Position numbers and translations under genes: made by a program
Assembly: GCA_009841115.1 (NCBI GenBank)
Contig: VXML01000107.1
Location: forward strand, 248,001-312,000
Direction: 5' to 3'
Length of the DNA: 64,000 nt
DNA from: Gemmatimonadota bacterium
GTDB lineage: Bacteria > Latescibacterota > UBA2968 > UBA8231
Shown here: piece by piece, positions 1 through 64,000 of the stretch
Numbering within the stretch: the first letter of the stretch is position 1
How the letters are laid out: every line of letters starts with the position of its first letter
The notes under the pieces: model-generated
Seen by the model: the letters and a program-made list of their open reading frames with translations, nothing else
Told to the model about the DNA's origin: nothing
Database searches by the model: none

Positions 1-1
1 C

Positions 2-148
2 AGTGGGCAGCAGGTCAAAATTTCGCGGCGCAGCGTCTGGGCAACCGTGATCGTGACCAGCCTTGCGGCGCGCAGCGACGTGGTGCTCAAAGCGCTGTTT
101 GCGCGGTTTACGCGCAAGCTGCCCTCGCACGTGGAGGCACCGGTCTGA
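2..148 (+). CDS. C-terminal fragment of an unidentified protein
   Basis: An open frame enters from the left edge and ends at a TGA at 146-148, giving 48 residues that finish in HVEAPV. It has a short hydrophobic stretch (VWATVIVTSL) followed by a basic segment. I do not recognise the family from this piece. The frame is read because it is open from the edge and the next plus-strand gene follows after about 100 bases. Confidence 0.4.
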   Translation, partial: SGQQVKISRRSVWATVIVTSLAARSDVVLKALFARFTRKLPSHVEAPV

Positions 149-156
149 AGCTGCGG

Positions 157-175
157 AATGCTGAGGCCGGACTGC
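157..175. repeat. 19-base element shared with the 27-base tandem repeat at 38175-38247
   Basis: The 19 bases AATGCTGAGGCCGGACTGC lie in the spacer before the amidohydrolase gene. The same 19 bases occur three times at 38175-38193, 38202-38220 and 38229-38247 inside a coding sequence. A 19-base identity recurring 38 kb away is unlikely by chance and suggests a dispersed short repeat family. Apart from this the 149-246 spacer shows only the downstream ribosome binding site. Confidence 0.6.
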
Positions 176-246
176 TGGGCGCGTAGCAGACAGCGACGCT
201 GTTTTTTATCTTCTAATCTCCACCAAATTCTCGGAGAAGTTTCACC

Positions 247-1467
247 ATGCAGTTTGATCTCGTACTCAAGGGCGGTCATTTGATCGACCCCCAAAACGGC
301 ATTGACGGACCCAAGGACATTGGCATTGAGGGGAAGGTAATCGCGGCCGTAGATGCGGAGTTGCCGACCGAGGGTGCTGGGCAGGTCATCGACGTGAGCG
401 GACTCTACGTGACGCCGGGGCTGGTAGATATCCACATCCACGCCTATGCCACGGCGGGCCACCGCGATACGTGGGCCGGCGACAACAGCATTCTGCCCGA
501 CGGCTTTAGCTTCCGCACTGGCGTGACGACGCTGGTGGATACTGGGAGCGCGGGCTGGCGCAATTTTGAGGATTTTCGCTATCGGGTAATTGATCGCTGT
601 CAGACGCGGCTCTTCGCGCTGGTCAATATTGCCGGGACAGGAATGACCTCAATCGACCACGAACAGAATCCGTACGACATGGATCCCGACAAGACAGCGG
701 GCGTGGCGCGAGAAAACGAGGACGTGGTAGTAGGCATCAAGACGGCGCACTACATCGGTCCCGAATGGATTTCGGTCGATCGCACGCTCGCGGCCGCCGA
801 AAAGGCCGCGACGCGGGTGATGATCGACTTTGGCTACTTCAGAAAGGAGCGGCCCTACTACCAGCTCTTGGGCGAAAAACTGCGCCCAGGCGACATAAGC
901 ACCCACATCTTCCGCGGACCGACGCCGTGGTTTGACGCCGAGGGCAAGGTGCTGCCCTACTTGCACGAGGCGCGGGCGAGGGGCGTCATCTTGGACGTGG
1001 GGCACGGTGGCGGCAGTTTCTGTTTCCGCAACGCGGTCCCAGCCATCGCCCAAGGCTTCTATCCAGACTCGATCTCGACCGACTTGCACGCCCTCTGCAT
1101 GAACATGGGGATGCTCGACATGGCGACGACTATGTCGAAGTTTCTGGTGATGGGCATGCCGCTCGGCGAGGTCATCCGCGCCTCAACCATCAATCCGGCG
1201 CGGGAGATCGGCCACCCCGAGTTGGGCCACCTGTCGGTGGGTGCTGTGGCCGATGTGGCAGTCTTAAAGCTGATGGAGGGGAATTTTGGCTACGCCGATT
1301 CGTTCGACGGCCGGTTGGACGGCCAGCAGCGGCTGTTTTGCGAACTGACGGTCAAGGATGGCGAAGTGGTCTGGGACTGGAACGGCCGGGTGGGGGTCGC
1401 GTACCCCGAACTCGGCGAGAGCTATGGGATCCGCGAGGGCGAGTACTTGGTCCTGCCGCCGGAGTAA
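247..1467 (+). CDS. amidohydrolase/deacetylase-family metallohydrolase
   Basis: Probable cytoplasmic metal-dependent hydrolase of the amidohydrolase superfamily (dihydroorotase/EF_0837-like deacetylase branch), 406 residues, full length. The start of the barrel carries the metal-binding HxH (H63, H65 in VDIHIHAYA). Further ligand candidates in the expected order are K165 (GIKTAHYIG), H220, H253 (DVGHGGG) and D279 (STDLHAL). The N-terminal opening (LVLKGGHLIDPQNG) and the C-terminal VGAVADVAVL segment are the usual small beta-sandwich of these enzymes. A GGAG at about 232 precedes the ATG. The substrate cannot be assigned from sequence; cyclic amides, hydantoins or N-acyl compounds are possible. 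The methyltransferase gene starts 6 bases downstream. Confidence 0.85.
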   Translation: MQFDLVLKGGHLIDPQNGIDGPKDIGIEGKVIAAVDAELPTEGAGQVIDVSGLYVTPGLVDIHIHAYATAGHRDTWAGDNSILPDGFSFRTGVTTLVDTGSAGWRNFEDFRYRVIDRCQTRLFALVNIAGTGMTSIDHEQNPYDMDPDKTAGVARENEDVVVGIKTAHYIGPEWISVDRTLAAAEKAATRVMIDFGYFRKERPYYQLLGEKLRPGDISTHIFRGPTPWFDAEGKVLPYLHEARARGVILDVGHGGGSFCFRNAVPAIAQGFYPDSISTDLHALCMNMGMLDMATTMSKFLVMGMPLGEVIRASTINPAREIGHPELGHLSVGAVADVAVLKLMEGNFGYADSFDGRLDGQQRLFCELTVKDGEVVWDWNGRVGVAYPELGESYGIREGEYLVLPPE

Positions 1468-1473
1468 GCACCC

Positions 1474-2286
1474 GTGAGCACCGCTGCCGAACGCGATTAC
1501 TTATTGGGAACCGACGACGAGGAACTGCGCCGCCTGCAAGCGCAGCACGACGCGTGGCACCCCGAGACCACAGACTTGTGGGAGCGTGCCGATTTCAGTG
1601 TCGGGCAGGCGATTCTCGATCTAGGTTGCGGACCGGGCTTTACCAGTTTAGAACTGGCCGAGCGCGTGGGGGCAGAGGGGCGCGTTTTGGCGGTTGATGG
1701 GTCGCCGAAGTTCGCGGATTTTCTTCGGCACCGCGCCGCGTCAGCCGGCTTGCAGCAAGTCGAGGTCGCCGTAGCGGATGTCCGCACCCTTGACTTACCG
1801 GCCACTTCTATGGACGCCGCGTTTGCCCGCTGGTTGTTCTGCTTCATAGAGGAGCCGCAAGGGGTGATAGAGCGGGTGGCGCGGTCGCTGAGAACGGGCG
1901 GTCGCTTAGTGATTGTGGATTACTGCGCTTATGGGGCGTTTGTCGCCCGGATTGAGTACCCTCACTTGCGGCGCGTGTTGCAGGCGGTCCATAAGAGTTT
2001 TGGCGAGCGGTTGGATATAGGCGGGAAGCTGCCGGAGCTAATGGCGCGGTGTGGCTTGGAAACCGTGGAGGTCGTCCCCATCGGCGGCATTGCCCGCCCA
2101 AGCAACCGCATCTGGTGCTGGATAGAGCAGTTCCTGCGCGTGTATCTGCCCGAGCTTGTGGCTCGTGGCGTACTGCGCGAGGAAGAGTGCGCGGCGCACT
2201 GGGAAGAATGGCAGGCAAACGCCCGCGATCCGCGAGCTAGCATTTCATCGCCGCCCATGGTTGGCGTGATAGGCGTCAAGGTCTGA
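1474..2286 (+). CDS. class I SAM-dependent methyltransferase
   Basis: A 270-residue Rossmann-fold methyltransferase. Motif I is clear (ILDLGCGPGF, about residues 48-57), followed by the acidic end of strand 2 (VLAVDGSPKF) and a motif like VAVADVRTLDLP after it. The start is GTG, 6 bases after the amidohydrolase stop, so the two are probably cotranscribed. The C-terminal half has aromatic-rich helices (RIWCWIEQFLRVYL) that may shape a small-molecule substrate pocket. The substrate is unknown. Confidence 0.8.
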   Translation: MSTAAERDYLLGTDDEELRRLQAQHDAWHPETTDLWERADFSVGQAILDLGCGPGFTSLELAERVGAEGRVLAVDGSPKFADFLRHRAASAGLQQVEVAVADVRTLDLPATSMDAAFARWLFCFIEEPQGVIERVARSLRTGGRLVIVDYCAYGAFVARIEYPHLRRVLQAVHKSFGERLDIGGKLPELMARCGLETVEVVPIGGIARPSNRIWCWIEQFLRVYLPELVARGVLREEECAAHWEEWQANARDPRASISSPPMVGVIGVKV

Positions 2287-2319
2287 GGGCTGCTGGCCAT
2301 GTATGAAGGAAAACATCCG

Positions 2320-2760
2320 GTGAAAATTGTCGTTGCGTTTTTGTTGGTCGCGATATTTGGATGTACAAAAGAATATACTGGCGACCCCATTGTCGTGCGC
2401 GACGCTTGGATCCGCGAGCCGCCGCCGCGCAGCCCGGCCGCTGGTTACCTAGTCATTGAGAACCGAGGCGGCGAACCCGTCGCGTTGATCGCCGTGGCAA
2501 CCGAAGCCGCCGAGCAAACCGAGATACACGTAATGGAATACAAAGACGACCGGATGACGATGCGCCGAGTCTCAGAGCTACAGGTCCCAGCAGGCGAAGA
2601 GGTTGCGCTGAAGCCGGGTGGTACCCATTTGATGCTGATGGAACTACGCCAGCCGTTGCGAGATGGCGACGAGATCGAGCTGGTGCTGCGCTTTGGCGAT
2701 GGAACGGAAAGGCGCACCCAGGTACCAGTGCAAAAGAAAGGTCTTTATGAGAGCGAGTGA
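2320..2760 (+). CDS. PCuAC-type copper chaperone lipoprotein
   Basis: Predicted periplasmic Cu(I) chaperone of the PCu(A)C family, which delivers copper to the CuA or CuB centre of cytochrome oxidases. Copper ligands sit in the family pattern: H70 and M72 (EIHVMEY), M79/M81, then H103 and M105 (GTHLMLM). I prefer the GTG at 2320 to the ATG at 2299: GAAGGA lies 9 bases before it, and translation then begins directly with a lipoprotein signal ending in the lipobox AIFGC (C15). It overlaps the SCO gene, which is likewise a copper-delivery lipoprotein; the pair supports the assignment. No oxidase subunits are present in the window. Confidence 0.85.
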   Translation: MKIVVAFLLVAIFGCTKEYTGDPIVVRDAWIREPPPRSPAAGYLVIENRGGEPVALIAVATEAAEQTEIHVMEYKDDRMTMRRVSELQVPAGEEVALKPGGTHLMLMELRQPLRDGDEIELVLRFGDGTERRTQVPVQKKGLYESE

Positions 2761-3373
2761 CGCGCTGATTTTTTGCGCGGTTTTTGCGCTGCTCGCAGCC
2801 TGCAGCGCACAGCCAGAGGCCCAAAAGGAGCGGGTCGCCGAAACCCCCACCCCTGTGGAGGTCCCCTCGTTGCAGGATTTCGGCGGCATTGGCGGCGACT
2901 TCGCGCTCGTGGATCAGCACGGCGCGTCCTTTGAGTTGCAAAGTTTGCGCGGCCAAGCCGCCATGCTCTTCTTCGGGTACACCTATTGCCCCGACATCTG
3001 CCCGGTGACCCTGTCGAAAATGGGCCGCGTATATCAGCTCTTAGACGAGGACCAGCAGGATCTGACGACCCTCTTCGTCACCGTTGACCCCAAGCGCGAT
3101 ACGCAGGAGAAGCTGGCGGAATACCTCGACTACTTCGCCATTGATGCGATTGGCTTGCGCGGCGACAAGGAGGAAATCGACCAAGTGGTGCGTCAGTATG
3201 GTGCTCACTATAGCCTTGGAGAGGAGCAGGAAGCCTACTTAGTCGATCACTCGACCTATACCTACCTGATTGATCAGCAGGGCAAGGTGCGGTTCCTCTT
3301 CCGCCAGAGCGACGGCCCAGAGCTGATGGCCGCGGTAACCGAGCAACTCTTTGCCGAGAAAGAAAAACCATGA
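2747..3373 (+). CDS. SCO1/SenC-family copper-delivery lipoprotein
   Basis: A 208-residue thioredoxin-fold SCO protein for CuA-site assembly. The copper-binding CxxxC is present (C81 and C85 in YCPDICPVT), with the distal His at H168 (LVDHSTYTYLI). The true start is the ATG at 2747, which overlaps the end of the PCuAC gene; AAAGG lies just upstream, and the protein begins with a lipoprotein signal ending in LLAACS (C19). A longer upstream frame exists but would run 28 residues into the PCuAC gene. The overlap indicates translational coupling with PCuAC. Confidence 0.9.
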   Translation: MRASDALIFCAVFALLAACSAQPEAQKERVAETPTPVEVPSLQDFGGIGGDFALVDQHGASFELQSLRGQAAMLFFGYTYCPDICPVTLSKMGRVYQLLDEDQQDLTTLFVTVDPKRDTQEKLAEYLDYFAIDAIGLRGDKEEIDQVVRQYGAHYSLGEEQEAYLVDHSTYTYLIDQQGKVRFLFRQSDGPELMAAVTEQLFAEKEKP

Positions 3374-3525
3374 AAAACGTCTTGTACAAAATAATCAAGG
3401 TCGTCCACGCGGTGCTTTGGTTCCCACTGAGTCCAATCATCGGCCCGGATTTTCCGCAGCGCTTTTTTAGGAGGCGGCGCAAATCAGCGTGTGCCAAGCA
3501 GACGCCGACACGGACCGGTCCATAG
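3370..3525 (+). CDS. small basic hydrophobic protein, 51 residues, unknown
   Basis: An ATG at 3370 overlaps the SCO stop codon in an ATGA arrangement and opens a 51-codon frame ending at TAG 3523-3525. The product has a hydrophobic N-terminal half (about residues 4-25, VLYKIIKVVHAVLWFPL) and an Arg-rich segment (FFRRRRK), which suggests a small membrane-associated peptide. I know no family for it. The 4-base overlap with a real gene is the main reason to believe it; it could also be a chance frame in the spacer before the sulfatase. Confidence 0.4.
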   Translation: MKNVLYKIIKVVHAVLWFPLSPIIGPDFPQRFFRRRRKSACAKQTPTRTGP

Positions 3526-3555
3526 CCTCATCCACACAGCATCTCCAAGGAATTC

Positions 3556-4974
3556 ATGCCAACCATGCAGCGACCGAATATCCTCATACTCTACACGGAT
3601 CAACAGCGGTGGGACGCCCTCGGCGTCAACGGCAATTCTGAAATCCGCACGCCGCACTTGGACCGGCTCGCTGCCGCCGGGGTGAATTTCGACCACTGCT
3701 TTGTGCAGAACCCGGTCTGCATGCCCAGTCGCGTGAGCTTTCTCACTGGGCAGTATCCGTCCACGCTGGGGCTCTCGCACATGGGAGTGCCCGTGCCCGA
3801 GGATGCGCCGACCTTGCCGCGCTTGCTGCGCAACTACGGCTATTGCAGCGGCCAGATAGGCAAGCTGCACTTTTTGCCGCACGCCAACCGCGACCACCGC
3901 GAGCCTCACCCCGACTACGGCTTCGACCACTTGGAAATCTCGGACGAGCCGGGCTCTTATCACGATGCCTACCGCGCTTGGGTGGCGGCGCAGGCTCCTG
4001 AGCAGCTCGACCTCGTCAGCCTCGGCGAGGCCCCCAGTTCAATCGAGTGGAAGCGAATTATGAATGTCCGCGACGGAATCGCGCATCCGCCTGAACGCTT
4101 CCCCAAATGCGCCCTCGCCAACCGCTGCCGCAGCGACCTGACCCACACGGCATTTGTCGCCGAACAGACCATGGAATTTTTGACGCGCCACCGGGACGGC
4201 CCTTTCCTCTGCATCGCCGGGTTCTATTCGCCGCACAGTCCGTGGGTGGCTCCCGAGGAGTTTCTCGATCTCTACGATCCGGCCGCGCTGACGTTGCCGC
4301 CCTTCCCCCCTGCTCTCGACGCTCGCCGAGGCCCACAGCACTTTTCCGACGACGAATTGCGCTCTGCGCGCCACGGCTATTACGCGATGGTGTCCGAGGT
4401 TGATCACCACGTCGGCCGCATCCTCGACCGGCTCGACGGGCTCGGACTTGCGGACAATACCATCGTCGTTTTCACGTCCGACCACGGCGAATGGCTCGGC
4501 GAACACCTGCGCTACGGCAAGGGCTACCCTGGGCACGACGCGGCCTCGCGAGTACCTCTGCTGATGCGCTGGCCCGGCGGAGCAAGGGCCGGCGGACATT
4601 GCTCTCGCATCGTCGAGGCGTTAGACGTGGTGCCGACGCTGCTGGAAGCGGCCGCAATTCAGCGGCCAGTGGCATTGCAAGGCAGTTCCCTGCTGGCCGA
4701 CTTGCGCGACGAGGAAGGCGACGGTCGCGGCTGCGCCATCACGGAAATGACTCAACCTGAGCGACACTGGAAAACGCTGCGCGTGGAGGGGTTGCGCTAC
4801 GTGGTGGATGCCAGCGGGGCGGAGGCCCTCTTTGACTTAGAACGCGACCCGCTGGCCTACGAGGACGTGGCGGGCGAAAGCGAATACGCCGACCGGTTGC
4901 AAGCGGTGCGCAAGCGGCTGCTAGAACGGCTGCTAGAGCGCGAGCGGCCGCTGCCGCGACAGTGGACGTACTAG
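3556..4974 (+). CDS. Cys-type sulfatase (arylsulfatase family)
   Basis: A 472-residue sulfatase of the alkaline phosphatase superfamily. The formylglycine motif is present: C55 in CMPSR, the Cys that must be oxidised by a formylglycine-generating enzyme (not in this window). Calcium-binding residues are visible at D15 (LILYTDQQ) and in TSDHGEWLGEH at about residues 305-315. The C-terminal region (YVVDASGAEALFDLERDPL) is the usual sulfatase tail. No signal peptide is seen, so it may act in the cytoplasm on imported sulfated substrates. AAGGA precedes the ATG at 3556; an alternative start three codons later is possible. The organic sulfate substrate is not predictable. Confidence 0.9.
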   Translation: MPTMQRPNILILYTDQQRWDALGVNGNSEIRTPHLDRLAAAGVNFDHCFVQNPVCMPSRVSFLTGQYPSTLGLSHMGVPVPEDAPTLPRLLRNYGYCSGQIGKLHFLPHANRDHREPHPDYGFDHLEISDEPGSYHDAYRAWVAAQAPEQLDLVSLGEAPSSIEWKRIMNVRDGIAHPPERFPKCALANRCRSDLTHTAFVAEQTMEFLTRHRDGPFLCIAGFYSPHSPWVAPEEFLDLYDPAALTLPPFPPALDARRGPQHFSDDELRSARHGYYAMVSEVDHHVGRILDRLDGLGLADNTIVVFTSDHGEWLGEHLRYGKGYPGHDAASRVPLLMRWPGGARAGGHCSRIVEALDVVPTLLEAAAIQRPVALQGSSLLADLRDEEGDGRGCAITEMTQPERHWKTLRVEGLRYVVDASGAEALFDLERDPLAYEDVAGESEYADRLQAVRKRLLERLLERERPLPRQWTY

Positions 4975-5002
4975 ACCGAAAGTTGCCCGACCTCGGCGGT
5001 CG

Positions 5003-5080
5003 GATCAACTGCTGCCAAAGCGCGGGAATGGATCGCGGCGATAGCGTGTCTAATTAGCCGTAGTGTCCCGCAAAACTTTT
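5003..5080. repeat. dispersed intergenic repeat, copy 1 of 2
   Basis: The spacer before the Gly-rich protein gene is nearly the same as the spacer at 16745-16820. Shared blocks include GCGCGGGAATG, ATCGCGGCGA and GTGTCTAATTAGC, followed by GTAGTGT and CCGCAAA, in the same order, separated only by substitutions and one- or two-base gaps. In both places it ends just before the ribosome binding site of a gene for an exported protein. It could be a promoter/leader module or a mobile repeat. Confidence 0.7.
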
Positions 5081-5095
5081 ACGAGGAGAATCGAG

Positions 5096-5560
5096 ATGCG
5101 CATTCGCAAGATGGCCTTATGGATTGTCGCTATTTGTTTAGCGAGCACCGTGGCGCTCGAAGCCCAGCCAGGGGGCAGGCGTGGTAGCTCGGGCGGCGGC
5201 ATGGGCGGTGGCGTGACCCCGGAGCAGGTTTTTGGCCTACTGGCCTTTGACGAGAAGTTCAAAGTGAACGACAAGCAGCTAATCGCGTTGCGGGAGGTGC
5301 TTAAGCCGCTATTTGTCGAGCAACGGCAGATGATGGCGGAAATATTCAGCAGCGGCAGTCGCGGCGAGACCGATTTTCGGGCTCTGCGCGAGAAAATGCG
5401 CGAGCAGCAGAGCAAGATGCGCGAGAAGATGATGGCCGCGCTCTCCACGGCGTTAAGCGCCGAGCAGGTCGAAGCCCTAAAAGGGCATATGCAGCAAGGG
5501 CAGCGCCAACGCGGTGGGCCGCGGGGCGGTGGAGGCGGTCCGGGCGGCGGTGGGTTTTAG
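5096..5560 (+). CDS. exported Spy/CpxP-like protein with Gly-rich tail
   Basis: A 154-residue secreted protein. The start is the ATG at 5096, 7 bases after GAGGAGA, giving a standard signal peptide (ALWIVAICLASTVALEAQ). A Gly/Ser-rich linker follows, then a helical charged region rich in Met, Gln and Arg (about residues 55-135, e.g. MREQQSKMREKMMAALS), then a Gly/Arg-rich tail. The alpha-helical Met/Gln-rich core after a signal peptide resembles the Spy/CpxP heavy-metal-sensor-like group, whose members bind unfolded proteins or metals in the periplasm. No LTxxQ box is clear, so the family link is tentative. The gene converges with the MOSC gene, leaving 1 base between stops. Confidence 0.65.
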   Translation: MRIRKMALWIVAICLASTVALEAQPGGRRGSSGGGMGGGVTPEQVFGLLAFDEKFKVNDKQLIALREVLKPLFVEQRQMMAEIFSSGSRGETDFRALREKMREQQSKMREKMMAALSTALSAEQVEALKGHMQQGQRQRGGPRGGGGGPGGGGF

Positions 5561-5561
5561 C

Positions 5562-6119
5562 TCACAGCTTCTTCACGACGTCACCAACCCGTATCGCGCC
5601 TGGGCGAATGACCTTGGCGTTGACGCCGCGCAGTTGAAGCTGTTTGCCCTCTGGAGAACTGATGAATTTCAGGGCGTCCAATCCAAAGCGCGCGGCGTAT
5701 TTTTTACAGCCAGTGTGGGGCGGCTCGGTGATTTGGATCACGGCCGCCCCTAGGGACAGACGAGTCCCGGGCGGTATGTTGTCCACGCTTAGGTCGAAAT
5801 CGACGTATAGCTGATCTCCGGCTAGGGGCCAATGCCGCTTGTCTTGGGCCACTAGGGCCATTAAGCGGGCATTGGTCAGCGTGAGCTGCATGTCTGGGTG
5901 CGCCGATCCATCGGCGGTTTGCGAGCTGCCGCGCTGTTGCCAGTTGTCGCCCACCAGCCCTTCGACTAGATCGAGTTCTCCGACGTCTAAGACTTCCCGC
6001 GCCTCGGTCTGTGGCCGCCGCACGATTAGCTCCAAGACGCCCGTGGCTTTGGGCGATTGACGGATGTCGTCTAGCCCGGTGGTTAGCGTTTCTATGGGTA
6101 GGTGTTTTACCTCAGCCAA
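5562..6119 (-). CDS. MOSC-domain protein
   Basis: A 185-residue single-domain MOSC protein (the sulfur-carrier domain of molybdenum cofactor sulfurases). Family features are the VGDNW segment, the metal/sulfur-site Cys in HTGCKKYAARFG and the closing GVNAKVIRPGAIRVGD. The start is TTG at 6117-6119 behind a strong AGGAGG, 6 bases away. It lies 36 bases downstream of the cyclopropane fatty acid synthase gene on the same strand, so the two are probably cotranscribed. The sulfur acceptor is unknown. Confidence 0.85.
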   Translation of the reverse strand: MAEVKHLPIETLTTGLDDIRQSPKATGVLELIVRRPQTEAREVLDVGELDLVEGLVGDNWQQRGSSQTADGSAHPDMQLTLTNARLMALVAQDKRHWPLAGDQLYVDFDLSVDNIPPGTRLSLGAAVIQITEPPHTGCKKYAARFGLDALKFISSPEGKQLQLRGVNAKVIRPGAIRVGDVVKKL

Positions 6120-6155
6120 AATTGACCTCCTAAAAGTATTGTCTCCGCAGACATT

Positions 6156-7265
6156 TTACCTTGGAACCTCGTAGGATCCTTCAATCCCCCTAGACGAGAA
6201 GAGCACTTGCCAGAGCTGGTTCGACCGGGCGCGGAAGGAGCCGGCGCTGGCCAGCAAGTAGAACGTCCACATCCGGTAGAAGCGCTCGTCATAGTGGGCC
6301 TTGAGTTCGCTCCAAGCCTCGTTGAAATTGGCGTACCAAGCCATCAGCGTCCGGTCGTAATGCTGGCCGAAGGCGTGCCAGTCCTCCAAGACGAAGTGCC
6401 CCTCAGCGGCCGTGGTAATCTGCTTGGCCGAAGGCAGCATGGAGTTGGGGAAGATGTAGCGCTCAATCCACTGCTCGTTATTGGTCGCCGAGGTGCTGCG
6501 GCCAATGGTGTGCAGTAAAAAGCGTCCGTCTGGAGCGAGGCAGCGTTTGACCGTTTGCATGAAGGTCGAGTAGTTCTTGACGCCCACGTGCTCGAACATG
6601 CCGATCGACAAGATGCGGTCAAAACGCTGATCTAGGTCGCGGTAATCCTGCAAGCGAATCTCCACCGGCAGCCCGTGGCACATCTCCTCCGCCAGTTTCG
6701 CCTGCTCTTTGGAGACGGTGACGCCCACCCCTTCGACGCCGTAGCGCTGGACTGCAAACCGCAGGGTGCCGCCCCAGCCGCAGCCGATGTCGAGTAGGGT
6801 CATTCCCGGCTCTAGCCCCAGTTTGCGGCAGCACAAGTCGAGCTTGGCCTCTTGCGCCTCGTCTAAGTTGGCGGCATTGCGCCAATATCCGCAGCTATAG
6901 ATCATGCGCTGGTCGAGCATCGCCCGGTACAGGTCGTTGCCTATGTCGTAGTGGCACTGGCCGACTTGGAAGGAGCGGGCAGGCGTTTGCAGGTTGAGTA
7001 GCCGCGCCTTCAGATAGGGCAAAAGCAGATGCCGCCCGCGCAACTTCAAGTCTAGCTGGGCGCGCAAGGTCCGTGCGCAAAATTCGTCTAGCTGAGGACA
7101 GTCCCACCACCCCTCCATGTACGACTCGCCGGCACCCAACGATCCGTGACCCAGTACGTGCGCGAAAAAGCGGTCGTCGTGGACTGCTATATCATAGGGC
7201 CGATCTCCACCGATGCGCACGTCGGCCTCTTTGAGCAGTGCTTCTATGCGACGATAGGCATTCAT
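6156..7265 (-). CDS. cfa: cyclopropane-fatty-acyl-phospholipid synthase
   Basis: A 369-residue SAM-dependent enzyme that methylenates unsaturated acyl chains in membrane phospholipids. The N-terminal domain is followed by the active-site region (H106-Y-D, then MIYSCGYW at 121-128 with the conserved Cys) and the SAM motif LLDIGCGWGGT (about 157-167). The length matches the family (about 380). A divergent spacer of 220 bases separates it from the plus-strand sulfatase at 7486; I see no strong promoter in that spacer by eye. The MOSC gene follows in the same direction. Confidence 0.93.
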   Translation of the reverse strand: MNAYRRIEALLKEADVRIGGDRPYDIAVHDDRFFAHVLGHGSLGAGESYMEGWWDCPQLDEFCARTLRAQLDLKLRGRHLLLPYLKARLLNLQTPARSFQVGQCHYDIGNDLYRAMLDQRMIYSCGYWRNAANLDEAQEAKLDLCCRKLGLEPGMTLLDIGCGWGGTLRFAVQRYGVEGVGVTVSKEQAKLAEEMCHGLPVEIRLQDYRDLDQRFDRILSIGMFEHVGVKNYSTFMQTVKRCLAPDGRFLLHTIGRSTSATNNEQWIERYIFPNSMLPSAKQITTAAEGHFVLEDWHAFGQHYDRTLMAWYANFNEAWSELKAHYDERFYRMWTFYLLASAGSFRARSNQLWQVLFSSRGIEGSYEVPR

Positions 7266-7485
7266 GGTGATTTCTTCTGGCGTCGTCTATCTGTGAGGAT
7301 TGGCAGCGCATATTATGCGCAACGAGTAGGCCGAAAACAACCCTGCGCCAGTGAGCAAGCGGTCGAGGTGTAGGTGAATCGCGCGCTTGACAGTGCGCCG
7401 CGTCCGGCTGCAATTTTCGGCGCGACGTGGGAGGCGTGGGAGGTTCGAATTATCACTCTGTTAGCAAAAATAAGGCAAGGAGTCT

Positions 7486-9084
7486 ATGGCTAGGAATCGC
7501 AAACCCAATTTCCTGTGGATTTCATTTGAGGATACCAATCCCCGGTATGGCTGCTACGGCGACCCGGTGGCGCGCACGCCCACATTGGATCGGCTCGCCG
7601 CCGAGGGGTGCCGCTGGCCGCGCTGTTTCTCCACGGCCGGCGTCTGCGCTCCGGCTCGGTCGGCCATTATCACCGGTATGTACGCGATCTCCATCGGTAC
7701 CCATCACATGCGCACGACGCACGCCAATCGGGCTACGCCGGAAATGCCCACGCCGTATTCGGCCGTTGTGCCGCACTACGCAAAGTGCTTCACGGAGTAT
7801 CTGCGAGCGGCTGGGTATTATTGCTCCAACAACGCCAAGACCGACTACCAGTTTACTCCCCCGCTGACCGCTTGGGACGCGCTCGGCCCGCACGCCCACT
7901 GGCGCGACCGTCCCGACCCAGATCAGCCTTTTTTCGCGGTCTTCAACCCCACGCGCACCCACGAAAGCGGCATGTGGCCCGAGAAATGCCCCGAGCCGGA
8001 ATTCGACCCGGAGGCCATTCCGCTGCCGCCCTATTTCCCCGATACCCCCGTAGTGCGCCAAGCCATGGCGCGGATGTACACGCATATTGCGCACAGCGAC
8101 CAAGAGCTGGCCCAGCTCCTGCAACAACTCGACGAAGACGGCTTGTCCGAGAATACGTACGTCTTTCACTGGAGCGATCACGGCCCGCTGCCGCGCGGCA
8201 AGCGCTGGCCGTACGACTCAGGCATTCACGTGCCCTTGATCGCCCGCGGCCCCGGCATGGAAGCAGGGCAGGTCTGCGAGGACTTGGTAAGCACCGTCGA
8301 TCTAGGCCCTACAATGCTCTCGCTCGCGGGGATTGACGTGCCCGCCCACATGCAGGGCCGTGCGTTTTTGGGACCCCAAGCCCAACTGCCGAGAGAGTAC
8401 ATCTACGCGAGTCGAGACCGGCACGACGAGGCGTACGACATGGTGCGGGCCGTGCGCGACCGCCGCTTTAAATACATCCGCAACTACCGGCCAGACCTCC
8501 CCTACTTGGCGTGGATCCCCTATCGCAATCGGCACCCCATTGTGCAGGAAATGTGGCGCTTGCACTTGGCCGACGAGTTGGACGAGACGCAATCGGTCAT
8601 GTTCCGCTATCCGAGGCCGGTCGAAGAGCTGTACGACACCGAAGCCGATCCGCACGAGATCGACAACTTGGCGGCCAATCCCCAGTACCAGTCGGAGCGG
8701 GATCGCCTGCGCGGAGCCTTGGACGAGTGGCTAGAAGAAGTAGGCGACATGGGCCGCATGGCGGAAAGCGAAATGGTGCGTCAGTGGTATCCCGATGGTC
8801 AACAGCCGCAGACGGCTCCGCCGGTGTGTGTACCGATTTGTGCCGACAGCCTTGGGACCGAGCCCGCGCTGGAAGGCGGTACATTCCGGGGGCCGCTGCT
8901 GGTGCAACTCCACTGCGCCACGCAGGGTGCTTCTATGGCGTACGCCGTGGACGACGATCCGCACTGGCACCTCTACACCGAGCCGTTGCGCCTGGAAATT
9001 GGGACGACGACCTTGCGGGCCAAGGCGATTCGCATTGGGTACGAAGAGAGCCAAGAGACCCGGGTGACCTTTGTTGTCGAGTGA
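7486..9084 (+). CDS. Cys-type sulfatase with C-terminal chitobiase-like domain
   Basis: A 532-residue sulfatase. The formylglycine Cys is C54 in CAPAR; the metal region HWSDHGPLPRGK follows at about residue 228. The sulfatase domain runs to about residue 430. The last 90 residues form an added beta-sandwich resembling the chitobiase/beta-hexosaminidase C-terminal domain (features such as YAVDDDPHWHLYTEPL and TTTLRAKAIR), seen on some marine glycan sulfatases. No signal peptide is seen. AAGGAG precedes the ATG. Substrate unknown; sulfated polysaccharide fragments are plausible. Confidence 0.9.
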   Translation: MARNRKPNFLWISFEDTNPRYGCYGDPVARTPTLDRLAAEGCRWPRCFSTAGVCAPARSAIITGMYAISIGTHHMRTTHANRATPEMPTPYSAVVPHYAKCFTEYLRAAGYYCSNNAKTDYQFTPPLTAWDALGPHAHWRDRPDPDQPFFAVFNPTRTHESGMWPEKCPEPEFDPEAIPLPPYFPDTPVVRQAMARMYTHIAHSDQELAQLLQQLDEDGLSENTYVFHWSDHGPLPRGKRWPYDSGIHVPLIARGPGMEAGQVCEDLVSTVDLGPTMLSLAGIDVPAHMQGRAFLGPQAQLPREYIYASRDRHDEAYDMVRAVRDRRFKYIRNYRPDLPYLAWIPYRNRHPIVQEMWRLHLADELDETQSVMFRYPRPVEELYDTEADPHEIDNLAANPQYQSERDRLRGALDEWLEEVGDMGRMAESEMVRQWYPDGQQPQTAPPVCVPICADSLGTEPALEGGTFRGPLLVQLHCATQGASMAYAVDDDPHWHLYTEPLRLEIGTTTLRAKAIRIGYEESQETRVTFVVE

Positions 9085-9095
9085 GTTCACTAGAT

Positions 9096-9173
9096 GATCC
9101 GCAGATGAGCGCAGAATAAGAAACAAGAGGGTCCGTATCTCAAATCGTTCAACTCATTCAGCGTTGTTATATG
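9096..9173. repeat. dispersed repeat family B, copy 1
   Basis: The spacer contains GATCCGCAGATG(A)GCGCAGA, then about 45 bases later AATCGTTCAA and TTGTTATATG. The same two blocks in the same order occur at 58898-58987, and the first block occurs at 10004-10032. This looks like a dispersed intergenic element of about 80 bases. Confidence 0.6.
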
Positions 9174-9208
9174 ACGAGACGATTTCAAGCCGGCGTGGAG
9201 GTAGAGAC

Positions 9209-9964
9209 GTGAACGAAGAATTGCAAGCCGCAGCCGCGCATCTAGACGCGTATGGGTACTGCGTGCTAAAGGATCGCATTCCACGCGAGGCCGCCTTGGC
9301 GTTGGGCCGCCGCTGTCTGGCGCTGCACAGCGACCCGCGCTGTCAGGAGTATGTCGTGGGCGACGAGTACTATCAGACTTTGTTCGGTATGCTCAACCAG
9401 GACGACGAGGTTTGGAACTGCGCCTTCCACCCGGATACTGTGGCCCTTGCGCGGCACTTTTTAGGGCCGCGCTGCCGGGTCGTCGAAGCGTGCTCCAAGC
9501 CGACTTGGCCTGGGGCTCCCGCTCAGCATTTACACGCGGATTCTGCTGGCTCGTTTGCCCAAGTGCCCGATGTGCCGTGGATGATCAACACCATTTGGAT
9601 GCTCACAGATTTTACCGAGGCCAACGGGGCCACTGGCGTCGTGCCCATGAGCCACCGATCGCGGCGGCCCGCTCCGCCACCCGATATGGGTGCTGATAGT
9701 CCGTTGATCAAGCCCGTGGAAGGCCGCGCTGGTTCCGTGATGCTGTGGCACGGGGGGGCTTTTCACCAAGCCCGGGCCAATCAGAGCGAGGACGTGCGGA
9801 TAGGGCTGAATATCGCGTATTACCCGCCTTGGTTTAACAATTGGATTGAAGGCGGCCACCAGCCTCTGTGGCCAGAGACGTACGAGCGCATGCCCGAGGA
9901 CTTCCGCCGCCTGTGTCCGGGGCTATTGGGTCGCCGCCGCGCCGACCGCTATGAGCAGCGGTGA
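9209..9964 (+). CDS. phytanoyl-CoA dioxygenase (PhyH) family oxygenase
   Basis: A 251-residue Fe(II)/2-oxoglutarate oxygenase. The iron facial triad is visible as H109 and D111 (HLHADSAG) and H186 (FHQARAN), with R189 close by for 2-oxoglutarate binding. I place the start at GTG 9209 because GGAGGT lies 6 bases before it; an ATG at 9164 would add 15 residues of poor character that overlap the upstream repeat. PhyH proteins in such genomes hydroxylate varied small molecules, including phosphonates (PhnY), and a PhnZ-like enzyme is encoded at 23010. The substrate is not predictable. Confidence 0.85.
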   Translation: MNEELQAAAAHLDAYGYCVLKDRIPREAALALGRRCLALHSDPRCQEYVVGDEYYQTLFGMLNQDDEVWNCAFHPDTVALARHFLGPRCRVVEACSKPTWPGAPAQHLHADSAGSFAQVPDVPWMINTIWMLTDFTEANGATGVVPMSHRSRRPAPPPDMGADSPLIKPVEGRAGSVMLWHGGAFHQARANQSEDVRIGLNIAYYPPWFNNWIEGGHQPLWPETYERMPEDFRRLCPGLLGRRRADRYEQR

Positions 9965-9972
9965 TTTAGGCG

Positions 9973-10040
9973 TGATATAGCAATCCTACAGCATTCACCA
10001 GGCGATCCGCAGATGGACGCAGATAGACGCAGAACGCGAT
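9973..10040. repeat. dispersed repeat family B, copy 2 (rearranged)
   Basis: The spacer contains GATATAGCAATCC, which is the reverse complement of the GGATTGCTATAT that ends the copy at 58898-58987. It then has GATCCGCAGATGGACGCAG followed by a second ATAGACGCAGAA unit. Thus the end block is inverted relative to the other copies. Confidence 0.55.
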
Positions 10041-10071
10041 GCCATCGGCATTTTCGAGGAAGGAATTCCCC

Positions 10072-10815
10072 ATGAAAACAGTGGTCTTCGGTGCCGCCGG
10101 TTGGCTGGGCCGCGCCGTCTTGCAAAACTTGGCTGGCAAACACGACATCCGCGCCTTTGACTACGGCCCCCAAGCTTGGGAGGCTTATCGCGACCTAGAC
10201 GGCGATTGGAACGGCGGCGAAGTGGTCCACGGCGATATCGCCGATTCCCTCGCGGTGGAGCGAGCCATCAGCGACGTGGATTGCGTCATTCACACCGCGG
10301 TTTACTTCGTCGGCGATCCCAACGACGACAAACCCTTCCTCATCAACCTCAAGGGTTTGTGGAATGTTCTGCAAGCGGCCCAAGAGCAGGGCGTCCGCAA
10401 GGTAGTACACATCGGCTCGTGTCAGACCGTGCATCCCGAGGGAACTTTCTTCTCCTCGGAGGTGCGGCGGCCCGACGGCAGCTTGTACGCGGTGTGCAAG
10501 CGACTACAGGAGGAAATGTGCCGCCAGATGCACGAAGCCTTTGGGCTACCCATTGTGGTGTTGCGGCCCGACTACATCGTGGATTCGCGCTTGGGGATTG
10601 GCAAAAACCGGGAACCATTGCAGAACATTCGCAACGGCTTGGTCTGCCGCCACGATTTGGCCGAAGCCTGCCGATTGGCCTTAGAACGGGACGAGGTCGA
10701 GTTTGACGTATTGCACGTGGTCGGCATGCCCGAAGCCGATGCCACCTGCAATACGGCGCGGGGTCGGGAAGTACTGGGTTTGGAGTACAAGGGGAATTTG
10801 GACCAGTACCGCTGA
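10072..10815 (+). CDS. NAD-dependent epimerase/dehydratase (extended SDR)
   Basis: A 247-residue Rossmann-fold protein of the extended short-chain dehydrogenase group. The dinucleotide motif GxxGxxG is at residues 7-13 (GAAGWLG), and the catalytic YxxxK is Y139/K143 (YAVCK). It is shorter than typical sugar-nucleotide epimerases. I chose ATG 10072, preceded by AGGAAGGA; an upstream in-frame ATG at 10039 lies inside the repeat. The substrate may be a nucleotide sugar or a sugar acid; it cannot be told from sequence. Confidence 0.82.
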   Translation: MKTVVFGAAGWLGRAVLQNLAGKHDIRAFDYGPQAWEAYRDLDGDWNGGEVVHGDIADSLAVERAISDVDCVIHTAVYFVGDPNDDKPFLINLKGLWNVLQAAQEQGVRKVVHIGSCQTVHPEGTFFSSEVRRPDGSLYAVCKRLQEEMCRQMHEAFGLPIVVLRPDYIVDSRLGIGKNREPLQNIRNGLVCRHDLAEACRLALERDEVEFDVLHVVGMPEADATCNTARGREVLGLEYKGNLDQYR

Positions 10816-10907
10816 ATTTGCCGAGGGCGTTGCGACTAACGGCCTCGTTGACACTGTTTAACGCCAACTCTTCCTTCGCTTGAAACCTTATACGAAGAGA
10901 GGAGTTC

Positions 10908-13793
10908 GTGAGACAGACCGATTGCGTCGTTCGTTTACTTTTTCTTCTAGTAACCTATTCTGCCGCCCTAGCCCAGCCGGCCGACTGGCGCTATTATGGC
11001 GGCGATGCGGGCAGCACCAAGTACTCGCCGCTCGTTCAGATTGACCGCGACAACTTCGCCGACCTGCGCATCATCTGGCGCTGGCGGCCCCCCGAAGCGG
11101 AAATTCTCGGAGAACACGATGTCGATAGAAACTACTATCGCAGTACGCCGATAGTAGTCAATGGCGTACTCTACGTCAGCTCGCCCTTTGGGATTGTAGC
11201 CGCGCTCGACGCGGCCACTGGCGAGGAGTTGTGGAAATTCGATCCCGAATCTTGGCGCGACCAAGAGTGGTTCCCCAGCACCCATCGTGGCGTGGCCTAT
11301 TGGGAGGAGGACGGGGCCAAGCGCGTGCTCTTCGGCACGACCGACGGCTATTTCTACTCGCTCGATGCCGAGACCGGCCGACCCGACCCGGCCTTCGGTG
11401 ATAGCGGGCGCGTCGATCTGACCCAAGGCATGCGCCGAGAGGTGCAGCGTGGCGAGTATGTTTCGGTCTCGCCACCGATGGTCTATGGCAGCTTGGCCAT
11501 CGTCGGCTCGTCCGTCCCCGACATTCGCGGTCGGCCCGTGCCTCGGCCCATGCCGCCGGGCGATGTGCGCGCCTTCGATGTGCGCACAGGCGAGCAAAAG
11601 TGGATCTTTGAAACGATTCCTCAACAGGGTTCCTTCGGCAATGAGACTTGGGGCGCAGAGTCGTGGAGGGACTTTGGGGGTGCCAATGTATGGTCGATGA
11701 TGAGCCTCGACCCCGCGTTGGGCTATGTCTATCTGCCGGTTAGCACGCCGAGCAATGACTTTTACGGCGGCGAGCGCCCCGGCGACAACCTCTTCGGCGA
11801 CAGCATCGTCTGCCTCGACGCCCGGACCGGTGCGCGGGTCTGGCACTTCCAGATTGCCCATCACGGAGTTTGGGACTACGATCCGCCCGCTGCGCCGATC
11901 CTCGTCGATATCGAGGTTGACGGCAAGCCGATCAAAGCCGTAGTCCAACTAACTAAACAGGCCTTCTGTTTTGTCTTCGACCGGATCACGGGCGCGCCCG
12001 TGTGGCCGATCATCGAGATGCCGGTGCCCGCCTCGACCATTGTCGGCGAAGCGGTCTCTGAAACCCAGCCGATCCCCGTTTGGCCTCGGCCCTACGACCG
12101 CCAAGGCTTAAGTGTAGAAGACCTGATTGACTTCACGCCCGAGCTACGGCAAATGGCGATGGAGGCGATTGAAGGGCACAGGTACGGCTCCTTGTATGCG
12201 CCGCCTGCGGAAAAGGGAACGGTTTTCGTGCCGGGTCTTCTAGGTGGCTCAGATTGGTCGGGCGGTGCCGTGAATCCGGCGACGGGCGTGCTCTACGTGC
12301 CCTCCAAGACCATGCCTTATCTAGTAACGCTGCGACCGACCGACGATGACGAGGCTTCTTCGGCCTATGCTGGCGTCTTCAACCACAACTTTACCGCGGC
12401 GAAGAACCTGCCGCTGCTCAAGCCGCCCTATGGTCGCCTCACTGCCATTGACCTCAACACGGGTCGGCATCTGTGGATGCGGCCGATGGGGCGCGGCCCG
12501 GTTGACCATCCCCTGCTGCGCGACCTCGAAATCAAAGAAGATCTGGGCTGGCCCTCGCGGACCTTTCCGTTGCTGACCCCGACGCTGCTGCTGACTGCGA
12601 CCGAAGATCCACGCGATGGCCGTTTCGGCCCGGCGGCTGGTCAAGGATACTTCGTCGATCGCGAGGCGTATTTGCGGGCCTTTGACCCAGCGACGGGCGA
12701 ATTGGTAGGCCAAGTCGAATTGCCGGGCAATGCGTATGCCAGCCCGGCTGTTTATCAGGTGGCTGGCCGTCAATACGTGGTCTTGTCGCTGGGCGACTCC
12801 TACCGGCCGAGCGAGCTAGTGGCTTTGGCTATTCCGCGCCAGGGCGAGGCCATCCCCGAGCAGGGCAAGAGCCGCAAAGACGCCGACCACAAGACGTTCT
12901 ACGAGGCCATGACGGCACTCGACGCGGGCGATAGCGAGCAGTTGAGCAGACTCCTCAAAAAGCACGCAGAGCTGGCAAGCGCACGCGGCTTTTTGGACGA
13001 GTGGTACGAGTTCCCAAACTTGCGCGGCGCTACGCTCTTGCATCTGACGGCCGGTGCACCGCTACGCGCGGCCTTGCCCGATAATGCCGTGAGCTTAGCC
13101 GAAATTCTACTCGACGCGGGAGCAGATCCCAAAGCAACGACGCTCGATTCGACGACTACGGCAGAGCTTGCGGCTACCGCTATTCAGCTCGAGTGGGCCG
13201 GGATCAAGAGCGACCTGCTCGCACTGCTCTACGAGAAGGGAGCTGACCCAAACCGCAACAATGGCAAGCTGCTGCACGACCTGCTAATCAGCCGCGAAAA
13301 AGAGCTAGCCGAGACGCTCCTCAGCGCCGGAGCCGAGGTCGATTTGCGCTTTGCCGCTGGACTTAATCGCACGGACCTGATGGCTGGCTTTTTCAAAGAC
13401 GGTGTACCGACGCCGGAGGCCAATCGCCTCTATCGCGCCAACCCCGATACCGTCCTCAGCGGCCAGCAGGTCGTCGATGAGGCGCTGCATTACGCAGTGT
13501 ATAGCGGCGGTCGGGAGGCCATTGACTTTCTGCTAGAACGGGGTGCGAATATAGACGCTTTAGTCGGCTTTTTCTGGGAGTGGGACTGGGGCAGCACGGC
13601 CCTGCACAAGGCCGTGGATACCGAAGATGTCGAGTTGATTCGCTATTTGCTAGAAAAGGGCGCATCCACGACAATTGGAGATGCGCGCTGGGGCGAGACA
13701 GCCTACGACTGGGCGGGCTACTACGAAAACGACGCTATGCGCAAGGCCATCGGCGCACATGATGCGGCGGCCAAGGAAACGAAAAAACAATAG
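10908..13793 (+). CDS. exported PQQ-type beta-propeller dehydrogenase fused to ankyrin repeats (copy 1)
   Basis: A 961-residue protein. A signal peptide (LLFLLVTYSAALAQ) leads into an eight-bladed quinoprotein propeller opening with DWRYYGGDAGSTKYSPL, typical of membrane glucose dehydrogenase-like quinoproteins. The active-site blade HHGVWDYDPPAAP at about 316-328 carries the Asp expected to act as base. From about residue 657 the protein switches to ankyrin repeats (e.g. AEILLDAGADPKA, LIRYLLEKGAS), about 300 residues. No CxxCH heme motif is present, so electrons must go to another carrier. Start GTG 10908 with GAGGAG upstream. It is followed after 10 bases by a paralogue. Confidence 0.88.
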   Translation: MRQTDCVVRLLFLLVTYSAALAQPADWRYYGGDAGSTKYSPLVQIDRDNFADLRIIWRWRPPEAEILGEHDVDRNYYRSTPIVVNGVLYVSSPFGIVAALDAATGEELWKFDPESWRDQEWFPSTHRGVAYWEEDGAKRVLFGTTDGYFYSLDAETGRPDPAFGDSGRVDLTQGMRREVQRGEYVSVSPPMVYGSLAIVGSSVPDIRGRPVPRPMPPGDVRAFDVRTGEQKWIFETIPQQGSFGNETWGAESWRDFGGANVWSMMSLDPALGYVYLPVSTPSNDFYGGERPGDNLFGDSIVCLDARTGARVWHFQIAHHGVWDYDPPAAPILVDIEVDGKPIKAVVQLTKQAFCFVFDRITGAPVWPIIEMPVPASTIVGEAVSETQPIPVWPRPYDRQGLSVEDLIDFTPELRQMAMEAIEGHRYGSLYAPPAEKGTVFVPGLLGGSDWSGGAVNPATGVLYVPSKTMPYLVTLRPTDDDEASSAYAGVFNHNFTAAKNLPLLKPPYGRLTAIDLNTGRHLWMRPMGRGPVDHPLLRDLEIKEDLGWPSRTFPLLTPTLLLTATEDPRDGRFGPAAGQGYFVDREAYLRAFDPATGELVGQVELPGNAYASPAVYQVAGRQYVVLSLGDSYRPSELVALAIPRQGEAIPEQGKSRKDADHKTFYEAMTALDAGDSEQLSRLLKKHAELASARGFLDEWYEFPNLRGATLLHLTAGAPLRAALPDNAVSLAEILLDAGADPKATTLDSTTTAELAATAIQLEWAGIKSDLLALLYEKGADPNRNNGKLLHDLLISREKELAETLLSAGAEVDLRFAAGLNRTDLMAGFFKDGVPTPEANRLYRANPDTVLSGQQVVDEALHYAVYSGGREAIDFLLERGANIDALVGFFWEWDWGSTALHKAVDTEDVELIRYLLEKGASTTIGDARWGETAYDWAGYYENDAMRKAIGAHDAAAKETKKQ

Positions 13794-13803
13794 AGGAGAA
13801 AGC

Positions 13804-16725
13804 GTGAACAAACGAGCCTGTGGGACCTTGCTGGCGTTATTGTCACTTTTGCTCGCGACGGCGGCATTTGCCGACGAGGTCGATTGGCCGTATTACGGGG
13901 CCGACCAGGGCGGCACCCGCTATACTCCGGCGGACCAGATCAATCGCGATAACTTCGATCAATTGCGCGTGATCTGGCGCTACCGTCCTCCCGACCAGCA
14001 GATCTACGAGACGGCTGGCCCCAACCCGGTGGGGCGCAATCTCTACTTCGACAACAATCGCGGCACGCCACTCGCCGTCAACGGCGTGCTCTACTATGCC
14101 TCGCCCTTCAACATCCTCGTAGCTCTCGACGGCCAAAGCGGCGAGGAACTGTGGACCTTCGACCCAGAGGCTTGGCGGATGAATTTCCGCTTCTTGGGCA
14201 ATGTGCGCGGGGTTAGCTATTGGACCGATGGCGAGGTCGAGCGGGTATTTATGGCGACTTCGACTTCCCATTTGTATTCCATCGACGCCAAGACCGGCCT
14301 GCCCGACCCAGATTTTGGCGAGGACGGGCGCGTCGATTTGGGGGCCTCGCTGCGCCGGCCGCTGGACGAAAGGCAGCGCTGGAACTACGGAATCACGTCC
14401 CCGCCCGTGGTCTGCCGCGACGTGGTCGCCGTTGGCTCGGCTATGGGCGACTGGCGCTTCCAGCCGCCGCCCGAGTACACTCCTCCCGGCGACGTGCAGG
14501 CCTTCGACGTGCGTACCGGCGAGAAGGTCTGGGAATTCCACACGATTCCGTTAGAGGGCGAATACGGCAACGAGACGTGGGAAAACGATGCATGGAAAAA
14601 GTACGGCGCGGCCAATGTCTGGGCGACGATGACCGCCGACGAGGAGTTGGGCTATCTCTACCTGCCGGTGAGCACGGCCAGCCACGACTACTACGGTGGC
14701 GAGCGCCCGGGCGACAACCTCTTCAGCGAGTCGGTGGTCTGTCTGAAGGCTGAGACCGGCGAACGAGTGTGGCACTATCAACTCGTCCATCACGGCCTGT
14801 GGGACTACGACCCACCGGCTGTTCCCCTACTGTTGGATGTGGTCGTCGATGGCCAACCGCGCAAGGTTGTTGCCCAGCTTACGAAACAGGCTTTTTGCTT
14901 TGTCTTTGACCGCGTGACCGGCGAGCCGATCTGGCCGATTGAGGAAAAGCCGGTGCCACAGTCGCAAGTCGAAAAGACTTCGCCGACGCAGCCTTTTCCG
15001 ACCAAGCCGGCTCCTTTCGAGCGCCAAGGCATCAGCGAGGACGACCTGATCGACTTTACGCCTGAGTTGCGCGAGGAAGCCAAGGCCATTCTCGCCGAAT
15101 ACGACTACGGTCCGCTCTACACGCCGCCGACGGAGAAGGGCACCTTGTCGGTTCCCGGCCAATGGGGTGGTGCTGACTGGGCTGGAGGTGCGGCGGATCC
15201 GCGCACGGGTGTGCTGTACGTGCCGTCGCACATGGCCATTACCACCGTGCAGTTGCATCCGGTAGAGGACCCGGAGGCGCACTCGGCGTTTTCTGCTAGC
15301 AATAACCTGCACGTCGTCGGTCCTCGGGGTCTGCCGCTGGTCAAGCCGCCGTACGGCAGTATCACGGCGATTGATCTGAATAGCGGCGAACATCTATGGC
15401 GGACGACGGTGGGCAAGGGGCCGGTCGATCACCCAGCGCTCAAGGGGCTCGACTTGCCGGATATGGGCTGGGACAACCGCACCTTTGTCCTAGCCACGCC
15501 CAATCTCCTGTTGGCTACTTCGCAGGATCCGCACGGCCTAGCCGAGGCTGGCGAGGATTACTTCGTTGATCGCGATGCGTACCTGCAGGCGTACGATTTG
15601 GCGTCGGGTCGGGAGATCGGTCGCGTTGAGCTACCTAGCAACGCCTATGGCGCGCCGATGAGCTATACGGCCGGCGGTCGCCAGTACGTAGTCGTGCCGC
15701 TGGGCAACTATCTAGGAGAGTCAGGTCGTCCGCCCGAGTTGGTCGCCTTGGCCATTCCGCACGAGGCCGAGCAACTGCCACCCCAAGGCCGCGACCGCGG
15801 CGACGCCGACCATAAAGCCTTTTATGAGGCTGTGAAAGCTATCGATGTCGGAGACAGCGAGACGCTACAGAAACTGCTCGCTGAGTACCCCAAGCTAGCG
15901 ACGGCGCGCGGCTATTTCGACGAGTATTACGAATATCCTTACTTTCGCGGGGCGACGCTCTTGCACCACGTAACCGGCGAGCCGCAACGAGCGCCGCTGC
16001 CCGAAAACGCGGTTGAACTAGCCGCTGTCCTGCTTTCAGCAGGTGCCGACCCCAACGCCGCCACGTACGACACGGTCGCCGTGCTAGACTTGGTGGTAAG
16101 CAGTGCCCAGCTCGGTTGGGCTGAGAGCAAGGACGAGATGGTTCAGCTCTTGGCCGGCGAGGGCGCGGACTTAGGGCGCAACCGAGGTCAGGTGCTGTGG
16201 GATGTGCTTATTGAGGAAGACTTGGAGCTGGCTCGCATGTTGATTGCGGCGGGCGCGCCCGTGGATTTGCGCTTTGCCGCTGGGGTCAATCGCGTCGATC
16301 TGATGGCGGAATTCTTCGACTCGGAGGGCAAGTTGAAAGAGGGAACTGGCCACCTCTATCACCCGAATCCAGACACCGTGCTCACTGCCGAGCAGATTGT
16401 GGTGGAAGCGCTTAACTTTGCGGCCTATAGCGGCGCATTGGAAGCGGCGGAGTTTTTGCTGGATCGCGGTGCGGATATCGACGGCTTTGCCGGTGAGTTT
16501 CACCGTTTCGACCACGGCAGTACGCCTCTGCACAAAACCGTCATGACCAACCAGCTAGAGATGGCCCAGTTGCTTTTGGCGCGAGGCGCGAACTCGCTGG
16601 TGGGAGACCGGGCCTATGACACCACGCCTTATGGGTGGACTTACTATTTAGAGACCTCTAAGGCCCTCGACGAGGTGCTCAAAGAGCACCATGAGGCCGC
16701 CGTAGAGAAGGCGGGTGCTCGTTAG
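13804..16725 (+). CDS. exported PQQ-type beta-propeller dehydrogenase fused to ankyrin repeats (copy 2)
   Basis: A 973-residue paralogue of the preceding gene. The start is GTG 13804 (AGAGGAGA upstream), giving a signal peptide (LLALLSLLLATAAFADE); the frame extends upstream to 13675 but that would overlap the previous gene. The propeller opens with DWPYYGADQGGTRYTP, and HHGLWDYDPPAVP at about residue 329 marks the active-site blade. The ankyrin part begins near residue 670 and includes AAVLLSAGADPNA and MAQLLLARGAN. It is much closer to copy 3 than to copy 1, so the second duplication is the more recent. No heme c motif. Confidence 0.88.
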   Translation: MNKRACGTLLALLSLLLATAAFADEVDWPYYGADQGGTRYTPADQINRDNFDQLRVIWRYRPPDQQIYETAGPNPVGRNLYFDNNRGTPLAVNGVLYYASPFNILVALDGQSGEELWTFDPEAWRMNFRFLGNVRGVSYWTDGEVERVFMATSTSHLYSIDAKTGLPDPDFGEDGRVDLGASLRRPLDERQRWNYGITSPPVVCRDVVAVGSAMGDWRFQPPPEYTPPGDVQAFDVRTGEKVWEFHTIPLEGEYGNETWENDAWKKYGAANVWATMTADEELGYLYLPVSTASHDYYGGERPGDNLFSESVVCLKAETGERVWHYQLVHHGLWDYDPPAVPLLLDVVVDGQPRKVVAQLTKQAFCFVFDRVTGEPIWPIEEKPVPQSQVEKTSPTQPFPTKPAPFERQGISEDDLIDFTPELREEAKAILAEYDYGPLYTPPTEKGTLSVPGQWGGADWAGGAADPRTGVLYVPSHMAITTVQLHPVEDPEAHSAFSASNNLHVVGPRGLPLVKPPYGSITAIDLNSGEHLWRTTVGKGPVDHPALKGLDLPDMGWDNRTFVLATPNLLLATSQDPHGLAEAGEDYFVDRDAYLQAYDLASGREIGRVELPSNAYGAPMSYTAGGRQYVVVPLGNYLGESGRPPELVALAIPHEAEQLPPQGRDRGDADHKAFYEAVKAIDVGDSETLQKLLAEYPKLATARGYFDEYYEYPYFRGATLLHHVTGEPQRAPLPENAVELAAVLLSAGADPNAATYDTVAVLDLVVSSAQLGWAESKDEMVQLLAGEGADLGRNRGQVLWDVLIEEDLELARMLIAAGAPVDLRFAAGVNRVDLMAEFFDSEGKLKEGTGHLYHPNPDTVLTAEQIVVEALNFAAYSGALEAAEFLLDRGADIDGFAGEFHRFDHGSTPLHKTVMTNQLEMAQLLLARGANSLVGDRAYDTTPYGWTYYLETSKALDEVLKEHHEAAVEKAGAR

Positions 16726-16744
16726 AATACCGATTGGCAGACCA

Positions 16745-16820
16745 GATCAATCGCTACATGCGCGGGAATGAATCGCGGCGACAGGGTGTCTAATTAGCGT
16801 AGTGTTCCGCAAATTTTAGG
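16745..16820. repeat. dispersed intergenic repeat, copy 2 of 2
   Basis: This is the second copy of the 5003-5080 repeat, same orientation, here between the second and third quinoprotein-ankyrin genes. The conserved core runs from GCGCGGGAATG through GTGTCTAATTAGC to CCGCAAA. In this copy one C is missing after TTAGC and two bases near the left end. Confidence 0.7.
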
Positions 16821-16875
16821 GTGGGCTACTGCGATAATGACGCCATGTGCGAGGTCCTCAAAAAGGAGAACTCCA

Positions 16876-19800
16876 ATGAATAAACGCGCCTGCTGGACCT
16901 TAGCGATCGCATTCTCGCTGTCGCTCGCGTATGCAGCGTTTGCCGACGAGGTCGATTGGCCGTACTACGGAGCCGATCAGGGCGGCACCCGCTACACCCC
17001 CGCCGACCAGATCAATCGCGACAATTTCGATCAGTTGCGCGTGATCTGGCGCTACCGACCCCGCGACCAGCAGATCTACGAGACGGCGAGAGCTAACCGA
17101 AGCCGGGACCGGGATCGGGGTCGGGGTGATCGGCGGCGCGGGGGTTTTCGCCTTGGCTTCAGCAACAATCGCGGCACGCCACTGGCCGTCAATGGCGTGC
17201 TCTACTACGGCTCGCCATACAACATCCTCTCGGCTGTTGACGGCCAAAGCGGCGAGGAACTCTGGGCGTTCGATCCAGAGTCTTGGAAAGCTCCTTCCAC
17301 GTTCTTGGGCAATTCGCGCGGGGTGAGTTATTGGACCGATGGCGAGGTCGAGCGGGTGTTTCTGGCGACTTCGACCGCCTATCTGTACTCCATCGACGCC
17401 AAGACCGGCATCCCGGACCCAAATTTTGGCGAGGGGGGTCGCGTCGATTTGGGAGCCTTGCTGCGCCGGCCGCTGAGTGAAGAGGAGCGCAGGGGCTACG
17501 GAGTTACGGCTCCGCCCGTGATCTGTCGCAACGTGGTTGCCGTTGGCTCGGCGATCATGGATGCGCGCTTTAGGCCGCCGCCCGAATACATGCCCCCGGG
17601 CGATGTGCAGGCCTTTGACGCGCGCACCGGCGAGAAAGTGTGGGAATTCCACACGATTCCGTTAGAGGGCGAGTACGGCAACGAAACGTGGGAAAACGAT
17701 GCGTGGAAGACCTTCGGCGCGGCCAATGTCTGGGCGACGATGACGGCCGACGAGGAGTTGGGCAATTTCTACCTGCCGGTGAGCACGGCCAGCCACGACT
17801 ACTACGGCGGCGAGCGCCCCGGCGACAACCTGTTCAGCGAGTCGGTGGTGTGTCTAAAGGCCGAAACCGGCGAGCGAGTGTGGCACTACCAACTCGTCCA
17901 TCACGGCTTGTGGGACTACGACCCGGCGGCTGTTCCCCTGCTGTTGGATGTGGTCGTCGATGGCCAACCGCGCAAGATCGTCGCCCAGCTTACCAAACAG
18001 GCCTTTTGCTTTGTCTTTGACCGCGTAACCGGCGAGCCGATCTGGCCGATTGAGGAAAAGCCGGTGCCGCAGTCGCAGGTAGCGTGGGAAAAAACCTCGC
18101 CGACGCAGCCGTTTCCGACCAAGCCGGCTCCCTTTGAGCGCCAGGGCCTCAGCGAGGACGACCTGATTGACTTCACGCCTGAGCTGCGCGAGGAAGCCAA
18201 GGCCATTCTCGCCGAGTACGACTACGGTCCGCTCTACACGCCGCCGACCGAGAAGGGCGCTTTGTTGGCTCCCGGCCAAGCCGGCGGAGCCGACTGGGCT
18301 GGGGGCGCGGCGGACCCGCGCACGGGCGTGCTCTACGTGCCATCGCACATGGCCATTACCAATGTGGAGCTGCGGCCGGTACGCGACCTAGATGCCTATT
18401 CGGCGTTCTCTGCCCGCGCCGGTCGGCACATCCGCGGTCCTCGGGGTCTGCCGCTGGTCAAGCCGCCGTACGGCAGCATCACGGCGATTGACCTCAACAG
18501 CGGTGAGCATCTGTGGCGGACTGCGGTGGGCAAGGGGCCGGTTGATCACCCGGCGCTCAAGGGCCTCGACCTGCCAGACATGGGCTGGGACAACCGCACC
18601 TTCGTCTTGGCCACGCCCAATCTCCTGTTGGCTACTTCCGAGGACCCGCACGGCCTAGCCGACGCTGGCAGGGACTACTTCGTCGATCGCGACGCGTACC
18701 TGCGGGCGTACGATTTGGCGTCGGGCGAGGAGATCGGCCGCGTCGAGATGCCCAGCAATGCCTACGGTGCGCCGATGAGCTATGTGGCCGGTGGCCGCCA
18801 ATACGTGGTCGTGCCGCTGGGCAACTCTCAAGGCAGGTCCGAGCGCCCGCCCGAATTGATCGCCTTGGCCATTCCACACAAAGGAGAGGAACTGCCGCCC
18901 CAGGGACGCGACCGGAGCGACGCCGACCACAAAGCCTTTTACAAAGCCGTAGAAGCCATCGATGCCGGGGACAGTGAGACGCTACAAAAGTTGCTCGCTG
19001 AGGATCCCGAGCTAGCGACGGCGCGCGGTTATTTCGACGAGTACTACGAATACCCTTACTTTCGCGGGGCCACGCTCTTGCACCATCTAGCCGGCGAGCC
19101 GCAACGAGTGCCGTTGCCCGAAAACGCGGTTGAACTAGCCTCGGCTCTGATCTCAGCAGGTGCCGATCCCAACGCCGCTACGTACGACTCGATCAGCGTG
19201 CTGGATCTGTTCATAGAAAGCGATCCGCTCGAATGGGTCGAGAGCAAGCCAGCAATGATCCAACTCCTAGTGACCAACGGCGTGGATGTGAACCGCAACC
19301 GGGGCCAAATTTTATGGAACGCGCTTAGAGAGAGGGATATAGAGTTGGCGAGCATGTTGGTCGCCGAGGGAGCGGACGTGGATTTGCGCTTTGCCGCTGG
19401 GGTCAACCGCGTTGACTTGATGGACCAGTTCTTCAACTCCGAAGGCCAGCTAAAAGAGGGGGGCGGCCATCTGTACCATCCCGACCCGGATACCGTGCTT
19501 ACCGCCGAGCAGATTATGGTAGAAGCACTCAATTTTGCGGCCTATAGTGGTGCGTTGGAGGCGGCGGAATACTTGCTGGATCGCGGTGTGGATGTCAACG
19601 GGATTGCCAGTGGGTTTCACCGGTACGATCGAGGTAGTGCGCCCTTGCACAAAACCGTCATGGCCGATCAGCTAGAGATGGCCCGCCTGCTCTTGGCACG
19701 GGGCGCGGATCCATTAGTGAGGGCGCGGCGCTTTCGCATCACGCCTTATGAACTGTCCAACTACTTGGATACCTCCGAGGCGCTCGACGAGCTACTCAGA

Positions 19801-19893
19801 GAGCACTCTGAGGCCGCCGCAGGGCAGGCGGACGCAGACTCCAGCGCCGCTCCTCCACGGAGGCGTCGGGGGAACCGCGAGGGATCGAGATAA
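16876..19893 (+). CDS. exported PQQ-type beta-propeller dehydrogenase fused to ankyrin repeats (copy 3)
   Basis: A 1005-residue paralogue, very similar to copy 2 through most of its length. ATG 16876 with AAGGAGA upstream gives a signal peptide (AIAFSLSLAYAAFADE). The active-site blade reads HHGLWDYDPAAVP at about residue 343, with Ala where the other two copies have Pro. Ankyrin repeats begin near residue 686. Between the first two blades (about residues 74-95) there is an Arg/Gly/Asp-rich insertion (SRDRDRGRGDRRRGG) absent from copies 1 and 2. The C-terminus has an added basic tail (PPRRRRGNREGSR). Confidence 0.88.
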   Translation: MNKRACWTLAIAFSLSLAYAAFADEVDWPYYGADQGGTRYTPADQINRDNFDQLRVIWRYRPRDQQIYETARANRSRDRDRGRGDRRRGGFRLGFSNNRGTPLAVNGVLYYGSPYNILSAVDGQSGEELWAFDPESWKAPSTFLGNSRGVSYWTDGEVERVFLATSTAYLYSIDAKTGIPDPNFGEGGRVDLGALLRRPLSEEERRGYGVTAPPVICRNVVAVGSAIMDARFRPPPEYMPPGDVQAFDARTGEKVWEFHTIPLEGEYGNETWENDAWKTFGAANVWATMTADEELGNFYLPVSTASHDYYGGERPGDNLFSESVVCLKAETGERVWHYQLVHHGLWDYDPAAVPLLLDVVVDGQPRKIVAQLTKQAFCFVFDRVTGEPIWPIEEKPVPQSQVAWEKTSPTQPFPTKPAPFERQGLSEDDLIDFTPELREEAKAILAEYDYGPLYTPPTEKGALLAPGQAGGADWAGGAADPRTGVLYVPSHMAITNVELRPVRDLDAYSAFSARAGRHIRGPRGLPLVKPPYGSITAIDLNSGEHLWRTAVGKGPVDHPALKGLDLPDMGWDNRTFVLATPNLLLATSEDPHGLADAGRDYFVDRDAYLRAYDLASGEEIGRVEMPSNAYGAPMSYVAGGRQYVVVPLGNSQGRSERPPELIALAIPHKGEELPPQGRDRSDADHKAFYKAVEAIDAGDSETLQKLLAEDPELATARGYFDEYYEYPYFRGATLLHHLAGEPQRVPLPENAVELASALISAGADPNAATYDSISVLDLFIESDPLEWVESKPAMIQLLVTNGVDVNRNRGQILWNALRERDIELASMLVAEGADVDLRFAAGVNRVDLMDQFFNSEGQLKEGGGHLYHPDPDTVLTAEQIMVEALNFAAYSGALEAAEYLLDRGVDVNGIASGFHRYDRGSAPLHKTVMADQLEMARLLLARGADPLVRARRFRITPYELSNYLDTSEALDELLREHSEAAAGQADADSSAAPPRRRRGNREGSR

Positions 19894-19956
19894 AAACGCC
19901 TAGAAGCATCGCACGGCCCGTTGTGGGCATTCTCTACCGTTAAAAAATGGAGTATC

Positions 19957-21165
19957 ATGGGCCAACAGGCAGACCCGTTAGATGAAAGGTTGCGCGAGTT
20001 ATTCGGCGCAGACGCCCGCAGCGAGGGGCCGCTGGCCGCTAGCGGTGCCGGGCGGCGCTTTACTGGTATCGATCTGTGCCGCCCGCTCAATCCCGCCCAG
20101 GTTTCCTTTCTGCTGGACGCCCTGAGCCAGTTTCGCATCGTCTGCATTGCCGGGCAGGACTTGGCAGCCTTTTCTCTAGCCCACTTCGAGCGCTTCGCCA
20201 ACCACTGGGGCGCGCCAGTGCCGCACCCCAATAACTTCATGCGCGGGGGCAAACCGGCCCAGCAAGATGGCGACAGCGACGGCCCTTTTGAGTTGATTCC
20301 CTTCGAGCGCCGCACAGCCGCCGCGGTCAACGCCGCCTTCCCCGGCCAACTACAATGCCTGCCGCACGAGTCGCCGGCGGTGCTGGTGGTGTCCAACTTT
20401 CGGGGGGAGCGCAGTGCCGCATCTGCTAGGGTGACTGGGGGCGGCTCGTGGCATACGGACATTGAGTACGAGCGTTTGCCGATCTACGTCTCGATGTTCC
20501 TCGCCCACAAGTCGCCGGTGGCGCGCGATGCCCCGGGCGGAAGTTGGCTGCAAGCACCTGACGACGACAAGGCTCATCCGTACTACGAAGGCTCGGATCG
20601 CGAACTTATGCGGCTGCGCAAGTGTCTGCCGTTGAACGGCGAGACGGCCTTTGCCGACACGGCTGCGGCCTTTGCGGCGCTGCCGCCGACAGAGCAGGTG
20701 GCTCTGGAGCAAGTTCAGTTGCGGCGGCGGTTGAACGAGGGCGACGAGGGCTGGCTCGCTCCGCTGGTGCGGACCAACCCGCGTTCTGGCATCAAGTCCC
20801 TGCACAGTCCAATCTGGGCGTCGCGGCCACGGGTGCGACCGGCGGTTGAGGTGGAAGGGATGTCGGCGGAAGCATCGCGTGCGTTCCTCGACCGGCTCGA
20901 AGCGCACGTGCTGCAGCCGCAGTTCCGCTACGACCACCCGCACGCGCCGGGCGATGTGACGCTGTGGGATAACTACATGACCCTGCACAACTCGCCGCCG
21001 ATCAAGTCGAATATCAACTCGCTCGACGATGCTCGGCTGCTGTACCGCTTGAGCTGCAAAGGCGAGCCAGCCCTGTCGCTGCCGCGACGCGATGCGCCGG
21101 AGTGGCGCGCCGCCCACATCCCCGGTGGCTATGCCACGCCCTCGGAAATTATAGACCTCGCTTAA
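19957..21165 (+). CDS. TauD/TfdA-family Fe(II)/2-oxoglutarate dioxygenase
   Basis: A 402-residue TauD-family enzyme. The iron ligands are H166 and D168 (SWHTDIEYE) and distal H344 (TLHNSPP), with an Arg about 13 residues later (LLYRLSCKG) for 2-oxoglutarate. It is about 100 residues longer than classic TauD owing to an inserted region at about 85-150. The start is ATG 19957; GGAG lies just upstream. Family members release sulfite from taurine or oxidise aryloxyalkanoates and other acids; here the substrate is open. The hicAB pair follows. Confidence 0.85.
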   Translation: MGQQADPLDERLRELFGADARSEGPLAASGAGRRFTGIDLCRPLNPAQVSFLLDALSQFRIVCIAGQDLAAFSLAHFERFANHWGAPVPHPNNFMRGGKPAQQDGDSDGPFELIPFERRTAAAVNAAFPGQLQCLPHESPAVLVVSNFRGERSAASARVTGGGSWHTDIEYERLPIYVSMFLAHKSPVARDAPGGSWLQAPDDDKAHPYYEGSDRELMRLRKCLPLNGETAFADTAAAFAALPPTEQVALEQVQLRRRLNEGDEGWLAPLVRTNPRSGIKSLHSPIWASRPRVRPAVEVEGMSAEASRAFLDRLEAHVLQPQFRYDHPHAPGDVTLWDNYMTLHNSPPIKSNINSLDDARLLYRLSCKGEPALSLPRRDAPEWRAAHIPGGYATPSEIIDLA

Positions 21166-21211
21166 ATCGACAGTGCTTGCGTGTGATATTGTATTATGAT
21201 AGCATATATCT

Positions 21212-21466
21212 GTGAATAATCGCCATCGCAAGACGCTCGAAGCCATTTTTTCAGATCCGGTGTCGCGCAATATCGCGTGGCGGCGTATCGAAAACCTGCT
21301 CATTGCCGTCAACTGTGAAATGATCGAAGGCAGCGGGTCTCGGGTGGCTTTCAAAAGCGGTACACTTCGCGCTGATTTCCATCGGCCCCATCCAAATAAA
21401 GAGGCCAAACCCTATCAGGTGCGCGCCGTCCGCGAATTTCTGCGACAATTGGAGATTGAACCATGA
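21212..21466 (+). CDS. hicA: HicA-family toxin
   Basis: An 84-residue HicA toxin, an mRNA interferase with a dsRBD-like fold. It belongs to the subgroup with EGSGSRVAF and FHRPHP in place of the classical GSHH motif, a pattern I know from many annotated HicA proteins. The start is GTG 21212. The spacer before it is AT-rich with a TATGAT -10-like element at 21195-21200 and short inverted arms GATAT/ATATC (21185-21210) that could bind HicB; no good -35 was found. The stop overlaps the hicB ATG by 4 bases. Confidence 0.88.
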   Translation: MNNRHRKTLEAIFSDPVSRNIAWRRIENLLIAVNCEMIEGSGSRVAFKSGTLRADFHRPHPNKEAKPYQVRAVREFLRQLEIEP

Positions 21467-21795
21467 AGCCTATGCGCTACAAGGGATACTCGGCCCGGAT
21501 TGAATACAGCGACGAAGACGGCTGCTTTGTTGGTCGCGTGGCCGGTATCCGCGACCTACTCACGTTCCACGGCGAGAGCGTTGATGAAGTTCGGCAGGCG
21601 TTTGAGGAGGCACTGGATTTCTACCTGGAGACCAGTGCCGAACGGGGCGAGATGCCGAACAAGCCCTACTCGGGCAAACTCCTGTTGCGCGTTGCCCCCG
21701 AAGTACACGCTGCGGTAGCTACCGCAGCAGAAGTCAGCGGCAAGAGCATCAATCAATGGGCTGCTGAGAGGTTATCAGAGGCAGCCAAGAACTGA
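21463..21795 (+). CDS. hicB: HicB-family antitoxin
   Basis: A 110-residue HicB antitoxin. The N-terminal partial RNase H-like domain has YSARIEYSDEDGCFVGRV and the family pattern of Phe-His-Gly followed by a VDEVRQAFEEALDFYLE helix. The C-terminal part (SGKLLLRVAPEVHAAVATA to SINQWAAERL) is a ribbon-helix-helix DNA-binding domain for operon autoregulation. Its ATG overlaps the hicA stop (ATGA), so the two are translationally coupled in the usual toxin-first order. Confidence 0.92.
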   Translation: MKPMRYKGYSARIEYSDEDGCFVGRVAGIRDLLTFHGESVDEVRQAFEEALDFYLETSAERGEMPNKPYSGKLLLRVAPEVHAAVATAAEVSGKSINQWAAERLSEAAKN

Positions 21796-21903
21796 CCTTG
21801 TCGAAGAGTTGGCTATACTAAACGTTGCTGAAGTGGCTCGCTGCTCCCGTCCCCGGTGGCAAGCGTCCGTCGCACTGCTCTAGTGGCCGTGTCTAGCCTA
21901 GGC

Positions 21904-22857
21904 TCAGTCGAGATTGGCCTCGACGATTTCGGCATGAACTTGGAAGATATGACTATCGGCTGGATCGACGATCACCCGCAGATAGTGGATATCGGGCGTA
22001 CCAAAAGGTTCGATGCGCGTGAAGCGCGTCAAGCGCTGGCCCGTGGCCGCTTGGCGCAGGGGCTTGTCCACGCGGAAATAGTGGGAGTCGCCGTGGGCTA
22101 GGGCCACCGGCCGGCCAAAGCGGATGACTTCTTGCTCTAGGGCCTGCAAAAAAGCCGCGTATGGCCCGTCCGGCTCGTCTTCGCGTCTCTCAAAGCGGGG
22201 ATTGGCGTGGATGATGAGAAAAACGGCGCGATGATTCTGTTCCGCTGCTTGGGCGAATGTTTCGCGCATCCAGGCAATGGCGGCGGCGGTGCGATGTTTG
22301 ACTTCATCATCATTGGCCCGCGTGCGACCTTCAAACTTGACGGTGGCGTTGTGACTGCCGACGATGTGCAGTACCGCAAAGCTCGTACGCCCGTGGGTCC
22401 AGCGCACGTGCTCGGGGAAAGTGCCTCCTTGGGTGCCGACGCGCATGGGTTGCTGGCCCAGAGTCCAACCTGGACGCGGAAAAAAGAGTGCCCGCACGTG
22501 GGCCAGCCGGTCCAGCGGCTGGTATCCGCTCCGATGACAGTCGGTCCAATCGTTGTCGCCCGGAGCTAGAATGAAAGGGCGGGCAAATTGCTGGAACCAC
22601 TCGAAGCGGCTTTGTAGCAAGTCGTCGCTACAGGAGCTGCTGCCGCCTTTGATATCGCCCACGTGGATGATCCATTCCAAACCCTCGGCCCGATTGATTT
22701 CCTCGACGAGCCGACCAAAGCGGAGGCTGTCGGTCGGAGAGTATGGCATATCCGCGATCAGGGCGAAGGCGAAGGACTCCTCGACAGGTGGGTTTTGGGC
22801 GTTGGCGTCGGCTAGCAGCGCGACGATTAGGGATAGACTCAGAAGATACCGGGCCAT
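21904..22857 (-). CDS. exported calcineurin-like metallophosphoesterase
   Basis: A 317-residue secreted phosphoesterase. I set the start at ATG 22857, 7 bases after GGAGG; this gives a signal peptide (MARYLLSLSLIVALLADANAQ), whereas the frame's earlier ATG at 22878 has no such site. Metal-site motifs appear in order: ALIADMPY, HVGDIKGG, APGDNDW, IIHANP and ALAHGDSHYF. These fit a periplasmic calcineurin-type enzyme; the substrate is unknown. The neighbouring plus-strand gene at 23010 is divergent, and the 152-base spacer shows no clear element. Confidence 0.82.
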   Translation of the reverse strand: MARYLLSLSLIVALLADANAQNPPVEESFAFALIADMPYSPTDSLRFGRLVEEINRAEGLEWIIHVGDIKGGSSSCSDDLLQSRFEWFQQFARPFILAPGDNDWTDCHRSGYQPLDRLAHVRALFFPRPGWTLGQQPMRVGTQGGTFPEHVRWTHGRTSFAVLHIVGSHNATVKFEGRTRANDDEVKHRTAAAIAWMRETFAQAAEQNHRAVFLIIHANPRFERREDEPDGPYAAFLQALEQEVIRFGRPVALAHGDSHYFRVDKPLRQAATGQRLTRFTRIEPFGTPDIHYLRVIVDPADSHIFQVHAEIVEANLD

Positions 22858-23009
22858 ACATTTCCTCCAGTTTGGCAATGCGCCGTTTGAGATTGGCTTT
22901 CTTAGGTGTAAGCGAACTAAAGAATAAAGGTAGTTTTGGTAACAATGTTAAGGAGGCTGTTCCAACTGATTAGCAAAATCGACCACTTTCAAGGAAAGAC
23001 CGCAACGCC

Positions 23010-23606
23010 ATGAATAATCTCGTAGATCCCTCCCTAGCTAGAGAATTGGCCCAAGGCACGCCGACCCAGAAAGTCGATGCCTTATTCGCGTACATGGAGC
23101 GGCGGGGCCAGTCCTTTTACGACGAAGTTGTAACCCAACTTGAACACGCCCTGCAATGCGCCCATCAAGCCCAACAGGCCGGGGCTGATTCGGAGCAAGT
23201 GGCCGCGGCCCTACTGCACGATTTGGGTCATTTCCTAGTCGATGAGCACAGCGAAGAGGCCGATTTCCTCACCGAGGATTTACTGCACGAAGAAGTGGGA
23301 GCCAAGTATCTGGAGCCTTTTTTCATCGACGCAGTGACCGAGCCGGTCGGGCTGCACGTGCCGGCCAAGCGCTATATCTGCACGGTGGATAGATCCTATT
23401 ACCAGACCTTGTCGCGGGCGTCCAAGCGGAGTTTTGAGTTGCAGGGCGGCTTCATGTCGGCCAAAGAAAAGGCGGCGTTTGAACAGAATCCCCATTGGGA
23501 AAGTGCCGTGCAGTTGCGCAAATGGGACGACTTGGCCAAGGAGAAGGGCCTGAAGACGCCGGGCTTGGAGAGCTATAAAGCGACTGTGCAGGGCTGTTTG
23601 AAATAA
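23010..23606 (+). CDS. PhnZ-like HD-domain oxygenase
   Basis: A 198-residue HD-domain protein of the PhnZ/TmpB type, mixed-valent diiron oxygenases that cleave the C-P bond of hydroxy-phosphonates. Metal ligands fit the PhnZ spacing: H46 (VTQLEHALQCA), H70-D71 and H74 (LLHDLGH), H93 and H116, with K120 (GLHVPAK) as substrate residue and E39 upstream. The usual partner, a PhnY-type PhyH dioxygenase, is not adjacent, though a PhyH gene lies at 9209. It could instead act on another hydroxylated phosphonate or quaternary amine. It converges with the solute-binding protein gene, 20 bases apart. Confidence 0.75.
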   Translation: MNNLVDPSLARELAQGTPTQKVDALFAYMERRGQSFYDEVVTQLEHALQCAHQAQQAGADSEQVAAALLHDLGHFLVDEHSEEADFLTEDLLHEEVGAKYLEPFFIDAVTEPVGLHVPAKRYICTVDRSYYQTLSRASKRSFELQGGFMSAKEKAAFEQNPHWESAVQLRKWDDLAKEKGLKTPGLESYKATVQGCLK

Positions 23607-23626
23607 TCGTAGCAAAACCTTTTTGG

Positions 23627-25411
23627 TCATCTCGCAGCTTTGATCCCTAGGAGCACCAGTAGCCATGTCTTGTGCCAGTAGGCGCTGTTGATATAAGGGT
23701 TTTCTTCCGAAGGCCAATTGGTCCAGTAGGTCTGATTGTGGGGAATTCGGTGGTACCACTGGACCAGAGGGATAGCGGGCAATTCGCGCAACCAGATGTC
23801 CATGGCCGCGCGAAACAGTTCCACCAGTTGCGGGTCGTCCGGCGGCGTGCGTCCCATGCGGTCAACCAGTTGATCGAACTCGGCATTGCGCCAGCGCCAA
23901 TAGCGCTCGGAATGGGTTCCAGTGGGTTGGACGTAGCGGCTGTGGAAAAAGTTGAGGGTGAAGTAGGGATCGCGGATTGAACCGACGCTTCCCATCATAA
24001 AGGCCCTTGCGGTTCCCTGCGCCATGCGCGTTATGCTATCGGCGGTCATGCGATGACTCGCATTGAACCCGGCCCGCCTAAGTTGTGCCACCAGTACCGG
24101 TGCCAGATCTTGGTGCACAGTGCCAATGTCGATGGGGATTTTGAATCGAGTGCCGTCCTGCGCCCAGAACCCTTCCTCATCCCGCCTCCATCCCTTCGCT
24201 CGCATTATGGCGGCCGTCCGAGCCGTGTCGTACGTCGCCACGCGGTGCTTTTCTATCAGCGGCGCGATCTCGTCGAGATACTGTCGCAGTGCCGGAAAAT
24301 TGGGGAAGGGAAGAAAATTCGCTTTCCCAGCTCCCTGCCAGCCAACTGCCACCAGTTCCTCGCGGTTGATGGCGTGATTGATGGCGTGGCGGATCTGCGC
24401 ATCGCGGAAGGGGTCCTCTAGGTTGTTGAATCCGAGGTTGACCGGCCACCAGTCAACGTACCCGTAGGGCGGCGCTTCACCCGTCCAGGAAACGATCTTG
24501 GCATTCTCATCGAGGGCCGTCTTGATGTTGGGGGGGCGCAGATCCAAAGAGATGTCGATGTCGTTGCTGATTAGAGCCTGAACGCGCTTGGCCTCGTCCA
24601 TATAGGGGAGAAAGATGAGTTGCTCGACTTCGGGCAAGGCATGGAAGCCGATTGCGGCCGCCCACCAGTCATCTCTCCTAATGAGAATGCGCTGCTGTGG
24701 AACCGACAGACTGAGGCGATAGGGACCGCTGACGACCGGCTGGCCCTCGCCACAGCAATTCTCAAAGGTCTTGGGGTCCTCTCCTTCCCAGATGTGCTTG
24801 GGAACAACTACGATCCCGTTGAAGAAGCAGTTGGTCAGATAGTTGAACACAAAGCGCGGGTTGGGCTGCTTGAGCACGAACCGCGCGGTCAGCTCGTCTT
24901 CTACCTCCACGCGCTCGACCCAAGTCTCCATGTCGGTGGAGAGGAATAGTTCGGGGGCATTCTCTTTGAGGGCTGCGACCGTATAGGCCAAATCCGCGGC
25001 GGTCCACGGCGTGCCGTCGCTCCACGTTACGCCCTGCCGGATGTGGACCGTGACCTGCGTGAAATCTTGGTTGTACTCGTGTCCGGTGGCGATCCAGGGG
25101 ATGAGTTGGTCGTCCTCGTCATAGGCGCTGTAGAAATACAGCGGCTCGTACAGGAAGTGCGCACCGGTGCGGGAGGACGAACCGAGGAGAAAAGGGTTGA
25201 AGGTATTGTAATCGACGATCTGTCCGCCGCAGGTATTTATGTCCGAGCAGTGGGTGACGAGGGTGCGTTCTCGCGGAATGGATTGGGTCCCCTCCTGCCC
25301 CGTCTTGCCCGGCCTCTCTTCCGCACAGGCCAGCAATCCCATGCTGCAAGTGAGAAACAGCCGGATCGCAGATTTCGAGGAGATGAAAAGGAAGTTTGGT
25401 CTGATCGCCAT
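23627..25411 (-). CDS. ABC transporter solute-binding lipoprotein, family 5 (peptide/oligosaccharide type)
   Basis: A 594-residue family 5 extracellular solute-binding protein. The N-terminus is a lipoprotein signal ending in MGLLAC. The family features include VTVHIRQGVTWSDGTPWTA, VVSGPYRL, and the inner-lobe segment RHAINHAINREEL. Such proteins bind peptides, nickel or oligosaccharides and hand them to an ABC permease; no permease or ATPase gene is nearby, so the partner must be elsewhere. It starts 6 bases after the stop of the mutarotase-like gene, so they share a transcript. Confidence 0.88.
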   Translation of the reverse strand: MAIRPNFLFISSKSAIRLFLTCSMGLLACAEERPGKTGQEGTQSIPRERTLVTHCSDINTCGGQIVDYNTFNPFLLGSSSRTGAHFLYEPLYFYSAYDEDDQLIPWIATGHEYNQDFTQVTVHIRQGVTWSDGTPWTAADLAYTVAALKENAPELFLSTDMETWVERVEVEDELTARFVLKQPNPRFVFNYLTNCFFNGIVVVPKHIWEGEDPKTFENCCGEGQPVVSGPYRLSLSVPQQRILIRRDDWWAAAIGFHALPEVEQLIFLPYMDEAKRVQALISNDIDISLDLRPPNIKTALDENAKIVSWTGEAPPYGYVDWWPVNLGFNNLEDPFRDAQIRHAINHAINREELVAVGWQGAGKANFLPFPNFPALRQYLDEIAPLIEKHRVATYDTARTAAIMRAKGWRRDEEGFWAQDGTRFKIPIDIGTVHQDLAPVLVAQLRRAGFNASHRMTADSITRMAQGTARAFMMGSVGSIRDPYFTLNFFHSRYVQPTGTHSERYWRWRNAEFDQLVDRMGRTPPDDPQLVELFRAAMDIWLRELPAIPLVQWYHRIPHNQTYWTNWPSEENPYINSAYWHKTWLLVLLGIKAAR

Positions 25412-25417
25412 AATTTG

Positions 25418-26491
25418 CTACAGGCCTCCAACCTCAAGCGAGAGGCGTCGCGTTCCCTCCCACTCCTTTAGCTCCACTTGCGCACCGTCGTAGTCAATCC
25501 GTTCAACGCCGGCAAAGTCGCTTGGCACTTCGATGAGAAAGGCGACATATGATCGACTAATAGTCTCGCCTGCATCGATGTAGTCGAAGAGAGTGCGACC
25601 GAAGATGCGTCCCTTTTCCACGAGAAAACCGAAGGGCGTTCCCGGTCCCGTAGTACCGAATTCGAGGCCCCGGGCGAAGGGACGGCCATTGCGGATGTGA
25701 CGCCACGCTCTGAACCAAGGGTACTCAGCGGTTTTCCAAAGGTAGCCTAAGAGCAGGCCGTGCCCCGGCGCAGTGGCGGTGGTCCAGCCGTATTCATCGT
25801 CGATCACATAGACGACCACGGCCGGTTCTTGGTCGTCCACGAGTCGGCGCATATCGACCGGCATCCCCGCGTCGAGGGCTTGAGGCCAGTACACGGCTGG
25901 CTCCTCCGGGTTTGGCATGGGACTGCTGAGCATGAATCCCTTGCGTGCATTGGCGTCCACCAGTGTGCTCTCGTCGAGAAAAGGCGGCCCGATTGTGGGA
26001 TGCTGCACTATGTTGTATATGCGCCCTAGCGCATTGGTGTTAGTTACCTCTTCGCGAACACTGAAGTGTGTCCCCTCTAGCCGTACGACGCGCCGTACGT
26101 GCATCCCCGCCAATGGCAGGTGGGTGCTCATTTCCGCCACGACGGCATCGCCTTGTTGTTCCGGCTCACCGAGGAGTTCCCACATCCGGCTCGCCGCCTC
26201 GCCGTGAAAAGGCATGCCATTGGCCTGCTCTGCGGCCGACGGACGGCCCACGCGGTCCAGACATAGAAAGTGCCCGCGATTGCGCGGCTCCAGCTCGCCG
26301 CCTTCGCCCTCCCACTTGAGCGGATTGATGCCGTTGGACAGCAGGTGAAAATCGACGATACCGCCGCCTGCTAGATCGATGGACAAATGTGCCAGTTCGC
26401 CGCGAAGAGTAATCACAGGCCGCTCAGCGCCTCCTGCTTCCCCCGTCCAGAGGCCAGGGACTATCAGCGCTACGGCTATCCATACTTTCAT
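25418..26491 (-). CDS. secreted galactose mutarotase-fold-like protein, unknown substrate
   Basis: A 357-residue exported protein. AAGGAGG lies 5 bases before the ATG, and residues 1-21 form a signal peptide. The body is rich in beta strands with aromatic loops and resembles the galactose mutarotase/carbohydrate-binding fold (phrases such as LKWEGEGGELEPRNRGHFL, then FSVREEVTNTN and GTPFGFLVEKG). I recall similar annotation in carbohydrate-use loci of uncultivated bacteria, but catalytic residues are not identifiable by eye. Its place between a transporter-like protein and a solute-binding protein supports a role in processing an imported carbohydrate. Confidence 0.55.
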   Translation of the reverse strand: MKVWIAVALIVPGLWTGEAGGAERPVITLRGELAHLSIDLAGGGIVDFHLLSNGINPLKWEGEGGELEPRNRGHFLCLDRVGRPSAAEQANGMPFHGEAASRMWELLGEPEQQGDAVVAEMSTHLPLAGMHVRRVVRLEGTHFSVREEVTNTNALGRIYNIVQHPTIGPPFLDESTLVDANARKGFMLSSPMPNPEEPAVYWPQALDAGMPVDMRRLVDDQEPAVVVYVIDDEYGWTTATAPGHGLLLGYLWKTAEYPWFRAWRHIRNGRPFARGLEFGTTGPGTPFGFLVEKGRIFGRTLFDYIDAGETISRSYVAFLIEVPSDFAGVERIDYDGAQVELKEWEGTRRLSLEVGGL

Positions 26492-26585
26492 ATATCCTCC
26501 TTTGACGATTGTGTCGCCATTTGTTGCGACAAAAGACTCTCATATCCTCACAGTTTCCTTGTCGTCTGCTTGCCAGCGGCAAAGA

Positions 26586-28568
26586 TCAGGGTACTCCCAC
26601 GCTCACCCAATTGCCCACCATGCCCGTCAAGTAGTCTATAGCCATCCAGCTCGCGCCACAGCTAATCTGTCCGGCGATCAGGCCGATGAAGAAGGGCCGT
26701 ATGGTGCGATATAGACGCACCCCTCCATAACGCACGATAAACAACTTAAACAGCCAGCCGATCATAATACTGAACCAACCTACGCTGATCGGCAACGATG
26801 TGGCGATGGGTAGGCCTAGATAGTGAAGTGGCCAGTTGATAAACCGGTGCCGGGCGTACATCAGTCCAGCCATGACTGTGCCGCCCAACCCTGCAAAGGC
26901 AATTCGCGGCAGGGTGATGTCGCTGCCGAGGGGGTTCTGCAGCTTGTCTCCCACGAACCCGAAGATGGTTTGGGGCAGTCCTAAGAAAGCCCAGCGCTGC
27001 AGATTGATCCCCCCGTACGTATAGGCGAGCCACACGGTCATCAGGCCCGAACAGATCGTGCCGATCAGCGCCGCCAGCACAATGGCACCTAGGAGGGGAC
27101 GCGGTCGGCGAACTCCAATGCTGTCCATCATTTTCAGCGCGTGCATTACCGATGCCATCAGTGGGGAACGGATCTCGGAACTCCAGGTGTAGGTGAAGCC
27201 TAGGCTAGTTAGTCCCGTAGGCCCCACGAGCCCTGTCCCAAAGGTGTAAACTGTGAACACGGCCGGGACGAGTTGAGTCCGGGAAAAGCCGACGCCGCCT
27301 TCGGCGATGATGCGAGTTAGGGCAAAAAACGCGGCAAAGGCAGTGCCCACGAAGAAGGGCGTAAGCCACAGCGGCATCCCGCTAGCGTTGAGCCACAGAC
27401 CCATGCCGACCAACCCAACCAATAGCGTAATCACCGCTGCCCGGTAGGACATGATTTCGTCCCTGTCATCTACGTGTGGGGCGGTGCCGAAGGCTTTGCC
27501 GAAGACCGAGGCTAGATGCCGGCGACTGGTCCACAGGACGAACAAAACCAGTGCGATGGTGGCCCCCATTGCCTCGTGGCCGACCGCGACCGTTCCCCCC
27601 CCGCCGACAAAGACCTCTTCGCGCCCTGGGATGTCGTAGCCAATAATATTCAACAGGCCCGACTGTAGCTTCATCAGCACGTGGAAGAACCAGAGGCTAA
27701 ATCCTATTTCTAGGTTCACTAGGTAGGTAAACCCGATAACGGAAAAGCTCAGGAGAATGCGGAACGGGGTGGTATCCCTGAATAGCTCGAAGTAGGTGTT
27801 CGTCTCGATTCTAGGGATGTAGTTGAAATAGGCGTGCAGCCCATGCGTGCTCAGTACGATCCAAGGCAGCGCGATTCCCACCCACAGCAGCGGTTGCCGG
27901 AAAAGGGAGCCTAGGATGTGCCCTGTTTGGGGAGGCCGGAGCATCTCCAACGGCACTTGGGTCAAGGGGAAGACGAGTCGCTCGTGCTCCACCCATTGAC
28001 GCCGGACGATTACCATGCTGCTGATCATCACGGCAAAGAAGGAGGCGATAAAGATCCCCCAGGCCGCGAAGGGCACTAGCCATGCCCCCCACGGGACCGA
28101 GACATGGGAGGGGGCTCCTTCGTAGAAATACTTTATTGCGAGCGGGTCGTGGGGTCCTATCCAATCCGGGATCAAGGGCAAGATCAGCTCGGCCCATTCG
28201 TTCTCCGGCGTGGCGTAATAAGAAGCTCCTGGCAGAACGGGGATCATATTCGCCATCAGCGTCTTCGTCGGGATCGTGGAAGCCACGATCATCATCGTGT
28301 AGATGACGACGAGTTCGCCCGTTGTAAACACCCAGGGAGGATGGATTTTTCGCAGTGCGGTGTTGACTACAAAGGTGAGCAGGAAAAACAGGAACACGGC
28401 ACCGGCCGTGATGGAGTCGGCGTTGAGCGGTGCCGTGTGATGGACGAACTGGACATAGAGCGGGCCAGTTCCAAGGAACGCCGTCAGCAGGCAACCGAGG
28501 AGAAAGGCGCGTACGGTAAACACGCGCCCTCCACCAGCCGGCAAATCCGGCTGCCCCTGCGTAGTCAT
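26586..28568 (-). CDS. polytopic membrane protein, DUF6785-like (OPT-like)
   Basis: A 660-residue integral membrane protein with about a dozen hydrophobic segments. The opening FTVRAFLLGCLLTAFLGT and the loop after the second helix (TGELVVIYTMMIVASTIPT) are the pattern of the DUF6785/DUF6784 group, related in look to oligopeptide transporters. I use ATG 28568, 4 bases after the stop of the enolase gene; the longer frame starts with TTG at 28613 and would overlap that gene by 41 bases. It is probably the uptake or export route for the cluster's substrate. Transport has not been shown for the family. Confidence 0.75.
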   Translation of the reverse strand: MTTQGQPDLPAGGGRVFTVRAFLLGCLLTAFLGTGPLYVQFVHHTAPLNADSITAGAVFLFFLLTFVVNTALRKIHPPWVFTTGELVVIYTMMIVASTIPTKTLMANMIPVLPGASYYATPENEWAELILPLIPDWIGPHDPLAIKYFYEGAPSHVSVPWGAWLVPFAAWGIFIASFFAVMISSMVIVRRQWVEHERLVFPLTQVPLEMLRPPQTGHILGSLFRQPLLWVGIALPWIVLSTHGLHAYFNYIPRIETNTYFELFRDTTPFRILLSFSVIGFTYLVNLEIGFSLWFFHVLMKLQSGLLNIIGYDIPGREEVFVGGGGTVAVGHEAMGATIALVLFVLWTSRRHLASVFGKAFGTAPHVDDRDEIMSYRAAVITLLVGLVGMGLWLNASGMPLWLTPFFVGTAFAAFFALTRIIAEGGVGFSRTQLVPAVFTVYTFGTGLVGPTGLTSLGFTYTWSSEIRSPLMASVMHALKMMDSIGVRRPRPLLGAIVLAALIGTICSGLMTVWLAYTYGGINLQRWAFLGLPQTIFGFVGDKLQNPLGSDITLPRIAFAGLGGTVMAGLMYARHRFINWPLHYLGLPIATSLPISVGWFSIMIGWLFKLFIVRYGGVRLYRTIRPFFIGLIAGQISCGASWMAIDYLTGMVGNWVSVGVP

Positions 28569-28572
28569 AGCA

Positions 28573-29742
28573 TCAGCGCGCGTCGGGGTAGTGGTCGGGG
28601 GGGTGCTTCGCAAGTTCGGATTCGATCAAGTCCGACCCTAGACCGGGCCGTTCCGGTAGAATCAGGTGTCCGTCCTGCACTTCAAAGGGATGACTCATTA
28701 GGTCGTCCCGCCACGGCGCGTCGTCCACATCGAATTCCAAGATGTAGAAATTGGGTACGGTGGCGCATACATTGGCCGACACCAACGTCGTCAGTGGGCT
28801 GTGGCAGTTGTGGGGGGCAAATAGCACGTCATAAGCGTGAGCTAGGTCGGCGAGCCGCCGGCCCATCGCGATCCCGTTCCAGGCTAGGTCGGGCATGACG
28901 ATGTCTTGAGCGTGGAGTTCGAGAAAAGGTCGGAAGTCGGCGGTGCCAAAGAGGCTCTCGCCGGTGCAGATCGTCGTGGTCGTAGATTCGCGAATGGTCC
29001 GCAGGGCCGAGGCGTCGAGGGTCTCCGTCTCAAGCCACATCAGGTCATACGGCTCCAAGGCCCTAGCGAGCCGCGCTGCGCCGCCCAACTTGAAGTGGAA
29101 TCCCACATCCAGTGCGATCCCCACATCCGGTCCGAGGGTCTCCCGGAAGGTGCCAACTATTCGCTCTGCGCGACGCAGGACAGCAGGGGATGCATCGCCG
29201 ACGCCACTTCCGGTACCCAAAGGATCGTCCTCCAAGGGCATAAGGTTTGTCTTGATCGCCGTGAAGCCGCGCTCCAGCACCTCTCTAGCCAATTCCTCCA
29301 AATCGGCAACCGTCCGCACTGGCTGCAATCCCAACTTCTGCGTCCACGGTCCGGTTCGGGTCGTACCGCAGTGAGACCAGTACAGCCGGAGCCGGTCCCG
29401 CATACGGCCGCCGAGCAGTTGCCACACGGGCGCGTTTAGAACCTTGCCGCGGATGTCCCACAGGGCCGAGTCAATGCCGGACATCGCCTTGTAGGCAATG
29501 CCTCCGGTGTGGCGAACCGAGAAGGCGGATAGTTCCCACCAGATCGCCTCGCTCGCCATGGGATCCTTGCCGATAATCCGCTCGGCGTACCGTTCTACCG
29601 TCGCCGCCACGGGTCCGGGAGAGCCCCAATCGGTGCAGTCCCCCCACCCCACGAGGCCCGGGTCGCTGGTTTCGATCTTCACGAAGGTCCAGGGACGGAA
29701 GCCGCCATCTACTATGTACGTCTTGACTCTGGTGATCCGCAT
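28573..29742 (-). CDS. enolase-superfamily dehydratase (mandelate racemase/muconate lactonizing type)
   Basis: A 389-residue acid-sugar dehydratase-like enzyme. Metal ligands are D212 (ALDVGFHF), E238 (MWLETE) and E262 (TGES); H311 (APHNCHSP) is the candidate general acid. The first catalytic motif reads K164-T-N166 rather than KxK, so one-base chemistry (dehydration) is more likely than racemisation. I prefer ATG 29742, which has GGAG 8 bases upstream; the frame's earlier GTG at 29751 would overlap that site. The neighbours suggest the substrate is a sugar acid imported by this cluster. Confidence 0.85.
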   Translation of the reverse strand: MRITRVKTYIVDGGFRPWTFVKIETSDPGLVGWGDCTDWGSPGPVAATVERYAERIIGKDPMASEAIWWELSAFSVRHTGGIAYKAMSGIDSALWDIRGKVLNAPVWQLLGGRMRDRLRLYWSHCGTTRTGPWTQKLGLQPVRTVADLEELAREVLERGFTAIKTNLMPLEDDPLGTGSGVGDASPAVLRRAERIVGTFRETLGPDVGIALDVGFHFKLGGAARLARALEPYDLMWLETETLDASALRTIRESTTTTICTGESLFGTADFRPFLELHAQDIVMPDLAWNGIAMGRRLADLAHAYDVLFAPHNCHSPLTTLVSANVCATVPNFYILEFDVDDAPWRDDLMSHPFEVQDGHLILPERPGLGSDLIESELAKHPPDHYPDAR

Positions 29743-29752
29743 CGCATACACT

Positions 29753-29812
29753 CCAAAAATAAAGGGTGCCGACCGCCCTGGACGCTATCGCGTCCAAGAC
29801 CTGCCGGCACCC
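29753..29812 (-). terminator. nested stem-loop with T-tract between CBM9-like gene and enolase gene
   Basis: Read on the minus strand, the outer arms CGGCACCC/GGGTGCCG (29805-29812 and 29764-29771) enclose an inner hairpin with TGGACGC/GCGTCCA arms (29779-29785 and 29790-29796, 4-base loop). The stem is followed at once by TTTATTTTT. This is a good intrinsic terminator after the CBM9-like gene. The T-tract runs straight into the GGAG site of the enolase gene, so the structure may act as a partial terminator or attenuator inside one operon. Confidence 0.75.
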
Positions 29813-29848
29813 TATCTTCAGAACGATCGCTGCTGCGATCCTTCAGAT

Positions 29849-30784
29849 CTATCGGTACTGCGCCTTGACCCGCGCCCAACTCGTGGCCTCGACGGCCGTC
29901 TGTTGCTCGACGAACTCGATGCCTGGATCAACCGGCGACAGCAACACGTCGGTCGTCCCGTTGGCTGCAGCGCCGGAGGGAGATGTGGACCACTGAGTCT
30001 CTCGCTTCTGGTCCTCTGTGCCTCCTTCGTCGGTGTCGCTGATCATATTGCCCCAATGGATGATCATACCTTCCTGCAGGATGCCCTCGACCGCTTGGTC
30101 TTCGGTGGCGCTCTCGCTGTTGGGCATTTCGGCGATTGGCCGGATCCTGAGTTCGTAGAAGTAGGTGCTCTCGCCGAACTCCTCACCTTCAAAAGTGATC
30201 CCAATGTCGAACCACTTGGTCCCGCTGGTCAGCCAGGGCAAATTCCCTTGCGGCTCATAGAACTGCCACTCCCCTTCCAATGGAGGGTAGGCGAACTTGT
30301 ACTTCTGCAAGGTCACTATGTCCCCATCGTTGAAGGTCTGATCCTCCGACGATTGGTGCTTGAAATTCAATCCGTACTCGACGCTGTCGTCGAGCCAGAA
30401 GCGAGCGGGGTCGGGACGCCCGATGAAGTGCAGGTCGTCGAACACCTCGGTCAGGATGTAAAAGCCGTTTGTCGTTGGGCTCCACCCTAGCTTGTGTTTA
30501 ATCTGGAAGTCCGCGGGGTTGATGTCCCCTTGGGAGGCGTTCTCCAGCACTCGTCCTTCTCGCGTCGCCGCACCGACCGGATACAGCAGTTCGCCCACGG
30601 AACCGTAGGTCTCCACCGGAATGGGGCCCCATTCGACGGGGTTGCCATCGATGACGGGTTCTGCCCCCGGTGGGAACTGCGCCGCCGGGATGAGCAGATC
30701 CGGTGGATCGTGGGCCCACGTTTGGGCCGACAGACCAACAGTTAGGATCGCCGCACCTAGGATGATCCGCTTGCCTAGCATCAT
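29849..30784 (-). CDS. secreted CBM9-like domain protein
   Basis: A 311-residue exported protein. AAGGAGG is 5 bases before the ATG; residues 1-24 form a signal peptide (GAAILTVGLSAQTWA). The mature part resembles carbohydrate-binding family 9-like domains: an opening with VIDGNPVEWGPIPVE, a middle with ILTEVFDDLHF and WLDDSVEYGLNF, and a late FYELRIRPIAEM strand. Family 9-like domains bind sugars or form part of larger secreted enzymes; here it stands alone. It is the first gene of the minus-strand run toward 23627 and is followed by the stem-loop at 29753-29812. Confidence 0.7.
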   Translation of the reverse strand: MMLGKRIILGAAILTVGLSAQTWAHDPPDLLIPAAQFPPGAEPVIDGNPVEWGPIPVETYGSVGELLYPVGAATREGRVLENASQGDINPADFQIKHKLGWSPTTNGFYILTEVFDDLHFIGRPDPARFWLDDSVEYGLNFKHQSSEDQTFNDGDIVTLQKYKFAYPPLEGEWQFYEPQGNLPWLTSGTKWFDIGITFEGEEFGESTYFYELRIRPIAEMPNSESATEDQAVEGILQEGMIIHWGNMISDTDEGGTEDQKRETQWSTSPSGAAANGTTDVLLSPVDPGIEFVEQQTAVEATSWARVKAQYR

Positions 30785-30854
30785 TCAAACCTCCTTTTGG
30801 GAGTGAGATAGTTGCAATAGACTGCTACACGACAATGTGCCTCTTTCAATGCCT

Positions 30855-30883
30855 ACCATAAGGAAATCCCGCCTCGCTATCAA
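30855..30883 (-). promoter_or_regulatory. candidate sigma-70-like promoter for the CBM9-like gene
   Basis: On the minus strand TTGATA (30878-30883) and TATGGT (30855-30860) are separated by 17 bases, about 70 bases before the ATG at 30784. The match is fair, not strong. It sits in the 128-base spacer after the last gene of the surface-protein operon. Confidence 0.4.
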
Positions 30884-30912
30884 GCCTTTTTTAGACGAAG
30901 TTTTCTACCCGA

Positions 30913-33624
30913 TTACCGCAGATTCTCCAGACCAGCAAAGACGGAAATGAACGCACGCGTATTGGTGAAGCTCTCCTCGCCCTCTGGATTCCTGCGCTCC
31001 AACAGAATCCCCGATTGCATCGTGATCACATAGCCGAGGTACGAAGACCAGTTAGTCGCTTGAAAGGCGATCGATTGGGAATGGAAGTCCCCTTCTTCGT
31101 CGCCGAAGTCTTTCTGGAACAGAAACTCGCTGCCCATCTGTAGCTGCGTGGAGTGCAGAACATCCAGCACGGCGAATGCGCCAAACAGCTCGGTGAGCGT
31201 CTCCTTGTCCTCTGCGTCGAATAGGCCGCGGGACTGCTTTCTGTATTCGCTCTTCCAGAAGGGCTGCAATCCCACTCGTCCCAATTCCCGCTGGTACATC
31301 GCCTTGTTGATCAATCCAAAGAAGAACTCGTTTTCGTCCAATCCTATCCGGCGACGTTCCTCGCGAGCCATGCGCTGATGGAAGAGCACGTGGTTCAGTT
31401 TAGATTCGATCAGTATTTTTTCTGTCTTGAGTTGATGACCGATGAAGAATTGATTGACGAAACTGTCGCGCCCCAAGAGAGGATCTTCCATCTCGCGCTT
31501 GCTTTCTTGGGGTTCGGCCAGATCAATCAGCGTCTCGGGTGCATACTGGAGTAGCGGATCCTCAATGTCGTCCTGCACGGATTTGACCATCTCGTACATT
31601 CTCACGCGGCCATAACGCGGCCAAGTCTCGTCGTAGTCTAACATGCCATAGACCATGTGATTCTTCTGATCCGAAGAGATTAGCTGCTCTCGCAGGATTC
31701 CGCCCAGAATTCTCAGACCCGGTCGCAGGCGGAATCCCGTATAGACGTTCCACCCGTCGTGATCTCTGTCGTAGGGATAGTCGGGGTCCTTGTCGTTTTC
31801 GTAGAGATCGGGCCAGAAGTTGTTGTTCATGTCCCGTCCCCACAGCATTTCCGGGCGGTCCACCCACAACCGAATAAATGGTTCCCTCCAGTCGGGAATT
31901 GCATTGCGCCGGACCTCGTTATCGTTTTGGTTGAAGTCCGGTTGGAAGTCCCCATTCTGATCCCACCCTGGAAAGATCAGAAGATCCGGGAATAGCCAGT
32001 CCCCGCGAAAGGCATCGGGGACGCGATCTTGGTCGTCGTTGTCCTCTACGAGATCGACCTTGTTCTGCGGTGCCTCGTAATCGATGAATCCGTTTTCGTT
32101 TGAGATAAATGTCGTCGTGTTGTACTGGGGATCAATTCTATAGGCTTCGGCAAAACCAAACCAGCGTCCGCGTTGGTTGGACACGTTGATCAGCCAAGCA
32201 TCGTTGTGCGGCTCGTCCGTCAGCCCGGAGCTGGTCCTGTGGATCTCCTGGGAGACATTTGGATACTGGCGGATATTCCAGTTTCGATCGAACTCTCCGT
32301 ATAGCCGAAAGCCCAACACGTCGGAGACGCTGAGGCTGCCGCCGAGGATTTGGGTGGCCGTTGGCAAGCCGTACTCAAACCGCAGGGTCCGAAGATTGCT
32401 CAAATCCTGGATATTCCCCTCAGCTTGGGTGACCGGAAGCAACACTCTCGCACCCGCGGAATTCAACTGGCGGTCGGAACTCATCGAGATGTCGTAGTCG
32501 TTGGCAACAGTGAGTTCGAATTCGACCTTTGTGATCTCGTCCTTGGCACCGCTTGCGCGGTGGACAAAAATCTGGTCATCGAAGGAGTAGAGGAGCCGGA
32601 TTTCTTCACTGCCGTTGGCCTCCAACCGTCCCCCCGCTGGGATGCCGCCCTCCAATACGGGTTCGAAGCCTATCTCCTTGCCCCGGTTGACGAGGCCGCT
32701 TTCATAGGTGATGATGATGTCCGAGGAGCCGGGGAAGAACGCAGCTCCGCCCGTGCCGTCCTCCGGCGATTCATCGCGGAGTACGATCTCAATCGCGGAG
32801 ATGGGCACGGCATTCTGATCTTCCGTTAGCCTTCCTTTGAACAAGCTCGCCACCGGTGCCTCGTCGATCTTCGAGTTCGACTGATGGGAGTTAACCCCGT
32901 GTACGCCCAACGTCACGAAATCGCCGACAGCAGCCGTAAACCGTCCGCCGAAAAAGGTCGTGGTATTGGTGCGCCGGTCGTCCCGGTTAAAGGTCAGCCG
33001 AGGGCCACTAATTCTAGAAAAGATCAGCGTCTGCTGGTACTTATCCGTCGCCATGTCGAACTGGATTCCGTCCATTTGGACTTTGCTCAAAACCAGCGGC
33101 GTAAGGGTCGTCCGCAGCGTGTTGGACGTTGTCAGCGCGTAGTACGTACCCCCTTTTGCATCGGCGGCGACTACGACTTGGCTGAACCACCGTTCGAATC
33201 GATTCCCCTTGAAGAGCCGGTTGCCGAACTCTTCGGGTGTGTTCTGCTCCGTGTTGTAGATGAGCCATCCCTTGGATACGGCATTGCCGAACATGTCGTA
33301 GAGGTAGTCGCCCTCGATGCCGGGAGCGACGTAGCGATCAAAATCAGTGCGGGCGTAGTTGGTCGTCTGCCACTGCCGCCATCGGTATTCGGCGAACAAC
33401 TCTTGGGGCACGTACCACTTGCGCACCGCTGGATCAACCGAGTTGAGCGCTACTTGCACTCCTTGGGGCAGAAAGCTCGTCTCGTGCCCCCATTGCGTTC
33501 CCAGTCGATTCCCATAGTCGGGCCGACTGCCCGACTGGGCACTCGTTTCCCCGGCCATTCCCAACACCGCGGCCACAACGACGAGCTTCAGACTACGTCT
33601 CATTGTGTTTGTACAACTCGACAC
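30913..33624 (-). CDS. large outer-membrane-type protein, unknown family (paralogue of 40100-42766)
   Basis: A 903-residue exported protein, last gene of the minus-strand surface operon. A signal peptide (SLKLVVVAAVLGMAGETSAQ) is followed by a conserved N-terminal block (DPAVRKWYVPQELFAEY) shared with the 888-residue paralogue. The protein is rich in alternating beta-strand segments with many Trp/Tyr/Phe, and carries an Asp/Asn-rich stretch at about 550-630 (GWDQNGDFQPDFNQNDNE, RDMNNNFWPDLYENDKDPD) that looks like calcium-binding loops. It ends in AFISVFAGLENLR. I do not recognise the family; a surface barrel or solenoid is likely. Start GTG 33624 (GAGGA 4 bases upstream); ATG 33603 is an alternative. 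Confidence 0.7.
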   Translation of the reverse strand: MSSCTNTMRRSLKLVVVAAVLGMAGETSAQSGSRPDYGNRLGTQWGHETSFLPQGVQVALNSVDPAVRKWYVPQELFAEYRWRQWQTTNYARTDFDRYVAPGIEGDYLYDMFGNAVSKGWLIYNTEQNTPEEFGNRLFKGNRFERWFSQVVVAADAKGGTYYALTTSNTLRTTLTPLVLSKVQMDGIQFDMATDKYQQTLIFSRISGPRLTFNRDDRRTNTTTFFGGRFTAAVGDFVTLGVHGVNSHQSNSKIDEAPVASLFKGRLTEDQNAVPISAIEIVLRDESPEDGTGGAAFFPGSSDIIITYESGLVNRGKEIGFEPVLEGGIPAGGRLEANGSEEIRLLYSFDDQIFVHRASGAKDEITKVEFELTVANDYDISMSSDRQLNSAGARVLLPVTQAEGNIQDLSNLRTLRFEYGLPTATQILGGSLSVSDVLGFRLYGEFDRNWNIRQYPNVSQEIHRTSSGLTDEPHNDAWLINVSNQRGRWFGFAEAYRIDPQYNTTTFISNENGFIDYEAPQNKVDLVEDNDDQDRVPDAFRGDWLFPDLLIFPGWDQNGDFQPDFNQNDNEVRRNAIPDWREPFIRLWVDRPEMLWGRDMNNNFWPDLYENDKDPDYPYDRDHDGWNVYTGFRLRPGLRILGGILREQLISSDQKNHMVYGMLDYDETWPRYGRVRMYEMVKSVQDDIEDPLLQYAPETLIDLAEPQESKREMEDPLLGRDSFVNQFFIGHQLKTEKILIESKLNHVLFHQRMAREERRRIGLDENEFFFGLINKAMYQRELGRVGLQPFWKSEYRKQSRGLFDAEDKETLTELFGAFAVLDVLHSTQLQMGSEFLFQKDFGDEEGDFHSQSIAFQATNWSSYLGYVITMQSGILLERRNPEGEESFTNTRAFISVFAGLENLR

Positions 33625-33660
33625 TAGATCCTCAATAGCTATGCGACCTATCCAGCGGAC

Positions 33661-35769
33661 TCAATACACCACGGATACGGTACCCGTGTTCAATTGCTTC
33701 CCTAGATCCGCCTCCACCTTTACCGTGTAAACATACGTGCCTGGGGGCACGCGCTTTCCCGCTTCGTCCCGCCCGTTCCACTCGCGCTCGTACACCCCTG
33801 CTGCTCCGGGCTCTGTCTCTAGCCGACGGACCACCCTGCCCGCCAGATCGTACAGGGTAAGTACGTGGGGCACGCTGTTTCCCAGAGCGCGGATTTGATA
33901 TTGGATTAGGACTTGGTCGTTCACTCCGTCGCCGTTGGGACTGAAGGCCGCTGGAATGGCCTTCAGCTCGCCGATGAGTTCGCCTCCCCTAGGGGTTTTC
34001 ACGGACAGGGAATTGGTACTGAAGCGCAAGGTGGCATTGCCCTCCTCCACCTGTTGGCGGATGTCGGGATCGTCGCTGGAGAAAGCAAAGCCAGTGAACT
34101 TTTGTCCGAAGCGCAAAACCGGCACCTCGAAGACCACCTCAATGCGCTTTTCAGTATCCTCGCTGCCCACGAGCTTGTCGAATCCAACGACGATGCGGTC
34201 GTCTTGGATGTCGCGGAGGAACTCCTCTCCTACCTCTGCATCATCCACCTTTACCGAAAGCAGTCGCTCCACGCGAGTGGCGGTGGCGATTTCCAAGCGG
34301 TCGAAACCGCTGTTGCCCTCGCGCAGGATGGGCCGGACAACATAGGTGAAGGTGTGAGGTTGGAAATCCGTGGTCACCGTCGGTGAGATCTCCCCGATTA
34401 CCGCGTCGGCCACGGAATCGCCAAAGAGCAGTTCGATTCGCTCAATGCGCGGAGCTGTTTCACCCGTCGGAAAAAACAGCACCTCGAACTGGAGGTAGCG
34501 GGCCGGGCTCTTCGATAAGAAGGTTGCGCCGTCCGTCCACGCTGAGGGCGGCGCGGTCGCATCGCGCAGGCCAGCGGCGAAATCGTAGGCCGGAGACCAA
34601 AAGCTCCAGTTTTCGGTATCGACTTCCTTCTTGACCAGTTCAAATCCCCGCGTGCTGCCGCTAGAGAAGGGATCGGCCACAGTCACCGCGTTGAAGACAT
34701 CGTTGTATTCCCGCCGGTCCACCGAGGCGAACTGCCCAGTGCGCTGCTTCCTGCTGTAGCGGAACGGCTGCTCGGTGTTGCCCGTGCGAGTCCGCACCTC
34801 CACCCTCGTCCCCTCCGGCTCTGCGCCCTCCCAGCGAATTTTGCTCCAAGCGACGGGCCGCCCGAAATCCAAGATGTCCGTGCGATAGACCGTCTGCCGC
34901 ACGTAGCCCTCGCCAAATACTTGGAGTTCGGCGACTTCCCAGGTGCGCTCGGGATTGATGGGCCGGAGGGTGACCCACTTTACTGGCCGAGTGGGAAACC
35001 GTCGGTCCACTACGACATCGAGGTTTTCCGTAGTGCTTTCGATGATGTCGATGATCGGATCGTTCTTGGCCGTCAAACCCCGACTGATTTCGTAGAACCA
35101 CCGCTGGCCCCGCCGGGCGATGGAAGGTCGGTCGATGATCGGCGCACTGCCCGAGGCCACGCCCAACTCGAACCAGGGGAGGAAGTTGTCCTCAAAGGAG
35201 GGGCGGGGGAAGAACCGAATCCGGTTTATGGGCAACTCCCAACCGAGGTTGATGATGGCGTTTTTGATCCAGCCGTGGTTGACGCCTGTTTCCGTCGGCG
35301 ATAGCTCTACTGCTCTGACCATCGCCGTGGTGGAATCCCCGTCGCCGATATTCTGCAAGACGCCCTGTTCGATTCTTCCCCCTACACCGCCCCCAGAGCT
35401 AGCCACGAAGCCACCCCGTTCCTCGACCGTCTCCACTAGATTCTCGCTCGGGTCGATCCACACAGGCCGGAGCGAGGATTCACTCAGATCCATCATCCCA
35501 TTCGCCCGTGCCCCTTCGCCAATGGTGCCCCAGTCCCTGATTTCCACATCCGCGACCCGGTCGTAGGATATCGGTACAGCGCTCCCTCGGTCGATGATCT
35601 GCCCATCTTGGTCGAATACCAGGTATGCACCCCCTCCTTCGCTGGCCACGTCGATGAAGGAATTGTCCGCACCGACGCCCACTTGGAATTCAGACCGCGC
35701 CCATCCTCCATCTCCACCCGCTAGTAACAGCGCGCTGCTCAACAGACAGATAGGTCTCCAGAGAAACAT
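33661..35769 (-). CDS. secreted discoidin-like protein with FlgD-type C-terminal domain (702 aa)
   Basis: The start ATG 35769 has AAGGAG 6 bases upstream and gives a signal peptide (LLSSALLLAGGDGGWA); the frame extends to a TTG at 35808. An N-terminal region (about 90-300) with INLGWELPINRIRFFPRP looks like a discoidin-type ligand-binding sandwich. A central module has RVEVRTRTGN at about 325 and later SFWSPAYDF and ARYLQFEVLFF. The last 95 residues are a FlgD-Ig-like domain (SPNGDGVNDQVLIQYQIR, LYDLAGRVVRRLE, VPPGTYVYTVKV), ending VSVVY. Such domains often close surface or secreted proteins of FCB bacteria. Function unknown; one of three related genes here. Confidence 0.75.
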   Translation of the reverse strand: MFLWRPICLLSSALLLAGGDGGWARSEFQVGVGADNSFIDVASEGGGAYLVFDQDGQIIDRGSAVPISYDRVADVEIRDWGTIGEGARANGMMDLSESSLRPVWIDPSENLVETVEERGGFVASSGGGVGGRIEQGVLQNIGDGDSTTAMVRAVELSPTETGVNHGWIKNAIINLGWELPINRIRFFPRPSFEDNFLPWFELGVASGSAPIIDRPSIARRGQRWFYEISRGLTAKNDPIIDIIESTTENLDVVVDRRFPTRPVKWVTLRPINPERTWEVAELQVFGEGYVRQTVYRTDILDFGRPVAWSKIRWEGAEPEGTRVEVRTRTGNTEQPFRYSRKQRTGQFASVDRREYNDVFNAVTVADPFSSGSTRGFELVKKEVDTENWSFWSPAYDFAAGLRDATAPPSAWTDGATFLSKSPARYLQFEVLFFPTGETAPRIERIELLFGDSVADAVIGEISPTVTTDFQPHTFTYVVRPILREGNSGFDRLEIATATRVERLLSVKVDDAEVGEEFLRDIQDDRIVVGFDKLVGSEDTEKRIEVVFEVPVLRFGQKFTGFAFSSDDPDIRQQVEEGNATLRFSTNSLSVKTPRGGELIGELKAIPAAFSPNGDGVNDQVLIQYQIRALGNSVPHVLTLYDLAGRVVRRLETEPGAAGVYEREWNGRDEAGKRVPPGTYVYTVKVEADLGKQLNTGTVSVVY

Positions 35770-35804
35770 GCCCAACTCCTTGCGCCAGTCTTGCGGCGCG
35801 ATGG

Positions 35805-37883
35805 TCAATATGCGACTCCGATCGCTCGGGCCGCGCCGGTGCGGCGCGCATCGGCCTGAACTTCGACTCGGACCACGTACACGCCGGGAGCTACTAGCTG
35901 CCCCAACTCGTCCCGGCCATCCCAGGCCAAATCGCCGAAACGCTGCGGATCGTACAGGCCGTTCGTTCCTAAGCGAGATAGGAGTTGTCTCACGCGCCGA
36001 CCCGACAGGTCGAATACGGCGGCATTGATACCGGCTTGGCCCACGATAGTCACTACTTCAAAACTGATTGACGCCCGATCCCCAATCCCATCCCCGTTGG
36101 GGGTCACCACGGGGTTGACCTCGAGATTGCGCACCAGCCGCCCTGTGGTGAGCTGTGGACTCAGGACAGTGACACTGGAACGTCCTGGCGCGTCGTCAGC
36201 GCCGAGATAGGCCGCGTTGCCCGAAAGCACGTCCTGAAACGCTTCCTCTTCAATTAAGAGCACTCGTCCCTTGAAAGTATTGCTGAAAGAGAGCATCCTG
36301 CCCACGAATCGCACCATGACGACGGTGCCGCTCTCGCGCACTTGGGGAAAGCGCACCACGAAGCGCCTCCCATCCAACTCTTGGATGGCTGTATCCTCTT
36401 CCTCTGTCGGCGCATCTTGGACGGCGAAATCCCGTTCGAGAATGCGGTTCTGGTCGCCGTCAAGGATCTCGATTCCCTGCACGCTCCTGATCGGCTGGTC
36501 CGACCGCACCTCGATTGCGTCGAATCCTTGTAGCCCGGCCTCCATTTCCGTGCGCACCGCAAAGACAAAAGGCACGTCCGTTGCTCCCGCTACTTCGCGG
36601 GGGAATACCTCGCCCACCACTTCCCTAGCCAGTGGAGGTGAGGTGAAGGTGAAGGATAGGTTCTCCAGCACGACTGCGGAGTTCAGATCCTCGCTGATGA
36701 AATCCGCGCGGATTTGGACGTACTGTCGCGGGCCTGGCGAGGTGATGTCCGTACCTCCCTCGCCGGTGCCCACCACAGGGTCGTATGGTGCCGACCACGG
36801 GCTCCAGTTTTCTACGTCGTCGCGTACGGACCCGCGCTCAAACTCGTCTTTTCCCACAACGCCCCGGACCGGCAAGGCCATGTATTCCTTCCGCGTCAGT
36901 GGGTCGAGCGAATTCGCAAGGGAGGTCGCGAGTTCCTCGGCGTCCCTTCTGCCCACCTGTTTGCGGGTATATACAAAGGGTGTGATGTCGCTGCCGGTCC
37001 GGGTGCGGATCTCCACCCTCGCAGCCTCCTCATTGCCGATGGCGACCTGATCCCAGCGGAGCTGTCCCCAATTGGTGCCGGCCTGCATGTCGATGATGGG
37101 CGAGATATATCTGGCGGTGGGAAGGAATCCCTCCCCGAAGATCTGTATCTTCTCTAGCTCGAAGGATATACCCGAAATCGCTTCTAGCCGCACGAACCTC
37201 AGCAGACGGGGCGGATTTAGTGGAATTGTGGTCACTGGATCAATGTTATCGTTTTCGACCAGAAATTCCTCCCAGATTGGATTGCCGGCGTCGGTTAGAT
37301 TGAGACCATCGTTTACTCGGATTCTGAACTTTCTTAGAAAGTCTGACTGGAAGGGCGCGGTAGGGTTGGGAAACACCGTGTTACGGGGGAAGAAGCGGAT
37401 GCTGCGGACGCCTATGCGAGTTCCGAGGTCTATGTTGACGATGGTTCCGAGGGCGTTGTTGTCCTTGCGCGCCAAAGCCAACCCGGTCGGGTCCTCGGTG
37501 ATGAGACTCTCGAGGACCTTCCTCTTTTCCTCTCCTTCGATATCCGCTACCGAGGGCGCGGTGATAGACCCTCCGAAATCGAAGACTTGGCTGGCGACGT
37601 TGGTTCCCTCTCTGACCTGCCGGGGCAGAATGGCCTCGGGGTGATCCCCGCTCTCAAACTCGATCAGGTTCGACGGTGCGATCCCTATCTCGGTGACATT
37701 GGGGTCGAGAAACGTGCGGTGCTCGGGGATGATCGTCTCCACGTCTGCTCCGCTCGACGCTCCCTCCAGCCAGTCGATTTCTCCCCCTTTGCCGAGCGTC
37801 AGCCTCTCGACCGCATGAAGCGCCTGCGGTCCGCTCAGGACTAGGACAAGCGCCAAATAGACCCACGGTGCCGATGCTCGCAT
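35805..37883 (-). CDS. secreted discoidin-like protein with FlgD-type C-terminal domain (692 aa)
   Basis: The same architecture as its two relatives. I set the start at ATG 37883 (AAGG 7 bases upstream), which yields a signal peptide (VYLALVLVLSGPQALHA); the frame opens at 37988 but the extra 35 basic residues look spurious. The discoidin-like region contains IDLGTRIGVRSIRFFPRN. Around residue 291 is RVEIRTRTGS, then LTRKEYMALPVRG and NWSPWSAPYD. The FlgD-type end has TPNGDGIGDRASISFEV, VFDLSGRRVRQLL and VAPGVYVVRVEV, closing in AIGVAY. Translation probably couples with the next gene, since the two lie 35 bases apart. Confidence 0.75.
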   Translation of the reverse strand: MRASAPWVYLALVLVLSGPQALHAVERLTLGKGGEIDWLEGASSGADVETIIPEHRTFLDPNVTEIGIAPSNLIEFESGDHPEAILPRQVREGTNVASQVFDFGGSITAPSVADIEGEEKRKVLESLITEDPTGLALARKDNNALGTIVNIDLGTRIGVRSIRFFPRNTVFPNPTAPFQSDFLRKFRIRVNDGLNLTDAGNPIWEEFLVENDNIDPVTTIPLNPPRLLRFVRLEAISGISFELEKIQIFGEGFLPTARYISPIIDMQAGTNWGQLRWDQVAIGNEEAARVEIRTRTGSDITPFVYTRKQVGRRDAEELATSLANSLDPLTRKEYMALPVRGVVGKDEFERGSVRDDVENWSPWSAPYDPVVGTGEGGTDITSPGPRQYVQIRADFISEDLNSAVVLENLSFTFTSPPLAREVVGEVFPREVAGATDVPFVFAVRTEMEAGLQGFDAIEVRSDQPIRSVQGIEILDGDQNRILERDFAVQDAPTEEEDTAIQELDGRRFVVRFPQVRESGTVVMVRFVGRMLSFSNTFKGRVLLIEEEAFQDVLSGNAAYLGADDAPGRSSVTVLSPQLTTGRLVRNLEVNPVVTPNGDGIGDRASISFEVVTIVGQAGINAAVFDLSGRRVRQLLSRLGTNGLYDPQRFGDLAWDGRDELGQLVAPGVYVVRVEVQADARRTGAARAIGVAY

Positions 37884-38003
37884 TCTAGTGCCTTGCGCCG
37901 ACGGACAACTCCCCAATTGGGCGGTGCGTCGCCAATGCTGGCGACGGACGGCTGTGGAAATTCGCGCGGCATAGTCGAACAGGGTCATATTCTCACATCC
38001 CCG

Positions 38004-40046
38004 CTACGGGGTGCCCCCTTGGAGCAATGCTTCTAAATTTCCCAAGACCCGGCGGTCGGCCCGCTGGCGCAGCCGCTTTTCCCGGTATAGCTTGGCGGCT
38101 TGGGCCGCTTCCTCGGGTCGCCCCATGGCTCGGTAAACGCTTTCCATCAAACCGTAGGCTCGGTACTCGGCCCCAATGCTGAGGCCGGACTGCACGGCCC
38201 CAATGCTGAGGCCGGACTGCACGGCCCCAATGCTGAGGCCGGACTGCACGTCTGGATGCATTGCCGCTATCCTCTGCAAGTGCATTAGGGCTTCTTCGTT
38301 GCGGCCAGTTCTGTGCAGTAAGCCTGCCATACACAATAGAGCTGGGGCCGAATCGGGGTGATCTGCCAGTACGTCGCGCAACAGCTTCTCGATTCGCCCC
38401 AAGTTATCTTTTTCCATGCGGCCCAATACTTGTGCTAGCCGCCACCCCACAAGGCCCTCCCACTCCGCTAGCCCGACTATGATTCCATAGTGGACTGCTG
38501 CGGAGTCCAGCGCGGACTGCTGCTCCCAAGTGCGGGCTAGCTGGAAGCGCACGCGATGGCTATCGGGCCAGACCGCTACGACCTTTTGGTAGGCAGCAAT
38601 GGCGTCCTCAAGCGCCCCCTGAGCCGCACGGGCGTCGCCCAATCTCCCCGCGAGAGAAGGCTCGTTTTCTTGTGCCGCCAGATCGGCGTAGATCGCCGCT
38701 GCTTCCTCCGCTCGACCTGCCCTTAAATACGACTCTGCCAGCGCGACCCAGATGTCCTTGTTGACTGCATGCCGCTGCACCAGCGAGTGGTAGATTTCCG
38801 CGGCGTGTTCGTACGCGCCGGTGTCGAAGTAGATTTCCGCCAGTTCCGCGTACGGTCGAATTCCAGCATCTTCGGCCTCGATGGCCCGCTCGTATGCGGC
38901 AATGGAATTGGCTTTCATGTCCAACTCTCGGTAGGCATAACCCGCCCAGGTGTCGTGCAAACTCTGAGCCCTGGCTGCGGCAGCAATAGGAAAATTTGCC
39001 GCCAATAGAACCAGAGCCAAGGCAATGCCCCAAACGCGCTGTCTTTTTTTTAGCAACAGAGGAATCGCCGCCAGCGCCCCCGGAAGCAAGACCAAGGCCG
39101 CACTCAGTCGCGAGCGACCGGACGCCTCCTCCAAGAGCGATCCCAGCATCCAAGCGCCGGCAAACAGCAGTGGCAGCGCGCGATACCGATCCATCTCCTC
39201 CCCGCGGACTGCGACGAGAACTCCCACTAGCGCCAGGGGCCCTACCAGCCCAAAGGGAAAACCCAACAAGGCTCGCCACATGAGGGGAGCCAACATCCAC
39301 GAAGGCGCAGCGGCGCGATAGGGGTCTATATCGCCCAAGACCTCGGCACCATGCCAAAACAAATACGCCCGCATTGCCATTTCCTTCAGTCCTAAACCAC
39401 TGATCGAGGGTATTAGTCCCTCCCAGCTCCATACCGCACCTCCTAGAACCAGTACTAGAGCTGCTCCCGCAAAAAACCACCACGCCGCCCTCCGGTCCCC
39501 GCTTCCCTGCACCACCCATACAAATGCCACGCCGACGGCGAATAGCGCCCGGAAATCGACCAGTGCAGTCACGCCGCCCACTGCCCCCATAACCCCGGCC
39601 CTCAACGGCCCCATACCAGCCGATCCCACCAACCCCCACAGGAGCAACAGGCCCGAGAAAGCTGCTAACACGGCCGGCGTTATCTCGCCTCCGTAGTAAA
39701 TCGCCGGACCGTACAGCACAGCCGCAATACCCGCCCATCGGCCTACCGCAGGTGAGAATAGCTGTCTGCCGATTGACCACACCAGCACGCAGGCGAGCCC
39801 TCCGATGCCGACCTGAATCACGCGCAGAATCCACAGTCCCGTCTCCTCCTGCAGCGCGACCGCACACAAAGCCGCGTATAATCGCGAATACCATCCTCCA
39901 TCTCCCAACCCTCCCGCGTAGTACGCCGCAGATCCTACTGCCACTTCTCCAAAAGCGCTCTGCTCCCACTGCCATACGTGCGCGAGCCGCACGGCAATAC
40001 CGGCCGCCAACAGCCCTGCCCACTCCCAAGCATTCGCTTCCTTCAT
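38004..40046 (-). CDS. polytopic membrane protein with C-terminal TPR repeats
   Basis: A 680-residue two-part protein. Residues 1 to about 355 form some ten membrane helices laid out like ArnT/PMT-type glycosyltransferases (an early loop with SAAYYAGGLGDGGWYSRLY, then YGPAIYYGGEITPAVL), though no clear catalytic Asp pair is seen. Residues about 365-680 are tetratricopeptide repeats (SIAAYERAIEAE, YEHAAEIYHSL, EDAIAAYQKVVAVWPDS). Near the end three copies of a 9-residue unit (VQSGLSIGA) are inserted between two TPR helices. It may glycosylate or scaffold the surface proteins encoded beside it; that is inference. Confidence 0.75.
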   Translation of the reverse strand: MKEANAWEWAGLLAAGIAVRLAHVWQWEQSAFGEVAVGSAAYYAGGLGDGGWYSRLYAALCAVALQEETGLWILRVIQVGIGGLACVLVWSIGRQLFSPAVGRWAGIAAVLYGPAIYYGGEITPAVLAAFSGLLLLWGLVGSAGMGPLRAGVMGAVGGVTALVDFRALFAVGVAFVWVVQGSGDRRAAWWFFAGAALVLVLGGAVWSWEGLIPSISGLGLKEMAMRAYLFWHGAEVLGDIDPYRAAAPSWMLAPLMWRALLGFPFGLVGPLALVGVLVAVRGEEMDRYRALPLLFAGAWMLGSLLEEASGRSRLSAALVLLPGALAAIPLLLKKRQRVWGIALALVLLAANFPIAAAARAQSLHDTWAGYAYRELDMKANSIAAYERAIEAEDAGIRPYAELAEIYFDTGAYEHAAEIYHSLVQRHAVNKDIWVALAESYLRAGRAEEAAAIYADLAAQENEPSLAGRLGDARAAQGALEDAIAAYQKVVAVWPDSHRVRFQLARTWEQQSALDSAAVHYGIIVGLAEWEGLVGWRLAQVLGRMEKDNLGRIEKLLRDVLADHPDSAPALLCMAGLLHRTGRNEEALMHLQRIAAMHPDVQSGLSIGAVQSGLSIGAVQSGLSIGAEYRAYGLMESVYRAMGRPEEAAQAAKLYREKRLRQRADRRVLGNLEALLQGGTP
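38175..38247. repeat. in-frame 27-base tandem repeat, three units
   Basis: Three near-perfect 27-base units lie within the TPR gene; each contains the 19-base core AATGCTGAGGCCGGACTGC (38175, 38202, 38229). On the coding strand each unit adds nine residues (VQSGLSIGA). Since 27 is divisible by three, copy-number change keeps the frame. The core also occurs at 157-175. Confidence 0.85.
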
Positions 40047-40099
40047 CGCCAGTCCCTCTTACACGACCCCAACGCATTTCTTTGCTTCCCGATGCCCAT

Positions 40100-42766
40100 C
40101 TAGTTCAGACCTGCGAACACGCTTACGAAAGTCGTGTTGGTCGTGACGGCGTCTGATAATTCGAAGTCCCTAGTCCGCAACCGCATCCCGGCCAAGGCCA
40201 CGATCTTATACCCGAGGTACGTGGATCGGTTGGTCAACTGTAGCCCCAGCGACACAGACCTGAAGTCGTTGGCATCGTCCGCGAAATCCTCGTTCCAGAG
40301 GTACTCTAGGCCCCCTTGCAGCGTACTGCCGGTCAGGAAGTCCATTTCCACAATGACGCTGAACAACTCTCTTAGCTGTTCGCGCTTCTCTTCTCCAAAC
40401 AGGCCGCGCGTCTGTTTGAGGAACTCGCTCTTCCAGCGTGGCTCGATAGTCAAAACGCCTATCTGACGGCGGTGCTTGACTTTGTTGATCGCCCCAAAGA
40501 AGAAGTCGCTTTTGCGCAGGTCGAGTTCTGTGCGCGTGCGCTCGTCCATGAGCTGGTGAAACAGCGTGTAGTTCATCCGCGTCTCGACTTTCGTCCGGCC
40601 GATGTGGACCTTGTGCCCGACGAAGAGGTGATTCACCCACGTGTCGCGCGCAAGCATGGGATCCTCCACCTGCGTCAATGTGCCCCCGTCGATAGACTGG
40701 CTGGGCAGCCATTGAAGCAGGCGATTGGGGATATCGTCCTCGACTCGCTTCGACATCTCAAACAGTTTAAAATCACCCCACCGCGCCGAGCTTCCGTCCA
40801 TTTTCACGAGCGCGTAGTATTGCTCATTCTTCTGGTCCGACGATATGAGGTGCTCGCGCATCGCGCCCCCTGCTATCTGCAGTTCAGGCGTCAAATCATA
40901 CGCGGCGTATACGTTGAACCCTCTGTGGTCCTTGCGGTACGGATAGTCCGGCTGATCGTCGTTTTCGAACTGGTCCACCCAGAAATTGTTGTTCATGTCA
41001 ACACCGAACAGGAATTCCGGCCTATCGACGTCAAAGCGCAGGAACGGCTCGTCGTAATCGGGCCGGCGATTGGCGCGGACCGCGTTGTCGTTCTGGTTGA
41101 AATCGGGGATGAAGTCGTTGTTCTGGTCCCAACCGGGAAAGACGCGGTCGTCGCCGGGCAGGAAGTCGAAGCGGACGTTGTCGGGGAAGCGGTCGTGATC
41201 GTCGTTGTCATCGACGAATTCCACTAGACCGCGGCGCGGGCTCTCGTAGTCAATCTGGCCATTGCCGGCGGTTACGAATGTCGTGGTGTTGTAATGCGGG
41301 TCCATGCCGAAGGCCTCCGCGAACAAGGAGACAGGACCGGCCCGCTTCCAAGCATTGATGAACCAAGCGGGTCGATACGGCTCTCCAGCAGTCCCCGAAC
41401 TCGTGCTGTGCCGCGCTAGGTTCTGATTGGGGAATTTCCGGTAGTTCCAGTTGAGGTCGGCCTCGCCGTAGAAGTTGAAGCCGTGCACATCGAGCAACTC
41501 GAAGGTTGCTCCCATGATATGGGTGGCCGTAGGTAGGCCGTATTCAAAGCCTACAGTGCGGATATTCGACACGTCCTGTACGTTCCCGGCGGCTCGTTCT
41601 ATCAGCAGCAGCACGGTCTGGCCTTGCCGATTGATCTGTCTGTTTGAAGTAGCCCAAATCTGGTAGTCATTGCCCACCACCAACTCGAATTCCACCTGCA
41701 TGATCGAGTCCTTTGGGGCACTCGCGTTCGCCGTAAAACGGGGATTGTCGAAATCGTATTTCAGTCTGATCTCCTCCGTCCCATCTGCGGCGAGGAACCC
41801 AGCGCGCTGAAATCCTCCAGAGATCGCCGGGCCAAAGCCGATATCCGTCCCCCGGTCTACGGTTCCGTCCGTATAGGTGATGACCACGTCAGAGCCTGAT
41901 TCAAAGAACGCGGCTCCGCCCATCCCATCCCCTGGGGAATCGTCGCGCAGCACCACCTCGACAAAGTCGATTGTCTGATTCTGATCAATCGTCAGCCCGC
42001 CCTTGAATGGATTGCCCGCCAACTCGTCGCTCAAGGTGTTCGACTGGTGGGCGTTGATCATGGTCAGCCCCAGTATGGCGAAGTCCGTCAGTTGGCCCTG
42101 TAGGCGTCCGCCGACCAAGATGGTGTTGTTGGTGCGTTGCAGTTCTAGGTCGGCGGTTGATTCGCCACCGGGGTTGCTAATGCGCGAGTACAATACCGTG
42201 CCTTCGACTCGATCCGTGGCAATGTCGAATTGCACCCCGTCGAAGGTCGGCTTGCGGAAGGTCAGCGGTGTGAGAGTCGTGTTCAACTCGCTGCTCACTG
42301 TCAGCGCATAACCGTACTGGCCCTTCTTGTCTTGGGCGATGACGACATTTGAGAACCAGTTATCAAAGCGAGTCGATTTGAACAGCGTATTGCCGAACTG
42401 AGCTGGGCGGTCTTGGGCGTTGTTGTATATGAGAAAGCCACGAGTCACGAAATTTCCGTAGATGTCGTAAAAGGAGTCTCCTTCGAGGCGGATATCTACG
42501 TAGCGCTGGTACAAGGACCTCGCGTAGTTGGTATATTCCCACTGCTGCCATTGGTACTCGTGGAACAACTCTTGGTTGACATACCAGCGCCGGAGGGCGG
42601 GATCTACGGCGTTGACTAAGACGATCGGGCCTTGGGTCCGCCCCGGTAAAGGCGCTCCGAGTGACTCCCCAATGCGCGCACCGTAGTCGTCCCGGGCGGC
42701 GCTGCTGCCAATCTGGAAAACAAGTGCGCTCAATACGGCCCAAGCGGCTAGATATCCGCTTCTCAC
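40100..42766 (-). CDS. large outer-membrane-type protein, unknown family (paralogue of 30913-33624)
   Basis: An 888-residue exported protein. The GTG at 42766 has AGGGAGGG 6 bases upstream and starts a signal peptide (LAAWAVLSALVFQIGSSAA). It aligns along its length with the 903-residue protein: DPALRRWYVNQELFHEY near the N-terminus, an EGDxxYDxxGN block, FGNTLFKSTRFDNWFSNVV, SRISNPGG, LISSDQKN and a matching end (FVSVFAGLN). The Asp/Asn-rich stretch at about 540-620 is also kept (GWDQNNDFIPDFNQNDNA). No known family recognised. It follows a discoidin/FlgD gene, as its paralogue does, so the pair of gene types seems to be a duplicated unit. Confidence 0.7.
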   Translation of the reverse strand: MRSGYLAAWAVLSALVFQIGSSAARDDYGARIGESLGAPLPGRTQGPIVLVNAVDPALRRWYVNQELFHEYQWQQWEYTNYARSLYQRYVDIRLEGDSFYDIYGNFVTRGFLIYNNAQDRPAQFGNTLFKSTRFDNWFSNVVIAQDKKGQYGYALTVSSELNTTLTPLTFRKPTFDGVQFDIATDRVEGTVLYSRISNPGGESTADLELQRTNNTILVGGRLQGQLTDFAILGLTMINAHQSNTLSDELAGNPFKGGLTIDQNQTIDFVEVVLRDDSPGDGMGGAAFFESGSDVVITYTDGTVDRGTDIGFGPAISGGFQRAGFLAADGTEEIRLKYDFDNPRFTANASAPKDSIMQVEFELVVGNDYQIWATSNRQINRQGQTVLLLIERAAGNVQDVSNIRTVGFEYGLPTATHIMGATFELLDVHGFNFYGEADLNWNYRKFPNQNLARHSTSSGTAGEPYRPAWFINAWKRAGPVSLFAEAFGMDPHYNTTTFVTAGNGQIDYESPRRGLVEFVDDNDDHDRFPDNVRFDFLPGDDRVFPGWDQNNDFIPDFNQNDNAVRANRRPDYDEPFLRFDVDRPEFLFGVDMNNNFWVDQFENDDQPDYPYRKDHRGFNVYAAYDLTPELQIAGGAMREHLISSDQKNEQYYALVKMDGSSARWGDFKLFEMSKRVEDDIPNRLLQWLPSQSIDGGTLTQVEDPMLARDTWVNHLFVGHKVHIGRTKVETRMNYTLFHQLMDERTRTELDLRKSDFFFGAINKVKHRRQIGVLTIEPRWKSEFLKQTRGLFGEEKREQLRELFSVIVEMDFLTGSTLQGGLEYLWNEDFADDANDFRSVSLGLQLTNRSTYLGYKIVALAGMRLRTRDFELSDAVTTNTTFVSVFAGLN

Positions 42767-42808
42767 GAGTACCCTCCCTTGAGTTGCTTGCTAGCGTGAA
42801 GCTCGAGT

Positions 42809-45800
42809 TCAGTAGGCGAGGCCGACGACGCGGCTGCGCCGGGTGCTGGCAAGCCCTTGCTGATCGGCTCGTCCATGCACCTGGACAATGTACAGACCCG
42901 GAGGCACGAGGGTCCCTCCGGCATCTCGCCCATCCCATTGCACCAATCGGCGTCCACCGAGCAGATTCTGCTCAAAGCGCTTCACTTCCCGGCCGGCCAG
43001 CGTCGTTATGCGGACGGTCACCGGGCGGGGTTCAAACACGCGGAACAGGGAAAAGCCGATGGTTGCCACATCGTTAATTCCGTCGCCGTTCGGGGTAAAG
43101 AGGTTGGGCTGGATTTCCATATCCCGCACCAAATCTTCCGCTCCAAGTGCGCTGACTACCAGCCCGCTTCCCGGCGTCAGGGACGTCACCTCTCCTCCCC
43201 CGCCCAACTGGAACGGCAGTCCGACAGTGGAGTTCCGGCCCGCCAGCTTCAAACGGGTGCCATGGAGGAAGACCTCGGCTGCGAACCGCAGGCGCACTAG
43301 GCGCGTCTGGCCAACCACCTTGCCCTGCCGACTCCTAGGCAGACTTTCGTACGCCTCGGCCGTGAGTGGGTCGCCGCGCTCGTCGAAGGCGGTTTCTCTC
43401 GTCAACGACGTTGCCTTGCGGAAGAATCGCACCGGCCCTCTCGCCTCTGGCGCGAGATTGGCGAAGGTTTGTTCATCCACTTCCTCCAGACTCTCTCCGT
43501 CGTCTCCGGCGAGCTTCTGGAAGTAGCGGATCTCCCCCTGTTGCTGTTCGGGAAGCCTGCTGTATGCTACTTGGTCCAGCAAAGTCCCCCCTTCGCTCGT
43601 CGGCACCTCTTCGCCCTCTTCGACGCGGCGGTAGAATACGTTGCTTCCGTCGCCCATTGCCTGATACAAGACCTCGGGGAACCGAACTTGCAAGGAATCT
43701 CCCCGACCGCTCAGAACGCGCAGGAGGTCCCCTGCGGCCGAGGCCAGCCCTTCCTCGACGCGATTGGCGTACAACCGGTAGGGTGCTCCCGCGGCAAATT
43801 CCCCTTCCGTGCCGAGGGCTGCGTCGATTAACTCCATGTCTAAGGCTGGCTCCGAGCGCAGTCGCAGTTCATCGAATCCGGGACTCGGATTGGGGCGCTC
43901 TACGACGGCGGCGCTGACGAACACCGCAAAGGTGTCGCGCCTTCCCGGGACGACCTCCTGAGGCCAGATTTCCCCGGTTAGTCCAACGACCGATGGATCG
44001 GTGTACTCCATGCGCACTGACTTGATGGATGGCGGATCAACTCCTGCCTCGGCCTTTAGACGCGCCTCAATCTGGACGAAGCGGCGCAGGCTCAGGGAAG
44101 TTATTTCGGCCCCCGGCCGGATATAGGCTTCGCTCCATTCGCTCCAGTCAGCCGTGGGAACAAAGACGGTGTCGATCGGTCCTCTGAGAAAGAAGGCGAG
44201 CGTTTTGTGTTTTTTCGCCGTGACTTCGCCGCCGCCCGAGTTGTAGTACTTGATCTGGCGCTCGACCTCGCTGCCCGTCCGGGTTCTCAACTCGACACTG
44301 GTCCCCGGAGGCGTCTGGGCCTCCCAGTTTATCGACACGAGATTGGACTGATCGGGCACAGCCAGCGGGCCGGAGGTGAGGATCACTTCGGCGGGAGGGC
44401 CTTCTGAAAAGACCATGAACTCGCCGATCCCCGGAGTCCGGCTGATCGTGACCGTGCCGCCCGGATCGTTTTCTAGGGCGCGAAACTCGAAGAATCGCAC
44501 CTGCCGGGCCGGTTCGAGGATGTCGGCCAATTCGAGGAAGAATCCCACGCTGGAGTTGATCTCCCGCTCTTGAGAGCTGATCCGCGTGAATTTCAGTTGA
44601 CCCTCCGAATCGCGTTCGCCCGCGCTGCCTTGGAGCAGGTAGCCCCGTATTGAAGGCGACTGGAAGTAGCCCTGAGACAGCACCCTGAACTCTTTGGCCC
44701 ACACGGTCCCGCCGAGGTCGGCGATCATCATATTCTCAGTCGGGGTTTCTTCCAGCCAATAGTTGTTCTGGTAGAAGCTGGCCAATACTCCGTCGAAGGC
44801 CTGCTCCCCTCCCCCGCTGGGAAGCTGTTGGATGATCCTGCCGCCGCCCTCGATCATGTTAAAGGCTACATTGTCGCCCCAGCCCCACACATCTACTTCT
44901 GCTAGTCGGGGCAGTTCGCGCCGGAAGAACCGCTTTTCGCCGCGGCGATCTGCTGGTAGTTCGAAATAGGTCGTCGAATCCACCGGCTCTCCTCGACCCG
45001 TTTCGCTCTTCGAGAGGTATTCGACGTCGCCACGCGCCTCGACGGGCAGCGTTAGGTAATCGCTCTCTGAAATCTCTTCGGCCCTGCCTCCTTTGGTGTC
45101 AGTAACCTGAAAGCGAATCGTCTCGACGAGCTTCCCGTTCCAACTCAAACTCGCCCTAGGTTGCTCCAGCCGTTTTTCCACCAAGCCGCTCCCAGCCAAG
45201 GGCAGCAGGCCGCTCGTTTGCGTCGCGTCGATGACGATCTCCCGTTGCTCCTCGTTGATGCCCAGAAGCGGTTCTAGTACTTCGAACTGAAAATTTGCAT
45301 CTTCGTCCACCAGTGGAAACTGGGCGTCCTCAAAAAACACGAGCAAGCGCCGGAAAGGGTCGCCCAATTCCGCATCGACGTACTGCAAACGAATCCGCTC
45401 CACCGGAACCGTCCGACCCAGCGAAATTTCCACCCACCAGTCTTCTATGGGATCGTTGAGATCTGGCTCCCAGAAGGTCGTTGGATCTCCATCCAAGAGA
45501 TTGGGCGCTAGTTCCAGATTAGAGCCGGCCCTGCTGGGGCCGGGACGGAGGAAGTGATCGAAAACAGGATTGCCCGCGGTGTCCTCCTTGAAATTGCCCT
45601 TCACATCGACGGATCGAGTGCTGTCCAGATTCATCACCCGAGGCTTGTCTGAGCTGATGTCCACTTGTCGCCTGAAGGAGCGATCATCTAGGAGATTATA
45701 GACGGAGCGAAAGTCCCGGACCTGTACCGTCCCGCTGCTGTCTAACCGCACCAAGTGAGTGGGCATTTCCCACGTCTGCCAGTGCTCTAGGCGGTCCACG

Positions 45801-45922
45801 ACGAGTTCGTTGCCCCGCTGGTCGAATCCTTCTGCCGTTTGGGCTTGAGTCCGTTCTCCCCCAAACCACAAGATCGCCCCTGCCGCGACGGCCCAGACCA
45901 GAACTTTACGGGAAGTCTTCAT
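42809..45922 (-). CDS. large secreted discoidin/FlgD-type protein with YxxLP repeats (1037 aa)
   Basis: A signal peptide (VLVWAVAAGAILWFGGERTQAQ) leads into a discoidin-like region (about 130-250; LLDGDPTTFWEPDLND and WWVEISLGRTVPVERIRL are typical of F5/8C-like domains), and a second one near 370-480. A repeat of the form Y-x-x-L-P-x-x-x-R-G-x-x-x-F/Y appears at 287-305, 317-335, 785-803, 818-836 and 856-874. VELRTRTGS is at 543-551 and SEWSEAYIRPG at 594-604. The FlgD-type domain starts at TPNGDGIND (943-951) and the protein ends in VVGLAY. The ATG at 45922 is 3 bases after the foldase stop. Probably surface exposed; function unknown. Confidence 0.75.
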   Translation of the reverse strand: MKTSRKVLVWAVAAGAILWFGGERTQAQTAEGFDQRGNELVVDRLEHWQTWEMPTHLVRLDSSGTVQVRDFRSVYNLLDDRSFRRQVDISSDKPRVMNLDSTRSVDVKGNFKEDTAGNPVFDHFLRPGPSRAGSNLELAPNLLDGDPTTFWEPDLNDPIEDWWVEISLGRTVPVERIRLQYVDAELGDPFRRLLVFFEDAQFPLVDEDANFQFEVLEPLLGINEEQREIVIDATQTSGLLPLAGSGLVEKRLEQPRASLSWNGKLVETIRFQVTDTKGGRAEEISESDYLTLPVEARGDVEYLSKSETGRGEPVDSTTYFELPADRRGEKRFFRRELPRLAEVDVWGWGDNVAFNMIEGGGRIIQQLPSGGGEQAFDGVLASFYQNNYWLEETPTENMMIADLGGTVWAKEFRVLSQGYFQSPSIRGYLLQGSAGERDSEGQLKFTRISSQEREINSSVGFFLELADILEPARQVRFFEFRALENDPGGTVTISRTPGIGEFMVFSEGPPAEVILTSGPLAVPDQSNLVSINWEAQTPPGTSVELRTRTGSEVERQIKYYNSGGGEVTAKKHKTLAFFLRGPIDTVFVPTADWSEWSEAYIRPGAEITSLSLRRFVQIEARLKAEAGVDPPSIKSVRMEYTDPSVVGLTGEIWPQEVVPGRRDTFAVFVSAAVVERPNPSPGFDELRLRSEPALDMELIDAALGTEGEFAAGAPYRLYANRVEEGLASAAGDLLRVLSGRGDSLQVRFPEVLYQAMGDGSNVFYRRVEEGEEVPTSEGGTLLDQVAYSRLPEQQQGEIRYFQKLAGDDGESLEEVDEQTFANLAPEARGPVRFFRKATSLTRETAFDERGDPLTAEAYESLPRSRQGKVVGQTRLVRLRFAAEVFLHGTRLKLAGRNSTVGLPFQLGGGGEVTSLTPGSGLVVSALGAEDLVRDMEIQPNLFTPNGDGINDVATIGFSLFRVFEPRPVTVRITTLAGREVKRFEQNLLGGRRLVQWDGRDAGGTLVPPGLYIVQVHGRADQQGLASTRRSRVVGLAY

Positions 45923-45925
45923 CCG

Positions 45926-47569
45926 CTACAATTCCTCCACCTCACCAACGGGAAGGTCGTAGAGCGTTATTTGGTTGCGGTGTTGCTCCCTGAGCTTGCG
46001 AATAAGGCTCGCCATGGCTTCGTCCGTTCTCGCCTTGAGCAGCAATCGGCGCGCTTCCGAGCGGGCCTCGTCATACGGCTGCACTTCCGGCTCTATGTGC
46101 CCTAGCACCTCAAAGACCGCGAAGCCGTCTCCGACCGGCACCGGGCCTACGACATCGCCCGTTGCGGCACCGAACGCCCCCGCGACCAATTCCGGAAAGT
46201 GCGCCTCGTGAATGCGGAAAAATCGCCTTATTCCCTGCAACTGGGGATGGACGTGGCGGGCCACCAACGGGCGTTTGAGGAGGGCGGCGAGTTCTGCTCC
46301 CGCATCGATCTCCTCGCGCAGGTCCCGTGCCTGTTCCCAAGTATCCACATAGAGACGCCGGATGACGACAGACTCCGGTACCCGGAACTGCCCCTGATTG
46401 CGGTCGTAATACGCGCGGATGTCTTTTTCCTCAATAGGACCGCTCTCTGCCGCGGCCTGCTCCTCAAGAGCTTTTAGCATCAACTGCTGTTTCTTCTTCT
46501 CGGCAAATTCTTGGAACTCGGGCTCTTTATCCCACGCTTGGCTACGGGCCGCCGCGGCGAACAGATAGATTGGCAGCACCTCGGAGCTTGCCAACTGCAT
46601 CACGTGGCCGCTGTCCCTCAAGGCACTGCGGAAGCCAATGCGCAGCAATGCGGTCAAAAAGTCGCGCACGGTCAGCGAGTCTCCGTCGAAGTCGCACAGC
46701 ACCCGGGCACCCAAAGGCTCCTCTAGACTCTGGGGAGCGACACCCGCGCTGCCGAGTGCGAGAGCGACTTCTATTCCTTCCGGCCTCACGCGAAGCGCTA
46801 AATGGTGGGCGAGTTGCTCGTACTCTTGGTGGCTTTGCCGGCTCCGGTGTTCCCTAAGAGTACGTTCGTGCACCAACTCCCACACATCCGCCAAGGGCCG
46901 CGAGCGCGTGTTCTCAAACTGGTAGATCTGCCACGCCCCACCCAAGTCGGCGACAGGGGCAAGACGCCTATCTTGGATGGAGAAGAACACTTCCTCTGGT
47001 ATGCGGTAGCGGGCTAGAGCTTCGCGGCCGATCCAGCCGACGGTCCCATCCCCTAGCGCGAGCGAATCCATCTCTCCATACGAATGCGCCACCTCAGCTA
47101 ATTCCGCTCCAGAACGAACGCGCCCGAGGGCTTCCGCTAGCAGGTTTTCGTCGGCGACGATGAGCCGAGTGAGGAAGCGCTCCTTATCGAAGCCTAGGCG
47201 GAGAAAGGTCCGCTCTACATCGTCTGCGGAAACTGCGATATCCGCGATCCCGCTCCGCTCTCTGTATAGCTGCGCTAGCCAACGGCGTTCTTGGTGGGCT
47301 AGCGCGCGCTGAATCTCGGCATCGGTAGCCAACCCTCGTCGGCGAGCTTCCGCGAGAGTGAGGTGGTGGTCGATAAGGGACCAGACGTGATCCTCGACCG
47401 CGACGTGGCCGGTGTCCTGGCTGCGTAGCCCTTGGGGCAGCCGTTCTACAAACCGCTCTACCTGCGAAAGCGAGATCTCGGCGTCGCCGATTCGGGCAAC
47501 GACCGGGTCCTCCTGCTCGCAGGCGACCACTGAGACGGCTATTAGGACGAGGACGATTCTTGGCTTCAT
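45926..47569 (-). CDS. lipid-anchored parvulin-type peptidyl-prolyl isomerase (SurA/PrsA-like)
   Basis: A 547-residue periplasmic foldase. The N-terminus is a lipoprotein signal (IAVSVVAC, C17). A SurA-N-like helical region is followed by a first parvulin-like domain (about 133-230: TRLIVADENLLAEALGRV, then GTVGWIGREAL) and a second near 400-510 (IRRLYVDTWEQARDL, GDVVGPVPVGDGFAVFEV). Two rotamase-like domains plus a lipid anchor combine SurA and PrsA traits. It is the first gene behind the promoter at 47648-47676 and is followed after 3 bases by the 1037-residue surface protein, so it probably chaperones the exported proteins of this operon. Confidence 0.85.
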   Translation of the reverse strand: MKPRIVLVLIAVSVVACEQEDPVVARIGDAEISLSQVERFVERLPQGLRSQDTGHVAVEDHVWSLIDHHLTLAEARRRGLATDAEIQRALAHQERRWLAQLYRERSGIADIAVSADDVERTFLRLGFDKERFLTRLIVADENLLAEALGRVRSGAELAEVAHSYGEMDSLALGDGTVGWIGREALARYRIPEEVFFSIQDRRLAPVADLGGAWQIYQFENTRSRPLADVWELVHERTLREHRSRQSHQEYEQLAHHLALRVRPEGIEVALALGSAGVAPQSLEEPLGARVLCDFDGDSLTVRDFLTALLRIGFRSALRDSGHVMQLASSEVLPIYLFAAAARSQAWDKEPEFQEFAEKKKQQLMLKALEEQAAAESGPIEEKDIRAYYDRNQGQFRVPESVVIRRLYVDTWEQARDLREEIDAGAELAALLKRPLVARHVHPQLQGIRRFFRIHEAHFPELVAGAFGAATGDVVGPVPVGDGFAVFEVLGHIEPEVQPYDEARSEARRLLLKARTDEAMASLIRKLREQHRNQITLYDLPVGEVEEL

Positions 47570-47647
47570 AAGGCTCGTAAGTATTTATTTTTTAGCAGTT
47601 TGTGAATGTAAAAATCCCATTACCATAAATCTTTATTTATCAACAAC

Positions 47648-47676
47648 TTATAAAAATTATCTAAAGTGTTGGTCAA
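47648..47676 (-). promoter_or_regulatory. sigma-70-like promoter for the foldase/surface-protein operon
   Basis: On the minus strand TTGACC (47671-47676) and TTATAA (47648-47653) are separated by exactly 17 bases in an AT-rich stretch that stands out from its GC-rich surroundings. It lies about 80 bases before the foldase ATG at 47569. This is the clearest promoter-like site ahead of the 30.9-47.6 kb run. Confidence 0.55.
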
Positions 47677-47737
47677 GATAATGTTTACAAGCTAAGTCCG
47701 TCAAGTAATTTAAGCTCTCTGGGCCGAACCGCTAGAT

Positions 47738-47840
47738 GTAGGGGCGTCCCTTGTGGACGTGCAAGCGACACCGCGTATTCAGCCAGCGGGATTCTACGAG
47801 GGCAACCACGAGGGAGGGCAACTCTCAGAGTTGCCCCTAC
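47738..47840. repeat. MITE/REP-like element bounded by inverted GTAGGGGC
   Basis: A 103-base intergenic block is bounded by GTAGGGGC (47738-47745) and its complement GCCCCTAC (47833-47840). Inside are a CGTCC/GGACG hairpin near the left end and a perfect 9-base hairpin GGGCAACTC/GAGTTGCCC (47816-47836) at the right. The form is that of a composite palindromic repeat. It separates the CRTAC1 operon from the foldase operon and may also end transcription from 47856. Confidence 0.6.
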
Positions 47841-47855
47841 AATGCGTAACGTCAG

Positions 47856-49577
47856 CTAATCAGTAGGGGACTCTAGCACAAACAGCGTTTGGTCCGCCTC
47901 GACGTTCACCAGATGCTGCACGCCCCCGGCGGTCCAACGCACCACGACGGAATCCACTGCGGCGTACGACCCTAGGCCAAAGTGGAGCCGCAGTTCGCTG
48001 TGACTCAGGTAGCTTTCGGCCCCCCGTACTTCCCGGCATTGTCTCAGATCTTCAGCCCGAACACAGACCTGTGCGCCAATTCCATCCCGGTTGCTCGATT
48101 GCCCCTGCAGCTTCACCCCGAGCCAGTGATGTCCATTTCCCCCTTCGTTGCGCAACAGGGAAAGCCGTTCGCCGATATTAGACACTAGCAGATCGACAGC
48201 GCCGTCTGCATTCCAGTCTGCTACTGCACTCCCCCGGCTCACTCGAACTTGGGCCATCCCCGGCCCAGATTCAGCGCCCACTTCGACGAACCGACTTTCT
48301 CCGCCCTTGGTTGCGCCGTTGTTGTGGAACAGCAGATTGCGCTGTGGATAGGAAGTGGAGGGGTCAAAACGCTCGACGTTATCCAAGACGTGCCCGTTGG
48401 CGACGAATAGGTCGAGCCATCCATCGCTGTCGAAGTCCAAAAAGGCAATCCCAAACCCGAGGAAGGGGAGCGTCACCCACCCGGTCCCCGAGCTGTAGGT
48501 GGCGTTGGCAAAGAAACCCATCCCCGTGTTTTGGTAGAGATCGTTTGGCTCTCCCTGGAAGTTGGTGACCGCGAGGTCTGGAAAGCCGTTGTTGTCGTAG
48601 TCCCCGAAGTCAACTCCCATACCGGCCTCGGCCTGCCCCGATAGTCCATAGGCCGTCCCCGAAGCCGCTCCCACTTCCTCGAAGCTCCCATCGCCTCGGT
48701 TGTGGTAGAGGAAGTTGGGATTTCCGTCGTTGGCGACGTAGAGATCGGGCCAACCGTCGAGATTGTAGTCGCCGAAGATGACCCCCAGTCCTCTGCCGGC
48801 CATAGCGTCTGTGGCCACCCGATCAGTGATGTCGGCAAACTGCCCATTTTCGTTGCGCAGTAGGCGATCTGGACTTGCGGGAAAGCTGGACGGTCGCGGA
48901 TAGGCTGCGGGCAACTCTTCGCCCGCTACCTGCGCCAGTGACAGGTCGGCGAGGTAGGGAGCCATCTCTCCAGTCTGACGCTCGGGATCGAACTCGACGT
49001 AGTGGACCACATATAGGTCTAAGTCGCCGTCCAAATCGATGTCGCCGAAAGCTGCGCCCGTGCTCCACAGGCTGTCGGCGAGTCCGGCGGAGATAGATAC
49101 CTCGTCGAACCGACCGTTCCCGTTGTTGCGGTAGAAGGCATCGAAGCCGTAGTTGGTGACGAGGAGGTCTGGGTCGCCGTCGTTGTCGCAATCGCCGACC
49201 GCACAGCCCATGCCAATTCCGCCGTGGTCCACTCCCACAGCAGTACCCACTTCGGCAAAACGACCTGCGGCAGTCTGGCGGAAGAGGGCGTTGACGGGTG
49301 CCTTGCCGGAGGTTTTGGGCGACGGGACTACGGGAGCGCCGTTGACGGCGTAAACATCGAGCAGGCCGTCTCCGTCGAAGTCGAGAACGCAGACCCCCCC
49401 TCCCATCGTCTCGGGCAGGTAGTGGCCTCCCCAAGCTCCGGTTTCGTGGTGAAATACCAAGCCCGTCTCCTCGGCCACATCCACGAAGCGAACAGGCGTC
49501 GGCTCCGTTGCGCCGAGTGGACTGGCGATAATGTAAAGCGCGATAATCGGCCCGATCCTTTCCCACACGCGGGTCAT
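47856..49577 (-). CDS. CRTAC1-family protein (FG-GAP propeller with ASPIC/UnbV domain)
   Basis: A 573-residue exported protein with a signal peptide (MTRVWERIGPIIALYIIASPLGA). It has FG-GAP/VCBS repeats with calcium loops of the DxDxDG kind (e.g. VLDFDGDGLLDVYAVNG, DIDLDGDLDLYVVHY, DFDSDGWLDLFVANG) that build an integrin-like propeller. An ASPIC/UnbV domain follows at about 480-560 (NRDGIGAQVCVRAED, LSHSELRLHFGLG). The ATG overlaps the stop of the TPR gene by 4 bases. The family is common in planctomycete- and acidobacteria-like genomes; its role is not well defined, with surface binding or adhesion suggested. Confidence 0.88.
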   Translation of the reverse strand: MTRVWERIGPIIALYIIASPLGATEPTPVRFVDVAEETGLVFHHETGAWGGHYLPETMGGGVCVLDFDGDGLLDVYAVNGAPVVPSPKTSGKAPVNALFRQTAAGRFAEVGTAVGVDHGGIGMGCAVGDCDNDGDPDLLVTNYGFDAFYRNNGNGRFDEVSISAGLADSLWSTGAAFGDIDLDGDLDLYVVHYVEFDPERQTGEMAPYLADLSLAQVAGEELPAAYPRPSSFPASPDRLLRNENGQFADITDRVATDAMAGRGLGVIFGDYNLDGWPDLYVANDGNPNFLYHNRGDGSFEEVGAASGTAYGLSGQAEAGMGVDFGDYDNNGFPDLAVTNFQGEPNDLYQNTGMGFFANATYSSGTGWVTLPFLGFGIAFLDFDSDGWLDLFVANGHVLDNVERFDPSTSYPQRNLLFHNNGATKGGESRFVEVGAESGPGMAQVRVSRGSAVADWNADGAVDLLVSNIGERLSLLRNEGGNGHHWLGVKLQGQSSNRDGIGAQVCVRAEDLRQCREVRGAESYLSHSELRLHFGLGSYAAVDSVVVRWTAGGVQHLVNVEADQTLFVLESPTD

Positions 49578-50926
49578 CGCGGTCTGCTCTCTAGCGCTCG
49601 CTCGGCTCGCTCAATTTTGGCGGCTAGCGCTGTATCGCTAGGCGTTGTCTTCGCGACGCGACGCCAGTTCTCTAGCGCCTTCTCCAGCGCCCCGTCCAGA
49701 AAGTGCGCGTCTCCGAGTATCTCCCTCGCACCGTGCAGTGTAGAGTCGATCGCCAGAGCCTTTGCTGCTGCCCGGCGCGCCTGCTCGGCCTGTCCCAGAT
49801 CGCGGCAGGCCCGCGCTAGGTTGGCCCAGAGAGGGGCCTGCTTAGGAGCGTCGCGAGCAGCGGCCTCAAATTGCGCGACGGCTTCCGCATGGCGGCCTCT
49901 GGCGTGATAGATCAGCCCTAGGTTGTTGTGCGCTGTGGCCAAGGTCGAGTCGCGCGCGAGGGCTTCCGCAAAGAGAATCTCGGCTTGCTCCAACTCTCCC
50001 ACGGACATCGCAAGGGTGCCGAGGCCCTTGTAAGCGCGCCCGTATGAAGGATCTGTTTCCAAGGCGCGCCCGTACGCCTGCTGCGCCAACTTCAATCGTC
50101 CCATGCGGGCGTACGCCACCCCCAAATTGAAATGCGACTGGGGACGATTTGGATGGCGCGTGGTGGCGTCGCGCAGGGGGCGGAGTTCCTCTTCTTCTTG
50201 ACGTATCCTCTCCGCCCCCTTGAGGATCAGCCGGGCGCTGTCGGCCTTGCCTTGGCGGGCCATTGCTTGGCCTAACCCCACTAGGGTTTGGGGGTCGTAC
50301 GGGGACCAACGCGCTGCTTCTTGGAGGGATCGCTGGGCGCGCTTTAGGTTGCCTTGTTGCAGATAGGTTAGGCCCAGTTGGCGGTGGGCTTCGGCCGATG
50401 GTATTCGCTCCAGTAGGCTGGCGTACACCGTGGCGGCGCTGTCCAGTTCGCCCTCGCGCTGATGCACAAGCCCTAGGGTATAGCGAGCCCTCTCGTGGTC
50501 GGGGTCGAGTTGTAGGCTCTGCCGCAACAACTCCTTGGCTTCAATCGCCTTCCCCTGCTTTTCGTAGAGAAGCCAGCCGAGCCGAGCTAGGGGGTCCGCT
50601 AGGGTTGAATCCAGCTCTGCTGCTCTGCGGAAGCGGGCTTCGGCCTCTGCAAAGCTGCTCAGCTCCACTAGGGCTGCGCCGAGCAAATTGTTGAGTTGGG
50701 CGTGATTTGGGGCGACCTCCAAGGCTTCTCTGAGGACTCGTTCGGCTTCCTCGGACTGCCGCACATTGAGCAGATTGTGCGCCTTGTCGATGACGGCAGC
50801 CGCAGCAAAGGAGGCCGTTCCAACTTCCGTAGTCTGAGGTCCGGGCTGTTCTTCTTGGTAGCCGCAGCCCTCGACGAGAAAAGCCTTGAGCAACAGCAAG
50901 GTGCCTAGCGGGAGCCGTCGCTTCAT
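49574..50926 (-). CDS. TPR-repeat probable lipoprotein
   Basis: A 450-residue protein made almost wholly of tetratricopeptide repeats after a lipoprotein-like signal (LLLLKAFLVEGC). Units such as EEAERVLREALEVAPNHAQLNNLLG, read in segments, repeat about eleven times. It lies between two CRTAC1 genes and overlaps both by 4 bases (ATGA at each junction), so the three are translationally coupled. TPR-CRTAC1 pairing is a recurrent gene neighbourhood, suggesting the TPR protein assembles or holds the propellers. Confidence 0.85.
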   Translation of the reverse strand: MKRRLPLGTLLLLKAFLVEGCGYQEEQPGPQTTEVGTASFAAAAVIDKAHNLLNVRQSEEAERVLREALEVAPNHAQLNNLLGAALVELSSFAEAEARFRRAAELDSTLADPLARLGWLLYEKQGKAIEAKELLRQSLQLDPDHERARYTLGLVHQREGELDSAATVYASLLERIPSAEAHRQLGLTYLQQGNLKRAQRSLQEAARWSPYDPQTLVGLGQAMARQGKADSARLILKGAERIRQEEEELRPLRDATTRHPNRPQSHFNLGVAYARMGRLKLAQQAYGRALETDPSYGRAYKGLGTLAMSVGELEQAEILFAEALARDSTLATAHNNLGLIYHARGRHAEAVAQFEAAARDAPKQAPLWANLARACRDLGQAEQARRAAAKALAIDSTLHGAREILGDAHFLDGALEKALENWRRVAKTTPSDTALAAKIERAERALESRPR

Positions 50927-52629
50927 TCAGAGCCCATCCTCTCCCCATCTCCTTGGACTGTAAGCCCGTCTTGGTAGTGGATCAGATAGAGACGATCGGC
51001 GGTCAGGTTCTGGTAGTGCTGTACCTGCCCGGAAGGCCAGCGCACCTCCAAGTGGTCCACAATGCGCGCTGTTCCCAGCCCGATGAAGAGGCGCGGGTCG
51101 TTTTGCCCCATAAACCCGTCGCCGCTGAATACTTGGCGATGTTGCTCGCGGTCACCCGCGCGAACTAGGACGTAGGCACCAATTCCGTGGCGATTTCCAG
51201 GTGGACCGTGCAGGTCTAGCCCGAGCCAGTGATGAATGCGGTCGCCGTCGTTGCGCAGTAAACTCGGCGGCGCGTCGAGATTGGCCACTACGATATCGGG
51301 ATCGCCGTCACCATCGAGGTCGCCGTGGACTGCGCCGCGACTCACCCTTGCCAAGCCAAACCCAGGGCCAGCGCGCCCGCTGACCTCTGTAAATCGGCTG
51401 CCTCCGTCATTGCGGTATAGCTGGTTTGTCTGAGCGTAGTGTAGCCCGCTACCGGCATGGTCAATGGCAGGCATGAGGTGGCCGTTGGCGACGAATAGAT
51501 CTAGGTCGGTATCACCGTCGTAGTCGAAAAAAAAGGTGGCCCACCCCATAAAAGGGCGACTACTGCCGGCTAGCCCGGCTTGGCCGCTGATGTCGGCGAA
51601 AAATCCGGTGCTTGTATTCTCGTAGTACGTGTTGTGGTCCTGGGAGAAATTGGTGACGAAGATGTCGCACAAGCCGTCGCCGTCGCCATCGCCAAGGGCT
51701 ACCCCCATCCCGGCTTGAGATCGGCCATCGCCACTGAAGGCAGTACCCGATGATAGCCCGATATCGGTGAATTTTTCGCGACCGTCGTTGCGCAAGAGGG
51801 AATTGGCGTGTCCATCGTTGGCCACGTACGCGTCGAGATCGCCATCCGCGTCGAGATCGCCCCAAGCGACTTGCATGCCATAACGGGGTGGGTTGTCAAT
51901 CCCCGCAGCCGCGCTCACGTCGCTAAAGCTGCCGTTGCCGTCGTTGCGGAATAAGACATCTCTTTCCGCCTTGAAGCCAGCCGGACCGCAAGCGGCCTTT
52001 ATTCCCCTGTGATTGCACCACTTGTCGTAGAACGGGGGACCATTGAGCTCGAACTTGATGTAGTTTGCGACGTAGAGATCGAGGTCGCCGTCGAGGTCGT
52101 AGTCGGCGAATGCCGCGCCTATTGCCCAGCGATTGTCATCGACTTTGGCGAGTGCAGCGACCTCGGTGAAGCGGCCCCCGCCTTCGTTGCGGAGCAAGGC
52201 GTTGCGACCCCAGCGCGTGACGTAGAGGTCGTCGTCGCCGTCGAGGTCGTAGTCGGCCGGCGTGGCCCCCATGCTCCATCCCTGCAAGCCGGCACCGCTA
52301 CCTGCTGTTGCGTTGGCGAACTGCCCGCCATCGTTGCGAAATAGGGCGTTTGTCGGCGCTCCCTCCCCTTTGAGGTGAGAACCAATGGTGAAGTACAAAT
52401 CGGGATCTCCATCGAGATCGTAATCCCACGTGGTTACACCCGCGGCTTGGGTCTCAATTATGTACTTCTTCTCAGGAGAACCTGAGACATTGTTAAAGTC
52501 AATCCCCGACTGACGTGCCACCTCGACGAAGAGAGTCTCGGCTGTCGCTTTGGAGAGGATCGAGGCCAGCAGCAAAACCACCGCCACTGCATTTGCTCTA
52601 CTGCATTTGGAAAGCCTATCATTGGACAT
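50923..52629 (-). CDS. CRTAC1-family protein (FG-GAP propeller with ASPIC/UnbV domain), second copy
   Basis: A 568-residue protein. The start is ATG 52629, 7 bases after GAGGA; the frame continues to 52677 without a good site. A signal peptide (VAVVLLLASILSKATAE) precedes FG-GAP repeats with calcium loops (DYDLDGDPDLYFTIG, DYDLDGDDDLYVTRW, DLDADGDLDAYVAND). The ASPIC/UnbV end has NRHGIGAYVLVRAGD and NDPRLFIGLG. It is the first gene of the CRTAC1-TPR-CRTAC1 operon. No strong promoter was found in the 165-base spacer shared with the divergent SDR gene. Confidence 0.88.
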   Translation of the reverse strand: MSNDRLSKCSRANAVAVVLLLASILSKATAETLFVEVARQSGIDFNNVSGSPEKKYIIETQAAGVTTWDYDLDGDPDLYFTIGSHLKGEGAPTNALFRNDGGQFANATAGSGAGLQGWSMGATPADYDLDGDDDLYVTRWGRNALLRNEGGGRFTEVAALAKVDDNRWAIGAAFADYDLDGDLDLYVANYIKFELNGPPFYDKWCNHRGIKAACGPAGFKAERDVLFRNDGNGSFSDVSAAAGIDNPPRYGMQVAWGDLDADGDLDAYVANDGHANSLLRNDGREKFTDIGLSSGTAFSGDGRSQAGMGVALGDGDGDGLCDIFVTNFSQDHNTYYENTSTGFFADISGQAGLAGSSRPFMGWATFFFDYDGDTDLDLFVANGHLMPAIDHAGSGLHYAQTNQLYRNDGGSRFTEVSGRAGPGFGLARVSRGAVHGDLDGDGDPDIVVANLDAPPSLLRNDGDRIHHWLGLDLHGPPGNRHGIGAYVLVRAGDREQHRQVFSGDGFMGQNDPRLFIGLGTARIVDHLEVRWPSGQVQHYQNLTADRLYLIHYQDGLTVQGDGERMGSE

Positions 52630-52794
52630 CGCTTTTTCCTCGGTATTGCCATAAAACTGCGATTGCGCGCCGATCAAAAACCACGTAAGTCAATCTGCAA
52701 TGGTTTTGCCGCGATGGCTACCTTCGATCACTAGGATGTCCGCCAATCTTGGCGTCGATTAATCTATCGCTAGCTAGGGAGCTTAGAAAACCAA

Positions 52795-53541
52795 ATGGAC
52801 CTGCAACCCCTCAAGGGAAAAAACGCAGTTGTCACCGGTGCCGCGCGCGGCATAGGCCGCGCCATTGCCCAGCGCCTTGCCGCCGAGGGTGCCCAAGTGG
52901 CCATCTTAGATATCGACGCCGACGGCGCGCAGCGGACGGCCGCTGAAATAGGTGGTTCGACCATCGGCCTTGCCGTTGATGTAGCCCAGGCTGCTTCGGT
53001 TGATCGGGCCTTTGCCCAAGTCGCCGATCAGTTGGGTGGCCTCGACATCTTGGTCAACAACGCCGGCATTGTCGGCACGGACACGCCGGTCAAAGACTTA
53101 GCTGAAGACGACTGGGACCGCGTCCTCGACATCAATCTCAAGGGAACCTTTCTGTGCTCGCAAGCGGCCCTGCGCTACATGCTGCCGCAACAGCGTGGCG
53201 TCATCTGCTCGCTGGCCTCTATCTCTGGCAAAGAGGGCAACGCCAATATGGCGCCCTACTCCGTGTCCAAGGCGGGCGTCATCTGCTTTACCAAAACCTT
53301 GGCCAAAGAGGTTTTGGACTGCGGCATCCGCGTCAATTGCGTGGCTCCGGCCCTGATTGACACGCCGATATTGCAGGGCATGGACCAGGACCGCGTCGAT
53401 TTTTTAACTGCCAAAATCCCGCTCGGCCGCTTGGGCCGTCCCGAAGAAGTGGCGGCGACGATTTTATTTTTAGTATCGGACGAATCGACCTTTGCCACGG
53501 GCCAGTGCTTTGACGTGAGCGGCGGTCGGGCGACCTATTGA
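52795..53541 (+). CDS. short-chain dehydrogenase/reductase (FabG-like)
   Basis: A 248-residue classical SDR. The cofactor motif TGAARGIG is at 14-21, the structural NNAG at 88-91, and the catalytic S142, Y155 and K159 (PYSVSK) are present. The C-terminus GQCFDVSGGRATY fits the family. A D at 39 after strand 2 (LDIDAD) suggests NAD(H) preference. The substrate may be a sugar, polyol or 3-oxoacyl compound. It converges with the minus-strand DUF481-like gene, 23 bases apart. Confidence 0.9.
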   Translation: MDLQPLKGKNAVVTGAARGIGRAIAQRLAAEGAQVAILDIDADGAQRTAAEIGGSTIGLAVDVAQAASVDRAFAQVADQLGGLDILVNNAGIVGTDTPVKDLAEDDWDRVLDINLKGTFLCSQAALRYMLPQQRGVICSLASISGKEGNANMAPYSVSKAGVICFTKTLAKEVLDCGIRVNCVAPALIDTPILQGMDQDRVDFLTAKIPLGRLGRPEEVAATILFLVSDESTFATGQCFDVSGGRATY

Positions 53542-53564
53542 AGGGTCACGGACTACTTGGTTGC

Positions 53565-54329
53565 TCAATTCCAATCGAGTGCTAAACCCGTTGTTAGGCT
53601 AAAATCGCTTCCAGCCACTCCATTGAGCGGATCGCTGTCGCGCTGGAATGCCACGGATGTAGTCGAGGATAGCGCTTCGGTGATCGACACTTTCAAGACC
53701 ACGTCCCACAAAACTCGATAGTCGTCGAATTGTCGCACTGCGGGCTGCACGTAGGCCGTTCCCGCTAGCTGGGCTGCTTCACCGAGCTCAATATCCGCCG
53801 ACAAGTAGTTGCTCCAGCGGCCAAGAGAGGTTTGAGCCGCATGGCTGTCTGCTGCGGTGACCTCATTTTGCTCGTGCTCAAACATCAACGACGAGCCCAG
53901 CCAAAAAGACGACTCGCCCGGGGAGATGAGAGCCCAGCGGATGCCGCCGCCGACAAGGCCGCGAAAATCCAAGCGGCGGGATCGGTCGTAATTAACCTGT
54001 CCGAAGGCTTCTCCGTGCAGCCGCGAGCCTAAGGCGCGGACGTAGCGCAGATGCGCCAGCGCTTCATTGGAAAAGCGCTCCTTACCCTCCCAGCCGAGGT
54101 CGCCTGAGCCGATAAAAATGAACGTGTCCTTGGCGCGGCTATAACTGAGGGAAAGCTCGGGACCGCATTCGAATAACTCGACATTGCCGGCCCGCAACGT
54201 CAGGTCTATCGCCACGGAACCGAAAAAACCCGCTTGATCATCCCGACGTAGGCTTTCGATATCAACTTGCGCCCACAGGGGATTTGCCAGCCAGACTAGG
54301 GCCGCTAGTAAGAGGCAATAAGGCTTCAT
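53565..54329 (-). CDS. DUF481-like outer membrane protein
   Basis: A 254-residue exported protein. The ATG at 54329 starts a signal peptide (CLLLAALVWLANPLWAQ); the frame's TTG two codons upstream is less likely. The mature part alternates strands and short turns typical of a small beta barrel (e.g. RAGNVELFECGPELSLSYSR, then HLRYVRALGSRLHGEAFGQ), with LRAGN near the start as in the DUF481/YdiY group. It ends in ALDWN. It lies 17 bases downstream of fabV on the same strand. Function unknown. Confidence 0.65.
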   Translation of the reverse strand: MKPYCLLLAALVWLANPLWAQVDIESLRRDDQAGFFGSVAIDLTLRAGNVELFECGPELSLSYSRAKDTFIFIGSGDLGWEGKERFSNEALAHLRYVRALGSRLHGEAFGQVNYDRSRRLDFRGLVGGGIRWALISPGESSFWLGSSLMFEHEQNEVTAADSHAAQTSLGRWSNYLSADIELGEAAQLAGTAYVQPAVRQFDDYRVLWDVVLKVSITEALSSTTSVAFQRDSDPLNGVAGSDFSLTTGLALDWN

Positions 54330-54346
54330 TGCCAACGACGCCTCTG

Positions 54347-55519
54347 TTACAGCCCCCGCTCGGGCTCGACATCTGCCGCGTAGTCAACGCCTGCAAAGCC
54401 AAAGCCGAAAAGTCCGAGAAATTCTGCGCGGTAGCTCTCTATATCCGACAGGGCTTCGAGGTTGTCGGTATCGACCTGCTCCCACAGCGCAGCGACTTCC
54501 CGCTGCACGTCTTCGCGCATTTCGCGGTCGTCGATGCGGATGCGTCCCTCGGCGTCGGTGGAGGCGTCTGCATAGAGGCTGCCGGCGAAGAGGCGGTGCA
54601 TCTGCTCGATGCAGCTTTCGTGGCAGCCCTTTTCCTTCATCACCTTGTACAGCAGCGAGATGTAGAGCGGCACGACGGGGATGGCGGCGCTCGATTGGGT
54701 CACCATGGCCTTGTTGACGGAGATGTGGGCACTGCCGCCTCTGGCTTGCAGATATTCGTCGAGGGCCTTGGCCGTGTTTTCCAGATGATTCTTGGCGTGG
54801 CCGATGGTCCCGTCGCGATAGACCGGGTGAGTAACTTCAGGGCCGATGTAGGTATAAGTGATCGTGCGAACGCCGTCGGCGAGTACGCCCGCTCCGGCGA
54901 GCGCTTCGATCCACATCTGCCAGTCTTCCCCGCCCATGACCGCGATGGTGTGGGCGATCTCTTCTTCGCTCGCCGGGTCGATGGCGATGTCGGAAACTTC
55001 GCCGGTCTGGACGTGGACGGTCTTGTTGGTGTAGGTACCGCCGAGGGGCTTGAGGACAGAGTTGAAATTTTCGCCGGTGCGCGGATGGGTCCGCCGCGGC
55101 GAAGCTAGGCTGTAAACGACCAAATCGACTGCTTGCAGGTCCTCGCGGATAGCGGCGATGGTCTCGGCCTTGATCTCGTCGGAGAAGGCATCGCCGTTGA
55201 TGCTGCGGGCGTAATAGCCGTCGTTGCGCGCAGCCTCGTGAAAGGCTGCGCTATTGTACCAGCCGGCCGTTGCCGTGCGTTTACCGGATGCGGGCCGCTC
55301 GAAGAAGACCCCGAGCGTAGCGGCACCCGCGCCAAAGCAGGTGGCAATGCGCGACGCCAGCCCGTAGCCGGTCGAAGCGCCGACGACGAGGACTTTCTTA
55401 GGGCCGTCGAAGGGAGGTTGGCGTTTGACCCAGTCGATTTGGTCTTGGACGGCGCGGGCGCAGCCGTCGGGATGGGCCGTAGTGCAGATGAAGCCGCGAA
55501 CTTTGGGTTGGATAATCAT
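54347..55519 (-). CDS. fabV: trans-2-enoyl-CoA/ACP reductase, FabV type
   Basis: A 390-residue NADH-dependent enoyl reductase of the FabV family, the last step of the fatty acid elongation cycle. The catalytic Y-x8-K is Y234/K243 (YRDGTIGHAK), the cofactor region is KKVLVVGASTGYGLASR at 41-57, and the N-terminus MIIQPKVRGFICTTAHP is diagnostic. I use ATG 55519 with AAGGGA upstream; the frame extends to 55651 into the divergent spacer. The family is known to resist triclosan. The length matches the usual 390-400. Confidence 0.95.
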   Translation of the reverse strand: MIIQPKVRGFICTTAHPDGCARAVQDQIDWVKRQPPFDGPKKVLVVGASTGYGLASRIATCFGAGAATLGVFFERPASGKRTATAGWYNSAAFHEAARNDGYYARSINGDAFSDEIKAETIAAIREDLQAVDLVVYSLASPRRTHPRTGENFNSVLKPLGGTYTNKTVHVQTGEVSDIAIDPASEEEIAHTIAVMGGEDWQMWIEALAGAGVLADGVRTITYTYIGPEVTHPVYRDGTIGHAKNHLENTAKALDEYLQARGGSAHISVNKAMVTQSSAAIPVVPLYISLLYKVMKEKGCHESCIEQMHRLFAGSLYADASTDAEGRIRIDDREMREDVQREVAALWEQVDTDNLEALSDIESYRAEFLGLFGFGFAGVDYAADVEPERGL

Positions 55520-55666
55520 GGGATTCCCTTGGGTTAAGATTGAGAAACCGTTGAATAATGGGTTGCGCTGCGGTCGGGCGCAAATGATCTGTTTGGCTGA
55601 CCTGTTTCGGCGAAATAGTTTAATAAAGGGGCAACTACCAGGCTCAGCCATTCAAAGAAGACGAAT

Positions 55667-56422
55667 ATGAATATAGGTCGAATCGGTCTTTTGCTCGTGC
55701 CGATGCTTTGCGCGGCTCCGAGTGCGGCGCAAGACACAGTGCCTGCGGCGCAAGCCCTATTGGAGCAGTTCGATGAGCTGTATCGCTCTACGGGCACGGC
55801 GGCGCGGATTGAGATTAAGATCGAGCGCCCAAAGAAGGTGCGGACGATGCAGATGCGCTCTTGGAGCCAGGGCGAGGACAAGGCACTGGTGGTCATTGAC
55901 GCACCCGCCCGCGACGCCGGCACGGCCACGCTGCGGGTCGGCAGCAATCTGTGGAACTACCTGCCCAAAATCTCGCGCACGATCCGCGTACCTCCCGCGT
56001 TGATGATGGGTGCGTGGATGGGCAGCGACCTGACCAACGACGACTTGGTGCGCGAGTCGTCATACGCCCACGACTACTCGGTTGCCGGGATCAGCCCCAG
56101 CGAGGAGCCGCCCGGCTGGCAGGTGGATCTCGCGGCCAAGCCCGAGGTGCCGGGTTTGTGGGAGCGGGTGGAAGTCGTCTTCGAGCGCACAGAACGGTTG
56201 CCCATACTCGCGCGCTACTACGACCGCAAGGGACGGCTCTCGCGCACCATGCGGCTTGAAGAGATCAAAAAGATAGGAGGCCGGCTGATACCCACCCGGA
56301 TTGTGATTGTGCCCGAGCGCGAGGAGGGCCGACGCACAGTGATGACCTATTTACACGTGGAATTCGATGTCGAGCTGGACGAGAGTCTCTTTAGCTTGGC
56401 GCAGTTGGAGCGCAGGCGCTAG
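55667..56422 (+). CDS. LolA-like outer membrane lipoprotein-sorting protein
   Basis: A 251-residue periplasmic protein with a signal peptide (IGLLLVPMLCAAPSAAQD). The body follows the LolA_like/DUF4292-type pattern: KKVRTMQMRSWSQGEDKALV, LRVGSNLWNYLPKISRTIRV, then MMGAWMGSDLTNDDLVRES, which is the standard signature of these outer membrane lipoprotein-sorting proteins. The next gene begins directly after its stop, and an ABC exporter follows, so it may accept hydrophobic cargo from that exporter and carry it across the periplasm. Confidence 0.85.
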   Translation: MNIGRIGLLLVPMLCAAPSAAQDTVPAAQALLEQFDELYRSTGTAARIEIKIERPKKVRTMQMRSWSQGEDKALVVIDAPARDAGTATLRVGSNLWNYLPKISRTIRVPPALMMGAWMGSDLTNDDLVRESSYAHDYSVAGISPSEEPPGWQVDLAAKPEVPGLWERVEVVFERTERLPILARYYDRKGRLSRTMRLEEIKKIGGRLIPTRIVIVPEREEGRRTVMTYLHVEFDVELDESLFSLAQLERRR

Positions 56423-57661
56423 ATGGCTGAAAACAGCACGCTCCGCCTAGCTTGGCGCGGTTTGGGCCGCAACCGCAAGCGGTCGGTCTTGGCGATAGCG
56501 GCAATAGGGCTGGGGCAGTTTGCCTTCTTGGCCACGGCCGGGATCATGCGGGGCTATGCCGATCACTACTTCGATTCGGTGACCGGTCCTTTGGTGGGCC
56601 ACGTGCAGATCGTGGCACCGGGCTGGCGCGAGGAGCGAGCCGTCGATCAGACGCTAAGCGACGTCGAGGCCATGCTAGCGGCGATTCGCGGGCAAGCCCA
56701 AGTGGAGCGGGCCGTGCCGAGGATTTACGCGCCGGTGTTGGCCGCGCTGGAAGAGGAAGGTTTTGTGGGGATGGTCGTCGGCGCGGACCCGGCGCTAGAA
56801 GGGGTCGCGGACGGCCTGTTGGGTAGCGAAGAGCTGGCCAGCCTCTTGAGAGACGGTAGAGTACTGGTGGGGAAGGGCTTGGCGCAGCAGCACGGGATTG
56901 AGGCTGGTGCCGAACTGGCCGTGGTGGGCCAAGACATTGACGGGTCCATTGCCAGCGCGCTATACGAGGTGGCGGCGGTTGTCGAATCGCCGGTTGAGCT
57001 CGTCAACAGCATTGGCATCGTCGCCGGGCTGCAAGACGCGCAGGCGCTCCTGAGAATGGATGACGAAGCGCACGAGATTACCGTCCGCCTGCACGAGGCC
57101 GAGCAGATAGATCAGGCCGCAGACTCGCTCGGTGCGCAGCCGGCACTGCAAGGGGTGGAAATCAAGCGCTGGCACGAGGTCATACCCCAGCTAGCCGGGA
57201 TGATAAAGCTGATGGACGTGTATTCGCTGGTGGTTTTGGGGATCGTCTGTTTGGCGTCCATCGCTGGCATTGCCAATACCATGATGATGTCCACGTTTGA
57301 GCGCCGCCGCGAGCTAGGGATGTTGTTGGCTTTGGGTGCGAATCCGGGTCGGCTCTTTCGGATGGTGGCGACCGAGGCCGTGCTGCTGGGTGCGCTGGGG
57401 GTGTTGCTGGGTACTGCGCTGGGCGCGTGTTTTGCGGCATTGACGGCTGGGTCGGGCTTTGACCTCGCCGAATTGGGCGGCGAAGAGGCCTTTGAAATGG
57501 GCTTCCAAGGCGTGCAGATAGCCTCGCGGGTCTATCCCGAGGTGCGTGGATCCGACGTATTGGCGGGCGTGTCGGCCGTGCTGGTGACGGCCCTTTCGGC
57601 CTGCGTCTGGCCCCTGCTGCACGTGGCGCGGCTGGAGCCGGTGGAGGCGATGCGGACGTGA
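56423..57661 (+). CDS. FtsX/LolC-type ABC transporter permease
   Basis: A 412-residue permease. It has one N-terminal membrane helix (RSVLAIAAIGLGQFAFLATAG), a large periplasmic domain (about 45-265), and three C-terminal helices of the FtsX type (VLGIVCLASIAGIANTMMMS, TEAVLLGALGVLLGTALGA, VLAGVSAVLVTALSACVW). The ATG follows the LolA-like stop without a gap. Its stop overlaps the start of the next permease (GTGA). The two permeases together would form a LolCE-like heterodimer. Confidence 0.9.
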   Translation: MAENSTLRLAWRGLGRNRKRSVLAIAAIGLGQFAFLATAGIMRGYADHYFDSVTGPLVGHVQIVAPGWREERAVDQTLSDVEAMLAAIRGQAQVERAVPRIYAPVLAALEEEGFVGMVVGADPALEGVADGLLGSEELASLLRDGRVLVGKGLAQQHGIEAGAELAVVGQDIDGSIASALYEVAAVVESPVELVNSIGIVAGLQDAQALLRMDDEAHEITVRLHEAEQIDQAADSLGAQPALQGVEIKRWHEVIPQLAGMIKLMDVYSLVVLGIVCLASIAGIANTMMMSTFERRRELGMLLALGANPGRLFRMVATEAVLLGALGVLLGTALGACFAALTAGSGFDLAELGGEEAFEMGFQGVQIASRVYPEVRGSDVLAGVSAVLVTALSACVWPLLHVARLEPVEAMRT

Positions 57662-58896
57662 GCGGCAATCTGTCGATGCAATACGCCTTGCGCTCGCTGG
57701 GGCGCAGTCGCCGCCGGACGGGCCTGTCCGTCTTGGGCGTGGGGTTAGGATGCGCTATTGCGCTCTTTGCCACGGCCTTTATGCGCGGCGGCCAAACCAT
57801 GCGGGTGCAGGCCATTTCCCAGAGCGGGTACGGCCACTTGCGGATTGCGCCCGCAGGCTGGGAACAGAGTCGCCGCGACGAGTTGCGCTTGCAGGACTCG
57901 GCGGCTGCGCTTGAGGCTGCACGCGGCCTTGAAGGCGTAGCCGTAGTGGCTCCTCATGTGCGGGTGCAGGGTCTATTGGCTTTTGGCACGCGGGTGGCCG
58001 GCGTCCAGCTTTTGGGCGTGGATCCAGCCGCCGAGCCGCAGCTCAACAGATTGGTGCGCACTATCGATGAGGGACGTTACTTGCAAGCGGACGACGAGGG
58101 AGTTGTGGTCGTCGGCAAGGCCCTTGTCGAGCGCTTGGATGTAGAGTTGGGGGATGATTTGCTGTTGACGCTGACGCGCGCCGACGGGGAGATGGAGTAC
58201 GCGATGTTGCGGATCGTCGGGATCGCGTCTACCGGTAGCCGCACGATTGACGAGACCATTTGCCACGCGACGCTCGCCGATGTCGAGAGGCTGACGGGCC
58301 TGCAGGGCGTGGCCGAGGTGTCGGTAGCCTTTGCGGACCCGCAACAGGTGGCTGCGCTCTCGGCCGAGCTGGCGCAGCGGGTGCAGGGCGACGAAGTGCT
58401 CACGTGGCGCGAAGTTCTGCCGGCGATGGGCGGCGACGAGGCGGCTGACCGAGCTTTTTCCAGCTTTTTTATTGTGGTTGTGGCCGCGGTGGTAATTTTG
58501 GGTGTGACGAGTGCCCAACTGACGGCCATGCTGGAAAGGAGGCGCGAATTTGCCGTGCTGATGGCGCTGGGATTAGGAGCGCGCAAGCTCGTGGGCTTGG
58601 TGCTTTTTGAGGCCGTGTTCATGGGAGTGCTCGGGGCGCTCTTGGGCCTGTTGCTCGCGCTGCCGCTCGTTTGGCACACGGCGACCGCGGGGATTGATTT
58701 TTCCTCGGCGATGGGCGACGATATGACGGTCATGGGCGTTTTTTTCGATCCGATAATCTACGCGGACATGGGGCTGTGGATGCTGCCCTACGCCTTCGGC
58801 TTGGGGCTTTGTGCGACGCTGTTGGCCGCGCTTTATCCGGCTTGGTCTGCCACGCGCTTGGATCCAGCGGCAGCCCTGAGCCAGCGGGATGCGTGA
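57658..58896 (+). CDS. FtsX/LolE-type ABC transporter permease
   Basis: A second 412-residue permease of the same topology: an N-terminal helix (TGLSVLGVGLGCAIALFATAF), a periplasmic domain with VVAPHVRVQGLLAFG, and C-terminal helices (FFIVVVAAVVILGVTSAQL, AVFMGVLGALLGLLLALPLV). The start is GTG 57658, overlapping the previous stop. It is followed by an 88-base spacer filled by a family B repeat, then the ATPase gene. Confidence 0.9.
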   Translation: MSGNLSMQYALRSLGRSRRRTGLSVLGVGLGCAIALFATAFMRGGQTMRVQAISQSGYGHLRIAPAGWEQSRRDELRLQDSAAALEAARGLEGVAVVAPHVRVQGLLAFGTRVAGVQLLGVDPAAEPQLNRLVRTIDEGRYLQADDEGVVVVGKALVERLDVELGDDLLLTLTRADGEMEYAMLRIVGIASTGSRTIDETICHATLADVERLTGLQGVAEVSVAFADPQQVAALSAELAQRVQGDEVLTWREVLPAMGGDEAADRAFSSFFIVVVAAVVILGVTSAQLTAMLERRREFAVLMALGLGARKLVGLVLFEAVFMGVLGALLGLLLALPLVWHTATAGIDFSSAMGDDMTVMGVFFDPIIYADMGLWMLPYAFGLGLCATLLAALYPAWSATRLDPAAALSQRDA

Positions 58897-58897
58897 C

Positions 58898-58987
58898 GAT
58901 CCGCAGATGGACGCAGATGGACGCAGAATGGGATGCACAAGACGATCTACCGCTTGAATCGTTCAAATTATTCCGGATTGCTATATG
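58898..58987. repeat. dispersed repeat family B, copy 3, inside the ABC operon
   Basis: Starting 2 bases after the permease stop, GATCCGCAGATGGACGCAG is followed by a second GATGGACGCAGAA unit and, 40 bases later, by AATCGTTCAA and GGATTGCTATATG. The ATATG of the last block supplies the start codon of the ATPase gene. It matches the order of blocks at 9096-9173. Confidence 0.65.
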
Positions 58988-59686
58988 GATAAGGCGCTAG
59001 TAGCGGCTCAAGATGTGAAGAAGGTATTTCGGACGGGCGATATTGCCGTGGAGGCCCTGCGCGGCATAGACCTCGGAATCGGCAGCGGGGAGTTCATGGC
59101 CATCGTCGGGCCGAGCGGCAGCGGCAAGACGACGCTGCTCAATCTAATCGGCGCACTCGACGTGCCTACCGACGGACGCATTGTGCTCTTTGACCGCGAC
59201 TTGGGGGCGCTGAGTCGCAGCGAGCGGGCCGAATTGCGGCTCCGTTCCTTGGGTTTTGTGTTCCAAGCTTACAACCTAGTGCCGGTGTTGACGGCGCGCG
59301 AGAACGTGGAGTTCGTGCTAGAGTTGCAGGGCATGGACCCCAAAAAGCGGCGAGCGCGAGCCGAAGAGACACTAACTGAGTTGGGGCTAGGCGAGCTAGC
59401 CGACCGGCGGCCCAGCCAGATGTCGGGCGGCCAGCAGCAGCGGGTGGCGGTGGCGCGGGCCGTGGCCTCGCGACCGAGCTTGGTGCTGGCCGACGAGCCG
59501 ACGGCCAACCTCGACAGCGACAACGCGCAGGCTCTCTTGGAGATGATGCGGCGGCTGCGCGACGAGATGGGCATGACCTTTGTCTTTTCGACGCACGACC
59601 CCTTGGTGGTTTCGTATGCCTCGCGGGTGGTTACTTTGCGCGATGGTGAGGTGCTGAGCGACGAGCGCAAGGATACATGCGGCTGA
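58985..59686 (+). CDS. ABC transporter ATP-binding protein (LolD/MacB type)
   Basis: A 233-residue ATPase. Walker A is GPSGSGKTT (42-50), the signature is MSGGQQQRVAVARAV (146-160), Walker B is LVLADE (166-171) and the H-loop is FSTHDP. The MacB/LolD subgroup features (LNLIGALDVPTDG, FVFQAYNLVPVLTARENV) are clear. It would power the two FtsX-type permeases before it. The start codon lies inside a family B repeat. The stop overlaps the next gene by 10 bases. Confidence 0.93.
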   Translation: MDKALVAAQDVKKVFRTGDIAVEALRGIDLGIGSGEFMAIVGPSGSGKTTLLNLIGALDVPTDGRIVLFDRDLGALSRSERAELRLRSLGFVFQAYNLVPVLTARENVEFVLELQGMDPKKRRARAEETLTELGLGELADRRPSQMSGGQQQRVAVARAVASRPSLVLADEPTANLDSDNAQALLEMMRRLRDEMGMTFVFSTHDPLVVSYASRVVTLRDGEVLSDERKDTCG

Positions 59687-60894
59687 CGCTAGCGGTTCTC
59701 TTGGCGGCGCAGCCCGCGTTTGGCGTCAGCCTCTGGTCGAGTGCTGACGGGAGTCGCTACTGGGCGCTGGATACCGCGCTGAAGTGGAGCGCGCTCTCGT
59801 CGCATGCACCCGACGCGCCGCTGCTGTACCCCAAGCGTTGGAGCGCCGCTGCGCTGGGGAGGGGGCGGCTGGCGTTGCGAGGTCAAGCTGCGGCGGATTT
59901 GCACGTGCGCTTGGCCTACGAGCAACGGGTGCGGGCGGTTTCTACAGGTGCGGGCGCTGGCGGGGGTGCAGGTATATTGGTGCCGGAAAGTCGTGCGCCG
60001 TATCGGCTCAGACAGTTCGATGATGCGCTGGCTATGGGTGAGAACGCGACCTATCGGCACGAGCTAGACCGCGCATTCGTCGCTTGGCGCTTGGGGCATG
60101 GTGAGTTGCAAATTGGCCGTCAAGCTGTTGGGTGGGGGCGCGGCGTGCTCTTTGGCGCGGTGGATATTTTCGCGCCGTTTAATCCCTTGGAAAGCGATCG
60201 CGAATGGCGGCGCGGCGTCGATGCGCTGCGCGTTTCCGTGCCGCTTGCAGATCGCTTTTCGCTGGACGCGGTAGCAGCCTGCGGCGAGTCGGTGGACGAA
60301 TCGGCCTTTGTCGGGCGGTTCTACGGCTACACTGGCGCGCTCGACGGAGAATTGCTGCTGGGGCGTCGCCGCGGCGATCGCTTTGTCGGCACAGCCGCAT
60401 CCATGCGGATCAGGGGCGCTGAGATGCACGGCGAACTGGCGTCGTTCAAGACGCCCGCCACAGAAGGGGGTGAGGTGGTGCTCAAGGCGCTTTTGGGCGG
60501 CTCGTACGCGTGGGACACCCAGGGCGGCTTGTTGCTCGTGGGCGAATATCACTTCTCGGGCTTTGGCGTCAGCGACATTGCCGAGCTAGCTGCGGCTCCT
60601 TACCTAGCGCGTCTGATTCAAGGCGACGCGCAGATCTTGGGACGGCACGCCGGAGCCGTGCAGCTATCGCAGGGAATCACCGGCACTGTGCCGAGGACAC
60701 TAAGTTGGCTCTTCTCGCCGATAGATGGCTCCGGGGTGCTAGCGGGCGCGGTGACGTGGATTTTCTCCGACGCGCTGACGCTAGCGGCTAGCGCGTACTG
60801 GCCTTATGGGGAGCGGCCGAGTGGCGCGGTCTTGCGGAGCGAGTACGGAGGAGGGGCGAAGAGTGGGTTGGTGCAGATGAGTTTTTACTATTGA
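59677..60894 (+). CDS. outer-membrane barrel-like protein of the Lol-type operon
   Basis: A 405-residue exported protein with a short signal peptide (MRLTLAVLLAAQPAFG). The mature part alternates polar/apolar strands: RAFVAWRLGHGELQIGRQAV, WGRGVLFGAVDIFAPF, then LLVGEYHFSGFGVSD and LTLAASAYWPYG, ending SGLVQMSFYY, an aromatic final strand as in outer membrane barrels. It resembles other porin-like proteins that follow LolA-like/FtsX/ATPase genes. It may be the outer membrane end of the cargo route. It is the last gene of the operon. Confidence 0.7.
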   Translation: MRLTLAVLLAAQPAFGVSLWSSADGSRYWALDTALKWSALSSHAPDAPLLYPKRWSAAALGRGRLALRGQAAADLHVRLAYEQRVRAVSTGAGAGGGAGILVPESRAPYRLRQFDDALAMGENATYRHELDRAFVAWRLGHGELQIGRQAVGWGRGVLFGAVDIFAPFNPLESDREWRRGVDALRVSVPLADRFSLDAVAACGESVDESAFVGRFYGYTGALDGELLLGRRRGDRFVGTAASMRIRGAEMHGELASFKTPATEGGEVVLKALLGGSYAWDTQGGLLLVGEYHFSGFGVSDIAELAAAPYLARLIQGDAQILGRHAGAVQLSQGITGTVPRTLSWLFSPIDGSGVLAGAVTWIFSDALTLAASAYWPYGERPSGAVLRSEYGGGAKSGLVQMSFYY

Positions 60895-61136
60895 TGAGGT
60901 GTATGTGCGGGAGAATTAGGCGATTCAATGTATTTTTACAAGGTAGTTTATCCACTTAAAATGTATTTTTACAAGGTAGTTTATCCTGTTGTGCCCCTTG
61001 AGGCCAACAATTTATACATCGGATGCTCCTCTTGTTGGATGATTTGCTCCGCCATAGTGCGTTCTTTTTTTAACGTCTTTGGCGATACTATCCAGCCGAT
61101 ATGAACACCGGGGATCGGAGAATGACTTTGCCGACC
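60895..61136. other. spacer between the Lol-type operon and higBA; a weak minus-strand frame only
   Basis: This stretch is more AT-rich than its neighbours. It holds a tandem direct repeat at its left end. A 71-codon minus-strand frame (60981-61196, ending HPMYKLLASRGTTG) crosses it and overlaps the higB promoter; it has no family likeness I can see, so I do not call it a gene. Confidence 0.4.
60927..60986. repeat. two direct repeats of 27 bases
   Basis: AATGTATTTTTACAAGGTAG followed by TTTATCC occurs at 60927-60953 and again at 60960-60986, with a 6-base spacer. The copies are identical. The site lies just after the last gene of the Lol-type operon. Confidence 0.9.
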
Positions 61137-61164
61137 TTGACTGAGTTTGTGGATTCCATACAAT
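61137..61164 (+). promoter_or_regulatory. sigma-70-like promoter of higBA
   Basis: TTGACT (61137-61142) and TACAAT (61159-61164) are separated by 16 bases. The -10 box ends only 11 bases before the higB ATG at 61176, so the transcript would have a leader of just a few bases or none. Confidence 0.65.
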
Positions 61165-61171
61165 GAATTGT
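61160..61171. promoter_or_regulatory. candidate HigA operator overlapping the -10 box
   Basis: ACAATGAATTGT has 5-base inverted arms ACAAT/ATTGT around GA and covers most of the -10 element. Xre-type HigA antitoxins repress their own promoter through palindromes at this place. The arms are short, so the call is tentative. Confidence 0.4.
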
Positions 61172-61175
61172 CGAA

Positions 61176-61466
61176 ATGATTCAGACATTTGGACATGACT
61201 TGGCGGAGGATTTGTTCTATGACAGGAGAAGTAAAGCGACTCGTTCATTCTCTGCCCAGCTTCATCGGACAGCTAGGCGAAAACTGCTCTACCTCCACGA
61301 TGCAGCAGACTTGAGAGATCTGAGAACACCGCCGGGGAATAGATTGGAAAAGCTCAAGGGAGAGAGGGAGGATTTTTACTCCATCAGAATCAACGATCAG
61401 TGGCGATTGGTCTTTCGATGGAGCGACGGGCAGGCGTATGAGGTGCGGATTACCGACTACCACTGA
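61176..61466 (+). CDS. higB: HigB-type toxin (RelE/ParE superfamily)
   Basis: A 96-residue toxin, a ribosome-dependent mRNA endonuclease family. Family features: MIQTFGHDLAEDLFYD at the start, RKLLYLHDAADLRDLRTPPG in the middle, then GEREDFYSIRINDQWRLVF and YEVRITDYH at the end, the standard HigB/killer pattern. The start lies 11 bases after a good -10 box, without a ribosome binding site. The antitoxin gene follows 19 bases downstream, toxin first, as is usual for higBA. Confidence 0.92.
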   Translation: MIQTFGHDLAEDLFYDRRSKATRSFSAQLHRTARRKLLYLHDAADLRDLRTPPGNRLEKLKGEREDFYSIRINDQWRLVFRWSDGQAYEVRITDYH

Positions 61467-61485
61467 CAGAGGCAAGGTAAAAACT

Positions 61486-61767
61486 ATGGAGCGACAACCC
61501 AAGAACCCCTTTCACCCGGGCGAGATGCTTCTCGAGGAATTTCTCGAACCCATGGATATGGACCTGACGGCATTTGCGGAGAAGATCGGCTGGTCCCAAG
61601 CTCGACTTAATGCGTTCATTCGAGGCGAGCGCGACATAACGGCCGATGCGGCACTCGATCTTGCCGAGACCCTCGGGACATCGGCGAGGCTCTGGATGAA
61701 CATGCAGTCAACGTACGATTTAGATAGAGCTGCCAAGGCACGTAGCTTAGTTGTTTCGAGTACTTAG
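61486..61767 (+). CDS. higA: HigA-type antitoxin (Xre-family HTH)
   Basis: A 93-residue antitoxin. The opening NPFHPGEMLLEEFLEPM and the helix-turn-helix (LTAFAEKIGWSQARLNAFI, then DITADAALDLAETLGTS, WMNMQSTYDL) are the HigA signature. I chose ATG 61486, just after AAGG; the frame extends to 61438, but that would overlap higB by 29 bases. Confidence 0.93.
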   Translation: MERQPKNPFHPGEMLLEEFLEPMDMDLTAFAEKIGWSQARLNAFIRGERDITADAALDLAETLGTSARLWMNMQSTYDLDRAAKARSLVVSST

Positions 61768-61829
61768 CAAATTCCCAAGCACATGCACGACCTGTTCGGC
61801 TGTCGGTACCGAGAATTTTTAGCCGCCCT

Positions 61830-61891
61830 CTAAGTACACGACACTAGAAGTAGTCTGAGATGTCTATGAGTGATTACTGTCGTGTACTTAG
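61830..61891. repeat. perfect 14-base inverted repeat between higA and the sulfotransferase gene
   Basis: CTAAGTACACGACA (61830-61843) and TGTCGTGTACTTAG (61878-61891) are exact complements with a 34-base spacer. No T-tract follows, so it is a poor terminator. It may be a regulator site, a recombination site or the remains of a small mobile element. Confidence 0.75.
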
Positions 61892-61912
61892 GCCCTACTC
61901 TTAGGAATAGGT

Positions 61913-62638
61913 ATGTCGATAATCACCGTCATTGGCCGCGGCCACTCGGGCACGCGCGCCATCGCACACACGCTCTATGCCAGCGGCGTTTTCATGGGCC
62001 ACACGCTCAATCGCTCGGGCGACAAGGTGCCGCCGCACGCGCTCTACGACGCCTGTCGGGTCATGGCCAAATACGTCGTGTGGAAGGGTGGACTAGAATG
62101 GGATTTCGACGATTTGCACAGCGGGAAAATCGACCCGGAATTCGAGGACTTGATCGGCGAATATCTGCGAGACGTTGCGGCCGACCGCTCGGAGCACAAG
62201 GGTTGGAAGCTGCCGGAGACGACGTTGATTTACCCGTGGATTGTGCGGATGTTTCCCGACATCCACTACATTCACTGGATCCGCGATCCGCGCGACAGCA
62301 TCATCGGTGCCCACAAGACCGACGACCTAGCGGATTTCGGCATTGAGTACGAGCGCACGGACGACGTCCGGCGGCGGCGGGCCATTTCGTGGAAATACCA
62401 ATACGAGCTGATGAAGGCCACGCCCAAACCAAAGAAGTGGATGTTGGTGCGGTTCGAGGATTTTGTGCTGAAGCAGGAGGAGGTGTTGCGGGAGTTAGAG
62501 GCGTTTTTGGGGTTTGGGTTGGGACGGATTGTGGTGCGGCTGGAGTCGATTGGGCGGTGGAAAACGGACCAGGAGCAGCACATGTTTGACTTTTTTAGGG
62601 ATGCCATGGACGAAAACGGATACGGAGAGATGCCATGA
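61913..62638 (+). CDS. sulfotransferase-family protein
   Basis: A 241-residue P-loop protein of the sulfotransferase type. The 5'-phosphosulfate loop candidate is VIGRGHSGTRAIA at 6-18, and the 3'-phosphate motif is IHWIRDPRDSIIG at about 119-131. The C-terminal part (VRFEDFVLKQEEVLRELEAFLGF) is typical of sulfotransferases. It would transfer sulfate from PAPS to a small molecule or glycan. Its stop overlaps the next start (ATGA), which suggests a joint role with the isomerase-like protein. Confidence 0.8.
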   Translation: MSIITVIGRGHSGTRAIAHTLYASGVFMGHTLNRSGDKVPPHALYDACRVMAKYVVWKGGLEWDFDDLHSGKIDPEFEDLIGEYLRDVAADRSEHKGWKLPETTLIYPWIVRMFPDIHYIHWIRDPRDSIIGAHKTDDLADFGIEYERTDDVRRRRAISWKYQYELMKATPKPKKWMLVRFEDFVLKQEEVLRELEAFLGFGLGRIVVRLESIGRWKTDQEQHMFDFFRDAMDENGYGEMP

Positions 62639-63462
62639 AAATCAGCTTTACGACGTTGGGTTGCCCAGACTGGGACTTGGATACCATTTGCCGCAGAGGT
62701 AGCGAATACGGCTACGACGGCGTCGATTTCCGTGGGTTGCAGGAGACGATGGACATTACCCAATTGCCGGCTTTCACGAGCGGGGTCGCCCAGACCCGAC
62801 GACAGCTAGCAGACGCTGGCATGGAGGTGTCGGGGATCAGCTCCAGCATCCGGGTCTGCGTGCCGGAGAAGTTGGAGGAGAACGTAGAGGAGGCGCGGCG
62901 CTCGATCCCGGTGGCCAATGCGTTGGGCTGCGGCTCCATCCGGGTTTTTGGCGGCGGCGACTCCAAGACCTATTCCAAGGAGCAGCTAGCCGACATCGGG
63001 CGGGAGACGATGGAACAGATCCTCGCATTGGATGGAGCCTGCGAGCTCAGGTGGCTTTTTGAGACCCACGACGAGTGGATTAAGTCGGTGGAGTGCAAGC
63101 TGCTGCTCGACCGCATTCCCAATGAGGCGTTCGGCGTGCTCTGGGACATGGGCCATACGGCGCGGGTGGGCGAGGAGTCGCCAGAGCAGACCTACGAGGC
63201 CGTGGGGCCGCGCATCGGTTATACCCACGTCAAAGACGCGGTCTATGAGCCCGAACACGCCGAGGCGATGAGGGACGGTTGGCGCTACGTGCCGCCGGGC
63301 GCGGGTCAGTTGCCCTTAGAGGAAGCGATAGCCCTGCTCAAGGGGCATGGGTACGACGGCTGGATCATGTTCGAGCACGAGAAGCGCTGGCATCCCGAAC
63401 TAGCGGATCCCGAGGATATCTTTCCGATTTTTCCGACTTGGGTCAGACCGTTGCTCGGTTAG
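62635..63462 (+). CDS. sugar phosphate isomerase/epimerase-like TIM barrel protein
   Basis: A 275-residue AP-endonuclease-2-type TIM barrel. It opens with MKISFTTLGCPDWDLDTI and YGYDGVDFRG; metal ligands are likely in LFETHDEW (E), LWDMGHTAR (D, H), YTHVKDAV (H) and IMFEHEKRW (E), as in xylose-isomerase-like proteins. The family covers sugar isomerases, epimerases and inositol enzymes; substrate open. Its ATG overlaps the sulfotransferase stop by 4 bases. Confidence 0.88.
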   Translation: MKISFTTLGCPDWDLDTICRRGSEYGYDGVDFRGLQETMDITQLPAFTSGVAQTRRQLADAGMEVSGISSSIRVCVPEKLEENVEEARRSIPVANALGCGSIRVFGGGDSKTYSKEQLADIGRETMEQILALDGACELRWLFETHDEWIKSVECKLLLDRIPNEAFGVLWDMGHTARVGEESPEQTYEAVGPRIGYTHVKDAVYEPEHAEAMRDGWRYVPPGAGQLPLEEAIALLKGHGYDGWIMFEHEKRWHPELADPEDIFPIFPTWVRPLLG

Positions 63463-63469
63463 TCGGCCC

Positions 63470-64000
63470 ATGCAGCTACACTATCCCGAGATCGCCCTGC
63501 ACGTGCCGACCTTGCTCTTGCCGAGGGCAGACATTCCCCTCGAAACGTGGTCGGTCATCGCCTGCGACCAGTACACCTCGCAGCTCGAATACTGGGAGGA
63601 AGTGCGGCGGCTTGTCGGGGATGATCCTTCGACGCTACATCTGGTTTTTCCCGAAGCCTACCTCGGGGAGACTTGCCGCGAACAGACCATTGCCGGCATT
63701 AACCAGCGGATGCAGGCATATCTCAAAAGCGGCGTACTGGCGGAGCAGCGGCCTGGATTTATGCTGATAGAGCGCGAGGTAGGGCGCGCTACGCCGCGCA
63801 AGGGGTTGGTCGTCGCCTTGGACTTGGAGCAGTACGACTACCGCGACGGAGCGCAAAAGCTGATTCGCACGACCGAGGGTACGGATCAGCGTCGGCTGCC
63901 TCCGAGGATCCAAGTGCGGGAGAACGCGCCGCTGGAAACGCCGCACATCATGGTGCTGATCGACGATCCGCAGCAGACGGTGATTGAGCCGCTTGGTGAA
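63470..64000 (+). CDS. DUF1015-family protein, truncated by the window end
   Basis: The ATG at 63470 opens a frame that stays open to the right edge (177 codons). Family traits are visible: ALHVPTLLLPRADIPLETWS, VIACDQYTSQLEYWEEV, then MLIEREVGRATPRKGLVVAL and LIRTTEGTDQRRLPPR. DUF1015 proteins are about 400 residues, so more than half is missing. It begins 7 bases after the isomerase-like gene, probably in the same transcript. Function not established. Confidence 0.85.
   Translation, partial: MQLHYPEIALHVPTLLLPRADIPLETWSVIACDQYTSQLEYWEEVRRLVGDDPSTLHLVFPEAYLGETCREQTIAGINQRMQAYLKSGVLAEQRPGFMLIEREVGRATPRKGLVVALDLEQYDYRDGAQKLIRTTEGTDQRRLPPRIQVRENAPLETPHIMVLIDDPQQTVIEPLGE

Follow-up and report, generated by a model that had tools for sequence, protein, structure and literature searches.

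Three tandem genes in the window, the 64,000-nucleotide stretch of DNA analysed here, encode quinoproteins in which a signal peptide is followed by a PF01011 propeller and then by ankyrin repeats spanning about 300 residues; this propeller-ankyrin fusion is a new domain architecture of a familiar kind. We give about an even chance to the reading that the products (P1, P2 and P3) are periplasmic dehydrogenases charged with scavenged PQQ, with an ankyrin tail that docks a protein partner. The genes, located at positions 10908-19893 (Table 1), are intact and form complete ORFs without internal stops, the start codon of P2 being placed 10 bases past the stop of P1. The starts of P2 and P3 were chosen by GGAG-type ribosome-binding sites; the ORF list contained longer versions with earlier starts. 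Each protein carried a hydrophobic N-terminal segment (maximum 15-residue hydropathy 2.0-2.5) and a single WDYD, and the CxxCH heme motif of type II quinohemoproteins was found in 0/3. The original prediction of three exported propeller-ankyrin paralogues with WDYD and without CxxCH was thus confirmed by ORFs, Pfam, hydropathy and a motif scan. Besides these three, the genome carries another fusion elsewhere (the fourth; 81% to P2), along with three relatives that lack the ankyrin part.

Table 1. Features of the propeller-ankyrin locus (positions in the window)
Feature	Position	Strand	Basis
P1, exported quinoprotein propeller-ankyrin fusion, 961 aa, GTG start	10908..13793	+	ORF, Pfam
P1 predicted signal peptide, end approximate	10908..10973	+	Hydropathy, read from sequence
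P1 PF01011 propeller, residues 27-624	10986..12779	+	Pfam
P1 WDYD, first Asp at the catalytic Asp position (E. coli Gcd D466)	11871..11882	+	Alignment
P1 ankyrin domain, approximate	12870..13772	+	Pfam
P2, exported quinoprotein propeller-ankyrin fusion, 973 aa, GTG start	13804..16725	+	ORF, Pfam, AlphaFold2
P2 PF01011 propeller	13885..15690	+	Pfam, structure model
P2 WDYD	14800..14811	+	Sequence
P2 ankyrin domain, approximate	15802..16680	+	Pfam, separately folded model
P3, exported quinoprotein propeller-ankyrin fusion, 1005 aa, ATG start	16876..19893	+	ORF, Pfam
P3 PF01011 propeller	16957..18807	+	Pfam
Arg/Asp/Gly-rich insertion near first propeller blade, P3 and its L022 orthologue	17086..17160	+	Alignment
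P3 WDYD	17911..17922	+	Sequence
P3 ankyrin domain, approximate	18919..19800	+	Pfam

The propellers matched PF01011 with E-values of 6e-191, 2e-184 and 2e-179 for P1, P2 and P3, respectively (599-636 bits against a cut-off of 26.7). In the AlphaFold2 model of P2 (pLDDT 90.3, pTM 0.89), residues 23-657 adopt the eight-bladed quinoprotein fold, matching PQQ alcohol dehydrogenases at a Z of about 35 and BamB and designed propellers lower (Z 25-30). The top curated NCBIfam match by score was TIGR03074 (membrane glucose/quinate/shikimate dehydrogenase), the family of E. coli Gcd, at 379-398 bits against a cut-off of 832.65 and only from profile position 153; TIGR03075 (methanol/ethanol dehydrogenase) likewise stayed below its cut-off (211-233 against 480.05 bits). 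P1-P3 share with E. coli Gcd the PQQ/metal-site residues, the HHxxWDxD motif and the Lys: equivalents of R266, D354, W404, D466, D468 and K493 were kept in the alignment, with Ser at T424, positions that we take to be catalytic, metal-liganding or PQQ-binding. Whether PQQ ligands survive in all three copies, a check proposed with the original prediction, was thereby answered positively. P1-P3 differ from Gcd in lacking its N-terminal membrane domain, in not keeping H262 and N607, and in having the C-terminal ankyrin domain. A lanthanide enzyme was not concluded from WDYD because E. coli Gcd carries the same second Asp. Type II quinohemoprotein alcohol dehydrogenases (1kv9, 1yiq, 1kb0), among the best matches in both sequence and fold, resemble P1-P3 in joining a soluble PQQ propeller to an extra C-terminal domain. 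In those enzymes a cytochrome c with CxxCH takes this place, whereas P1-P3 have ankyrin repeats there and no heme motif.

The fusion was found in 13/64 genomes of the phylum, every one within the window's own family. Independent genomes share it, among them G057 and G058, each a single contig, so it is genuine and not an assembly artefact, as the original prediction had expected if relatives shared it. In this survey, 30 of 41 matches were taken as loci, others were added later (e.g. G067 C44, which is L144), and G067 C61 and C4 were left out; the contig scan covered the best 80 of 584 relatives, and fusions among the remainder may be missed. In two other phyla, the ankyrin profile had matches in 0/297 genomes (phylum of G091, run without a positive control) and 4/298 genomes (phylum of G097), none of them fused to a propeller; this is weak evidence, as both sets are samples of larger groups and the listed rows score no more than seven candidates for any one genome. 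Among the titles and abstracts listed by literature searches, none concerned a quinoprotein-ankyrin fusion. In G057, a 1390-aa P-domain protein (Pfam) occupies the place of P1.

Phylogeny of the propellers, another check proposed earlier, separated P1 early from P2 and P3. A recent tandem triplication was rejected, P1 being an old paralogue and the young group containing P2 and P3 with C66 only. One strict clade of all fusions was also rejected, both in a first tree (at most 45 of the available propeller-only ORFs, together with three own ones; AU p 0.0009) and in a second (37 of 77 rows, long-branch rows and near-copies having been dropped; AU p 0.006). Four propeller-only rows nested inside the fusions, and tblastn found no ankyrin trace in their loci; the trees fit a single fusion event followed by a single tail loss (two changes). 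This four-row branch shows that the propeller can manage without the tail, which counts against the favoured reading.

The ankyrin part of P1-P3 exceeded the cut-offs of PF12796 (36.6-52.7 against 27.3 bits) and PF00023 (44-50 against 21.1 bits), and that of P2, folded separately (pLDDT 87.9), matched ankyrin solenoids at Z up to 16.4. Across 13 ortholog pairs, dN/dS was 0.06-0.16 in the propeller (residues 288-647 only for C66 pairs) and 0.07-0.24 in the ankyrin part, so both domains are under purifying selection. Ankyrin and propeller distances were correlated among 11 fusions (Mantel r 0.89, propeller residues 330-650 only; 0/5000 permutations as high). P2 and P3 diverged most in the ankyrin part in 5/6 genomes. 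Together with the early split of P1, this does not bear out the proposal that duplication widened the substrate range; a single propeller loop that does diverge, near residues 480-520, may still affect the substrate. Related genomes also contain this ankyrin family, as stand-alone proteins and joined to a sigma-70 region (L121, L122, L126, L172-L175); these share a GATLLHxxAGNP-like and an AAGxxRxD-like signature, and unlike in P1-P3 a propeller part was not found.

It is unlikely, in our judgement, that the ankyrin solenoid is partnerless, a rigid extension that stabilises the propeller or a dimer and was kept through the enzyme's adaptation to it. The pTM of the P2 model spans both domains, suggesting a tail packed fixedly on the propeller, and both the higher dN/dS of the ankyrin part (12/13 pairs, with one tie) and the concentration of P2/P3 differences there would be expected without a strict partner. 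The ankyrin values nevertheless amount to strong constraint, and the occurrence of the family alone and in sigma-70 fusions points to a module with uses of its own. We favour the docking reading, in which the solenoid is an ancient component of the enzyme, maintained by selection, and most likely serves to dock a protein partner.

A search of the genome for pqq genes, suggested with the original prediction, was negative and led instead to a PqqU-type importer. No pqqC was found in 64 genomes of the phylum (0/64), and neither pqqC nor pqqE exceeded the cut-off in the window's own genome (94.55% complete) and five relatives (pqqE 0/6, G000-G005), the same queries matching in G006-G008 as a positive control. 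A PqqU homologue was present in 7/8 fusion-bearing genomes tested, the own copy being on C31. All homologues kept Q84, Q121, K274, R304 and R365, residues that another TonB receptor of G054 has lost, and all had Glu for R536 and changes at N477 and Y481. Relative to the E. coli PqqU contacts, the C31 copy has Phe for Y99, Glu for R536, Asn for Y481, Ser for N477 and Asn for Q310, the five kept residues being identical. G064 carries a fusion and gave no PqqU match at 1e-20; this and the changed R536, N477 and Y481 count against PQQ import. By the known pathway, the bacterium seemingly cannot make PQQ; judging from these sequences, it appears to import the cofactor. The available text of PMC12124388 already lists Latescibacterota among PQQ scavengers and describes E. 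coli Gcd as a PQQ enzyme in a cell that acquires PQQ via PqqU. The present case shares with that scavenging a PqqU homologue, missing PQQ synthesis and quinoproteins, and differs in that the same text mentions neither an ankyrin fusion nor pqqU beside such a gene (PMC12124388).

The missing pqqC is also what would be expected if the propeller no longer used PQQ and acted as a scaffold or binding protein, and pqqC exceeded the cut-off in only 2/33 genomes with propeller-only relatives. P1-P3 moreover scored 222-227 bits to the acido-empty-quinoprotein group A family (TIGR04528), which has a similar propeller, and several relatives have Asn in place of the catalytic Asp: L143 and L144 (long g6 SGL-type ORFs), three other g6/g7 fusions, and the own C55 and C1. 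These substitutions count against the favoured reading. We nevertheless consider an empty propeller improbable for P1-P3, as their scores lie far under the 650-bit family cut-off, their active-site set is intact, and there are PqqU homologues that keep key PQQ-contact residues, one adjoining an intact fusion gene.

That gene lies in G067, where pqqU divergently adjoins the fusion gene; in the related G066, pqqU lies beside a degenerate fusion, and in both the next gene encodes a membrane protein with five CxxCH and TPRs. The window's own genome has a 64% identical homologue of this five-heme gene, also with five CxxCH (C69, at L177:8981-11842). In the own genome the fusions, pqqU (C31) and the five-heme gene (C69) are mutually unlinked, which leaves a single pair of related genomes as evidence for the linkage. 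The neighbourhood of pqqU in G067 also includes ManD-like dehydratase, acetate-kinase-family and GFO/IDH genes. In G066, one propeller-ankyrin ORF runs on into an SGL (gluconolactonase-type) domain, with Asn at the catalytic Asp; the SGL scan covered G066 alone, and G067 has a sister ORF of equal length.

We infer that PQQ would enter through the PqqU-type TonB-dependent receptor and load P1-P3, which would act in the periplasm as PQQ-dependent dehydrogenases built on the eight-bladed PF01011 propeller, with neither a membrane anchor nor a heme domain. They probably oxidise a sugar or polyol, judging from the SGL fusion in one relative and the sugar-acid genes near pqqU in another. The only pointers to the ankyrin partner are the heme-protein gene beside the g6 fusion and the SGL triple fusion. 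The best candidate is the membrane protein with five CxxCH and TPRs, which would accept the electrons. Rather speculatively, the ankyrin solenoid might replace a heme or membrane domain as adaptor to the electron acceptor; PqqU, the fusion enzyme and the membrane five-heme TPR cytochrome might then form, in this bacterial family, one cassette that uses scavenged PQQ for extracytoplasmic sugar oxidation, and the enzyme's paralogues might share one catalytic core and differ in the partner selected by the ankyrin part.

The fusion is also present across the family and in L029/G064, with an isolate label that presumably denotes a freshwater lake. With this distribution, an ankyrin part that tracks propeller history, an intact active site and a signal peptide that by itself does not place a protein outside the cell, it is very unlikely that the tail acts on a eukaryotic host (sponge) with the propeller as carrier, a host-directed role having been proposed for other ankyrin proteins from sponge symbionts, even though the available text of PMC8163846 reports sponge-associated genomes enriched in ankyrin proteins and E. 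coli evading phagocytosis with repeat proteins from sponge-associated microbes.

Besides the architecture, the lack of pqqC in 64 genomes of the phylum, the PqqU homologue with key contact residues kept, the placement of pqqU beside a fusion in G067 and the SGL triple fusion in G066 are new here. Most of what is known about how soluble quinoproteins reach electron acceptors comes from types that bear a cytochrome or are anchored in the membrane, and an ankyrin-tailed quinoprotein offers a third route that can be tested. It also places an ankyrin domain within an exported enzyme, in a lineage whose ankyrin repeats are mostly interpreted as factors of host interaction. With the many quinoproteins of this uncultured lineage tied to imported PQQ, its periplasmic metabolism would depend on PQQ-making neighbours.

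The three ORFs P1, P2 and P3 are arranged head to tail on one strand, each chosen start being preceded by a GGAG-type site, and 10 bases separate the P1 stop from the P2 start. Each product has a hydrophobic N-terminus and one WDYD motif, and no CxxCH was found in any of the three sequences. In Pfam, PF01011 matched over its whole family length in all three, and ankyrin families exceeded the cut-off in the last third. The gene with a DUF4432 match just under cut-off and the DUF6785/DUF6784 gene lie between an SBP_bac_5 gene and a dehydratase-like gene.

Coordinates of the propeller-ankyrin genes and other genes in the window
Feature	Position	Strand	Type
P1	10908-13793	+	ORF
P2	13804-16725	+	ORF
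P3	16876-19893	+	ORF
Gene with DUF4432 match just under cut-off	25418-26491	-	
DUF6785/DUF6784 protein gene	26586-28613	-	
Enolase-superfamily sugar-acid dehydratase-like gene	28576-29751	-	

Alignment to E. coli Gcd (L009) showed that R266, D354, W404, D466, D468 and K493 are all retained in P1-P3, while the T424 position is Ser and H262 and N607 are changed. Our literature search found no source naming the PQQ- or metal-binding residues of Gcd, and we take these residues to be such. As the active-site set is kept, PQQ residues are not lost in all copies, the outcome that was named as counting against the original prediction. Of the 28 fusion rows, five (L143, L144, L146, L147, L148) read WNYD, with Asn in place of the catalytic Asp, as do two ankyrin-less copies of the bacterium's own genome, L152 (contig C55) and L153 (contig C1); the replacement is seen in two separate propeller branches, with and without the ankyrin tail.

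The AlphaFold2 model of P2, built from a 42-row alignment, had a pLDDT of 90.3 and a pTM of 0.89. In structure comparison, residues 23-657 matched PQQ alcohol/methanol dehydrogenases (Z 31.9-35.9), with BamB and designed propellers ranking behind. Modelled alone, the ankyrin part (pLDDT 87.9) matched ankyrin solenoids; the fit was tight along some 120 residues in the C-terminal half (1.9-3 A) and loose when 220-250 residues were included (mostly 5-7 A); the modelled solenoid therefore seems bent or interrupted in the middle.

Besides the three fusions of the array, the own genome (G000) has a fourth on contig C66 (81% to P2); three further relatives, located on C55, C1 and C54, are propeller-only. 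Among 64 genomes of the phylum, the ankyrin alignment matched in 20 (threshold 1e-25), and in 13 the match sits in a propeller fusion (G000, G051, G052, G054-G058, G064, G066, G067, G068, G071); all 13 belong to the window's own family, f1 (25 genomes). Six genomes outside it have the ankyrin without propeller, and G049, of the same genus as the window, has an ankyrin frame of 94 residues and nothing more. One of those six, G036, carries a member of this ankyrin family behind a sigma-70 region 4 (L121:949-2919). The array is syntenic across relatives, in the order sulfatase, PhyH, epimerase-like, P1-P2-P3, TauD-like and a 324-aa gene. All three copies are present in G058 (L138) and L022, where the contig end cuts P1; in L023 the contig breaks off after P1 and P2. 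Intact P1 is absent from G054, G055 and G057: a 113-residue frame with the ankyrin end of P1 is left in G055, and a 1390-aa P-domain/CARDB protein (L139:13589-17758) takes its place in G057. Of the same-genus records, L024 and L025 are named Latescibacterota, and L022 and L023 Gemmatimonadota.

A 77-propeller tree placed all 28 fusions together in a single, strongly supported group that has 32 members, the other four being propeller-only rows nested inside; two changes are enough to explain this, and a second, careful tree of 37 rows agreed. Strict monophyly of the fusions was rejected (p 0.0009 and 0.006 for the 77- and 37-row trees), and one fusion event plus one tail loss is the simplest story. 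Recent triplication of P1-P3 was ruled out, since P1 sits on a branch separate from that of P2, P3 and the C66 copy. Propeller and ankyrin distances of 11 representative fusions correlate (r 0.89, 0 of 5000 permutations as high), and dN/dS over 13 ortholog pairs was 0.059-0.157 for the propeller and 0.072-0.242 for the ankyrin part. In the window, P2 and P3 share 95-100% identity across residues 241-440; identity drops to 55-57% within some ankyrin-domain segments and to 68% in a propeller loop at about 480-520. This pattern of similar propeller and divergent ankyrin recurs in 5 of 6 genomes; in G058 (L138) divergence is more even, and gene conversion is suggested by a run of 40 codons that is fully identical between P2 and P3, a pair more divergent elsewhere.

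The search for PQQ synthesis genes proposed with the original prediction gave no pqqC or pqqE over cut-off in the own genome. Over-cut-off pqqC was found in 3 of 9 genomes, the three chosen as likely PQQ makers, which were also those with pqqE; it was absent from G000-G005 and from all 64 genomes of the phylum sample. The E. coli PQQ importer PqqU, used as query, matched in 8 of 11 genomes, including 7 of 8 fusion bearers; none matched at 1e-20 in G064, G074 and G091. All eight homologues keep Q84, Q121, K274, R304 and R365 and have Phe at Y99, and they differ at R536 (Glu), Y481 (Asn), N477 (Ser or Val) and Q310 (Asn); a second TonB receptor of G054 (L166) misses the residue set. PMC12124388 describes R536 as less well conserved, and reports PqqU from 22 phyla, including 14 Latescibacterota, in which it records no PQQ synthesis genes. 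As that source covers Latescibacterota PqqU, scavenging in the phylum is already published there, and the link to the fusions is new here.

In G067 (L145), pqqU lies next to a fusion gene in divergent orientation, and the two frames overlap in extended starts only. In G066, pqqU adjoins a degenerate fusion (L169:6939-7769), its propeller missing and the propeller start joined straight to ankyrin repeats. The fusion is followed in both by a gene for a membrane protein of about 980 aa with five CxxCH and C-terminal TPRs, then by an FG-GAP/UnbV gene (in G066 judged by its start). As G066 and G067 are one genus, their shared linkage was counted as one event. Beyond pqqU, on the side away from the fusion, G067 has acetate-kinase-family, GFO/IDH and ManD-like dehydratase genes. 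Own contig C69 groups dehydratase, kinase, five-CxxCH (encoding a 64% identical homologue) and FG-GAP genes, without pqqU and fusion. The neighbourhoods of fusions in G067 and L029 also contain dehydratase-like genes akin to that of the window. In L029, a G064 locus, TonB receptors flank the fusion on both sides, the downstream one without the PqqU residue set. A second G066 fusion (L119 / L143:3713-7468) joins propeller, ankyrin and SGL (SMP-30/gluconolactonase, E 7e-45) in one ORF, with the same ORF length in its G067 sister, L144; the SGL domain hints at a lactone product, but the protein carrying it has WNYD.

Our literature searches found no description of the quinoprotein propeller-ankyrin architecture, yet it is not wholly new, as each part is individually known already. 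P1-P3 are predicted, with good confidence, to be real PQQ dehydrogenases supplied with imported PQQ. A docking role of the ankyrin tail towards a partner, as originally proposed, is plausible but tentative, and the five-heme protein as that candidate partner is a rather doubtful guess from one genomic pointer. Only 2 of 33 genomes bearing propeller-only relatives had pqqC over cut-off; G080 had it in two pieces below cut-off and G099 a weak match. Most genomes with this propeller group therefore do not seem to make PQQ, and the group may as a rule depend on PQQ scavenging or be used without PQQ.

Follow-up and report, generated by a model that had tools for sequence, protein, structure and literature searches.

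A multi-copy cassette of large predicted outer-membrane barrels, discoidin/FlgD proteins and a foldase in one Latescibacterota lineage: a candidate surface capture complex

The window, which is the whole 64,000-nucleotide stretch of DNA analysed here, carries on its minus strand a run of genes designated A to H (Table 1). The preliminary description had reported the first seven of these as collinear minus-strand genes, and all seven open reading frames lie where it had placed them, at the lengths it had given, with intergenic gaps of -4 to 53 nt and a GC3 that is uniform from A to G (0.67-0.74). Its account of the gene contents also agrees with the present one, namely a Rotamase_2 lipoprotein (A), FlgD/CHU_C-type ends in B, E and F, and two paralogues (C and G). 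However, its operon of seven genes was one gene short, since H, which co-evolves with the barrels, had been missed. Conservation of the gene order in relatives, which the same description had proposed to look for, was found in congeners as well as in paralogous operons: the order A-H is kept in four congeneric operons (L068, L069, L070 and L072) and in one paralogous operon as it occurs in a congener (L073), and the order A-G or B-H is found in three paralogous operons of the window's own genome (L097, L098 and L099). Because it recurs in both congeneric and paralogous operons, the A-H order is far beyond chance. Upstream of A, the letters of the promoter proposed earlier are indeed present (TTGACC at 47676-47671 and TTATAA at 47653-47648, separated by 17 nt); however, promoter-like matches in the region are no commoner than in shuffles (8 versus 5.6 +/- 2.2), and this element therefore stands only as a candidate promoter of A-G.

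Table 1. Coordinates of the cassette genes, of a conserved segment within C and of an adjacent gene pair in the window
Feature	Position	Strand	Description
A	45926..47569	-	Rotamase_2 parvulin-type peptidyl-prolyl isomerase with SurA-like N-terminal region and lipoprotein signal VVAC, 547 aa
B	42809..45922	-	Secreted discoidin-like protein with FlgD/CHU_C C-terminal domain, clade B, 1037 aa
C	40100..42766	-	Predicted outer-membrane barrel of an undescribed family, first version, with Sec signal, 888 aa
Asp/Asn-rich segment in C	40925..41305	-	Nearly invariant; residues ~488-614 (464-590 in the model), DxNxD-type motifs
D	38004..40046	-	TPR protein with degenerate GT-C (PMT_2-like) membrane domain, 680 aa
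E	35805..37988	-	Discoidin-fold, Ig-like and C-terminal FlgD/CHU_C-like protein, clade E, 727 aa
F	33661..35808	-	Discoidin/FlgD protein, clade F, TTG start, 715 aa
G	30913..33624	-	Predicted outer-membrane barrel, second version, 50% identical to C, 903 aa
H	29849..30784	-	Secreted CBM9-like protein, eighth gene; predicted mature N-terminus His25, His143; 311 aa
ASPIC/UnbV-FG-GAP protein and TPR protein pair	47856..50926	-	PF07593, 3e-20

The identity between C and G extends across 884 columns, and both proteins gave zero matches in Pfam, NCBIfam and PDB sequences, in line with the earlier view of the system as a candidate undescribed one. Of the two outcomes by which the preliminary description would have been refuted, a match of the large proteins to a known secretion or adhesion family and a gene order kept in no relative, neither was obtained. 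Additionally, a Pfam scan of 44 members of the barrel family, whose lengths range from 860 to 1000 aa, returned no credible family, and it is relative to the libraries searched that the family is called undescribed here. A TonB-dependent-receptor barrel or plug was matched neither by C and G in Pfam and NCBIfam nor by the 44 family members in Pfam, and no match to the PorP family was obtained in Pfam/NCBIfam. Kinship with SprA, for which a profile-profile comparison had been proposed, was rejected, as hhalign gave a probability of 0.5% against the genome's own SprA. Prediction of the 888-aa protein alone, likewise proposed beforehand, yielded a large barrel: mature C, modelled with AlphaFold2 from 44 sequences (pLDDT 68, pTM 0.66), is predicted to consist mostly of membrane-type strands, about 23-24 in number, in a model of moderate confidence. 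In this model an inserted domain (residues ~221-386 in model numbering, to which 24 is added for the full protein) is well predicted, and the N-terminal ~118 residues, which are conserved in the alignment, are unresolved. The Asp/Asn-rich segment, which forms a long inter-strand stretch in the model and corresponds to invariant columns of barrel alignment A1, is predicted to be extracellular and possibly binds calcium. When the model was compared with the PDB by Foldseek, only generic barrels were matched (MtrB, LptD, SlpA and PapC, with a target TM of at most 0.37), and C and G are therefore left without an assigned fold family. An usher topology was also considered and dropped, since the loop lengths of the model indicate an outside position for the inserted domain, which sets it apart from the usher plug.

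The C-terminal TPNGDG-ND motif is present in B, E and F, and their domain matches differ in strength. In F, both FlgD_ig (5e-11) and CHU_C (5.5e-10) were matched, the latter passing its cut-off (39.7 versus 27 bits); in B, CHU_C (2.7e-5), FlgD_ig (4.8e-5) and F5/8 type C (1e-4) all remain below cut-off; the C-terminal FlgD_ig/CHU_C-like domain of E is a weak match, and TIGR04131 is below cut-off in all three. CHU_C was matched by 18 of the 20 members of alignment A2 at E<=0.01, and E and F share 27% identity. The discoidin/CBM32 fold of E was recognised from its structural model (pLDDT 74.5), for which Foldseek retrieved 4zxe at a target TM of 0.72, PorU being matched as well. No SusD-type surface lipoprotein was found among B, E and F, whose matches are to discoidin, FlgD and CHU_C domains.

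As regards the remaining genes, A (PF13145 Rotamase_2, 4.9e-14; VVAC lipobox) has, to judge from its sequence, the parvulin domain and export signal of SurA/PrsA-type peptidyl-prolyl isomerases, its best PDB relative being HP_0175 (6e-8). The description of D as a membrane and TPR protein holds for the TPRs, which are matched in the window protein; its membrane part, which gave no PMT_2 match and is devoid of the VDA.TY and FWQPPLYP motifs and of the large loop, is a GT-C/PMT_2 domain in decay, as it is throughout the window's clade, and the D proteins of sister cassettes do match PMT_2 (L100, 1e-10; L111, 4e-11). By joining a PMT_2-like membrane domain to TPRs, the sister-cassette D proteins recall the GT-C/PMT and TPR architecture of the O-mannosyltransferases TMTC1-4 (PMC7801869), from which the window D differs in having lost the motif region. 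In the counterparts of D at L097:8174-9109 and L099:12597-13664, the TPRs are kept and the GT-C/PMT_2 membrane domain is absent.

The CBM9-like assignment of H comes from PF06452, matched at 2e-5 by the L118 copy, the window protein being below threshold. Of 45 H proteins, 38 have a predicted mature N-terminus that is His, and these 38 all carry a second His (His143 in H of the window); five of the others are without both, one has only the second and one is truncated. This co-variation (Fisher 1.7e-5, a value that ignores kinship) makes the pair a candidate histidine-brace-like metal site. H thereby resembles the copper proteins of the LPMO, X325 and CopC types in its predicted N-terminal His and one co-varying His; however, its sequence is CBM9-like and lies outside the brace folds named in a review of the field, which are LPMOs, X325/Bim1 and CopC (PMC7924993). 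In the literature searched, no paper pairs a histidine brace with CBM9.

C was used to search the assembly that contains the window (6.16 Mb, 94.6% complete, 7.6% contamination) for relatives, and the regions around them were fetched and their open reading frames called by a longest-ORF rule. The cassette has been amplified within one Latescibacterota lineage: about 33 loci, a count that includes the window and omits L120 as the same as L119, hold 49 barrels, 89 discoidin/FlgD proteins, 24 foldases and 22 H-like proteins, and the core genes occupy ~391 kb, or 6.4% of the assembly. L119 (on contig C20) and L120 (on C66) represent the same region, probably duplicated in the assembly. Single-barrel cassettes make up more than half of the total. 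It had been proposed that one discoidin/FlgD protein accompanies each large barrel, which the loci do not support, as the number of FlgD proteins does not track that of barrels and most complete cassettes have three, whether they have one barrel or two. One protein from each of the clades B, E and F (clade supports of 0.46-0.87) was found in the window and in 14 fetched loci, five of them single-barrel; nine further loci, with one barrel found in each, have three FlgD proteins whose split between E and F is unresolved, and clade B is single-copy in nearly every cassette.

The partners also diverged together with the barrels. In Mantel tests, which like the enrichment tests below use simple nulls, the correlation (rho) with barrel similarity was 0.82 for the FlgD proteins, 0.79 for H, 0.55 for the foldase and 0.44 for the TPR proteins. 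Additionally, of the 32 Rotamase_2 copies in the genome, 24 are no more than 10 kb away from a barrel gene, against 4.1 expected (P ~1e-15, binomial with a uniform background). This co-divergence and the position of Rotamase_2 beside the barrels bear out the proposal of a multi-part envelope or surface unit with its own foldase, and H belongs to the same unit as A-G, since it co-diverges with the barrels and the gene order recurs in congeners and paralogous operons. A tree of all 49 barrels unites the window's own with those of the C1, C112 and C91 operons and one from L119 in a fully supported clade of nine rows, within which the G-types group together (100/99) across paralogous operons, and the tandem-pair cassettes give a second, independent pair of mirrored clades. 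Because the tree holds two independent sets of clades, it can be concluded that barrels became paired long ago, on two occasions, and have stayed so; the two barrel versions recognised earlier were thus copied along with the operon.

DUF6785/6784 membrane proteins are enriched near the cassettes, with 20 of the 45 copies in the genome lying within 20 kb against 8.7 expected; one copy is in the window (26586-28613), and DUF6785 has no mention in the literature searched. Enolase-superfamily (MR_MLE) genes are not enriched near cassettes (7 of 77, against 14.9 expected), and none of 21 genuine TonB barrels lies within 10 kb of them. In the window, the genes that come after H encode, in turn, an enolase-superfamily protein, a DUF6785/6784 protein, a DUF4432 protein and a family-5 solute-binding protein. 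A census of cassette neighbours, made without a background control, gave a mixed picture, with some sugar transporters and sugar-acid enzymes and no dominant glycan-degrading family. UnbV proteins, of which the genome has 52 stretches, are enriched near cassettes (P 3e-8), and their divergence showed no significant relation to that of the barrels (Mantel rho 0.13). The UnbV/TPR pair, enriched by position but with no co-divergence of UnbV with the barrels, was therefore left out of the core. At 47856-52677, a TPR protein lies between two ASPIC/UnbV-FG-GAP proteins, and two PQQ-dependent dehydrogenase-like proteins with C-terminal ankyrin repeats are encoded at 10908-13793 and 16837-19893. Elsewhere in the genome, SprA_N was matched at 4e-23 in a 2128-aa open reading frame and seven stretches exceed the cut-off for the PorV family, matches by which a T9SS translocon appears to be present.

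Near-identical operons were found by genome search in Latescibacterota MAGs of the same genus as the window, some of which were named Gemmatimonadota by their submitters. Among the 386 genomes searched, strong barrel matches are confined to Latescibacterota, with none in the sister families f2-f4 of the same class, and 7 genomes from beyond the phylum give weak partial matches. A barrel relative lies directly upstream of ExbB-ExbD-ExbD in two genomes that belong to other phyla (L175 and L177), and in a third genome outside the phylum (L178) ExbB adjoins it; in these three loci, no FlgD protein was found beside the barrel relative. The ExbB that adjoins the barrel relatives is fused to a carboxypeptidase-regulatory-like domain at L175:11428-12486, L177:11858-12931 and L178:10252-11427. 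ExbB-ExbD-ExbD is also found near a barrel relative in another Latescibacterota family (L181 and L183) and in the genome's own divergent locus L128, together with a TonB-like DUF4159 protein and a long TPR protein. No ExbBD was found in the stretches of classic cassettes read. The linkage in deep relatives suggests an energy coupling of the barrels, which for those of the cassettes rests on analogy, since ExbBD adjoins deep relatives only. It also suggests uptake, which the preliminary description had not considered and which is added here. The Latescibacterota literature searched makes no mention of this cassette system.

Taken tentatively, and at somewhat less than even confidence, the best explanation is that the cassette encodes a lineage-amplified surface capture complex, probably for uptake, which resembles SusCD in its working and not in its kinship. 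One or two large barrels (C and G) would sit in the outer membrane, and B, E and F would reach the surface, probably via the genome's type IX route, and dock on the barrel, there presenting CBM32/discoidin-like domains that may bind sugars or other ligands. The foldase A would aid the folding of exported proteins or of the barrel, H would act as a secreted CBM9-like accessory, and the barrel would pass the ligand inward, energised by ExbB/ExbD encoded elsewhere, the cassette copies having presumably diverged for different ligands. We infer that the proteins are at the surface and dock there, which kind of ligand is bound, that it is taken up and that the cassette barrels are coupled to an energy source. 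This explanation is supported by the amplification and the co-diverging partners, the B/E/F trio, the CBM32/discoidin fold of E, the large-barrel model, the ExbBD-linked deep relatives, the DUF6785/6784 enrichment and the presence of SprA and PorV-family proteins in the genome. It is counted against by the lack of a plug or TonB-receptor match, of enolase-superfamily enrichment and of dominant glycan-degrading neighbours, by the absence of ExbBD from classic cassettes and by a barrel model of moderate confidence. A more specific proposal, unlikely in its full form, is that of an energised uptake complex unrelated to TonB-dependent receptors, made of 22-24-strand barrels with their own ExbB/ExbD lineage, a type-IX-exported discoidin/FlgD trio and mostly a CBM9-like protein with a histidine-brace-like site, in ~33 copies.

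Uptake is favoured over adhesion, which is a close rival, possible if rather doubtful. Here the cassette would be an adhesion or surface-coat platform whose barrels are anchors, perhaps exit partners, for three type-B-CTD-like proteins attaching the cell to host matrix, particles or cells, and the cassette copies would form an adhesin repertoire, arranged as when the PorP-like SprF binds SprB. The tails of B, E and F, with their TPNGDG-ND motif and CHU_C/FlgD domains, resemble type B CTDs, for which PorP-like barrels are the proposed anchors, as in the SprB-SprF example (PMC9143113), and in both systems the genes for surface proteins with CHU_C/FlgD tails have a beta-barrel gene as neighbour. 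Sponge-associated Latescibacterota, moreover, have been reported as rich in adhesion-type genes (PMC8163846), and the enolase-superfamily catabolic genes show no enrichment near cassettes. However, a barrel of 860-1000 aa, with no T9SS model match, is far larger than anchoring requires, each cassette has three partners, and the tails of B and E fall below curated cut-offs. The deep relatives, furthermore, are accompanied by ExbBD, no FlgD protein having been found next to three of them, and a fixed B/E/F trio suggests a defined complex over an open adhesin set.

It is decidedly improbable that the cassette is a dedicated secretion system, with the barrel as a pore exporting the co-encoded discoidin/FlgD proteins and H. 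The co-encoded foldase, the strong barrel-FlgD co-divergence and the weak Foldseek similarity to ushers would fit such a role, but a SprA and several proteins of the PorV family already exist in the genome, it would be unusual for each cargo set to have a pore to itself, and the barrel has no SprA homology, generic Foldseek matches and an inserted domain that the model puts outside, unlike an usher plug. Least probable of all are ordinary Sus-like polysaccharide utilisation loci with highly diverged SusC and SusD. The likeness to SusC/SusD of Bacteroidota lies in that both combine an outer-membrane barrel with surface ligand-binding proteins in dozens of paralogous loci per genome, with ExbBD as a plausible energy source (beside deep relatives only in the cassette family), and the amplification, the carbohydrate-binding folds and some sugar transporters and sugar-acid enzymes nearby agree with it. 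On the other hand, no TonB receptor, plug or SusD match was obtained in the 44 barrels or their partners, none of the genuine TonB barrels lies within 10 kb of a cassette, the one catabolic family tested (the enolase superfamily) is not enriched near them, and the cassette has its FlgD/CHU_C-tailed discoidin trio and, in most copies, a foldase.

A surface system with a barrel family absent from the libraries searched thus takes up about 6% of this genome. If the capture complex serves uptake, it would represent an independent invention of the job done by SusCD and would explain the feeding of an uncultured phylum; if it is adhesive, the cassettes would amount to an extensive set of adhesins. 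With a composition this regular, the complex lends itself to prediction and testing, and its barrel family is connected through the ExbBD-linked relatives with envelope energetics outside TonB receptors.
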